Positions 1 to 64,000 of a stretch of 64,000 nucleotides of DNA are shown here, one piece after another. Position 1 is the first letter of the stretch. Each line of letters begins with the position of its first letter. The DNA is taken from assembly GCA_009746045.1 (NCBI GenBank), contig RPFO01000448.1:1397047-1461046 (forward strand), in the 5' to 3' direction. Both the position numbers and the translations under genes were made by a program. The notes below the pieces were generated by a model. The model had not been told where the DNA came from and did no database searches. It worked only from the letters and a program-made list of their open reading frames with translations. This DNA comes from Mesostigma viride (taxonomy: Eukaryota > Streptophyta > Mesostigmatophyceae > Mesostigmatales > Mesostigmataceae).

Positions 1-164
1 GGAGGGAGGAGGGAGGGAGGGAGGGAGGGGGAGGAGGGAGGGAGGGAGGGAGGGAGGGAGGGAGGGAGGGAGGGAGGGAGGGAGGGAGGGAGGAGGGAGG
101 GAGGGAGGGAGGGAGGGAGGAGGGAGGGAGGGAGGGGGAGGGAGGGGGAGGGAGGGAGGGAGGG
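1..164. repeat. (GGGA)n microsatellite
   Basis: Almost pure GGGA/GGA repeat with a few one-base interruptions, running off the left window edge. It is the reverse complement of the CCCT tract at 28474-28790. Confidence 0.95.
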
Positions 165-175
165 TTTAGCCACAT

Positions 176-1000
176 CGTGTTTTGTTCTTGGATTGATGAC
201 GCACCGCACGCAACGCTCGTGACCTGCACCCGCAGGCGAAAAAGAACAAACCACAATGATAGCATGGTTGTGAGTGACAATTGACGACATCACGCTACAA
301 GGAGCATGACGCAAAAGGGATTAAAAATCGGCATGAAAAACCTGGTGAAAAATAAGAGGGAGAGGGGGGGAGAGGGAGAGGGAGAGAGAGTCGTCGTTCA
401 GGAAGCCGTCATGACGCAAAATGGGATGAATACTCAACATGCCAGGTGAAAAAAAATTAGGAAAACCACGTACGTAAAATCCCGCAACTCACTCTTGTTG
501 GAGCTGATGCTGCTGTCGTTGTTGTTGTTGTCAGGCCCGTTGTTCTTGATTTAATGATGTAAGTGCTGCTCGTACGCAACGCTCGTGACCTGCACCCGCA
601 GGCGAAAAAGAACGAACCACAATGATAGTATTGTTGTGAGTGACAATTGACGACATCACGCTACAAGGAGCATGACGCAAAAGGGATTTAAAATCGGCAT
701 GAAAAACCTGGTGAAAAATAAGAGGGAGAGGGGGGGAGAGGGAGAGGGAGAGAGAGTCGTCGTTCAGGAAGCCGTCATGACGCAAAATGGGATGAATACT
801 CAACATGCCAGGTGAAAAAAAAAATAGAAAAACCACGTACGTAAAATCCCGCAACTCACTCTTGTTAAAGCTGATGCTGCTGTCGTTGTTGTTGTTGTCA
901 GGCCCGTTGTTCTTGATTTCCAAAGAAGAAAGCCGTGAAGCTGCTCGTACGCATTATGGGGGCTGCACCCGCAGGCGAAAAAGAACGTGGACCACAGTCG
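176..1000. repeat. 366-bp direct repeat, 2.2 copies
   Basis: A unit beginning near 176 recurs near 541 and, in part, near 902. The landmark GACCTGCACCCGCAGG occurs at 221 and 587, 366 bp apart, and a related CTGCACCCGCAGG occurs near 963. Each full unit includes a purine-rich GAGGGAGAGGGG stretch and a GTTGTTGTTGTCAGG stretch. No coding potential is convincing; the short frames through it are repeat products. Confidence 0.85.
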
Positions 1001-1091
1001 GTCACTGGACGTGCGGTGGCGGGCGTGGTGGGCGCATCCGGCGGTGCGCGCCTGCAAAACACCGCATCAATTACCTGGGCGGGCTGGGTGC

Positions 1092-1842
1092 GCACCTTCC
1101 AAAGTCCCTGGTGTGTGTCAGTGCAGCGTCGACATGGCATGCGTGGAGGATATGTGCGTACGTACGACGAATCATGTGAAACGACTGGTCCAACCTGAAA
1201 AATTTTAAATTTTTGCCGTGTCCAGTAACGGTCCTAGGTTGCACCCGCGGGACGTTCCGACAGCTGTACAGAAAAGATCACAAAGATACGCCGCGCAACG
1301 ACGCCTGTGCCCGGCAAATCATTTGTGAGCCCGGAACTGAACAGTCACTGCAAATGTCGAGTATTTATTGCTCCACCCCCACAAAAAAGCGTTCCGGACC
1401 TGTTCGAAGCGAAGAGCACTGACAGGGATCGGACCCGAGCCAGATTTGTGTGCGGACCATGATGGCTGGCCTCCCTCACTCCGCAACCTCACTCTGGACG
1501 CAGGTTCGAATCCTGTCAGTGCTATTCGCTTCGAACAGTTCCGGAACGCTTTTTTGGGGGGGGTGGAGCAATAGATTTTCGACGTGTGTAGTGACTGTTC
1601 AGTTCCCGACTCACATTTGCCGGGCACTGGCGTCATTCCGCGGCGTATCTTTCTGATCTATTCTGTACAGCTGCCGGAACGTCCCGCGGGTGCAACCTAG
1701 GACCGTTACTGGACACGGCAAAAATTTAAAATTTTTCAGGTTGGACCAGTCGTTTCACATGATTCGTCGTAGGTACGCAAATATCCTCCACGCATGCCAT
1801 GTCGACGCTGCACTGACACACACCAGGGACTTTGGAAGGTGC
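1092..1842. mobile_element. Fold-back (inverted repeat) element with tRNA-like core
   Basis: Two arms of about 330 bp, roughly 1092-1426 and 1512-1842, are near-perfect reverse complements around a centre at about 1468. Matching landmarks are ACCTTCCAAAGTCCCTGG in the left arm against its complement near 1825-1840, AAATTTTTGCCGTGTCC near 1205 against its complement near 1715, and TGCTCCACCCC near 1369 against GGGGTGGAGCA near 1562. There is no coding frame. This is the structure of a fold-back or MITE-type element, or of a palindromic duplication. I saw no convincing target duplication. Confidence 0.8.
1415..1523. other. tRNA-like arms in the fold-back core
   Basis: A perfect 12-bp stem (AGCACTGACAGG at 1415-1426 with CCTGTCAGTGCT at 1512-1523) encloses two T-arm-like motifs, one per strand: GGTTCGAATCC on plus (1503-1513) and GGGTCCGATCCC on minus (complement of about 1424-1435). 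The first is identical to the consensus box B/T-arm. A D-arm and anticodon arm with normal spacing are not visible and the 109-nt length is too long, so this is not called a tRNA gene. Confidence 0.35.
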
Positions 1843-1979
1843 CGTAAGAATTGTCTTGCGAAATGAAAGCTTAGCCGTATGCACTGTTCTGAAAAAATCT
1901 GATTTGTAAAAATGGAGAAAAAAAAAAAAAGGGAAAAAAACTAAAAAAAAAAATCCTCCCGAAAACTGACATGCCGCAA

Positions 1980-2310
1980 AAAGGATTCGACACGGCGACT
2001 GCCGGTCTCATCCAGGTATTGGAGTAGGGTGTAGATCCCCACCGGGGGTGTAGATCCCCCTGCTATTCGCTCGAACAGTTCTGGATGTATCATTCTACAT
2101 GCTATTGTACAATATATAGTGGTAACGGAGAATAAAAAATGAAGAGACGACAAAAATGCCTTTGCACCAATAGGAGTCGACACTGCGTGTTCAGACTCCA
2201 AGTATTCGGGCACCCACACCTGCCGGGGGAGTACATTGTAATGCTATTCACTAGAACAGTTCCGGATGTAGCGTTAGTGATGATGTTGTACAATATATTC
2301 CAATCACGTT
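1980..2310. repeat. Diverged copies of the fold-back inner segment
   Basis: The stretch GCTATTCGCTTCGAACAG near 1521 has relatives at about 2061 and 2243, each followed by GGATGTA and a TTGTACAATATAT block. Both are diverged and lack the long arms. They probably mark older members of the same family. Confidence 0.5.
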
Positions 2311-3465
2311 TGTCAGACACGTTGTACATGTATATTCCATCATGATCGCAGGATTAGTAACTACTGGGCTACAAATAGGCGCGAGATGGGAAGCGGCGCG
2401 GCGCGAATGCCAGTAGACATTTCCGCGATATTTTTAGGTCTGCTGCTAGAGCTAGATGTGCTCTACGCCCTGATACCGGACATCACTATGTTTCGACCAA
2501 GACTACAGGGACTAATTAACGGTTACAGTACAGGGGGTACCCAGGTCCACCGGGACGAAAGTGAATGTAAAATAATTACGAACATGCATATTCGAGGCTA
2601 TGGCGGTGCAGAAAACTGATTGGTGTAGGAGCATCGATGCATGGATTCGTTCCAAATTTTGTAGGCATTATTTGTGCGTTGTAAAGATGCTGTAGCCGCA
2701 GTCGCGCAACATTTACTGAGGTGCGCAATCATCTCGGTCTGGGTTTTACTGCGTCAACGCGTGTTTATTGTGACGGGAGTGACAATGAAGCTAGCACTTG
2801 TTATCGGCGGCTTTATAATTGAATATTTCGCATCGAGTAAATTTGTTACGATGTATTTCGAATATTTCATTAGTGTCGTGGGCCAGGAAAGTCTTGACGC
2901 ATCGGCCCTGTCGTCAGCTTGCTAGCTGTCCTTGAGCCTTTTTTTTTGCGGTTTCGACCTGGCGTAGTTTAGTGTCCCTGCGGTTACCGTCGACAAGATA
3001 AAGTCGTCGTATCACTCGGTAAGTAATCTCGGACTCATTGTTGAAGGTTTGGGATGTCAAATTTGCTTCGTTACTACTTTTCTGTAATTGTTTGTGGTGG
3101 TGGTTGCGCACAGCCATTACGGTCAGATTTTCATCAGTTTTGTGCATGATTGGCTGCGTCTGCACCAAATATACTAGAATAATGATTGATGTTACATGTA
3201 AATAAGTTCTATATGGTATCATGATGGTTTCTATAGCCTAAATCCTTAAGAATAGATGGTATCCTGGCCTGTTTTTGGTTAGCCTTTTAGCTTTGTTAGT
3301 ATGGCTGTTGTGCAGTCACCCCATCTGTCTTCATGTAACACCTGTGGAGGTCCCAGTGCCCTGCTTGCATTCAAAAGAAGGTCCATGAGTTGTCTCTGTG
3401 TCATTTCATCTCAGGCAAGCATATGGAGGTCATTTTTTATGTTGTGGATGCATGGGCTACGTAGA
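2311..3465. other. Unassigned stretch
   Basis: Only short, unrecognised frames occur here, such as a 102-codon minus frame at 2914-3222 and 70-80-codon plus frames at 2386 and 2674. None has a recognisable domain or splice-supported continuation. I see no RNA gene or named repeat. Confidence 0.5.
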
Positions 3466-3901
3466 TGCGGGTCCTGGCGCTGCATCGCTGGATTCCTGGA
3501 TGTTTTTAAGCAAGTTTGTATGTAATTAGGCTGGCTTGCTGCAGCGCGTGGCCCACAACCTGTCGGGAAGGTGTAATGCTTTTATTTCCATGCTTCTCTG
3601 AAATTTCTTTTGCTTTATAGACAGTTGTGTTCGAGGAAATTCACGCGGTCTTCCTAAGCAGCGGCATCATTTTCCCCAGACACTGACGAGCTGGCACCTG
3701 TCTCCTAAAGAGAGCGGCTCGTGCTTGTTAGAAAGGAGGCAGTGTGCATTTTGCGGGACACAATGCTTTGGTGGCACATGCGTCAGGTAGGCTGTTCCAA
3801 TGGTCTCTTCACCTTTCCCACTGAGTAAATGTTAGCATTTGTCATGCTAACCAGAGCAGCTAGCCACAGGTTGGCTGGATAAAAAGTCAGCTTATTTTCT
3901 C

Positions 3902-3909
3902 TTTATATA
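3902..3909 (-). promoter_or_regulatory. TATA-like box in left palindrome arm
   Basis: TATATAAA on the minus strand, mirrored at 16533-16540 in the other arm, so both point outward from the palindrome. A similar TATATAAAG stands at 17887. No transcript start or gene can be tied to it. Confidence 0.25.
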
Positions 3910-4124
3910 CTGCGTGTGTGGTCCTCCACGTGTCCGGCTTGTTGGGCATTTTGGAAGAGGGTTTATAATGTGTTGTTGGGTGGAACAACTTGGTAGTTGG
4001 CACAAAATCACACATTATTAGCCTGAGATAGGCATGACATATGCTGCTCAGGCGTGTCGTCCTACCAGCCTTGTTGTTAAGGGTAGACTCACAAGGCTGG
4101 CTGTGCCGATGGAGGGGTGGGGCG

Positions 4125-4530
4125 TGCTAGCCCCCCCCCACACCCACGCATGCATGCTAGCCCCCCACACACACCCACGCATGCATGCCAGCCCCCATAC
4201 ACACCCACGCATGCATGCCAGCCCCCCCCCACACTTACGCATGCATGCTAGCCCCCCACACACACCCACGCATGCATGCCAGCCCCCCCCCACACCCACG
4301 CATGCATGCCAGCCCCCCCCCACACTTACGCATGCATGCTAGCCCCCCACACACACCCACGCATGCATGCCAGCCCCCCCCAACACCCACGCATGCAGGC
4401 TAGCCCAACCCCACACCCACGCATGCATGCCAGCCCACCCCCACACCCACGCGTGCATGCCAGCCCACCCCCACACCCACGCATGCATGCCAGCCCACCC
4501 CCACACCCACGCGTGCATGCCAGCCCACCC
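4125..4530. repeat. 30-31 bp GC-rich tandem repeat, left arm
   Basis: About 13 units built from CACCCACGCATGCATGC plus CAGCCCCCC or TAGCCCCCC. ACGCATGCATGC variants include ACGCGTGCATGC. All frames stay open through the array, giving repetitive shadow peptides that should not be annotated. Confidence 0.95.
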
Positions 4531-4799
4531 CTAGCTTGAGCGTGCTTGTAAAGTTTTTGCATGGTTTATTAAAATGAGTGGAATATGTATTTATTGCATT
4601 AAATGTTAATTTTATCATGAATGAAAATGGTCAACATTGCCGAAGTGCCCCTAAATTGCTCAATATTGTGTGCTCAAGAATTCAATGAGGATTGTCATCA
4701 TGGAAACCCGCACAAATTCACGATTCCGGGCATGCATGTGAAAGTATCAAGAACAATTTTCAATTAAGAATGGTATCTCATTGTTCCAGGAATCAATAT

Positions 4800-6541
4800 G
4801 ACTCCATGTACGTAGACAAGCCATGATGACCCCATGGGAGCCTAAATCCTCATCATTAAATACATAAATGCCACCCATGTACGTAGACGGGCCATGATGA
4901 CACCAATGGAGCCTGAATCCTCATCATTAATTACATAAATGCCAACCATGTACATACACGGGCAATGATGACACCATGGGAGCCTGAATCCTCATCATTA
5001 AATACATAAATGCCAACCATGTACGTAGGCCAGCCATGATGACACTATGGGAGCCTGAATCCTCATCATTAATTTCATACATGCCAACAACACGTAGACG
5101 GGCCATAATGACACCACGGGAGCCTGAATCCTCATCATTTATTTTATGAGACATCCATGTACGTAGGCCAGCCATGATGACACCATGGGAGCCTGAATCC
5201 TCATCATTTTTTTTCTGAGACATCCATGTACGTAGGCCAGCCATGATGACACCATGGGAGCCTGAATCCTCATCATTAAATACATACATGCCATCCATGT
5301 ACGTAGACAGGCCATGATGACACCATGGGAGCCTGAATCCTCATCATTAATTACATAAATGCCAACCATGTACGTAGACGGGCCATGATGACACCATGGG
5401 AGCCTGAATCCTCATCATTTTTTTTATGAGACATCCATGTACGTAGGCCAGCCATGATGACACCATGGGAGCCTGAATCCTCGTCATTTTTTTTTCTTTG
5501 ACATCCATGTACGTAGACGGGCCATGATGACACCATGGGAGCCTGAATCCTCATCATTAATTACATACATGCCAACAATGTAGGTAGACAAGCCATGATG
5601 ACACCATGGGAGCCTGAATCCTCATCATTTTTTTAATGAGACATCCATGTACATACGTAGGCCAGCCATGATGACACCATGGGAGCCTGAATCCTCATCA
5701 TTTTTTTTTCTTTGACATCCATGTACGTAGGCCAGCCATTAATTAATTAATTAATTAGACTCGTGCTCCCGTTGGGGAGTCACGGAGCATTAACCCCGAT
5801 GAATGGATGGATGGGTGCAAACATGCCTACCGGTCTAATCTATCTACATTGGCTACATACTACATCTAGCAACATTCTAACTACATCATCTATCTAGGCA
5901 GCCGCACGCTGCCCTAGGGGGAGCTATCTAGCGTGCCTCCCGTGGGATTGCACACGCGGGCCAGCCATGATGACACCATGGGAGCCTGAATCCTCCTCAT
6001 TAATTACATAAATGCCAACCATGTAGGTAGACAAGCCATGATGACCCCATGGGAGCCTGAATCCTCATCATTAATTACATAAATGCCATCCATGTACGTA
6101 GACGGGCCATGATGACACCATGGGAGCCTGAATCCTCATCATTAATTACATAAATGCCATTCATGTACGTAGACGGGCCATGATGACACCATGGGAGCCT
6201 GAATCCTCATCATTAAAAAATTTCTTTGACATCCATGTACGTAGGCCAGCCATGATGACACCATGGGAGCCTGAATCCTCATCATTGATTACATACATGC
6301 CATCCATGTACGTAGACGGGCCATGATGACACCATGGGAGCCTGAATCCTCATCATTTACTATTCCTTGACATCCATGTACGTAGGCCAGCCATGGAGAC
6401 ACCATGGGAGCCTGAATCCTCCTCGTTAATTACATAAATGCCAACCATGTACGTAGACAAGCCATGATGACACCATGGGAGCCTGAATCCTCATCATTTA
6501 CTATTCCTTGACATCCATGTACGTAGACGGGCCATGGAGAC
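4800..6541 (-). repeat. 71-bp satellite, left (minus) block
   Basis: Tandem 70-71 bp monomers read on minus as AATGATGAGGATTCAGGCTC followed by CCATGGTGTCATCATGG and a TACGTACATGG segment. Spacers vary: GGCATTTATGTAATT, GTCAAGGAATAGTA, or GTCAAAGA with an A-run. Interrupted by the 219-bp element at 5740-5958 and ended by the LTR retrotransposon at 6542. Confidence 0.95.
5740..5958 (-). mobile_element. SINE-like retroelement with 10-bp target duplication
   Basis: A 219-bp insertion in the satellite. GGCCAGCCAT stands on both sides (5730-5739 and 5959-5968) as a likely target duplication, although the satellite monomer itself contains this string. Read on minus, it ends with a hairpin (CTCCCCAACGGGAG, complement of 5766-5779), then a GAGTCTAATTAATTAA-type tail. 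The same 3' end occurs at about 47950-47998. No protein frame and no clear box A/B is visible, so the SINE call rests on size, tail and duplication. Confidence 0.6.
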
Positions 6542-7284
6542 TGTCAGCCGTAGTGGGCCAAGGCAGTCTCGGCACTAGTTTTTGGCTGTGAGTTAGCCTA
6601 ATTAGTGGGACGACACAACTGTACTTATCCAGACTATTTAATTCGTGCTGCGGATTTTTAGTGCTGCGTTTCAGGTCCGAGATACTGTACGGATCATACT
6701 TTTGAGACCCGTTGTAATTGTTTTTGGGTCCGGACTATATGTGGAGTGCTACAAAATATTGTACCGGTGCTGGTGTGGCACCGACGGTACATCTTGGATT
6801 GCTTATGCTGCCACCGTACGTTATGCAGCAGGATCCGCGCTTCGCGCAGATCTTAGGGACGTTGGTACTGTTTCTGGTTTTTCACCTATGTGAGTGATTT
6901 TGTCTAAGTCCGAGCTTGTGGCGCATGTCTGAGAAAGAAATCATAAGAATGGTAGAGTATCAGACGCGGCGCAATTTTTCAGTCCTTTGTGCATGTATGC
7001 ATGCACATGTGTGCTTGAATGCATCCGACCACCTAGAACGCGCCGCCACGTATCATACGGCTGTGATCTGTTTGTGTCGTGACCTGTCCTTTGGGCGGCG
7101 TAGCATTTAGCCTAGGCACTGCTCCTTGGCAACTCACGCTCATGCCTTATTTTCACACGTTTTTCACCATAAAAGACGTGAAATGTGGGCGTCGGCATTT
7201 GTGATTTAATGCTTGTCTTTTAAGCGTTATTTAATAACCAAGATCAATTTCCTCCGATCACCTTGGTTCAGTGCAAATGCAACA
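6542..7284 (+). repeat. 5' LTR
   Basis: 743 bp, TG...CA termini, same length as and apparently identical to the 3' LTR. Short frames within it (6645-6893 and 6916-7110) recur exactly in the other LTR and are not genes. Confidence 0.93.
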
Positions 7285-7296
7285 TGGTATCGAGCC
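7285..7296 (+). promoter_or_regulatory. Primer binding site
   Basis: TGGTATCGAGCC directly follows the 5' LTR. It resembles the TGGTATC-type site complementary to the 3' end of initiator Met tRNA used by many Ty1/copia elements. Confidence 0.75.
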
Positions 7297-7654
7297 AGAA
7301 AGTGACAGGCAAAATCTGGTGAAGCCAAGCTCCATCCACTTCACCTTGTCCAAGACTGTGAGGGGGACGCCCCACATTTACGTTGCAGTCTTTGGATGCG
7401 CCTTTTTCGCTTCTTCTTGTTGAAATCGTGCCACCCAAGTTGTGGGAGGTGTTCTTCTTGAGGGAACTGCAGTGTTCTGCTGAAAGTGTAAGACCCTTGG
7501 CATAAGGGCCACTTGAGTATTGGGAAGTTTGTCTTTATTCTTGAAGCATCCTTCCTGTGGAGACGTTTTTTGAGATAAAACGTTTTTCTGTTCTTCCTGG
7601 GCAGTAAAGAATCTGGTTTTTTCTGCAACATTTTTAGTGGGGAGAAACTTGTCT

Positions 7655-7933
7655 ATGCAAAGGGATTTGACCACTGCTTTGTGGTGTCCTAGAGCTGCTG
7701 GAGATCCTATTGTTATTCCGAATCCTGATTACAACACCGGCCATCAGGGGGTATCCCCTTCTCCAAACAGAGCATCTGTGGAAGTACAGTATAGGGGTAC
7801 CTGTTTTAACTGGGAGATTGTGTGCACCCCTAGAACTCTGCGCCGTTTGGCGGAGTTTTTAGATCAACTCATCCCTGAGGAGCCCACAGTTGTTCCTGAG
7901 AATCCTACAGTGAGACCTACCGGCGAGGAGTGA
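7655..7933 (+). CDS. Short frame upstream of gag
   Basis: A 92-codon ATG frame between the primer binding site and gag, ending TGA at 7931-7933, only two bases before the gag ATG at 7936 (TGACAATG) and in another frame. I recognise no domain. The C-terminal part is rich in Pro, Glu and Val and looks like linker. It may be a real second product, a leader frame that controls gag by reinitiation, or a remnant of a gag N-terminus. No promoter evidence separates these options. Confidence 0.4.
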   Translation: MQRDLTTALWCPRAAGDPIVIPNPDYNTGHQGVSPSPNRASVEVQYRGTCFNWEIVCTPRTLRRLAEFLDQLIPEEPTVVPENPTVRPTGEE

Positions 7934-7935
7934 CA

Positions 7936-8928
7936 ATGGCAGCCAACGCAGCAGTAGCAGCAGCTACCAGCATCGGGGCCTTCATCAGTGCTGCTGATAA
8001 GTTACCAAAGTTTGATGGTGTGGATCCCCGTAAGTGGGAGGCAACGAATGTCCGCTTTACCCGTTTGCTGAAAGCCTTTAACCTACATGGGGTAATCACG
8101 GGTGAGATCGAGGACGATGGCAAGGACGCGGCAGTTCAGGCCGCGATGGGCATCTTTTTAGATGGCCTGGCTCTTATGCTGGTCAAGAATGTGACCAGTG
8201 CAAAACAGGCATGGGAGCTCCTGATGAAGAGGTTTGGTCACCACCGTACGACTGAGACCTATCAGGATGAACTGCGTCGCAAGCTTCGTTCCAAGGAGCC
8301 TGCACCAGTGGACAAGCCCCTCAATGAGTTTCTGGCAGCGAGGGAGCTGACGCGCGAGGAGTACGTCCAGGAGCTGGACGGGCGTTTTGACGACCAGGAC
8401 ATGGTCCTCTCTACTCATGATCTCATGCCCGCTGCGATCCGGGTGATGATGGCAGCACAGGATGTACGCATCACCACACTCACGTGGGATGAGTACAAGG
8501 CACGTGTGCTGAGGATTGAGGACAGCATCAAGGCCCAGGCGGCCATCATGCGCAACACAGGCGGGGGGAAGCAGGGAGACACCAGGGACACCAGTTCTCT
8601 GGCTGGCGTCTTTGCTACCATGGCGATGGAGGACGGGAAGAAGGGTGGCTGTTTTCACTGCGGCAAACCGGGCCACAAGGTCGCAAACTGTTTCAAGAAG
8701 CACCCTCACCTTCGCAAGGGGGGGAAGGACGGAGAGGCCAAGGCGCAGGCCAACTTGACGTCCACCCCTGCTCAGCAGGAGGCACTGGACGTGCCCCCTG
8801 GTTTTGTTTTCCACACTGGGGTGGAGGCCCCGCTGACCAACTGTAGTATCTGTTCAGTGGTGCGTTGCTCCAGGGGCGCCCTGGCCACCATACTTTTTCG
8901 AGTCATTGTTTCCAGCTTGTCCCACTAA
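7936..8928 (+). CDS. gag: Retrotransposon Gag with CCHC zinc knuckle
   Basis: 330 aa. Residues about 20-110 have the Copia Gag/UBN2-type pattern: KFDGVDPRKWEA, then LLKAF, then an AKQAWELLMKRF block. Around residues 239-252 is a CX2CX4HX4C knuckle (CFHCGKPGHKVANC), expected to bind RNA during particle assembly. ATG at 7936 is chosen because it is the first in-frame ATG; the frame can be extended only to a GTG at 7930. The last ~30 residues do not resemble a protease, and the stop (8926-8928) overlaps the polypurine tract, so the pol region has been cleanly lost. The protein would coat element RNA in cytoplasmic particles supplied with enzymes in trans. Confidence 0.88.
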   Translation: MAANAAVAAATSIGAFISAADKLPKFDGVDPRKWEATNVRFTRLLKAFNLHGVITGEIEDDGKDAAVQAAMGIFLDGLALMLVKNVTSAKQAWELLMKRFGHHRTTETYQDELRRKLRSKEPAPVDKPLNEFLAARELTREEYVQELDGRFDDQDMVLSTHDLMPAAIRVMMAAQDVRITTLTWDEYKARVLRIEDSIKAQAAIMRNTGGGKQGDTRDTSSLAGVFATMAMEDGKKGGCFHCGKPGHKVANCFKKHPHLRKGGKDGEAKAQANLTSTPAQQEALDVPPGFVFHTGVEAPLTNCSICSVVRCSRGALATILFRVIVSSLSH

Positions 8929-8934
8929 GGGGGG
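8927..8934 (+). promoter_or_regulatory. Polypurine tract
   Basis: AAGGGGGG immediately before the 3' LTR, the usual position for plus-strand priming. It overlaps the gag stop codon. Confidence 0.8.
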
Positions 8935-9677
8935 TGTCAGCCGTAGTGGGCCAAGGCAGTCTCGGCACTAGTTTTTGGCTGTGAGTTAGCCTAATTAGTG
9001 GGACGACACAACTGTACTTATCCAGACTATTTAATTCGTGCTGCGGATTTTTAGTGCTGCGTTTCAGGTCCGAGATACTGTACGGATCATACTTTTGAGA
9101 CCCGTTGTAATTGTTTTTGGGTCCGGACTATATGTGGAGTGCTACAAAATATTGTACCGGTGCTGGTGTGGCACCGACGGTACATCTTGGATTGCTTATG
9201 CTGCCACCGTACGTTATGCAGCAGGATCCGCGCTTCGCGCAGATCTTAGGGACGTTGGTACTGTTTCTGGTTTTTCACCTATGTGAGTGATTTTGTCTAA
9301 GTCCGAGCTTGTGGCGCATGTCTGAGAAAGAAATCATAAGAATGGTAGAGTATCAGACGCGGCGCAATTTTTCAGTCCTTTGTGCATGTATGCATGCACA
9401 TGTGTGCTTGAATGCATCCGACCACCTAGAACGCGCCGCCACGTATCATACGGCTGTGATCTGTTTGTGTCGTGACCTGTCCTTTGGGCGGCGTAGCATT
9501 TAGCCTAGGCACTGCTCCTTGGCAACTCACGCTCATGCCTTATTTTCACACGTTTTTCACCATAAAAGACGTGAAATGTGGGCGTCGGCATTTGTGATTT
9601 AATGCTTGTCTTTTAAGCGTTATTTAATAACCAAGATCAATTTCCTCCGATCACCTTGGTTCAGTGCAAATGCAACA
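8935..9677 (+). repeat. 3' LTR
   Basis: 743 bp copy of the 5' LTR, followed by the GAGAC target duplication (9678-9682) and the resumed satellite. Confidence 0.93.
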
Positions 9678-12600
9678 GAGACACCAATGGAGCCTGAATC
9701 CTCATCATTAATTACATGGATGGCATTTATGTATTTAATGATGAGGATTCAGGCTCCTATGGTGTCATCATGGCTTGTCTACCTACATGGTTGGCATTTA
9801 TGTAACCTGAATCCTCTCATTAAAAAAATGAAGAGGATTCAGGCTCCATTGGTGTCATCATGGCTGGCCTACGTACATGGATGTCAAGGAATAGTAAATG
9901 ATGAGGATTCAGGCTCCCATGGTGTCATCATGGCTTGTCTACGTACATGGTTGGCATTTATGTAATTAATGAGGAGGATTCAGGCTCCCATGGTGTCTCC
10001 ATGGCTGGCCTACGTACATGGATGGCATTTATGTAATTAATGAGGAGGATTTAGGCTCCCATGGTGTCATCATCGCCCGTCTACGTACATGGATGGCATT
10101 TATGTAATTAACGAGGAGGATTCAGGCTCCCATGGTGTCATCATGGCCCGTCTACGTACATGGATGTCAAGGAATAGTAAATGATGAGGATTCAGGCTCC
10201 CATGGTGTCTCCATGGCCCGTCTACGTACATGAATGGCAAGTATGTAATTAATGATGAGGATTCAGGCTCCCATGGTGTCATCATGGCCTGTCTACGTAC
10301 ATGGATGGCATGTATGTATTTAATGATGAGGATTCAGGCTCCCATGGTGTCTCCATGGCTGGCCTACGTACATGGATGGCATTTATGTAATTAATGAGGA
10401 GGATTTAGGCTCCCATGGTGTCATCAATGCCCGTCTACGTACATGGTTGGCATTTATGTAATTAATGATGAGGATTCAGGCTCCCATGGTGTCATCATGG
10501 CCCGTCTACGTACATGGATGTCAAGGAATAGTAAATGATGAGGATTCAGGCTCCCATGGTGTCATCATGGCTTGTCTACGTACATGGTTAACATTTCTGT
10601 AATTAATGAGGAGGATTCAGGCTCCCATGGTGTCTCCATGGCTGGCCTACGTACATGGATGTCAAGGAATAGTAAATGATGAGGATTCAGGCTCCCATGG
10701 TGTCATCATGGCCTGTCTACGTACATGGATGGCATGTATGTAATTAATGATGAGGATTCAGGCCTGTGGTGTCATCATGGCTTGTCTACGTACATGGTTG
10801 GCATTTATGTAATTAATGAGGAGGATTCAGGCTCCCATGGTGTCATCATGGCTTGTCTACGTACATGGTTGGCATTTATGTAATTAATGATGAGGATTCA
10901 GGCTCCCATGGTGTCTCCATGGCTGGCCTACGTACATGAATGGCATTTATGTAATTAATGATGAGGATTCAGGCTCCCATGGTGTCATCATGGCCCGTCT
11001 ACGTACATGGATGGCATTTATGTAATTAATGATGAGGATTCAGGCTCCCATGGGGTCATCATGGCTTGTCTACCTACATGGCTGGCATTTATGTAATTAA
11101 TGAGGAGGATTCAGGCTCCCATGGTGTCTCCATGGCTGGCCTACGTACATGGATGTCAAGGAATAGTAAATGATGAGGATTCAGGCTCCCATGGTGTCAT
11201 CATGGCCCGTCTACGTACATGGATGGCATTTATGTAATTATTGATGAGGATTCAGGCTCCCATGGTGTCATCATGGCCCGTGTACGTACATGGATGGCAT
11301 TTATGTAATTAATGATGAGGATTCAGGCTCCCATGGTGTCATCATGGCCCGTGTACGTACATGAATGGCATTCATGTAATTAATGATGAGGATTCAGGCT
11401 CCCATGGTGTCATCATGGCCCGTCTACGTACATGGATGTCAAAGAAAAAAAATTGATGAGGATTCAGGCTCCCATGGTGTCATCATGGCTGGCCTACGTA
11501 CATGGATGTCTCATAAAAAAAATGATGAGGATTCAGGCTCCCATGGTGTCATCATGGCTTGTCTACGTACATGGTTGGCATTTATGTAACCTGAATCCTC
11601 TCATAAAAAAAATGAAGAGGATTCAGGCTCCATTGGTGTCATCATGGCTGGCCTACGTACATGGATGTCAAGGAATAGTAAATGATGAGGATTCAGGCTC
11701 CCATGGTGTCATCATGGCTTGTCTACGTACATGGATGGCATGTATGTAATTAATGATGAGGATTCAGGCTCCATTGGTGTCATCATGGCTGGCCTACGTA
11801 TGTACATGGATGTCAAAGAAAAAAAAATGATGAGGATTCAGGCTCCCATGGTGTCATCATGGCCCGTCTACGTACATGGTTGGCATTTATGTAATTATTG
11901 ATGAGGATTCAGGCTCCCATGGTGTCATCATGGCCCGTGTACGTACATGGATGGCATTTATGTAATTAATGATGAGGATTCAGGCTCCCATGGTGTCATC
12001 ATGGCCCGTGTACGTACATGAATGGCATTCATGTAATTAATGATGAGGATTCAGGCTCCCATGGTGTCATCATGGCCCGTCTACGTACATGGATGTCAAA
12101 GAAAAAAAATTGATGAGGATTCAGGCTCCCATGGTGTCATCATGGCTGGCCTACGTACATGGATGTCTCATAAAAAAAATGATGAGGATTCAGGCTCCCA
12201 TGGTGTCATCATGGCTTGTCTACGTACATGGTTGGCATTTATGTAACCTGAATCCTCTCATAAAAAAAATGAAGAGGATTCAGGCTCCATTGGTGTCATC
12301 ATGGCTGGCCTACGTACATGGATGTCAAGGAATAGTAAATGATGAGGATTCAGGCTCCCATGGTGTCATCATGGCTTGTCTACGTACATGGATGGCATGT
12401 ATGTAATTAATGATGAGGATTCAGGCTCCATTGGTGTCATCATGGCTGGCCTACGTATGTACATGGATGTCAAAGAAAAAAAATGATGAGGATTCAGGCT
12501 CCCATGGTGTCATCATGGCCCGTCTACGTACATGGTTGGCATTTATGTAATTATTGATGAGGATTCAGGCTCCCATGGAGCATGTATGTGCCGTGTACGT

Positions 12601-15555
12601 ACATGGATGGCATTTATGTAATTAATGATGAGGATTCAGGCTCCCATGGTGTCATCATGGCCCGTGTACGTACATGAATGGCATTTATGTAATTAATGAT
12701 GAGGATTCAGGCTCCCATGCATGGTGTCATCATGGCCCGTCTACGTACATGGATGTCAAGGAATAGTAAATGATGAGGATTCAGGCTCCCATGGTGTCAT
12801 CATGGCCCGTGTACGTACATGGATGGCGATTTTGTAATTAATGATGAGGATTCAGGCTCCCATGGTGTCATCATTGCCCGTGTACGTACATGGATGGCAT
12901 TTTTGTATATAATGATGAGGATTCAGGCTCCCATGGTGTCATCATGGCCCGTGTACGTACATGGATGGCATTTATGTAATTAATGATGAGGATTCAGGCT
13001 CCCATGGTGTCATCATGGCCCGTGTACGTACATGAATGGCATTTATGTAATTAATGATGAGGATTCAGGCTCCCATTGTGTCATCATGGCCCGTCTACGT
13101 ACATGGATGTCAAGGAATAGTAAATGATGAGGATTCAGGCTCCCATGGTGTCATCATGGCCCGTCTACGTACATGGATGGCGATTTTGTAATTAATGATG
13201 AGGATTTAGGCTCCCATGGTGTCATCATGGCCCGTCTACGTACATGGATGGCATTTATGTAAGTAATGATGAGGATTCAGGCTCCCATGGTGTCATCATG
13301 GCTTGTCTACCTACATGGTTGGCATTTATGTAACCTGAATCCTCTCATAAAAAAAATGAAGAGGATTCAGGCTCCATTGGTGTCATCATGGCCCGTCTAC
13401 GTACATGGATGTCAAGGAATAGTAAATGATGAGGATTCAGGCTCCCATGGTGTCATCATGGCTTGTCTACGTACATGGATGGCATGTATGTAATTAATGA
13501 TGAGGATTCAGGCTCCATTGGTGTCATCATGGCTGGCCTACGTATGTACATGGATGTCAAAGAAAAAAAAATGATGAGGATTCAGGCTCCCATGGTGTCA
13601 TCATTGCCCGTGTATGTACATGGTTGGCATTTATGTAATTAATGATGAGGATTCAGGCTCCATTGGTGTCATCATTGCCCGTGTATGTACATGGTTGGCA
13701 TTTATGTATGTAATTAATGATGAGGATTCAGGCTCCATTGGTGTCATCATGGCTGGCCTACGTATGTACATGGATGTCAAAGAAAAAAAAATGATGAGGA
13801 TTCAGGCTCCCATGGTGTCATCATGGCCCGTCTACGTACATGGATGTCAAGGAATAGTAAATGATGAGGATTCAGGCTCCCATGGTGTCAGATGTCATGG
13901 CCTGTCTACGTACATGGATGGCATGTATGTAATTAATGATGAGGATTCAGGCTCCATTGGTGTCATCATGGCTGGCCTACGTATGTACATGGATGTCAAA
14001 GAAAAAAAAATGATGAGGATTCAGGCTCCCATGGTGTCATCATGGCCCGTCTACGTACATGGATGTCAAGGAATAGTAAATGATGAGGATTCAGGCTCCC
14101 ATGGTGTCATCATGGCCTGTCTACGTACATGGATGGCATGTATGTATTTAATGATGAGGATTCAGGCTCCCATGGTGTCATCATGGCTGGCCTACGTACA
14201 TACATGGATGTCTCAGAAAAAAAATGATGAGGATTCAGGCTCCCATGGTGTCATCATGGCTGGCCTACGTACATGGATGTCAAAGAAAAAAAATGATGAG
14301 GATTCAGGCTCCCGTGGTGTCATTATGGCCCGTCTACGTGTTGTTGGCATGTATGAAATTAATGATGAGGATTCAGGCTCCCATAGTGTCATCATGGCTG
14401 GCCTACGTACATGGTTGGCATTTATGTAATTAATGATGAGGATTCAGGCTCCCATGGTGTCATCATTGCCCGTGTATGTACATGGTTGGCATTTATGTAA
14501 TTAATGATGAGGATTCAGGCTCCATTGGTGTCATCATGGCCCGTCTACGTACATGGACCGTGGCATTTATGTATTTAATGATGAGGATTCAGGCTCCCAT
14601 GGGGTCATTGATGATCATGGCATTTATGTATGTAATTAATGATGAGGATTCAGGCTCCATTGGTGTCATCATGGCTGGCCTACGTATGTACATGGATGTC
14701 AAAGAAAAAAAAATGATGAGGATTCAGGCTCCCATGGTGTCATCATGGCCCGTCTACGTACATGGATGTCAAGGAATAGTAAATGATGAGGATTCAGGCT
14801 CCCATGGTGTCAGATGTCATGGCCTGTCTACGTACATGGATGGCATGTATGTAATTAATGATGAGGATTCAGGCTCCATTGGTGTCATCATGGCTGGCCT
14901 ACGTATGTACATGGATGTCAAAGAAAAAAAAATGATGAGGATTCAGGCTCCCATGGTGTCATCATGGCCCGTCTACGTACATGGATGTCAAGGAATAGTA
15001 AATGATGAGGATTCAGGCTCCCATGGTGTCATCATGGCCTGTCTACGTACATGGATGGCATGTATGTATTTAATGATGAGGATTCAGGCTCCCATGGTGT
15101 CATCATGGCTGGCCTACGTACATGGATGTCTCAGAAAAAAAATGATGAGGATTCAGGCTCCCATGGTGTCATCATGGCTGGCCTACGTACATGGATGTCA
15201 AAGAAAAAAAAATGATCAGGATTCAGGCTCCCGTGGTGTCATTATGGCCCGTCTACGTGTTGTTGGCATGTATGAAATTAATGATGAGGATTCAGGCTCC
15301 CACAGTGTCATCATGGCTGGCCTACGTACATGGTTGGCATTTATGTAATTAATGATGAGGATTCAGGCTCCCATGGTGTCATCATTGCCCGTGTATGTAC
15401 ATGGTTGGCATTTATGTAATTAATGATGAGGATTCAGGCTCCATTGGTGTCATCATGGCCCGTCTACGTACATGGGTGGCATTTATGTATTTAATGATGA
15501 GGATTCAGGCTCCCATGGGGTCATCATGGCTTGTCTACGTACATGGAGTCATATT
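9678..15555 (+). repeat. 71-bp satellite, right block with orientation switch and higher-order units
   Basis: The first ~40 bp (9678-9717) still read in the left-block (minus) orientation; from about 9721 monomers run in plus orientation for 5.8 kb. Perfectly spaced monomers are 71 bp (for example 12911 to 12982); variants with GTCAAGGAATAGTA are about 70 bp. Higher-order structure is present: a block at about 11240-11890 repeats 657 bp later, and a block at about 13614-14470 repeats about 860 bp later. A local mini-inversion (CCTGAATCCTCTCAT next to AGAGGATTCAGG) recurs near 9805, 11590, 12246 and 13333. Long open frames here are repeat shadows. Confidence 0.95.
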
Positions 15556-15817
15556 GATTCATGGAACAATGAGATACCATTCTTAATTGAAAATTGTTCT
15601 TGATACTTTCACATGCATGCCCGGAATCGTGAATTTGTGCGGGTTTCCATGATGACAATCCTCATTGAATTCTTGAGCACACAATATTGAGCAATTTAGG
15701 GGCACTTCGGCAATGTTGACCATTTTCATTCATGATAAAATTAACATTTAATGCAATAAATACATATTCCACTCATTTTAATAAACCATGCAAAAACTTT
15801 ACAAGCACGCTCAAGCT

Positions 15818-16315
15818 AGGGGTGGGCTGGCATGCACGCGTGGGTGTGGGGGTGGGCTGGCATGCATGCGTGGGTGTGGGGGGGGCTAGCCTGCATGCGT
15901 GGGTGTGTGGGGGGGCTGGCATGCATGCGTGGGTGTGTGTGGGGGGCTAGCATGCATGCGTAAGTGTGGGGGGGGCTGGCATGCATGCGTGGGTGTGTAT
16001 GGGGGCTGGCATGCATGCGTGGGTGTGTGTGGGGGGCTAGCATGCATGCGTGGGTGTGTGGGGGGCTGTCATGCATGCGTGGGTGTGGGGGGGGCTGGCA
16101 TGAATGCGTGGGTGTGGGGGGGGCTAGCATGCATGCGTGGGTGTGGGGGTGGGCTAGCATGCATGCGTGGGTGTGAGTGTGGGCTAGCATGCATGCGTGG
16201 GTGTGGGGGGGGCTAGCATGCATGCGTGGGTGTGGGGGGCCGGGGCCGGGGCTAGCATGCATGCGTGGGTGTGGGGGTGGGCTAGCATGCATGCGTGGGT
16301 GTGGGGGGGGGCTAG
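15818..16315. repeat. 30-31 bp GC-rich tandem repeat, right arm
   Basis: About 16 units of TGGCATGCATGCGTGGGTGT plus a G-run, the mirror of the left-arm array but longer and with a GGGGCCGGGGCCGGGGC variant at about 16240. Confidence 0.95.
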
Positions 16316-16532
16316 CACGCCCCACCCCTCCATCGGCACAGCCAGCCTTGTGAGTCTACCCTTAACAACAAGGCTGGTAGGACGACACGCCTGAGCAGCA
16401 TATGTCATGCCTATCTCAGGCTAATAATGTGTGATTTTGTGCCAACAACCAAGTTGTTCCACCCAACAACACATTATAAACCCTCTTCCAAAATGCCCAA
16501 CAAGCCGGACACGTGGAGGACCACACACGCAG

Positions 16533-16540
16533 TATATAAA
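16533..16540 (+). promoter_or_regulatory. TATA-like box in right palindrome arm
   Basis: TATATAAA, mirror of 3902-3909, pointing out of the element towards 17 kb. No supported gene follows closely. Confidence 0.25.
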
Positions 16541-16979
16541 GAGAAAATAAGCTGACTTTTTATCCAGCCAACCTGTGGCTAGCTGCTCTGGTTAGCATGA
16601 CAAATGCTAACATTTACTCAGTGGGAAAGGTGAAGAGACCATTGGAACAGCCTACCTGACGCATGTGCCACCAAAGCATTGTGTCCCGCAAAATGCACAC
16701 TGCCTCCTTTCTAACAAGCACGAGCCGCTCTCTTTAGGAGACAGGTGCCAGCTCGTCAGTGTCTGGGGAAAATGATGCCGCTGCTTAGGAAGACCGCGTG
16801 AATTTCCTCGAACACAACTGTCTATAAAGCAAAAGAAATTTCAGAGAAGCATGGAAATAAAAGCATTACACCTTCCCGACAGGTTGCGGGCCACGCGCTG
16901 CAGAAAGCCAGCCACGTCACAGACGATTAACTAGCTAAAAGACACCCAGGAATCCAGCGATGCAGCGCCAGGACCCGCA

Positions 16980-18600
16980 ACTTTCTGGCTGCATCTGGCC
17001 GGAAAGAAGGCAAAAAGCTTACGCTCAACGAGGTAAGAAAGCAGGAAAACGCAAGCTTAAGACGTTTAACACAAGAACGTACCATAACGGGCATTTATTC
17101 GTGCCCAGGCGCACAAGAAAGTCCACCCTTTCATGGAGTGGTTGGGCAGTACGCATCGCGCAGGGCTAATGTTATCTTACCGCAAAATGACGGGAAAGGT
17201 AAAGATAGCAGCGGGAATTTTTACGGCTTTAGAAACATCATTAAACTAGCTTTCCTTACGACCATCAAAACTGGCAACAATCGACAATCAACCCGGCAGG
17301 CATCCAATATACTTTATTCATCCCGACAGAAATTCAGGCCGGACCCCCCCTGCCGATGGCAAAGAAAAAAAGCCCGCGACATTATAGATCGCAACCATCC
17401 CGCCATAAATTAGAATCAGTAACTAATTTTCTCCAACAATCGAGCATTTCTGCTTTCCGCGTGCCAGATTTGTCACGTTTCGTCTAAAGGCAGTCGCCAT
17501 GGCCCCTACCGCAAGGGGTGCGCGCACCATGCCGACATAGCTTTTGGGCCTCAATTTGCACCGAAATTTGGTCCGTACCGTCCAGCTCAGTCGGATTATG
17601 TATGTGGATCGGCCGTGTTGGTTGCATACGCAGGTATATTAATTCTTGCATTCGCCCCGGACCTTCCCCAGGACAGGTCAGGATATAACAATAATTCTTG
17701 CATTCGCCCCCGCCCTTTCCTATGGCCTGGTCAGGTTTGGGCGCGACGCCACTAGCGCGGCGCCCGCGACAGAGTGGCCAGGCTCGAGCACGTTTTCTGG
17801 ATCCCAAGCACCGGATTGGACACTGTCCGAGGACTGGACAGGAATTGGCTGACCAATCGGATGCTTGCTCGTCGTCTCCAAAAACATATATAAAGAGCCA
17901 AATCGCGCGAACTACGCAATGATCCTTTAAGCAGCGTTACTCTGCCGAAATGTCAACCTAGGCCGGTCAAGTGACGCCGAGGTGTTCACCGATAGTTCAG
18001 GTCAGCCACAGCGCGCCTTCGAATGTAGGCACGGTCGCATTTTTTTTTAGGAAATGTAGAATTGTTGTCGACCAGCTACCAACGCCCGACCGGACCCATA
18101 AACGGAAACATCAAGGCGATGTGATGTAGGTGTGTCTGATATTCATTAATACACAGCATCGTGAATATAATATATAATAATATTATATAATATACTATAA
18201 TAAAATATAATTTAATTTTATGTTAATTTTAATGTTATTTCATATAACATAATATAATAATATATATATAATATAATATAATATTATATAAATAGTAATA
18301 AAAAATTAAAATGTAAAAGAAAAATATCTACCTTATTGGTTTAATGTTCCTTTCCAGTTCAGCATAAGTACACTCTTGAGTGTGTGCAATGTTTGGTTAT
18401 ACGCCATTGTCTTAAAATAGCAACCAATGTAAACCTCCGTCCTAACCACATTTGGATACAATAAAGACATTGATGCCTGACACATAGCATTCATTGCTTG
18501 AAATACCATGCATATTTTGTGTCAATGTTCTGCAGACCACAGCTTCAAGTGGGCATACTTCGCTTTCCTCAATATAATGGCGACATGGCATTTGGTGAAA
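16980..18600. other. Unassigned stretch with small duplication and AT-rich tract
   Basis: No convincing gene. About 17637-17745 contains a tandem duplication headed by AATTCTTGCATTCGCCCC. A TATATAAAG motif is at 17887. About 18150-18330 is strongly AT-rich (TATAATATAATA-like). Confidence 0.5.
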
Positions 18601-18603
18601 GTG

Positions 18604-19190
18604 GTGAGTGCCATGAAGTTGCGCCGGCCGTCGTTATCCATGACGAACTGAATGGGTTTCGTGCAAATCAAGTTTTTTGTTTTGGTGTTCCAGTTGCGCC
18701 GGCCGGCGTTTCCAATGGTATCTTGCGCGCACTTGCAAAAGCTTGCACGCTTATCAACATTTTGTGTTGGTAAACATTTTATCACCTCTGGGATTTCCGC
18801 CTTCACTACCTGAGTTGCTTCTTTGTGGTTTTCAAATGCAACCGAGTTACGCCGGCCGTCGTTACTCATGACAAATTGTAGGGGTTTTGTGCAAATCACT
18901 TTTGTATGGTTTACATGCATCCAGTTGCGCCGGCCGGCGTTTCCAATGGTATCTTGCAGTTGCGCAATCAGGCCCATTACCAAAATTGTGTTTGTACATC
19001 TTTTTTACACCTGAAGGATTTCTGCCTGCATATCCTGAGTTGCTTCTTAATGGTTTTTAATTGCGCCCGAGTTACGCCGGCCGTCGTTATTAATGACAAA
19101 CTGTATGTGTTTCATAAAATCACTTTTGTATGGTTTACATGTATCCAGTTGCGCCGGCCGGCGTTATTAATGACGCTTGTCGTTCTTGTT
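18604..19190. repeat. ~227-bp tandem repeat with paired GCCGGCC cores
   Basis: Three copies. Core 1 (GTTRCGCCGGCCGTCGTTA) is at 18618, 18845 and 19071; core 2 (GTTGCGCCGGCCGGCGTT) is at 18693, 18923 and 19148. Between the cores is GTGCAAATCA or a variant of it. The same core-1 sequence is at about 21795 inside an intron of the downstream gene. A 153-codon minus frame through the array (18522-18983) is judged a repeat shadow. Confidence 0.85.
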
Positions 19191-19454
19191 TGATGCCCAT
19201 CGTTTTCGTCGTGTCTTTAATGGTGATTATTTATCATTACTCATCCTCAGGGCTTTCGGTGCCGCGGGATTAAGAGGCGAAAAAAATCAGCTGCCGTCTG
19301 ACCAAAGTCTGATGGCGCAATCGGGGCGGGGGGCCGTTTCCGACGGTTCGCGTCCCTTGTCCAATGACGACCGGGAGCCTGCACTTGCGGTCCCTGGAGC
19401 GACAAGTACATCGAGAACAAGGGGTACAAAATTGCCAATGACATCTTTCCTATC

Positions 19455-22400
19455 ATGGCGGAACGCGTGAAAGCAAACAACCACAGGACGCCAGAGATGA
19501 GCGCGGAGGTTCTGTCTTGCGCAGCTTCAAGACTAAATGCCATGGTGGCGGAGAGCAACGGCATTAAGAAGAGGAAGAACTGTGACGACGGGCTTCCTGA
19601 AAGTTGGGCGGAATCTCTTCGGGATACCATCAAGAAGGCTTTTGGCGACTTGGGAACATCTGAGAAGGATCGTGGGCTTAGGTGGGCCTTGTGTGGACTT
19701 GTTACGAAGGCAATGGAGGGCGTCCCGGACAGGATTGTGGAGCGCGCGTTCGGGATTGACAGGCGCTTTGTCGCAACTGTTCGGGGTCACAGGGATGGAA
19801 TGGAAGAAGGGGAGGACGACCTTTTGATGAGTGCGCCAGAGAGGAGAGAGGAAAACGAGCTTCCGACGGAAGTCATTGCCCTGATACAAGCGTGCTGGAG
19901 GGATGATAACTTGACGCGGGCGTCTCCGAACATGAAGGATGTTCATTGTGAATGGACAAGAAAGGATTACAAACATACACTAGCGTTTTCGGAGGGTGCG
20001 CGCTACTATACTGTCTCCAAGTCGAAGATTTACGAAGTTTATTTCCCGCCATCCGGAGTTGAAGCCACCGCGGCGGATGGACAGTAGGGAGGGGGGGGGG
20101 GGAGGGAGAGGAGGGTGTGAGGGGGGGAAATCAGGTGATTTTGGAGACGGAGGCAGGGATGTCAATGCTACGCACGAATCAGAAGAGCACAGTTCATGTG
20201 GGATACACTACTTTTTGCAAGCATATGCCCGCATGCGTCAAGGGGCGGTGGAAAATGCGGAACTTGTGCGCATGCCAGCACCACACTACCATGCAGTCCA
20301 TGGTTGGGGGGTTGGCCAAATTTCGTGCAACTTTTCATGCCAGATGCGAGTGCGGACCTGAATGCCACGCGTGCGATCATGGTAGCCAGCTCGACGTGGG
20401 GTCGTCCGTGCCCACATGTTCCATTTTCAAAGCCACTCACACGACAGAGTGGGTGAACAAGTTTACTTGTGAGGTGGAGGGGATGAGGGAGGGGGGAGGT
20501 TCGAGGTCGTCTGTGGGGTCGTCGCGGCCGCAGGTTCAGCCTTTTCAGGGCGAACTTGAGGATCTGCCCATGCATGGGAGGGTGCTGGACGACGAGGAAG
20601 GGGTGCCCGATCATGACCTGGGCGAGGAGTTGGGGGTTTGCTCGATCCGGCGTAAGGCTTGTGTGTTGGGCACTTGCCGGGCTCCCAAGTGTGGAATTCG
20701 GAACTTCATGTTATGCGAACGGGAGGAGGCTTCCAACCACCTGATTTCATGGACCAGATACGAGATGCAGGATGTGCCGCCGGGTGCGGTTCTTGGGCCA
20801 GAGGTAATTTTTAGTGGAGTGGTTGCGCCCCAAGGCGTTTCTTTTGCAATGTTTCCTGAGGTTCTTGGGCCAGAGGTAATTTTTAGTGGAGTGGTTGCGC
20901 CCCAAGGCGTTTCTTTTTCAATTTTTCCTGAGGTCCTGTCTTTTTTCTTCCTACAGGTCATTGGTGGGTCGAAGTTGATGTCTTTTCTGTATGTGCACAT
21001 TGCGCATATGCAGGACGACTGTGACGAGATCGCAAAGGCTGGTGGGCAGCGATTGACGCAAGTCGACGTCAAGTCCACACCAACGGAGCTAAAGGAGGCG
21101 ATTGTGGACAAGTGGCCGGACTTCATCCAGCATTGCTTCAACGCGTGGTGGCAAGCGGACGCCTCCAAGGAATGTCTCTCAAGGATGCGGGTGGGGGACC
21201 TTGTATGCCACACAGATTACGCCGAGAACTACCAGTCTTACACCTATCACAATCTCCAAGCACAGTATTGGCATCCAGTCACATTCGTCCTTATGCCCTG
21301 GATCGTGCGCTACTTGGATCCAGCGTCGGGAAAGGTCGTGAGAAGGGAGTTTCACTTCATCGGACAGGGCGGAATGAAAAGGGACGGGCGGGCCCTCCGT
21401 TTTGCTATCCTCAAAATCCTGGCGACACTACGGTCAGAAGGGGTAGAGGTGAAGCGCTTCATTGGGTGGTCGGACAATTGCTCCATGCAGTTCAAGTCAA
21501 GGAATGTGATCGCGGAAGTGGCCCGGCTGCTGACGGAGGATCCGCACCTGGAGTCATTTGAGTGGAATTACTTTGGGGAGCAGCACGGAAAGGGGGAGGT
21601 GGATGGAGCTGGTGGGACTGTGAAGTGCATGTTGAGGAGGTGGCACATCAGGGAAGAGAACCAGGACAAACAGACGGCCGCCCAGTTGGTGGAGAATCTG
21701 GCGTCGGGGGCGGTGGGCGGGACCACAACGACCAGGCGTAACTTCTTCGAGTTCCCCGAGGTAATTAAGTGTACAGTCCTCGTTCAGGGAATAGTTACGC
21801 CGGCCGTCGTTTCTAGGGCGTTCTTGGAGTCCTGGCGATCAGGAGTGCTTAATAAAACACAACTAGCTCGATGGTCTCGTAACTTCAACTTTCCCTTGTG
21901 CAAATCTTGTCTTCGACGCGCAGGTGCTTCCTTACAGCCCAGGGCGCGGCGAAATCAAAGGAGTGAAGAAGGCGCACTGGTGGCGCATGGACAAGTCGAA
22001 TGTGACGCGCTTAATGCTGCGCCAGTATTCCTGCTATTGTGGCGGTGCGTGCGCCGAGGAAAGGTGGTGGGATTGTCGAAAGGAGTGGACCGACATGGAC
22101 GGCTGGAATGTGGGAGGTGCTCGGATGAAGCTCCACAAACTGGGGGAGCCAGTGCAAAGGAACCCAAACGGACAAGGGGGGCACGCAGGGACGCGACTGA
22201 ACAGACTACAGGCAGAGAGGACGATGATGGGAAGGAGACTGAAGCTGCGAGACATTTTTGCCGTCGAGTCCTACTCTGGTGATGAGTCCCACGATCCAGA
22301 TCATCCATATTGGCTAGCGGAAGTCTTGCAGGAGCCTTATCAGGTGGCCGCTACTTTCGTGAGGCGAGTGGCCGACAGAAACGGCAAGGTCGATAGGGAG

Positions 22401-22655
22401 TTGTTCCGTAAGGGACAATGGGTGGTGGGGGTGCGCTACTGGGACAGATTTCCGGGTATGGCGACGATGTTCAAAATGGACGCCGATGCCCAACCTGAAC
22501 AGCCAAACTTGGTCAATTGCTACCTGTGCATGGACGCGGGGTTCGAACACACCATTGTTGTCAACCCAGCTAACAATCGCCAGGCCATCTTGACCATTCC
22601 GACAGACGTCGAGAAACGGCTCACGAACTTGGCCAAGAAGAGACCTGTTCAGTAG
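19455..22655 (+). CDS. DDE/RNase H-fold transposase-like protein, at least three exons
   Basis: Putative exon blocks are 19455-about 20083, about 20117-20803, 20957-21760 and 21924-22655, with introns 20804-20956 and 21761-21923 (both GAG|GTAATT...CAG|GT). How the frame crosses the G-rich stretch at 20084-20132 is unresolved. The middle part has a Cys-rich block (CACQHH, then CECGPECHAC) and spaced acidic motifs HTDYAENYQ (Asp at 21214), WSDNCSMQFKS (Asp at 21473) and HGKGEVDGAGGTVK (about 21584-21625), the pattern of a DDE-type domain found in many animal proteins of transposon origin. The C-terminal 120 residues (HPYWLAEVLQEPYQV onward) look like a small barrel such as Tudor/chromo. Coding-like sequence also extends upstream in frame to a stop at 19365, so the true start may lie on an earlier exon. 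No flanking inverted repeats were found. Confidence 0.65.
20789..20932 (+). repeat. 72-bp tandem duplication across the first intron
   Basis: Two copies (20789-20860, 20861-20932) that differ at about two bases. Each contains CCAGAGGTAATTTTTAGTGG, that is, a full copy of the splice donor. 72 bp keeps the frame, and the 153-nt intron is itself open and divisible by three, so retention would not break translation. Confidence 0.9.
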
Positions 22656-23518
22656 GCCAGCTCGCCCGGGCTTGGTTGGACGAGGTGGACAGCCTTGAGA
22701 GCACGTGCTTCGTTGTGAGCACTTGCCTTTCAGCCGTGATTTGCAAACGAGTTCCTTGTCCTGAATTGTAAAGCTCGATTCATGCTCTTTTAAGGAAGTG
22801 TATAATATTATCCAGATCATGTATATATTTAGATCTAGACCTGAGTTCAAATAACATTTCTTAGAGGGCTGAGATGCGCGAGGTCCAGCATACATGTATA
22901 TATCCATGGAGACATGTTACAAACTCAAATGTTTCATTGTACGTACCACGAGCTCGTCGACGGGGGTATCCCATGTAATGTATGATTTATGAATTAATTA
23001 ATCGCTTAATTGTACAATGTAAATGGATCATGAACTTGTCAAGTGGCCTAATTTGGTTTATTTGGTTCATCATTTATTGATCTCAATCATTCTTAATTGA
23101 ATCTCGAGCAATAGCAATCGTGAAGCAGATCCTAATCATGTGATTCGCATAACATTTGAGAATAGGCAACAAGTGCTACTTTGAGGAATGCGGGGTTGGT
23201 CAGGTTATTATAGAGCTAGAGCTACAAACGGCACATATATTGCAAACTTAAAACTTTGCGCTCCAGGCATGGAATTTCAAAAGTACCAAAATTGGAGCAG
23301 TAGATGTTGGGGACGCCCGGCAAGATGCGGCGCCACGTGGCATGATGCGCATGCCTCCCCGGTGACAAGGGCCAGGCAACTGGGCAAGTCTGCTGCTGTA
23401 CACTGTGTACAATAGCGCGGCGTGAGGATGCCAGCACGTTTTTTTTTGTTATGTGTGCAGGCTGCCTAAATAAATGGTGCTTAAAATGGTGGCATCTTGT
23501 TGGCTGCGCACCTGCTGA
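22656..23518. other. Unassigned AT-rich stretch
   Basis: Downstream of the transposase-like gene. No frame with a recognisable domain, no RNA gene and no repeat was identified. Confidence 0.5.
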
Positions 23519-24599
23519 GCTTTTGACAGATCTGTAAAGTTAGGGCCCGAAAAATACAGATGGCTAGGCGTATATGCAGATCTGTTTTTTTATTACAGAT
23601 CTGTACGTAAACTCCGACGTAATGCCCTTACGTCTTCGAGACTCGTCCATGCATGCGGGCGGTGCGGCCAGTGGTACAAATACCTGTAAATTAGCTAAAA
23701 TTAGTCTGACAGCCATGGTTAAGTAAGCTAATGGAATTTGAAGGCACGGTAAAACCAGTACTGAAAAGCTATCAGCCCAGTTCTCTCGCGTGTAGATTGT
23801 TTGCTTTCTCGACATTTTGTTCGGACGCGGAGTGCATTATCACGGGAAGCATAGCGATTGGTAGCCAACGATGGCGACGTACGTGAAGCCTCTGCTCTAT
23901 GACGGGAAGGCATCTGGCGTTGCTGCAACTGGAATCAGGCCAGTGCCATGTTCGGCACCGTGCACGCGGAAATAAGGCGCCGTCACGTTAGATAGCACTG
24001 CTGAGGACGAGCTGCGCCTGCCTGCCCATATTTACCGAGTTTGTCTCGCATCGCACTGCATTATTGCTGGCCAGACTTTGCTGTCTTTATGCCCGACAAT
24101 CTGGTTCACGAACCGTTTTAATTTGCTGCGTGCGTGGCTCCTGCCCTTCCATGGCAATGTTTGCAATTTCGCACGTTTTCGTTGTGATTGTTGGCACATA
24201 CTACATAGCCATGCACATGACATACTGCATGAAGGTCGCAAAGTTAGGTATAGTTTCTGTTTGTAAATCCTGAGTTATTGCTTCACACACGGTTCCTTGA
24301 AATGAAGGCCCTGGCCGAAGCTCGTTGCTTGCCAAAGCCTTCTTGTGTCGAAGAACAGCGGTTCTCAGTGGGCACATGAAAGAGACGTCGCCAGGCATTG
24401 TAAGATTTCCAACCACACGCTTGTCCTGTAACCATGCAATTCATTCCATGTGCGTTATGAATCTGGCAGCTTGTGAGCCTGCAACCATTAATTGCAGTTT
24501 GGCACATGTTACAAGAAGTAGGCTCCTTGAATTTAGGCTGCTTTCTCGCTTATTTTTGTTGATGCTATAGGCAACATTGGACTTAACACTAACTTGAGT

Positions 24600-24960
24600 C
24601 CCACCCGCATCCAACCCCCCCAATCATCCATCCACTCCGTCCCTACCCACCCAATTATACCACCGTCTTCCCGCCCACTCTTGAACTAATCAGCCCAACG
24701 CCCCAGCCTAAGACACAGGCAAATGCCCATGTAGCCACCCATGTGCGCGTGCCTAGAGACACTCAACTAGCTAGGCTGCATGTATGTGCCATGGGGGCAT
24801 AATAGGTGCATGGGCGCAGGTGCACATGCAGGCCCGCAGGCATGCACACAAGCAGGCAGGCAGGCAGGTTGACAGATGGGTGGGCAGATAGGCGGGTGGC
24901 AGACTTGTAGGCGGGCAGGCGGGAGGATGGGCAGAACATTGGGTGGACAGGCGAGTAAGA
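24600..24960. repeat. Low-complexity CA/CAGG-rich tracts
   Basis: Stretches of CCCACCC and CAGGCAGGCAGG/GGCGGGCAGG type inside the long-TIR element. No gene seen. Confidence 0.6.
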
Positions 24961-24994
24961 AGGTCGTTGGGTCCAAGCAACCCGTTTATTGGTG

Positions 24995-25660
24995 ATGGAT
25001 TGATGTGTGTGGCGCATGTGTGCAAGTCGGCCTGTGTTTGTGTGCGTTTGTATGCATGTGCACGTGTGCTCGTGGGTGTGTGCACATGTTTGTGTGCATG
25101 CATGTGTTAGCGTGCATGTGCGCACGTGGGTGTGTGCATGTGTGTGATATTGTGTGCATACATGTGTATGTCACAGTGTGCATGTGTGTGCGTGTATGCG
25201 TGTGTGCGTGTGTGCGTGCGTGTGTGCGTGTGTGCGAGTGTGCGAGTGTGCGTGTGTGCGTGTGTGCGTGTGTGCGTGTGTGCGTGTGTGCGTGTGTGCG
25301 TGTGTGCGTGTGTGCGTGTGTGCGTGTGTGCATGTGTGCGTGTGTGCATGTGTGTATGTGTGCATGTGTGTATGCGTGCGTGTGTGCATGTGTGTATGTG
25401 TGCATGTGTGTATGCGTGCGTGTGTGCATGTGTGCATGTGTGCATGTGTGCGTGTGTGCATGTGTGTATGTGTGCATGTGTGCGTGTGTGCATGTGTGTA
25501 TGTGTGCATGTGTGTATGTGTGCGTGTGTGCGTGTGTGCATGTGTGCATGTGTGCGTGTGTGCATGTGTGTATGTGTGCATGTGTGTATGCGTGCGTGTG
25601 TGCATGTGTGTGTGAACATTTATGTGCATGTGTATGTATGTGGGCGTGTGTGTGTGCTGG
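24995..25660. repeat. TG/CA-type microsatellite
   Basis: 660 bp of GTGTGTGC/GTGCATGT alternation, densest at 25190-25610. Purine-pyrimidine alternation is nearly continuous. Long frames on both strands are shadows. Confidence 0.95.
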
Positions 25661-26803
25661 GGGGTAGGATGGATAGGGAAAAGAAAGAGTGAAAAATGCA
25701 AGGTGTGGGGGAGTTAAATGTTTCACCTCGCGGCAAAAGTCGTTGTGCCTGCCGCGTGTATTGACAAGCAGCTGTGGGCACGGTTGCAGCAAGTGAGTAC
25801 ACGCCAAGGGCCTACACGGTTCATGCAATAGCACACAGCCAGTGGGACGAAACATCTGCACATATTACTTGGGTTCATCTATTTTGCACATTACCTGCTT
25901 GGGTTCATCAACTGAATTCTGCACCTTACACTTGCATGGCTCATGGTTTCAATCGCTGCTCAATTGACGGAAAATGAACAGGCAATCAACATTCAGATAT
26001 GTTAATCCTGAAAAGTGACCTTCCACACCAGGAGAATGAAGGTCGATGCTGCTTTGACGCATGAGCCTAATCCACGTGCTCTCGGAGGTCTCCACTCTCC
26101 ACCTCGGCAGGAGCACCTGCAGGCGTCGTGGCTCGCTTACCTCAAGCAATATGCGCGTGCTGAAAGCTACCGGGATCTAGGCAGAGTTAAATTATCTGCC
26201 CGGAAAAAGCACCTCTTAAACCTTTCTCGACAACGAAGCTCTGAGCAGCGCTATACTGTCGTGGCCGGACTTCATTGTCGCCATTAAAATGTCAAAAGCT
26301 GTTTGATTCATCCAAGGAAAATGCGTGCATGGTAGACAGATCATGAGATGCCCGGGCGTATAGACATGACAAGCAACTGCTTAGATGGCGCTCCTCGCGT
26401 TTTCCCTCGACTGAGTTCGTTAAGGCGCCTAATCCAATGTAGCCAATGCATCTGGGTGTGACCAGAATACAGAGCCTAGTGCACGCGGCGATATTGTTTG
26501 GTCTGTCGCACAATTGCTGTTGTGTTTGCAATTATTCTGCTCGCTCAGATGTAGGATTAACTTCGGCTTGATTTCTTAATTACCCTCGTGTGCAGGTCAT
26601 ACGGCTGACATTCCTCTATTAGCTTTCGTAGCCATGGCTGAATTTTGCTTCCAGGTACTGAGCACGGCCTGCACTTCGACACCCGAAGACGTAAAGGCAT
26701 TACGTCGGAGTTTACGTACAGATCTGTATTAAAAAAACAGATCTGCATATACGCCTAGCCATCTGTATTTTTCGGGCCCTAACTTTACAGATCTGTCAAA
26801 AGC

Positions 26804-27135
26804 GCTTGTCATGACCGCATGCTATGCATTTCACCGATAGACCATCCTCACCCAGAATTAAATAAGAATATTCTGCAGTGGCTCGGCGGTTGTCTTGGTC
26901 ATAATACAAGTCTGGCCAGCCGCGTTGCAGACCAGGCCCTTCCTCCGGTCCAATGTCCGGCGGTTCAGACATGCTACTATGAGCGGCTCCCTCCTCGGTA
27001 ACGATCTGACAATACGCTAATATATAGGCAGCCTGAAACTAAAATCCCAAGGAATTGTTCGCAACAAAACACTAAATATGCGGTGCGGGCAGACTCGGCC
27101 GCCTTGCTTGCAAATTCCGCCATGCTGTAGCATTT
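26804..27135. other. Unassigned stretch
   Basis: Nothing recognised beyond short unassigned frames. Confidence 0.4.
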
Positions 27136-27305
27136 GGGGGCCAGACTCTATGGGCTGACGGCTGCATGAAAGTCGGCCCCCCGCTCCCCTATAGGGGCCG
27201 AAAACATGGGGGCCAGCTCCAGTTGGTGCCGGTTGCTGCACTGGCCCCTAATATGGAAATAGGGGCCAGATATTCTGGACCGGCGGCTGCAGGATCCGGC
27301 CCCTA
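27136..27305. repeat. Three consecutive GGGGCC...GGCCCC hairpins
   Basis: Segments 27136-27182, 27208-27250 and 27261-27305 each open with GGGGCC(A) and close with GGCCCC, and each contains a related loop motif ending GCTGCA (ACGGCTGCA, GGTTGCTGCA, GGCGGCTGCA). A CCCCTATAGGGG palindrome lies between the first two. Confidence 0.7.
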
Positions 27306-28329
27306 TTTAGCTTGGCTCAATGTCACCCCTCCTCCCACCACCTCCGTTCCCACGAGGCATGTGCTCAACACGTTGTGAGAGTGGATGATGCTTTGGCTAT
27401 CTATGGCTGCCTGATTCAGTCATATTAGGTCATCCAGTCATGATGTTTGATGCATGTTTGATGCTGTACAACTTATACAACACCTATTTTACACAACGGT
27501 CCGAGCCCCGCCAAAATGCAGCCTCGTAAGGAGGACCCGAAAAGTGGCGCGAAATGAGATTTTTGGTGTATGCGTGCACGACGGTGACCGAATTTCCACC
27601 GACAGGCATGGCGGCCTGGCAGGCTATCGTGAGCGAATAAAAAGGCAGTATCGAGGCTGGAAATTTTATTGTATGCTCCTAGGGTCATATATTACTTGCC
27701 GTTATTTTTTTTCGCCACAAATTCTGCGGGGTCCTTCGGCATTTTGGCGTCATTCACAGGTGGGTGCCTGTTTTGTCGCCGATTTTCTCTCGACCCCACC
27801 TACCTGCAGCAAAAAATTTTCCCGATGAAAGTCGCCCTAACATCTGGTTTTTGACACTAATCGACGCATTTTTTAGTTTTTAAGGCCTTGACCGAAGCAC
27901 TTTTTTCATTACCGGCTCAGTTTGCTTTAACCGAGCTGGCGCGATTTTTTATCCAATTTCTAGGCTGGGCCAGGCGTCGCAGACCGTAATTCGTTTTTAA
28001 GTGCTTTTGTGCCCGATATCGTGTCTTTTGCAGGCGTTCTTGGCATCAAAGACGCCATGGCGTCAGGGGCTAAAACGGACCTCCGCACGTTCGTTAACTG
28101 CGGCGAGCATGTCAATGCCGCCAGCAATTTTTGCTGCCGCGTCTGTGACACGGTTGCGATGCAAGACCGTTGTCGACGTGACGGAGTGGTATGTGCACAT
28201 TCAGGTGCGAATTTCTTCGCTGTTGAAACCCCGGCCGGTAGCAGACAAGTATTTCACCGTATCCCCTTTCCCCGAGTCTCTCTTTTCCGTCATGTTTTCA
28301 TCTTACGGAAAGCGCGTATAAAGCATCAG
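27306..28329. other. Unassigned stretch
   Basis: Contains T-rich tracts and frames of about 100 codons (27454-27828, 28009-28332) without recognisable domains. Not called as genes. Confidence 0.4.
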
Positions 28330-28465
28330 TGAGCGACAGTATTATGGCGAGCCGTTTGCTCGCATCAGGGCTGTGCGGCTTATTCTAGAGAGAAGCGACA
28401 TCAAGCAGATTTTGCAGCCGGATGTGAGGGAGGGGCCCTGCTGGGGTGGGAATAAACTGCTGTGA
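28330..28465 (+). CDS. Possible orphan 3'-terminal exon left of the microsatellite
   Basis: After a CAG at 28327-28329 the frame reads 44 codons to TGA (28463-28465). The first part (RQYYGEPFARIRAVRLILE) has a normal, non-repetitive composition, unlike its surroundings. No family recognised, and the acceptor has a weak pyrimidine tract. It may be a chance frame. Confidence 0.25.
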
Positions 28466-28473
28466 GTGACCGA

Positions 28474-29205
28474 TCCCCTCCCTCCCTCCCTCCCTCCCTC
28501 CCTCCCTCCCTCCTCCTCCCTCCCTCCCTCCCTCCCTCCCTCCTCCCTCCCTCCCTCCCTCCCTCCCTCCCTCCCTCCCTCCCTCCCTCCCTCCCTCCCT
28601 CCCTCCTCCCTCCCTCCTCCCTCCCTCCCTCCTCCCTCCCTCCCTCCCTCCCTCCCTCCCTCCCCTCCCTCCCTCCCTCCCTCCCTCCCTCCCTCCTCCC
28701 TCCCTCCCTCCCTCCTCCCTCCCTCCCTCCCTCCCTCCCTCCCTCCCTCCCTCCCTCCCTCCTCCTCCCTCCCTCCCTCCCTCCCTCCCTCGTGAACTCA
28801 CTCGTGGACTCACTCACTCGTGGACTCACGCACTCACTCACTCACTCACTCACTCACTCACCCACCCACCCACCCACCCACCCACCCACCCACCCACCCA
28901 CCCACCCACCCACCCACCCACCCACCCACCCACCCACCCACCACCCACCCACCCACCCACCCACCCACCCACCACCCACCCACCCACCCACCCACCCACC
29001 CACCCACCCACCCACCCACCCACCCACCCACCCACCCACCCACCCACCCACCCACCCACCCACCCACCCACCCACACCACCCACCCACCCACACCCACCC
29101 ACCCACCCACCCACCCACCCACCCACCCACCCACCCACCACCCACCCACCCACCCACCCACCCACCCACCCACCCACCCACCCACCCACCCACCCACCAC
29201 CACCA

Positions 29206-29285
<80 letters not shown>

Positions 29286-29912
29286 CTCACGCACTCACCC
29301 ACCCACCCACCCACCCACCCACCCACCCACCCACTCACTCACTCACTCACTCACTCACTCACTCACTCACTCACTCACTCACTCACTCACTCACTCACTC
29401 ACTCACTCACTCACTCACTCACTCACTCACTCACTCACTCACTCACTCACTCACTCACTCACTCACTCACTCACTCACTCACTCACTCACTCACTCACTC
29501 ACTCACTCACTCACTCACTCACTCACTCACTCACTCACTCACTCACTCACTCACTCACTCACTCACTCACTCACTCACTCACTCACTCACTCACTCACTC
29601 ACTCACTCACTCACTCACTCACTCACTCACTCACTCACTCACTCACTCACTCACTCACTCACTCACTCACTCACTCACTCACTCACTCACTCACTCACTC
29701 ACTCACTCACTCACTCACTCACTCACTCACTCACTCACTCACTCACTCACTCACTCACTCACTCACTCACTCACTCACTCACTCACTCACTCACTCACTC
29801 ACTCACTCACTCACTCACTCACTCACTCACTCACTCACTCACTCACTCACTCACTCACTCACTCACTCACTCACTCACTCACTCACTCACTCACTCACTC
29901 ACTCACTCACTT
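28474..29912. repeat. 1.4-kb chain of tetranucleotide microsatellites
   Basis: Consecutive tracts: CCCT (28474-28790), CTCA-like bridge (28797-28858), CCCA (28858-29200), CGCA (29206-29285), CCCA (29297-29330), then about 580 bp of nearly perfect CTCA (29331-29912). Neighbouring units differ by one base. A 520-codon frame through it is an artefact. Confidence 0.97.
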
Positions 29913-29918
29913 AGTAAC

Positions 29919-30143
29919 TTGCACATGCACCACATGCGCAAGGAGGACACCAAGAGCTTCACCAACCACCGTCGAAAGCTTGGCTGTGATGCCAAGGGCA
30001 AGGGTATGGGGGTGTCCATGTTGACACAGTGCATGAAGGCTGACAAGGTCAGGCAGAGATTGTGCAGGGAGGTGCCACTACCTCCTAGCGATACCGAAAT
30101 GAGGGCGCGCAACCGCATAAGCGCCATGCCGCCTGTTGAGTAA
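29919..30143 (+). CDS. Possible orphan 3' exon or small gene
   Basis: 74 codons from ATG to TAA with a codon pattern and a basic, non-repetitive composition (MHHMRKEDTKSFTNHRRKLG at the start) typical of coding DNA. A TTAG just upstream could be a splice acceptor, in which case this is the last exon of a gene whose intron contains the microsatellite. Family not recognised. A link to the frame at 28330 cannot be shown. Confidence 0.4.
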   Translation: MHMHHMRKEDTKSFTNHRRKLGCDAKGKGMGVSMLTQCMKADKVRQRLCREVPLPPSDTEMRARNRISAMPPVE

Positions 30144-30499
30144 TTTGCAGCTACATTACTTGGCATGCTGTGGGTGCACGTGTAAAATGACCTTTCTAGC
30201 CATGCATGCGACAGCTGCCAATATTATGTTCAGCAAGCTCCTCCGTAGAATAGAGATTGCGTGAGCATCCACATGGCCACATGTGCATATTGTCAGCTGT
30301 GTCTATATCAATGAACTTTTATGTATGTCTCCTGGACGTTGTCTTATATCACTCGTGAATGGTTTCCATGTTTTAGTGAGTCATCTTATTTGAGTTGACC
30401 AGATTGTCTCCTTGATATTCCACACTGGCAGTTTCGCATCCATGGGAAAGAATTTGTAATGGAAACTGGCAGGTATGGCATTGATAACTCTACCAAATA
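30144..30499. other. Unassigned stretch
   Basis: No frame, RNA gene or repeat recognised. Confidence 0.4.
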
Positions 30500-31016
30500 G
30501 AACATGATGGGCCTGAATTTTTGTGGAATGTCTAAAATCATGATGGCTAAGATGCATGCAAGTTTCCAGCCTCAACAGAGCACATCTTGTACGGAAACTG
30601 CAATGAAATGTGATGAAAAATACGAAAAACGTGCATTTTTGGTAACATTTGTGAGCAAACTGACATCAAATACCCTCTGATGGTTCTGAATTTTTGTGGA
30701 ATGTCTAAAATAATGATGGCAAAGATGCATGCAAGTTTCCAGCCTGGACTGAGCACATCTTGCATGGAAACTGCCATGGAATGTGATGAAAAATACGAAA
30801 AACGTGCATTTTTGGTAACATTTGTGAGCAAACTGACATCAAATACCCTACGATGGACCTGAATTTTTGTGGGATGTCTAGAATAATGATGTTTAAGATG
30901 CCTACAAGTTTCCAGCCTCAACCGAGCACAGCTTGTACGGAAACTGCAATGAAATGTGATGGAAAATTCAAAAAACGCACATTTTTGCTAGCATTTGGTG
31001 GCATTTTGTTACCAAA
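30500..31016. repeat. 173-bp tandem repeat, three copies
   Basis: Units anchored by CTGAATTTTTGTGG at about 30513, 30686 and 30859. Each contains ATGCATGCAAGTTTCCAGCC (or a variant) and ACGTGCATTTTTGGTAACAT (or a variant). Period about 173 bp; a degraded fourth copy may precede at about 30400. Confidence 0.9.
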
Positions 31017-31308
31017 TGCGGTTGGATGACCATCAGATCTTGTGCACAGTCATTAGTCATGAGTATCAACTTACTTGCAAACAGCCAGGTCAAGAACTCT
31101 TTATTTGCATATTAGAATGTATTTGTTTATATTAAAATCTGGAAAAATGCTAAAAATAGACATGCCAAAAATAGGTCAGCTGAGGTCCGGTAAGTCCGAA
31201 AAGTTGCGATCCTTCTACTGGTGTCCTGAACATGCTACCTACCAAGATCTAGCATGTTTCGACAATATTTGCATCGTACAGGAGTTATAAGGCTGTTTTT
31301 TGGCACTT

Positions 31309-31542
31309 TCAGACCAGATTCGGCATGGGACCAGATCCAAAGGTGGAGCTGGAGGATGTGGACGCGTGCGGGGCCACGCTGGTGACGGGCGTGGCCATAA
31401 ACGCGGCCACCTCACGCTCCACGGTCCCGCTGGCGCGGCGCGCGTACGCCAGGATAACCTCCTTGAAGGGCGCCAGCGCGCGGTCGCGATGAATCGGCGC
31501 TCCGCGTCGAGCTGTTGCTCCCATGTGCACTGTGACGTCGTT
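31309..31542 (-). CDS. Possible 3'-terminal exon, unknown protein
   Basis: On minus, a good acceptor (TATCTCCTTTGCCCCCAG) is followed by 77 open codons to TGA at 31309-31311. The block is GC-rich and non-repetitive (HRDRALAPFKEVILAYARRA, then a Ser/Thr-rich tail), unlike the AT-rich flanks. Upstream exons were not identified; the adjacent minus-strand LINE remnant may have displaced them. I recognise no family. Confidence 0.4.
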   Translation of the reverse strand, partial: NDVTVHMGATARRGAPIHRDRALAPFKEVILAYARRASGTVEREVAAFMATPVTSVAPHASTSSSSTFGSGPMPNLV

Positions 31543-31639
31543 CTGGGGGCAAAGGAGATAGGCCGGGCAAGGCAAGGGCCATGCAAACAGACGAGGTTCC
31601 GAGGCAATGCGCAAACAGGAACAGTGGGAGCAAAAGATT

Positions 31640-31710
31640 TGAGGCAACGAATGAGGCCATGCATGAGGCCATGAATGAGGCCATGCATGAAGCAGTGAAT
31701 GAGGCAAAGG
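31640..31710. repeat. 24-bp minisatellite
   Basis: Repeats of ATGAGGCCATGCATGAGGCC with point changes. Short intronic or intergenic repeat. Confidence 0.8.
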
Positions 31711-32080
31711 GACACCACACGCAAACACGGGAAACAAACGAGAGAAACAGAAGAGGAGAGAGGGGAAAGGGAGAATGGGGGCACCTTGGATGGGGTAATA
31801 GGGGAAGGATTTGTTATAATAATAATAATTGTTATTTTACTAGGGGAAGGAATGGTTATCCAGTGGGTTCGGGTGTTAGGCAGGGGATGGGCCCAAGGTG
31901 TGCGTGGGGGGGAAGGGCCCAAGTTGTGGGGGGGTTGCCAGACAACAATAAGTTCTCGAGCTACCATGGTCCGGATTCTCCCGATTTCTGGCCTGCGCTG
32001 GTTGTCTCCTTGATAAGTAGGTAAATAAGTAAGTACTTGGTGCCATGCGCAGGGGCATGCCGCGGAGTAATATGGTAATC

Positions 32081-33499
32081 TCATTTTAATAACACAAAAG
32101 CTAAAAAAAAGATCGTCTGCATCATGCCCCCAGACAAGAGTAGGTCCGCTCCAAGGCAGCACCTCCATCTCCTGGAGGCAGCCTCTGGAGGTAGATGACC
32201 GCCCCCCTCCAGTACACCGGCTTCCCCCCTGCGCGCTGCCGGAGCTGAAGGTAGGTCGGCCATAGCTCGCGTCGCCGCTGTTGCTGGGCCAGGGTCAAGT
32301 CGTCGTCCAGCGTGAAGCGAGTCTACGAGAGCTTCTTGCGGCATTTAAGGAACGCCAGCTTGTCCCCCAAGTACTTTAAGGTGAGAAGCACAGGTGCCGG
32401 GCCAGCCTTATGTATGTACCCCGCGCGCGGGGGAGGCGGACAGCCGACATGTCCAGCTCACCAGTGAGTTGCATGGGGGCAAGAATGCCGTGAGAAGGCT
32501 CGTCGGGGTCTCACCTGCCGGCTGGTCGAGGTGCTTGACGATGACGTTGTGGCTGCGCTTGTCGATCTCGGCCTCCTCGCGAAGGTCGAGGGCTTGTTGC
32601 TTGAGTTGTGCCGCGATGGTGGAGGTGGTGGAGGTGGTATATGATGCTTAAGCAAGTCCGCCCAGGTGGAGGGAACATGATTCACAGGCCGGGCCAGCAG
32701 GTGCCGGCTGCCCAGGCAGCGATTTCCTGCACCGCCTGGGCGGTGAGGCCGGCGGTGTCATGCAAGCACTCAAGGGCGGTGGCGGTGGCTTGAAGGCGTT
32801 GGTCGAGGTCGAGGAGCTTGGCTTTGATGTCGGCGGTGGAGGCGGAAACGGCGGTGGAGGTGGAGGCGACGGTACGTGGTGGAAAGGTGAGGAAGCTCAG
32901 CAGCTATCGTGCCACCCAGTGCTGAGATGTCGGCAGCAAGGGGGGTCACGTGCTGCTGGAAGGCTTCCCGTTAGGATGGAACGGAGTGTGGGGGCGGAGA
33001 TGGATGGAGCCCAGATCTCGCCATCGGAGAGCTTGAGGAGGGAATTGAGAAGGGTATGCTGGAGTTCGGGGCGGGTGGTCCCGAAAAGCAGGTGGATGTT
33101 AACCCAGCGGATGCCATTCGGGGTGAGGAGGCGATTGTTGTCGTGGAGATGGAGGCACAGGTCGTAAAGCGAAGCGTAGTCCCCGAAGAAGATGCATGTC
33201 ATAGCATCGGTCGGAGACATGTTGTCCCAGTCGTAATCATCGACCTGGAAAGGCCGGGGCCGAAAGCGCGGTTCTGAGGGGCGTGAAGGCCCTCCTGTTT
33301 GTCGGGCGCGTTTAGGGTCAGGCGATGCTGAGGGCGAGGCGTTGAGCCCGGGAGGTTGCTGGGCGACCACCAGTGCACGACTAGTGTCACCGCTGCCTGC
33401 CGGACCTGAGGGCGAAGCTGCAGCCTGAGCTGCAGACGGATTTTCATGGCCGAGCGCATCCGCCAAACTGCGTTGCGTCGGGGGGCGTTTGCTCGTCAT
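32081..33499 (-). pseudogene. Decayed LINE ORF1 protein (copy 1)
   Basis: Reads on minus from ATG at 33499. An N-terminal segment (YASLYDLCLHLHDNNRLL) matches the copy at 46993-45783 (YASLLDLCQRLQRHKCF). Past about 32900 the homology jumps between frames: a coiled-coil-like AAQLKQQALDLREEAEI, an RNA-binding-fold start (NVIVKHL), then FTLDDDLTLAQQQRRRELWP and KPVYWRGAVIYL. This order (coiled coil, RRM-like core, C-terminal domain) is that of L1-type ORF1 proteins, which coat LINE RNA. Several frameshifts make it non-functional. No reverse transcriptase is attached. Confidence 0.7.
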
Positions 33500-34351
33500 A
33501 TATTGTGTAATCAGATTCGGAAAATTATCAAGGAGACAATTACATCAGCATGTGCGTCTTAGAAAGACGAAGCGATAGTGATATTCACGGCTAAATTCGG
33601 TGCTCAAACGTGAAAGTTATGAGCTCCGCCGTCAGCCATGGCTACCTCGTGGCTCGTCATCCACTGATTTCGGTATATGGTCATCCAGCTGTCCATGCTA
33701 GAGCTATGCGTGTGTCGACTTTATAGATAGGTATGTACACCACGATCTAGGGTACGGGTTCTCCACTCCATCACCATCCATGCCACTCACTCCACGATCA
33801 CCGGCCATGCCATGCAACGTACCTTGGATGAGACAACTTCTCGCGGATAGTGAATAGATGCTTGAGCCAGTGTGTAAACGTGCATGCAGCTTCGAAGAAA
33901 ATGAGTAAAGAACTTCTAAATACAACATGTAACCCAACCCAATTTCCATCCTCATTTAATCTTCATATCGACCTTAACAATCCAATCGAAGGCAACCGCC
34001 CCAGTGAACATTGCGCTGTGCAACCGCCATGACAAAAAAATGGTTTGGCTCATTCATAATAGTTAACAATTTGGGAGAGTTTGGTGTTTTGCAGTGCATG
34101 CTACGATGTCCAGCATATTATTCGATGAAGCAATCTGTCCTCTAAAGTTGCACCATTGCTACATCAACAAATGTACACTAACAATGTTTCTACTGGCAAG
34201 AATTGGTGTGCCGGCGCTGGGCTCTTCTGATACACACATTCCTGGAAGTCAACCTAAGTGCCTACCAGGTCCACGCAACTGTCAGGTCGTTATCCCATCA
34301 TCATGTGGGCCTTGACCCTACCCGTGTAAAAATCCCACAGGCTTGAACCGT
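33500..34351. other. Unassigned stretch between LINE remnant and GCVH
   Basis: AT-rich; no gene, repeat or RNA recognised. It should include the GCVH 3' untranslated region at its right end. Confidence 0.4.
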
Positions 34352-36515
34352 CTAGTGCTCATCACAGCTCTTCTTGTAGGCCGCTGGCTCCAACAGTGAC
34401 TTGACCTCGCTGGGGTTCGAGATCTCAATCTTCATCATCCAGGCCTTGCCATAGGGGTCAGAGTTCACCTGCAGACACATCAACCAGCCATGGGCCCCAT
34501 TCAGCAGATCTCAAACAATGTTGTTAGCACGGCAGTCAATGCGCTTGGAGCCAGGCCATGATGTACAAGTATCACAAACATACAGAGGGCCATCAAAAGG
34601 GAAGAGGATGGCTGTGCGAGACTACCGACTACGCTTCTTGGTGCATGCCATTGAGCTGAGGTGGCATATTTTCTGTCTTTGTTGCCAGCGCTAAGAAAAG
34701 AGTACCAGAGGACACAAAGGAAACCCCGGTCTGCAAATCTCGCCGAGAAAGTCGAAGTCCCAGGCAGGGGTCCAGCAGAGCTAACCTCCCCTACAAGCAT
34801 GCCTCCACTAGCATGCCCTCGCTACGTGCCCATTTTGTCCATTACAAGACGACGCTGGCCCCTGCAGGTCGGTGGTAAACCATGTAGCTGCATTAACAAG
34901 CCTCGCAATCAGTGGGAACAACCACGGGAGGAAAAAAGCAGCCATTCTACCACCTGCAGCCTTGCTCAGCCAGACGTGCGTGAAAGTGTGTGGGAACCCA
35001 TACATTAAGTATCTTTTTCAGACGCGTGTCCAAGTGTGTGGTAGGCCATAGGTTAATATCTTTTTCCTGGTTCATAGGCAGGGCGAATAGTTCCGAACTC
35101 GCGCTCGCATTATCTCTTGAGAAGGTCACGCACCAGCACGGGGGTGTCGACGACGGACTTGTTGACCTCGATGACCTTGCCCCCGACCGGCGCGTAAACG
35201 TCGCTGGCCGCCTTGACCGACTCCACCACGCCAAACGTCTCCTTCTGCTTCAGCACACGGCCCACCTCGGGGAGCTCCACAAACACGACATCACCCAGCT
35301 CCGCCTGAGAGAGGGAGTGGGGGGGGGGGCGAGGAGAAAGACAGTAGGGGCAAGGCCGAGAACAGGGCAGGCAGGCAATGAATAAGCGCAGGCGGCAGGT
35401 AGAAGACTCTGCACCAAACAAGTGGTTGCCGTTCGTATTTTTCATAAGTTTCTCAACAAACAAATGTCTCTGAAATGTCCATCAGTACAGACGGCCATGA
35501 CAGGGGGGTACCACAGCTGTCGCCATTGTTTCACCCCCGCTGGAAAGAAGAGGTACACTATGCAAGATGCGGCAAAACATTAATGAGACCAAATAAGAAG
35601 TTTACTTGTAAAAGTGAAGAGTCTAAAGATGCTTTATCGAGTGCCGCTCTCACTATGCCATGGACAACATCTCAGCAATTCCTTCTGTGTTGAAGACAGC
35701 CAGCAAGGCCACGCAGTGAAGCATGCAGAATGGCATGACAGCAAAAATACAGACACCCACGAATGCCTGCACTCTAGGAAGTATCACGCCTCAAGTTCCG
35801 GAACAGTATGAACAACAGAACAGACCTGCACCAGCGATTAATATGGAAGGATCTTCCAAGCAAAGTGTGGTAACTGGTTAGAGCACGAGCCTAGGTACAG
35901 GCGTTGCAACATATATCGACCGCCGGGGGAACCACCTAGCTTAACGACGTGCGTATTCACGCGATGCTTTGGTAGACTTTGTGAGCACATGTTCATTAAG
36001 ACCATTGCTCTTTACGAGGGACGTTAGTGTATGCTCTGGCGCTTCGACTATGCTTTCATTGAGGAGCTCATAATACCCTGAACCTGCACTGTTTAATGGC
36101 CAGATTGGGCCCACAGACCAAAAGAAAAAAGCGCACAGTGACCCATATGAAAAAAATCAAACGAACCTGGGCATGGTCAGAGATGCCAACGGTGCCAACA
36201 TTCCCTTCGATCTTGATCCACTCATGGGAAGCGGCGTACTTCAGGCCCTCCTTAACTGAAACACGAAACGCCATCAAGCACGAAATCGAAAGCTCAGCCA
36301 TGTTATCATCCACGTAATTCAGGAAAATTCGTCCCCACTGCATGACATTACCTATCTGAAAAATCCAAAACAGATTCTCTGCTGCGATGATTTTGAACCA
36401 TAGGCGCACCGGTAGAATAGGCGCGGCTGGCAAGGGGAAAAATGAGGTGGCTTGAAGGGACGGTGCGGACGCCGAAGCCCTGAGCAGCGCGGGAGGCAAA
36501 TTGACGGAGAGCCAT
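34352..36515 (-). CDS. GCVH: Glycine cleavage system H protein, mitochondrial
   Basis: Four exons on minus: 36515-36410, 36255-36167, 35304-35134 and 34468-34352, total 483 nt, 160 aa, all with GT-AG introns in frame. Residues 1-35 ([15 protein letters not shown]..., ending RAYST) are Arg/Ser/Ala-rich and lack acidic residues, a typical mitochondrial presequence. The mature part starts [15 protein letters not shown]. Lipoyl-Lys is K96 in [14 protein letters not shown], and the C-terminus [16 protein letters not shown] is characteristic of the family. The H protein shuttles the aminomethyl group among the P, T and L proteins during glycine decarboxylation in the matrix. Length and motifs are normal; nothing is missing. 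The start is the only in-frame ATG of exon 1. The frame seen past the donor at 35134 and at 36410 is intron read-through. Confidence 0.96.
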
Positions 36516-37027
36516 GGTGCTGGTCTAAAAAAGTGTTATCGTTGTGGGCTCGGGGCGTTCCACCGCAAGAAGTTCGCAGTAATAAATCCCTCTGCCAGCG
36601 TCCAACTGCTCTGCAGCCTGACTTTTATCCGTTTCTTCGTTACGTTTCGGAGGCCCCAATGCCAGATAAGACCCGGTTTACCCGACAAACTGGTGGCATG
36701 CAACGAAGGTGCGATACAGGGTGGGACGTGGCCGGGACATCGAGCAGGGGAACGCCGGCCGCCGTACTATCTGCGCTCTGAGTACACCTGATGGTGGGCC
36801 TCAGGAGAACGGACGTCCCATTGCCGGCCCTAAACTCATCACGTGATGGTCGACAGTGGATGCCGCGGAAACTGGCCACGTAGCGGCTGCCTGTTCGGCA
36901 TAGCCGAGTTCTAGGCTAACCTCGGCCGATAGCCCCTGGCTAAACTCGGGGCAGCAGTTGGCGGTGTATTTATTTAGTCATCCGCATCTTTGAAAGCGCA
37001 TTTTCAAACACATTCTCTTCATACATC
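36516..37027. other. Intergenic between divergent GCVH and HSP33
   Basis: About 510 bp separating two divergently transcribed genes, so it probably holds both promoters. I see no clear TATA box; TATTTATTTAG near 36968 is the only weak candidate. Frames here are shadows. Confidence 0.5.
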
Positions 37028-40000
37028 ATGGCCATGACCGCCAGAGCAGGTGAGTGCTAATGGGTGATTGTGCTTACTCAAGCGTTTTTGGCCGCATGAC
37101 TTGGTCAATACGTGGCATGCCGTTCGCAAGGGGGACCTGGATAGATGGAAGTTTATTTTCTGCTCCCTGGATATCTCGCTAGCCTACCGGCATGCTTTTA
37201 TCTGCTTCTAACGAACGCATTACCTGTGGGAATGCACGCTAGTCTATGAGCTGTCGCTCCACCAATGCTCTGCCCTGTAGTCTGACAGCCTTAGCTGATC
37301 CTGGACGAGGCAACTTTGTCAAGCTCGCGTGACGTAGGAGGCATGCAATGCCATGAAAGGGGCATATTTCACCAGCCTCGCAGCCACACACGCGGTTAAA
37401 TAAGATAGCACAGCCAGCAGCCAGCCATCCCTGCTGTAAGCGGTTAGGCAAATAAATTGTATCAACGTTGTTACATTCAACTCATTGTAACTTCGTTATT
37501 CTCTTCAGATTTGTGTGATTCATCGGGGTCCGCTTTTAGTGTCTCTTAGCCCGCGTGTAGTGACGTGTTTGGTACTGAGCTTTCTGCATAGTGCCGTGTT
37601 GGCAACCTGGCTTTGCAGCTGATTTTCGTTGCCTCCTGTGCCCCCCGTTTCCCTGCTCGCATTCCTTCAGTGGCCAAAAGTGCCACAGCCATTGCGTCAG
37701 CGACGGCGCTGCAATCGCCACAATCACGTATGGTGGCAAGCCCCATCGTAGCTCCACGTCATAAGCTGTCCGGGCTTTGGCAGAGTCCCTCGAGTATTAG
37801 ACGACCAAATCTTGCGTGCCAACGGGCACTTCAACCCAGTACAGGGCGGTTATCATGTCCGCGTGTTCGGGCACGCAGAGTCATGTGTAGTGCGGTGGGG
37901 GATGGGAGCATGGAGAATGCTGCGGCAGCCAGGGATGCTCCAGGCGGGCGGGATGAGCTGGCATACCGGCTGTCAGCAAATAAGGAGGTAAGGACGGCTC
38001 CGCTGAACTGCCACTGTGTGTTTGGCTATCACAGCTGAAGAAGCACGATGGCGTTCTCAAATTTTGATGCTCGACCATGCTGCTGAGCTCCAATGTCGCT
38101 CCTGCATACATCACTCCTGCTGCACATCTCTTCCCTGGGATGTCCTTGCTGTTCCCTTTGTACCATGTATGCTAACATACCAGTCATTATGCCAGCATCC
38201 ATGTGCAGCATCATCCGATCGCCTGTCGGTTGCAGACTGTGCTTTGTTCATCGACCCACTTGTCTACTCGCTCCTTTCGGTGATGCCCGGGCTACCCACG
38301 GCAATACCCGCTCTTTTGCCTTCCCCCATCTCCTCCCCCCATCTTAGCATTCACACAAGCAGGGAAGGTGTGGGGGGGAAACGGGGCACACATGGAGGGG
38401 GGGAGAGCTTGTGTGAATGCTAAGATGGGAGTTCCCCCCCACACCTTCCCTTACAGCTGTCTCCATTCCCACCTTGTCCCTCCCTCCTCCCCCCCTCATA
38501 TTCTGCTCTCCTGCTTCAACCCGCCCCCCGCTTTTCTCTCCTCTCCCACCCCCAGCTGAGCGTCCTCGCGCTGAACGCCACCAACCTGGTGCGCGAGGCG
38601 CAGCGGCGGCACAACCTGGCGCCCACGCCATCGGCCGCGCTGGGCCGGCTGCTCATGGCGGCATCGCTGCTGGCGGCCATGGGGCGCAAGCGGAGGGAGA
38701 CCGTCCAGATCACGTTCAAGGGGACGGGCCCTGTGGGCACCATGACGGCCATCGCTGACGACGAGGGCCGTGTCAAGGGGGTCGTGAACAACCCAAACGC
38801 GGACATGCCGCTGCGGGCGGATGGCAAGGTGGGCGTGGGGGAGTCGCTGAGAACTTGGTGCACAGATTTGTCTCAAGGCATAAATGGTTTGGGACACCAT
38901 GTCATATTTAAGGCATAATAGGTTAGGGCAGAAGTTGTGCTACGGGGTCACAAGCCTGGGACCGCTGCACCTGTTGTGGTATTGGAAAACTAGGATGGCA
39001 AGGAGCTTGTGGGGGACGATAGTTTTGAATGGCAGGGTGTGCTTGGGGGTGTACTGTTTGTGGCAGTGAACCGTCATTGGCGCGTGACTGCTTGGGAAAC
39101 CAAGGTGTGCTTGGGCATTGCAACGTGGTGTGGCTGTGTGTGCCTGACGTGACATCGACATATGTGTGCTCTGGGGCGTGCAGCAGAAGTAAGATAAGTT
39201 GGTGTCGGTAACTTTAGTACCTGCTGGCACGTTAACTATCTGTTTATCGGTTATGCGGACCACACTTCTAATTAATCACAATAGCCACTGACGCGTTCAC
39301 TATCTGGTTATCCGGACTACACTTCTTATTAATCACAATAGCCACTGACGCGTTCACTATCTGGTTATCCGGACTACACTTCTTATTAATCACAATAGCC
39401 ACTGATGCGCTCACTATCTGTTTATCCGGACTACAATTCTGATTAATCACAATAGCCGCTGGCGCGTTCACTATCTGTTTATCCAGACTACACTTCTTAT
39501 TAATCACAATAGCCACTGGCGCGTTCACTATCTGTTTATTCAGACTACACTTCTTATTAATCACAATAGCCACTGATGCGTTCCTTATCTACTTCTATTT
39601 GTCCGGACACTGCCATCACACATGGTCTCCCACACGCTGATGTCACCCCCCATACACACATCGCGTCCCCGTCCACACTGCCCTCACACATGGGCCCCCC
39701 CCTATGGTCGCCCCTGTCACAAAGCATGGCCCCCCCCCTATGGTCGCCACTGTGACAACGCATGCCCCCCCCCTATGGTCGCCACTGTGACAAAGCATGC
39801 CCCCCCCCCTATGGTCGCCACTGTGACAACGCATGGGCCCCCCTCTAAGGTCGCCACTGTGACAACGCGTGGGCCCCCCCCTATGGTCACCCCCCTATGG
39901 TCGCCACTTTGACAACGCGTGCAGCTCAATGTTGGGGGCATTGTGGGCAAGGGAGTCATCGCGGTCGTGCGGTCGGCGCCCGAGTGGAAGCAGCCCTTCA

Positions 40001-43000
40001 CGTGAGTATCCGCACTCGTACACTCGCGGTCATGATGACATTTTTCGCAGTTGGGCTGTTTCAAAACGTTAAGTGAGATGCCTTCGGATCAGGAGACTCC
40101 CACAGCCGCGAAATCATACCAAAGGTCCTATGTTCGACTTCTTGCTGGTAGCTTCTGGGCTTTCTTATTTTCTGTGTTCCGCGGAATCTCAGATTTGGGC
40201 CGCTAGCGTTTTCACGTTTGTTGCTTTCTGATGTGACGACCATGATGACATTTGTGCGCCATGCGTCCAGGAATCGCTGTCTCACTTTTACACAGTGGTT
40301 ATAGAATAGACTGGCTGCCTCGTGCAGTGTACACGGTTTCTGTGTTCTGAAGCACATGTCATGGCTGGTTGGAGCCCATCAGCCAAATGAGAATTGGGCA
40401 GGTATCTGGGTTAAGGGCAGGTGGGTGGTATTTGGGTTTAAGGGCAGGTTGGTGGTATCCTGGCTAAACTTGCCAAGGTTGAGCGTTGACTGGTGTTGAG
40501 AGCTCATGGTGGGCCCACCTTAATTTGTGACAAGAGTGAGCTCTGCAGGCTGCGGCGTCGCTTATCTTCTGCGCTTTGCAACAGAGGAACGTGGGCATTC
40601 TTGCGATGCCAGTGATGTGGTGCAGTCATGGTGAGTGGTTTACAAACATGCAGTCATTGTGAATGGTTTACAAATACGCAGTCACGGTGAATGGTTTACA
40701 AATACGCAGTCACGGTGAGTGGTTTACAAATACGCAGTCACGGTGAGTGGTTTACGAATACGCAGTCACGGTGAATGGTTAACAAATACGCAGTCATGGT
40801 GAGTGGTTTACAAATACGCAGTCACGGTGAGTGGTTTACGAATACGCAGTCATGGTGAGTGGTTTACGAATACGCAGTCACGGTGAGTGGTTAACAAATA
40901 CGCAGTCATGGTGAGTGGTTTACGAATACGCAGTCACGGTGAATGGTTAACAAATACGCAGTCACATGGTGAGTGGTTTACGAATACATGGGCAATCTAG
41001 AGTTGGATGTGGGGGGACCCGTCGCCATTGATGCCCTTGTTGGGATGGCTTGAGGGGCTTAATGCTGTCTCGGCCACTGGCAATTTTCGGCTGCAGGCCA
41101 TGTTTTGCTGCAGGCCATCTTCTGCTGCAGGCCATTCTTCTGCCGCAGGCCATGTTCTGTTGCAGGCCATGTTCTGCTGTGTGTGGGATCATGCTTTGAG
41201 GTCATACTGCTAGAACTAACTTCTACCAGTAGTATTTTAATTTGTGATATATATTCCTTTTCCGTAATGCAGCTTTGCTGGCTGCAGGCAGGTGCACAGT
41301 TTCATGTAGTCCTGGCCACATACCACACACTCTTTGCAGGGCCGGCCACGGGCATCTATTCTTGTTGGGGCATAAACTGCTGGTCCGGTGTGCACCTTGG
41401 TGTGGCTCTGGCAGCGTTCCACCAAGCTCACCCTTGCGCGATGTCTTTCGCTGCCCCCTGTATGCGCATACCTGCAGGGGCATGGTCCCTATCTCGTCCG
41501 GAGAGGTGGGCGAGGACATCGCGGTCTATCTGGCGGAGAGTGAGCAGGTGAGGCGTTGATTACCCTTGCCCTTTCTTGCCTATGGTTGGCCTTGCCATTA
41601 TCTGAATGTGTGCCCTCCTCAGGCCTGAAAGTGCTTACTACCACTACCCTTGGAGAGTACGTTAACGCGGGCTGCGTTAAGCTCCGAAAGGCAAATGCAT
41701 CCCGTCCCTGATTTCAAAACCCCAACTCCCAACGTCCTCCTCCTCCCACATGAATAGGACTAGCCGCTGAACCGCCTGACTGGTGAGTACCTGTCAGGTA
41801 TGTTCTGACAGTTCTGTTCTGTTTGTGATTGTCTCTGTGCCGACATATTGTATATATTAGCAAAACAGTGGTGAAGAAGACAGCAAAGAATTTCCGTCTA
41901 TCCCTTGGGGCCCTACGGCTTCCCAACGGGTTTTCTGTAGAGCGTGCAATCAATGACTGCGGCGTCGAGATAGTAGACAAGAGTGCACCGTGGCACGTGA
42001 TGCTTCTCGCCAGCCCGACCCAGAATGTCTGTGTGTGCATGGGCAGAGCTGGCACGGCGGTGTCTATGGAAATATTGGACCAGTGCGGGGTGGGTCAGCA
42101 AGTGATAATACCTAGTTGCAAGAATGCGGCTCCCATGGGAGGTCATGCAGCATCAACAAACAGGTCGTAGAGGTTAGCTGTTGCACTCATTCACTCTCTG
42201 CCTTATTTCGATGAATTTAATTAATCACCATATGTGCAAGTAGCTACGCTTCCCATGTCACGTTTGCTGTCTACGTCACCTTGGGGCTCCCTTCCACATG
42301 CCGTCATCTCTGTTGCAAGCACACGTCAACTTGGCAGTATGCCTGTTAATGCTGCTCGAGTGGCATGGTTAACCACCGCTTGGCTGGCATGGCTAACCAC
42401 CGCTTGGCTGGCATGGTTAACCACCGCGTGGCTGGCATGGTTAACCACCGCTTGGCTGGCATGGTTAACCACCGCTTGGCTGGCATTATCAACCAAGAAT
42501 CAGGTTATTCATGCCATGTCGACTTTCGATAGGAACAAAAAGCAGGGTGGGCGGAAGCCCAGCCTTTGTGCGTCCCAGCATGACGTCTTGGTGACAACTA
42601 CGTGTTCGCGAATGTGGACATGTGTGGACTCACATGGGACTGCGGTGTCTGGCTATGGCCTTGATTATGACAAACGTGGGTGTGGCAACAGATCAACTCG
42701 GCGGTGGGCCTGGGCGTCTCGCTAGCGCCGGAGTCGCGTGTCATCGAGGCCGCGGGAGCGTACCTGATCCAGGTGAGGGGCAGCCCTGTGATCGATGACA
42801 CTCATGTGAGTGGTGGGTGAGGCGCTGCTCTGTGATGACACTCAAGTGAGTGGTGGGTGAGGCGCTGCTCTGTGATGACACTCATGTGAGTGGTGAACAT
42901 ACATGCACATGCATGTCTTTTGGAAATTGTTTTATCTTGAAAAGTTGGGGCCATGGTTGGCATCACGGACAGGCTTGCCACAATCCGTAGTGAGAGCTCT

Positions 43001-44667
43001 GACAGGAAGAGCTCACAAGGACTAAAAAAAGGACAAAAATAAAATCTACGGGGGTTTGGATTGTGAAGATGCTGCATTGCAGCCGAGCTTAGTGGAGAAC
43101 TGATAAAGCTTTCAAGGGAGAAACTTTTCCGGTGGTAGGATTCCCCTTCGATGCACCCCAGAAAGGGAAGCATATCTTGCCTGGCGGCTGGCGCTGACCG
43201 CCCGTTTTGCTGGCTGCTGCCCACTCCCAGGTGCTCCCTGGCATCTCGGAGGAGTCGCTGCAGCAGTTGGAGGCCACGCTGTCGACACTGCCCTCGCCCT
43301 CCACGCTGATCAAGCAAGGGCTGACCAGCACACAGATTGCTGAGAAGATATTGGAGCGCGTGGGTGTGGCACCACCGGACGGTGATGGGTCCCCTGTGGT
43401 ACGTGTTTTGGCCTGCTTGCCCTGCACTGCTACTACTACTATACTACAAATATTTTACTAGTAGTAGGGCACCACTATTGTAAGTAATGATAGGCTGCGC
43501 AAATGAGAGCATACACGAAAATGGGAGACAAAGTGGCCAGAGTATTTGAAGCAAGCCAAAATTATTATCGCATAGTATATTGTTATGGACTGTGATAATA
43601 CTACTATGTGGTAACTATTTAGATAATCATTTTTGTAAAGTGAATCAAGTTTGTACTGCTACTATACACTACTAAAAGAAAGCCCTGTGTTTTCTGGTGT
43701 AAAAGTTTACTAGATGTGTATAATTTTGGTTTGACAACGTGGTGAGCTACCTGTTCCAGTTCATGTTGTCCTAATTTTTTGCCGTGCTAGCTCATTTTCC
43801 AAATCAGCTCTGGGGTTCCCAGTTTGCGCTTGATGGCCGTGTCTTGTTTTGAATGGTGATTAGTAATGCTAGGTACCCATAGGAACTGCTGGCCTTTCTG
43901 GCGTTTTCAAGTGAATCACAGACATGTGAACTTCTTACAAATTTGTTTGTGGAGCCTCATGCACTTCATCAAGCTTGCTTGAACAATCGGAATTTGATAG
44001 CAAACTGAATGACAGTGACATCACTGGTTTTTATGTATCAATAAGGCGGTTGTCATTTCCCAAAAATGATCGTCTGCTTCACATTTGTATGCACACTATG
44101 TTACAACCTGTAAGCGCATCTGTGATTTTAACAAGTTCCTGGTTGCCTTGAGATTGTTGTGTTGCATCTTGCCACTGCTCTGCTGTGGTAGATGCTTTGT
44201 ACCTGTCGAGCGAAACCTTACCTGTCAATGTGTTACATAGATCGTTCAGTGACTAGGAATGACAGTGTCCTCTTTCCTTGACCTCGTGATGGTAATGACT
44301 ACGAAACGATGCAGGAAATGTCCAGCAAATTAACTGTTGCATTTCATGCTGGTAGATATTTTGCTGGTGTTGAGCGAAGTTGAAGAATTGCTTTTCACTG
44401 ACGTGCTGGTTGTGTTTCTGTGACTAACCTCTGTGTGAATGATCTCGCGTGGAAACTGGGTACCTACAGATCTATCCCACGTACGGTCCATGCGAAGTCG
44501 CGCAGCTAGAAGAGCGTATGCGCAGGTCGCTGGCATTACTGGGGAAGGAAGAGCTGGAGAAGCTCATGCAGGAGCAGGGACACCTGGAGATGACATGTGA
44601 ATTTTGCAGGCATTCCGCCCAGTTTGGGCTAGACGACCTGAAGGCGGTGTTGGAGCAGGCTGTGTGA
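37028..44667 (+). CDS. HSP33: Redox-regulated chaperone Hsp33, probably plastid-targeted
   Basis: Eight exons: 37028-37049, 37671-37987, 38556-38828, 39925-40001, 41478-41547, 42692-42772, 43231-43398 and 44470-44667. They total 1206 nt and 401 aa, in frame, all GT-AG. About 95 N-terminal residues rich in Ser, Ala and Arg look like a chloroplast transit peptide. The Hsp33 fold starts near DELAYRLSANKE, continues LSVLALNATNLVREAQ and VGKGVIAVVRS, then SGEVGEDIAVYLAESEQ and SAVGLGVSL. The C-terminal zinc domain keeps LLGKEELEKLM and the CxxC (CEFC), but where bacterial Hsp33 has CxC this protein reads GPCEVAQLEERM, with a single Cys out of register. Hsp33 binds unfolded proteins after oxidation; whether this one still switches by zinc release is doubtful. 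Family length is about 290 aa, which the mature part fits. Confidence 0.93.
38338..38429. repeat. Perfect hairpin in HSP33 intron 2
   Basis: 23-bp arms (38338-38360 and 38407-38429; core CTTAGCATTCACACAAGC) with a 46-bp loop. Next to the right arm is an inverted copy of the GGAAGGTGTGGGGGGGAA that follows the left arm. Confidence 0.85.
39235..39600. repeat. 57-bp tandem repeat in HSP33 intron 3
   Basis: About six units headed by GGACTACACTTCTTATTAAT, with CACTATCTGTTTATCC between. The minus frame gives a repetitive 19-residue peptide that is not a gene. Confidence 0.9.
39640..39915. repeat. ~37-bp C-rich tandem repeat in HSP33 intron 3
   Basis: Units of ATGGTCGCCACTGTGACAAC followed by GCATG and a C-run of 6-9. 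It ends about 10 bp before the acceptor of exon 4, so the C-runs form its polypyrimidine context. Confidence 0.9.
40612..40990. repeat. 28-bp tandem repeat in HSP33 intron 4
   Basis: About 13 units of GGTGAGTGGTTTACAAATAC plus GCAGTCAC. Each unit contains GGTGAGT, a strong donor-like string, and a CAG. Confidence 0.92.
41090..41185. repeat. ~17-bp tandem repeat in HSP33 intron 4
   Basis: Five units of CAGGCCATGTTCTGCTG with small changes. Confidence 0.85.
42355..42490. repeat. 24-bp tandem repeat in HSP33 intron 5
   Basis: Five to six units of GCTGGCATGGTTAACCACCG plus CTTG. Confidence 0.92.
42787..42895. repeat. 40-bp tandem repeat in HSP33 intron 6
   Basis: Almost three units headed by TGTGATGACACTCATGTGAG, directly after the donor at 42773. 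Each again contains GTGAGTGG. Confidence 0.88.
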
Positions 44668-44939
44668 GGAGGTTGCGCTGGGCTATAACGCAGATAGTGC
44701 GACACAATGTCAGTGCAGAGTGTATGGCATGCTGATCACGTATTATTTAACTGGAAATCGGGATGTTTCGTTGTCAGTCTATCATAAGGGTTGCTTTCTA
44801 GCAGCCTTATATTGCAGGCCAGAGCATGCATGATCCTTAATTTTGTACGTGGTCAAGTTTCATGCATTAATTAATTAATCAATACGTAACTGCGTCACGT
44901 GCATGGGTGCCAGTCCAGAGCAATTAATTAACCACATGC
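44668..44939. other. HSP33 downstream region
   Basis: 3' untranslated and intergenic sequence. Contains ATTAATTAATTAATCAATAC near 44868, resembling the tail motif of the retroelement copies that follow. Confidence 0.4.
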
Positions 44940-45250
44940 ATGCAATACCAGATGCTGCCTTGCTTTATTTATTTAGTTATGCTGTGCTCACGCAGAGAGC
45001 TGCTCTCTTCCGAGACGCCATGCCCTAGCTTCTGTGTAGCCATGCTGATCTTCCACCCCATGACGGGCCCCCTTTGTGCTTTGATAGATCATGGTGGTGC
45101 AGGTGCACTTGGTGCACCTAGAGCAGGTGTAGTTTACACCCCACCCTTGCAGGACGTAGCCCAGAATGTGAGGCCATATGCCCCTTCTCAGTGCTATGTG
45201 CCACATGTACTCCCAACGGAGTCATGTTCCTAATTAATTAATTAATGCAA
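44940..45250 (+). mobile_element. LINE 3'-end copy A
   Basis: About 300 bp matching the 3' region of the minus-strand LINE at 45282-46986 and copies C and D. It ends with the hairpin ACTCCCAACGGAGT (45209-45222), then CATGTTCC and an AATTAATTAATTAA tail. A short 5'-truncated insertion with no coding capacity. Confidence 0.75.
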
Positions 45251-45281
45251 TGCCATAGGTGGCCGGGCTGACGCATATATT

Positions 45282-45358
45282 GAATTGAATTGAATTGAAT
45301 TGAATTGAATTGAATTGGATTGAATTGGATTGAATTGAATTGAATTGAATTGAATTGT
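45282..45358 (-). repeat. (CAATT)n tail of copy B
   Basis: About 15 units, two with a G-to-A-type variant. It takes the place of the TTAA-type tail of the sister copies. Confidence 0.9.
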
Positions 45359-46986
45359 AACATAACTCCGTTGGGAGTATATGTAGCACATAGCCATTGA
45401 GAGGGGGCATATGGCCTATCATACATCCTAAGCTACTTCCTGCAAGGGTGGGGATGTAAAGGACCCTTGCTCTAGGTGCACCAGGGCACGTGCGTCCCCA
45501 TGATCTTCAAGCTATGCCCAGCGAAGGGGGAGCCTGTCATGGGGGGGAAGATTATCATAGCTATACAAAGAAGCGAGGGCATGGCGTCTCAGCAGAGAGT
45601 TACTCCCTGCATGGGCACAACATAACTAAATAAAGCTAGACATCATCTGGAGTGTGGCTCATCATAGGCACACATGTACATGATTAAATAAAGCGCGTGG
45701 CTTAGCTGGGATAGGGCCTCTAGGAGGCGTACATGTACATGGCCACGGTCTATCTATTCTACACTACTGCTGCTGTATTCCCCTAAGCTGGGGCGTCTGG
45801 AGTCGCTGGGGCCGCGGGGGTCGCCTGCCAGGGCTTGTGGCCGACGTAGATGGCCGCCCCCTTCCAGTACACCGGCTGGCCCGCCTTGGTCTGCCGGAGC
45901 TGGAGGTAGGTCGGCCATAGCTCCCGTCGCCGTTGTTGCTGCGCCAGGGTCAAGTCGTCGTCAAGGGTGAAGAGAGTCTTCTCGAGCCGCTTGCGGCGTC
46001 TGAGAAAGGAAATCTTGTCCGCCGGGGTCTTAAAGGTGAGAAGGAGCGGGGGCGGCCCTGCCTTACCCCGCGCGCGGGGAAGGCGGTGGGCGGCCAGCTC
46101 GATCTCACCAGTAAGGCCCATGCGATCAAGGATTTCTCTCTCAAAAGCACGCGCAAGCTTCTATGAATTCTCACCTTCCTCCATCTTGAGATTTTTGACA
46201 ATGACGTTGAGGCTGCGCTTGGCGAGCTCGGCCTCCTCGCGAAGGTCAAGCGTCTGCCGTTGGAGCTGGGCTGCGACGGCGGAGGTGGTGGAGGTGGTAT
46301 GGCGCTTCAGCATGTCCGCCCAGGTGGTGATGGGAGGAGCATCGCCCGGGCCAGGCCAGCCGGGGCTGGCTTGGCGGCAATGTCCTTCACCGCCTGGGCG
46401 GTGAGGCCTGCGGTGTTCTGCAGAACCTCGATAGCAATGGCGTTGTCCTTAAGACGCTGGTCGATGTCGCGGAGCTGGGCGGTGATGGAGTCGGTGGAGG
46501 CGGAGGGGGGGGTGGGGGTGGAGGCGAGGAGGGTGGCGGTGGCGGTGGCGGTGGCGGTGGCGGTGGGGATTTTGGGGAGCTCAGCAGCCATCGTACGACC
46601 CAAAGCTTCCATGTCGCAAGCAAGGGGCGTCACATGCTGTGAGAGGAGGCGGAGGAGGGCGAATTCGGTCAAGGGGACGGGTTGCCAGAGGTCCGCGGAA
46701 CAGCGTTGAAGGATGGAAAAGAGGGCGGCAAGCTGAAGGCGCGGTCGCGACCAGCCAGACAGGTCAGCTGAGCGGAGCTGAAACTGGCCGTCAGACTGGC
46801 TGCGGAAGCATTTGTGGCGTTGGAGGCGTTGGCACAGGTCAAGAAGGGAGGCATACGACCCATAAAACAGGAGCTCCAGCATCCGGATGTGTGGCCTGTC
46901 GAAATAGCCAGGTCTGCGGACGTCGAAGGTGGAAAATAACTCATCAACGTCAAAGTCGGTCTCAGACCAGCTAGGTTCGGTGGGGC
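45282..46986 (-). mobile_element. LINE-like element, ORF1 only (copy B)
   Basis: Read on minus: ORF1 from 46993, stop at 45783, 3' region to the hairpin (complement of 45365-45378), and a tail of CAATT repeats (45283-45357). A 12-bp direct repeat GACGCATATATT stands at 45270-45281 and 46987-46998 and is probably the target duplication. At 1.7 kb there is no reverse transcriptase, so the copy is internally deleted or the family is non-autonomous. Confidence 0.7.
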
Positions 46987-46993
46987 GACGCAT
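45783..46993 (-). pseudogene. LINE ORF1 protein (copy B), broken
   Basis: N-terminal 228 codons are open (46993-46307: SYASLLDLCQRLQRHKCF, then a TATATATA run and a coiled-coil segment ITAQLRDIDQRLKDNAIAIE). A frameshift near 46345 moves the homology to another frame (ITTWADMLKRHTTSTTSAV). An in-frame stop (GGENS then TAG, near 46155) interrupts the RRM-like core. The C-terminal domain is open from 46121 to 45783 (FTLDDDLTLAQQQRRRELWP, GQPVYWKGAAIYVGHKPW). Architecture is that of L1-type ORF1, an RNA-binding trimer. The ATG lies inside the presumed target duplication, so the original start may have been upstream. Confidence 0.72.
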
Positions 46994-46998
46994 ATATT

Positions 46999-47949
46999 AT
47001 GACATCATAATCAGCTCCGCCATTATAAATTTTAATCAGATCCGCCATAATAAAATCAGCTCCAGCTATAACGCAATGTCGAACAAGAACTGACCATGTC
47101 AACAAAACGCAGGCTGCCTCGACAAACAGCTTCAGGCATTCCTGAAATCCTCCCAGTCGAAAGCACCAGTCCTTCGGACGCGCTGCCCTTCAAGCGCTAA
47201 TACAAGCCCTCACCCGGCCCCGGTTTACCGGCCAGCACCGCCTCGCAGAATTCCAACTCCAGTTCGTCGCCCACCCCCAAGCGCGCCTGCAGACTCACAC
47301 GCGCTTTGAGGCCCGCCGATTCCGGCCAGTCCACGGGCAGTTTTGCCTGTTTGAATTAATTGATGACGCTTAATAAGCTACACTGTGGTGAGGTCCTCGG
47401 CTTCCTGGCAAAGAATCTCTAGATCGACTACCATGCCTGGCCCTGGCGAGACTCTCGATTATTCAACCTCCAGGGGAAACGCTGCTCACCGAGCCGGTGG
47501 AATACCAACACGTAGCTCGTCATCCTGACGAGTTACTGCATTTGCTACACATCTGATTTCAAGGTTCTGGGCCTAGCAGGGGGCGCCGGCGCCCTCTTGG
47601 CCCCGCGGAACCAGGCCCCAACTGCTGCCATGCATGCTCATAAAGCCCCCGCGACAGCACGGATTACATGATGGCGGCCGCGTCCACGCTGTACTGGACG
47701 AGCACATGGCGCCGATGCCGGCAGGCCAGCTCGCAGGCCTGACCGGGCCCTTCGGCCCCCTCACGGCCCTCGCAGCCAATGTCAACAACATTGAATTAAT
47801 TAACTAGTTAATTAATTAGCTAAAACGTTTGACAGCGTTACGTGAGCATAAGTCCTCAATACGAGTGGGATGGGCTGGATGGAGCTAATTATCTAAGACC
47901 TAGTTACAAGGTTGGTAGGCACCATGGCCCGAATAACTGTGAATGCAGT
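46999..47949. other. Unassigned stretch with fragmentary frames
   Basis: A plus frame from 47094 (MSTKRRLPRQTASG) stops after about 36 codons but stays coding-like after the stop (PTPKRACRLTRALRPADSG). It resembles in style the N-terminus of the ORF1 copy at 33499 and may be a further relic. Around 47580-47790 is GC-rich without a supported gene. Confidence 0.35.
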
Positions 47950-47998
47950 TAATTAATTAATACTAAACTCGTGCTCCCGTTGGGGAGTCACGGAGCAC
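47950..47998 (-). mobile_element. 3' end of the SINE-like family
   Basis: About 45 bp nearly identical to 5742-5790: the string CTCGTGCTCCCGTTGGGGAG plus TCACGGAGCA, with TTAATTAATTAA on the tail side. The element body at 5790-5958 is not present here. Confidence 0.65.
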
Positions 47999-48054
47999 CA
48001 GAGTGCTTTTAATCCCTGTCTAGCATTTAATCCCTGCCTAGATAGCATTTTTAG

Positions 48055-48992
48055 TCATGTACATGTGTGCCTATGATGTGCCAGCGAGGAGGCCGAGCTC
48101 GCCAAGCGCAGCCTCAACGCCATACTCAAGAACTTGGACATGGAAGAAGGTGAGAATTCCGAGAAGCTTGCACGTGCGTTTGAGAGCAAAATCCTTGCAC
48201 GCATGGGCCTTCTTGGTGAGATCAAGCTGACCGCCCACCGCCTCCCCCGCGCGCGGGGTAAGGCAGGGGCGCCTCCGCTTCTTCTCATCTTTGATAGCCC
48301 AGCGGACAAGCTTTCGTTTCTCAGACGCCGCAAGCGGCTCGCGAATACTCCCTTCACCGTGGACGACGACTTGACCCTGGCCCAGCAACAACGGCGACGG
48401 GAGCTATGGCCGACCTACACCCAGCTCCGGCAGACCAAGGCGGGCCAGCCGGTGTACTGGAAGGGGGCGGCCATCTACGTCGGCCACAAGCCCTGGCAAG
48501 CGACCCCCTCGACCACCGCGGCCCCAGCAACTCCAGCCCCCGCCTAGGGGAATACAGCAGTAGTGTAGAATAGTTAGACAGTGGCCTTGTACATGCCCGC
48601 CTACTACAGGCACTATACCAGCTTAGGCCTAGCCTTTTTAGTCATGTACATGTGTGCCTATGATGAGCCACACTCCAGACGATGCCTAGTTTTATTTAGT
48701 AATGCTGTGCCCATGCAGAGAGCTGCTCTCTGCTGAGATGCCACGCTCTAGTTTTTGTATAGCCATGATGATCTTCCCCCTCACAGGCATGCTCCCCCCT
48801 TACCCGGGCATAGCGTGATAGACCATGAGGGTGCGGGTGCCCTGGTGCACCTAGAGCAGGGGTAGCTTACATTCCCACCCTTGCATGAAGTAGCCTAGAA
48901 TGTATTAAAAGCCATATGCCCCTTCTCAGGGCTATGTGCTACATCTACTCCCAACGGAGTGATGTTGATAATTAATTAATTAATTAATTAAT
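48055..48992 (+). mobile_element. LINE copy C, 5'-truncated
   Basis: Contains the C-terminal half of ORF1 and then the shared 3' region ending in hairpin ACTCCCAACGGAGT (48947-48960) and an AATTAATTAATTAA tail. Immediately upstream (48051-48078) is a second copy of the 3'-region string GTCATGTACATGTGTGCC that normally lies after ORF1 (48640), so the 5' junction is rearranged. Confidence 0.75.
48080..48547 (+). pseudogene. LINE ORF1 C-terminal half (copy C)
   Basis: Open from about 48080 (ASEEAELAKRSLNAILKNLD) to TAG at 48547 and lacking the N-terminal half. It has the intact RRM-like core where copy B has a stop (EEGENSEKLARAFESKILA), then LPRARGKAGAPPLLL, FTVDDDLTLAQQQRRREL and GQPVYWKGAAIYVGHKPW. 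It cannot start translation normally; a 136-codon frame from the ATG at 48140 is possible but would lack the coiled coil. Confidence 0.72.
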
Positions 48993-49330
48993 GATGTGCC
49001 ACACTCCAGATGATGCCTAGCTTAATTTCATTATGCAGTGCCCATGCAGGGAGTCACTCTCTGCTGAGACGCCATGCCTTAATTAGCTCTTGTATAGCCA
49101 TGATGATCTTCCCCCCCCATGACAGGCTCCCCTTAGCTGGGTTGAGCTTGATAGATCGTGGTGGGGCGGGTGCCCTTGGTGCACCTAGAGCAAGGGTCGC
49201 TTACATTCCCACCCTTGCAGGAAGTAGCTCAGAATGTATTATAGGCCATACTTCCCCTTCTCTGGGATATGTGCTACAGATACTCCCAACGGAGTTATGT
49301 TCCTAATCAGTTAATTAATTAATGCAAGTC
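48993..49330 (+). mobile_element. LINE 3'-end copy D
   Basis: Directly follows copy C in tandem. Same order: GCCACACTCCAGATGATGCC, GAGACGCCATGCC, CACCCTTGCAGGAAGTAG, hairpin ACTCCCAACGGAGT (49282-49295), then TTAATTAATTAATGC. Confidence 0.75.
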
Positions 49331-49458
49331 AGTGGGGGCTCCGCGTGTGACCCATGCAGTTTGGCATTCATAGCGATGCGGGCCGGGGTGCCAACAACCC
49401 TGTAACTAGGAACTATGGATGGCAAGCATCATCCCTTCCATCCCATGTTTCCCTTCCA

Positions 49459-49870
49459 CTGAGGACTTATGCTCACGTGACGCAGTCACGTGTACAGTAA
49501 TCTCCACCGAGTCTCCACCTCCAGCTTTCCACTGAGTCTCCATCTCCAGTTCTCCACTGAGTCTCCATCTCCACTGAGTCTCCATCTCCACTGAGTCTCC
49601 ATCTCCACTGAGTCTCCATCTCCACTGAGTCTCCATCTCCGTCTCCATCTCCATCTCCATCTCCATCTCCATCTCCATCTCCATCTCCATCTCCATCTCC
49701 ATCTCCATCTCCATCTCCATCTCCATCTCCATCTCCATCTCCATCTCCATCTCCATCTCCATCTCCATCTCCATCTCCATCTCCATCTCCATCTCCATCT
49801 CCATCTCCATCTCCATCTCCATCTCCATGTCTACATCATTGAGGATTTATGCTCACGTGATGCACAGCTT
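49459..49870. repeat. (CCATCT)n hexanucleotide array between short direct repeats
   Basis: About 300 bp of CCATCT/CCACTGAGTCT units (49515-49828). Flanked by a direct repeat, CACTGAGGACTTATGCTCAC at about 49457 and CATTGAGGATTTATGCTCAC at about 49841, each followed by GTGA(C/T)GCA. Confidence 0.92.
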
Positions 49871-51634
49871 CTCCGTGTAAAAATAGGGGGGCTATATCTC
49901 ATTGATCCTACGGGGGCGCTAGCTAACTGTAGGGCCGACTGCACACCTCTCATTGCCTGGAATTATAAATAAGCAGGCCATGCACATACAGGTTCAGGCC
50001 AGTACATGCTCACTGGGGGAGTCTAGCCAAATAAACAGCATCTTATACAGCTGGCAACTACGTACTGTGGGTGCAATACGAAGCCTGACTGGTCAATTCA
50101 TCGTTTGCACGTTAAAACTCACGAAGTTGATGTTTTTTTTCATCCGAATGGTCTTAGTACCACCCCATCATTCACTTGAGGATAATTTATGCTTCGTGAC
50201 CCACTGAGTTGTGAACATGCCAGGTGACATGACCTTTAGAACTTATTACGGACACTAACCTATCTACCATTGTCCTATGTATCAATCTATCAATCATTTT
50301 ATCTGCCTAATCTAGTCTATGAAATGTAAATCAAGCATGCTCGATCTGCATAGAACGGCCAGGCTTAACCGTCGGGCTGAGCCGTCAACGTGCAGATGCA
50401 GCACATGCTAGCGCACAGTGGGAAAAAATGCATGCCAATCGGAAACTTGCCTCAGGCGTTTCAGGCGTGCGCTGGTGCCTCGATAATAGGTATGTTTCTG
50501 TAGCTTGAATCGCTCACTGTTGTCCTCTGATCACAGACCAGCATTCCACTGTGTGCGTTGTTGTTGAAGCTTGCCTGGACATTCCCCAGCAACACCCAGA
50601 GCAAATAGCGACAAGCACTCAGCAAAACCTCAGCCATTACACATCACCCAGGACTGATTTTTGGGATTGGACACCCTGTGGACACCCAATTTTCGGTCCG
50701 GAGGTACCCTCGGTATACTGGTGGGAGTTCGCGCCGTAAAATTCGCACTGGAACCTTATCCTTAAAAATTGTTCCCGTGATTCACGATGGCTGTGATATT
50801 TTACTATAGCTCACATTATTTTTGTGTCATGGCCAATGTCAGGTTGAGCCACCTCCGACCGGGCACAGGCACTGCCAGCTTAGACGGACATAAATGTCTG
50901 GCTGTCAGCTGCTGGAGATTACGTGGTTATGGCACACACCTTCGGAGATCCACACTTGAACCACCCTCCCGTGACGGTCAGGCTTATAGCAACGAGTACA
51001 TTTACCAAGTGTCCATCCTGGCAAGCAGGGCATCCTCAAAGGAGTCACATGACTTTGTTTACTCTGTACAAATCAACCAGTGCACTGCCTGGTAGCACAA
51101 CCAAGCAGAAATGATTTCCACAACATGTCTTGCCACGCTGTAGAAACTAAAGACAAAAGGGAACGCCGTCAAGTTCCACAGAACAGAACCATGGAGCACA
51201 TTATGGGCGAGTCTGTTGAAGATATGACCTGTTCTTCCATAACATGTACCGATGGGGTTCGGACAAATAAACTGGAATTGCACACCACTGAAACAGCCTT
51301 TGTTACCTCTAATTGAGTGGCAAGGAAAAGGGGATGAGTAATTTCGATGCGCCCCAGAAGCTATGTGAAAGAACATTTACTATAATAGTAGGCCTAAGGT
51401 TAAGCACATAATGCCCAGGCAGGTACTACCTGCAATGAGTTGCCGCCCCCACCTTTCCACATTGCCCTCCTACCTGGTGGCACCCAGCAGCAGCACACCT
51501 GCACGCGTCAACCATACCCAGCTTTAGAAATCACATGTAGATGGTAAGCTAGCACTTCCATTTTGCCCCGACCCCTTGGTGGCGCCACACTTGCTAACGG
51601 GATAACGATACGGCATTGACTGCTTTGCACGTAC
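49871..51634. other. Unassigned stretch
   Basis: No LRR exon of the neighbouring minus-strand gene and no other recognisable gene was found, although the last exon and 3' UTR of that gene may lie here. Confidence 0.4.
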
Positions 51635-63734
<12,100 letters not shown>

Positions 63735-63775
63735 AACACTCAGCAGGTCCTGAGCACCATGGTAAGGTTGCGGCC

Positions 63776-64000
63776 GCAGGTATAAGGGTGGTGGGGTTGG
63801 GTAGGGAGGGTGATGAGGTTGGGTAGGGAGGGTGATTGTGTCATCAGCTGCGATGATGGCTCAGGGTTGGCTTCGGATCGTGTTGGGGGCTACCCAAGGA
63901 AGGCCTGCCGCATCACAAGGCCACCCCTCCCTCAGGTATCGGATTCCAACTGTATAGCTCTCTGTGCCTTCATTATGGTGATGTGCGTTCATGTGCTACG
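63776..64000. other. Right edge, G-rich repeat and unassigned sequence
   Basis: GGGTTGGGTAGGGAGGGTGA occurs twice (about 63794 and 63817). Upstream exons of the LRR gene may lie here or beyond; none was recognised. Confidence 0.4.

Follow-up and report, generated by a model that had tools for sequence, protein, structure and literature searches.

Tetris, a foldback element of Drosophila virilis, possesses inverted repeats made of unique domains and of a tandem-repeat domain with variable copy number; its arrays expand within the element, and the article describing it (PMC4079207) suggests a within-element homogenisation. According to the same article, the layered repeats form the very ends of the element, reaching 1,735 bp, and coding copies are reported not to have been found. 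Teratorn, from medaka, is described in PMC6431247 as a piggyBac-herpesvirus fusion that spans 41-182 kb and ends in 18-bp terminal inverted repeats (TIRs). The Sola2 elements described in PMC3627910 have short TIRs and 4-bp target site duplications (TSDs) that are AT-rich. Here we analysed a palindrome located in a 64,000-nucleotide stretch of the Mesostigma viride genome (contig RPFO01000448.1, positions 1,397,047 to 1,461,046, hereafter the window). The mobile unit is not this palindrome but a giant TIR DNA transposon that has it at its centre. As in Tetris, layered inverted repeats with variable arrays are present and homogenisation is suggested, but the layered repeats are internal and far longer, and the element carries separate short TIRs and genes. 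Like Teratorn, it is a giant TIR DNA transposon with paired long internal inverted repeats; unlike Teratorn, its TSD is not a fixed TTAA, no viral gene was found in the scanned frames and its internal repeats are filled with satellite. It shares short TIRs and a 4-bp TSD with Sola2, but its TSDs are mixed (GGCA, TCCC and TGAG among others), with an AT fraction of 0.55 over 16 and a preference for G at the second position and for C at the third. No Sola model appeared among the Pfam matches.

The right-hand part of the transposon, delimited by end alignments and TIR search, covers positions 1-23318 of the window (plus strand). The left end lies outside the window, 13,866 bases before its position 1 (G000:C1215:1383181). 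The element thus measures 37.2 kb at this copy, of which 5 kb are N; a second copy (C1) is 34.2 kb long, and in both the 27-bp TIRs are perfect. The right TIR is located at 23292-23318 (minus strand) and is followed by the TSD GGCA (23319-23322), whose partner directly precedes the left end. Exact ends were counted in the genome, yielding 266 left and 271 right ends. A 4-bp TSD was found at 16 of 22 end pairs (the window copy, C1 and 14 of 20 further pairs) and was missing at 6, the 20 further pairs having been hand-picked by same contig and matching orientation from the first 100 places listed per end, a sample that left out at least 3 further candidate pairs 64-82 kb apart. Inverted terminal repeats with a TSD of constant 4-bp length, those 6 pairs excepted, place the element among cut-and-paste TIR transposons.

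Several other candidates were rejected. The palindrome's outermost 35 bp were discounted as TIRs, as homology runs past them in other copies, and the C113 element was not retained as a palindrome-free ancestor, its missing part being N. An rDNA spacer was discarded after an Rfam scan at gathering thresholds of the window and 7 loci returned 0 matches. Mavericks/Polintons and endogenous DNA viruses have 6-bp TSDs and genes for DNA polymerase, capsid and packaging; here the TSD is 4 bp and no such domain was detected in the open frames scanned with Pfam and PHROGs, which cover part of the exons. Among open-licence full texts, neither a description of the element nor a match to the TIR word was found.

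The palindrome is flanked on one side by a candidate DDE-like transposase gene and on the other by a MYND-finger gene, both read outward. The transposase candidate (19368-22655, plus strand) comprises three open frames (19368-20087, 20063-22282 and 21867-22655) that are presumably exons of a single gene, with a presumed DDE core at 20957-21757. The order of its motifs tentatively suggests a DDE transposase. It had no Pfam match, its best hits against the PDB were not significant by sequence (E 0.38) and were never below 0.001 by Foldseek (best E 2.4e-3), and the AlphaFold model of its core was poor (pLDDT 42). A search of viral contigs gave no match. The left flank also contains long open frames on its opposite strand.

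The initial annotation had described a 13.5-kb palindrome at 3466-16979, with arms matching over unique segments and in the order of their repeat layers around an axis lying inside a satellite. Self-BLAST and alignment confirmed the mirrored layers (unique, 30-bp repeat, unique, 71-bp repeat) and positioned the orientation switch at about 9720, within the 71-bp array D; the arms are unequal, however, and the left one is interrupted. On the left (all minus strand), unique layer A (3466-4124) is followed by array B of 30-bp tandem repeats (4125-4531), unique layer C (4532-4802) and satellite D (4803-9719). On the right (all plus strand) are found D (9720-15547), C (15548-15818), B (15819-16317) and A together with an outer 553 bp (16318-17532). 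In other copies the arms run these 553 bp further outward with 93% identity, a stretch kept by the right arm of the window and lost from its left side. The inner unique part of layer A (3535-4124 on the left) shows 2 differences from its mirror over about 590 bp, and the two C layers are identical at 270 of 271 positions. Arrays B and D are mirrored in both order and orientation, the exact 71-bp monomer types following the same order, 6-44-x-40-x-35, at the outer base of each D arm.

Without its inserts the left D array spans about 1.6 kb, as compared with 5.8 kb on the right. The two later insertions that break it are a 221-bp sequence (5740-5960), which starts with (TTAA)n, is bordered on each side by GGCCAGCCAT and has no full second copy within the window, and an LTR retrotransposon of about 3.1 kb (6542-9677, plus strand). 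The latter has two 743-bp LTRs that are 100% identical, a TSD GAGAC (6537-6541 and 9678-9682) and a single gag-like ORF of 342 aa with a weak, sub-threshold zinc-knuckle match; the C1757 copy has an empty site there. Outside the left arm, about 1.15 kb (2317-3465), common only to C1757 among the 13 arms compared, replaces the first 979 bp of a flank called type S, which continues leftward over 1-2316 (minus strand) and whose homology to the S-type arms seen in other copies starts at base 980 of those arms and runs outward.

The initial annotation had also advised a genome-wide search for further copies, which recovered arm copies throughout the genome and settled that the mobile unit exceeds the palindrome. 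An arm word had 439 exact matches and the 35-bp axis core 135, while reversed-control words for the two ends, the axis and the arm had none. The same layers were present in the stretches retrieved for 8 copies, and 7 of the 8 copies aligned at the axis share an identical junction (9697-9752, plus strand), copy C1a having a different one. This junction is asymmetric and recurs exactly in separate contigs amid differing satellite lengths, some satellite arms being as short as 0.8 kb and others exceeding 10 kb. When the first 100 arm-word matches listed were set against the right ends and axes listed for those contigs, 28 mirror pairs emerged, 27 of which enclose the exact junction; on the same basis, the arm word was at its expected place in 43 of 53 right ends and missing at the expected distance in 10. 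As exact axis words are half as numerous as the ends, in many copies the palindrome must be altered, missing or not resolved.

Outside the palindrome, the sequences common to the copies are of two types, S and R. Using 95 of these arm words, the 100 S-flank words listed and the 45 R-junction words on contigs as far as C465, we typed the flanks of the 28 mirror pairs: 22 were S/R, 6 were S/unclassified, and none was R/R or S/S. A further regularity, that the satellite would always be shorter on the S side, proved wrong, the S-side satellite of C224 exceeding 10 kb. Since the axis is common to 135 exact copies and all classifiable pairs are S/R, the palindrome arose once and moves with the element. 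We thus regard it, with high confidence, as an inherited internal module of the giant TIR transposon. The transposase would act on the 27-bp TIRs, and the palindrome would travel as cargo or as a control region.

Sequence also appears to have been copied between the two arms. The inner arms are identical and the outer arms 7% different, with a sharp boundary between them, which suggests that the inner arm has likely been copied from arm to arm. Over the inner 570 columns, S and R arms agree and share 11 differences from a solo copy of a dispersed repeat X, whereas in the outer part S agrees with the solo copy against R at 34 sites and the reverse holds at 2; this comparison drew on a single solo copy and a small number of R arms, of which those of the window and of C1757 are not independent. 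Columns 0-577 showed no fixed S/R difference when 9 S arms and 5 R arms were compared. Each arm would hold an end of repeat X, and the inner arm, from D through C and B to inner A, would be copied from side to side by fold-back synthesis or by gene conversion over the X homology, while the satellite arrays would change length independently. Repeat X itself resembles a 5'-truncated retroposon in that 3 of 10 copies diverge where others continue upstream, and a TTAA-target transposon in that 9 of 11 copies terminate on the right at TTAA.

What the palindrome does for the element is less certain. Outward-mirrored TATA motifs had been noticed from the start, and the word TATATAAAGAG indeed occurs exactly 3 times in the window, always reading outward: in left layer A (3899-3909, minus strand), in right layer A (16533-16543, plus strand) and upstream of the transposase-like gene (17887-17897, plus strand). 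Its mean count over 100 shuffles was 0.00. In the arms it is immediately preceded by CACGTG. The two arms may accordingly act as identical outward promoters for divergent genes, kept matched by inter-arm copying, a tentative reading that falls somewhat short of an even chance. About as likely, it is only a neutral passenger: debris of satellite and repeats, by chance duplicated in inverted orientation and retained because its host element is successful. The solo X copy also has the TATA word, with CATGTG in place of CACGTG, so that the word may be merely part of X; moreover, satellite arms of such variable length and the many ends lacking an exact axis suggest that no fixed form is required. 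A mere passenger would, on the other hand, sit uneasily with a same-axis palindrome in more than 100 copies and an almost invariant unique inner arm. Inner-arm invariance could equally reflect recent amplification alone.

There is a small chance that the palindrome instead serves as a replication or enhancer region between the divergent genes. Palindromic viral origins such as herpesvirus oriL have a similar layout, and the position between outward genes and the dense short palindromes and tandem repeats would suit such a role, but the frames scanned yielded no recognisable replication protein.

Smaller still is the probability that the palindrome is itself a fold-back transposon of the Foldback, Galileo or Tetris kind, inserted into a larger element and then amplified. 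Long inverted repeats with tandem repeats recall those of Tetris (PMC4079207), and arm material is dispersed elsewhere as repeat X, with its TTAA right ends. No TSD was found at the palindrome borders, however (one 10-bp word is common to both flanks, away from the borders), the ends of the mobile unit lie far outside, and none of the 28 mirror pairs had same-type flanks or both flanks unclassified. Solo X copies contain the outer layer only (A and flank), B not following A in the one copy read whole. Of the two origins first proposed, inverted duplication is thus supported and the fold-back transposon is not. An assembly artefact at the inverted join has a negligible probability: large near-perfect palindromes are difficult assembly targets and the element has N stretches in the C1215 and C113 sequences, whose Ns may stand for gaps or for withheld bases, but the same asymmetric junction was recovered exactly 135 times with satellite lengths differing across contigs, and the palindrome is almost certainly real. 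The 135 exact joins thereby give an indirect answer to the artefact check that the initial annotation had proposed for the join near 9720.

With the palindrome taken as an inherited module of the transposon, a broader proposal can be made, although we think it unlikely as a whole: the element would represent an undescribed giant TIR superfamily with a self-homogenising satellite palindrome, whose matched outward controls would co-switch the transposase and an accessory MYND-finger protein and whose satellites would form a regulator varying from copy to copy. A transposase candidate without a Pfam family may help to place an unassigned group. With its sharp boundary between inner and outer arms recurring in many recent copies, the element offers a way to measure arm-to-arm copying in mobile palindromes. 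By a very rough estimate, assuming about 270 exact copies per end, all of full length at about 35 kb, the family would represent about 2% of a 440-Mb genome. Here a DNA transposon is building and spreading both satellite DNA and large palindromes, which are usually studied apart and are both linked to chromosome instability.

Self-comparison of the window bore out the mirrored, layered palindrome that the initial annotation had claimed at 3466..16979, and resolved it into four layers: a unique layer A (3466-4124 and 16318-16979), a 30-bp array B (4125-4531 and 15819-16317), a unique 271-bp layer C (4532-4802 and 15548-15818) and a 71-bp array D (4803-9719 and 9720-15547). The axis lies inside a satellite, as had also been proposed, the orientation of D switching at about 9720. 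Layer C is identical to its mirror at 270/271 positions, and the inner 590 bp of layer A show 2 differences. A 221-bp insert with GGCCAGCCAT on its flanks occupies 5740-5960, and the left D array is interrupted at 6542-9677 by an LTR retrotransposon that the earlier description lacks, with two identical 743-bp LTRs and a 5-bp duplication, GAGAC. Its coding content is a single gag-like ORF of 342 aa, whose zinc-knuckle match (18.3 bits) is below the Pfam cut-off of 20.8.

Searching the window's own genome with a 596-bp arm piece, as the initial annotation had advised, recovered further copies, at least 40 of 927 candidates being scored as matches with identity near 100%. Eight copies were sampled as fetched stretches, both arms being covered in C1757, C568, C1b and C792 (the latter cut at the contig start), and all eight carry the same set of layers on the arm or arms covered. 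The satellite arms vary freely in length, from 0.8 kb in some copies to above 10 kb in others. Outward of the palindrome, homology between copies goes on into two kinds of flank. The R-type lies from window 16980 onward and the S-type on the left side, and the two have 553 bp in common at 93%. About 1.15 kb takes the place of the first 979 bp of S-type flank in the window, a replacement common to C1757 only among the 13 arms compared. The flanks of C1757 match both window flanks at 99.6-99.8% and this copy lacks the LTR retrotransposon, which entered the palindrome very recently; because of these two features C1757 is, judging from sequence, an allele or recent duplicate of the window copy. 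The S-type flank also holds a second inverted repeat, shorter at about 750 bp (1092-1842, self-inverse at about 88%), found again in S-type arms of other copies.

The ends of the larger element were located by extending two copies, then aligning three right ends and two left ends; in this alignment homology stops at a common 27-bp inverted terminus, GGGCGTCCCCAACATCTACTGCTCCAA. The window element measures 37,184 bp and ends at 23318; the 5,000 bases directly left of the window (L029:5001-10000) lie within the element and read N, which may reflect a gap in the assembly or sequence that was withheld. The copy on contig C1 measures 34,173 bp including 115 N, and another, on C113, has at least 2.2 kb of N inside. 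Four-bp repeats stand on both sides of the window copy (GGCA) and of the C1 copy (AGAT). An exact 4-bp duplication was found in 14 of 20 further end pairs, chosen by hand from among the matches listed, hence in 16/22 counting the first two copies. Its sequence is variable with a bias, G being at position 2 in 9/16 and C at position 3 in 10/16. The 14 duplication-bearing pairs span 11.1 to 77.6 kb, any internal gaps included. Genome-wide, exact end words occur 266 (left) and 271 (right) times, the reversed control giving 0; genome counts here are exact-word counts or lower bounds, several drawn from 100 listed places.

A 35-bp axis word has 135 exact occurrences in the genome and an arm word 439. 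Among the matches listed (the first 100 arm words of 439), 28 pairs of mirrored arms were counted along with 44 arms standing alone, and the exact axis lies between the arms in 27/28 pairs. The arm word was present 5.5-9 kb inward and in the expected orientation in 43/53 right ends listed on the same contigs, and missing there in 10/53; axis orientation agrees with that of the element in 21/22 testable listed cases. For roughly half of the element ends an exact axis word to pair with is missing; their palindromes may be lost, altered or unresolved. By flank, 22 of the listed pairs are R + S and 6 are S + unclassified, none of the 28 being classified as R/R or S/S. The axis junction is the same over more than 50 bp in 7/8 aligned copies, C1a being different. 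These results show that the palindrome is carried, as one of its internal modules, inside an element that has TIRs and 4-bp duplications. On each of two contigs, a pair of axis words lies about 15 kb or less apart: on C411 (6770 (+) and 21129 (-)) their orientations are opposite, on C1106 (3697807 (-) and 3713262 (-)) they agree, which suggests that the palindromes there underwent another duplication.

No target duplication was found at the outer borders of the palindrome. A perfect 12-bp palindrome lies just inside the point where the sequence shared by the arms stops; both flanks also contain one common 10-bp word, which sits away from the borders. Layer A and the outer 553 bp are also present in dispersed copies of a high-copy repeat X of about 1.3 kb or longer (L084:243-1532), whose upstream part has 995 candidates in the genome. 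Eleven X copies were inspected, one over its full length and ten at both ends, and the right end stops at TTAA in 9/11. An S-flank word has 438 matches, and among those listed the exact arm word adjoins it in only 36/100. In a comparison of single representatives of the S arm, the R arm and X, S and R agreed over the inner 570 columns, both differing from X at 11 sites; further out, S agreed with X against R at 34 sites, the reverse kind occurring at 2 and states shared by S and R at 5. Across 9 S arms and 5 R arms, of which those of the window and C1757 are not independent, columns 0-577 held no fixed S/R difference. From these patterns we infer that the inner arm of one side would have been copied onto the opposite side through the X homology, either by fold-back synthesis or by gene conversion, the outer parts retaining an older divergence.

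Three open frames on the right side of the element, at 19368-20087, 20063-22282 and 21867-22655, probably belong to a single gene as its exons. For the presumed core exon (20957-21757), a search of the window's own genome scored at least 144 matches with identity near 100% among 689 candidates. This exon contains, in order, DYAEN, SDNCSMQFK and HGKGEVDG, which to our eye resemble the core of a DDE-type transposase and make it a candidate. A single-sequence AlphaFold model of this candidate core was poor (pLDDT 42), though an RNase H fold would be compatible with its predicted order of strands and helices. No match to the model came below E 0.001 in Foldseek, and a Pfam scan of the candidate gave no match. 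On the left side, frames read outward, one of which in the C1 copy encodes a MYND zinc finger (E 2.5e-7, 31.1 bits for a cut-off of 22.7) where the window element reads N; the other left frames scanned gave no match above cut-off. Long open frames also occur there on the opposite strand, so that the left gene limits are uncertain. Outside the element, exon-like frames at 36071-36535 (-) and 38424-38915 (+) match glycine cleavage H-protein and HSP33 and are apparently host genes. Simple-repeat tracts are numerous in the window, among them a 1.4-kb array at 28478-29911 consisting mostly of CTCA (362 copies).

The product of the right-hand gene would move the element by acting on the TIRs. The TATA motifs described earlier as mirrored outward are indeed so: TATATAAAGAG occurs 3 times in the window (mean 0.00 in shuffles), one in each arm and the third upstream of the transposase-like gene, every copy reading outward. 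In the C1 copy, CACGTG lies just upstream of the TATA word in both arms, out of six CACGTG in that whole element. The two arms might work as matched outward putative promoters, a role that we put forward only tentatively. A solo X copy holds the same TATA word with CATGTG upstream, which counts against this role; that the palindrome is a neutral passenger is about as likely.

Tetris of Drosophila virilis has unique and tandem repeats layered within inverted repeats as in our palindrome, but there the inverted repeats are the ends of the element (PMC4079207). Teratorn likewise combines giant size with long internal inverted repeats, but differs by its piggyBac-herpesvirus make-up (PMC6431247). 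Sola2 has the 4-bp duplication in common with our element, a likeness in that trait (PMC3627910). No earlier description of the element was found in the open-licence literature, and we class it among giant TIR DNA transposons, with its superfamily unassigned and a satellite palindrome in its interior.
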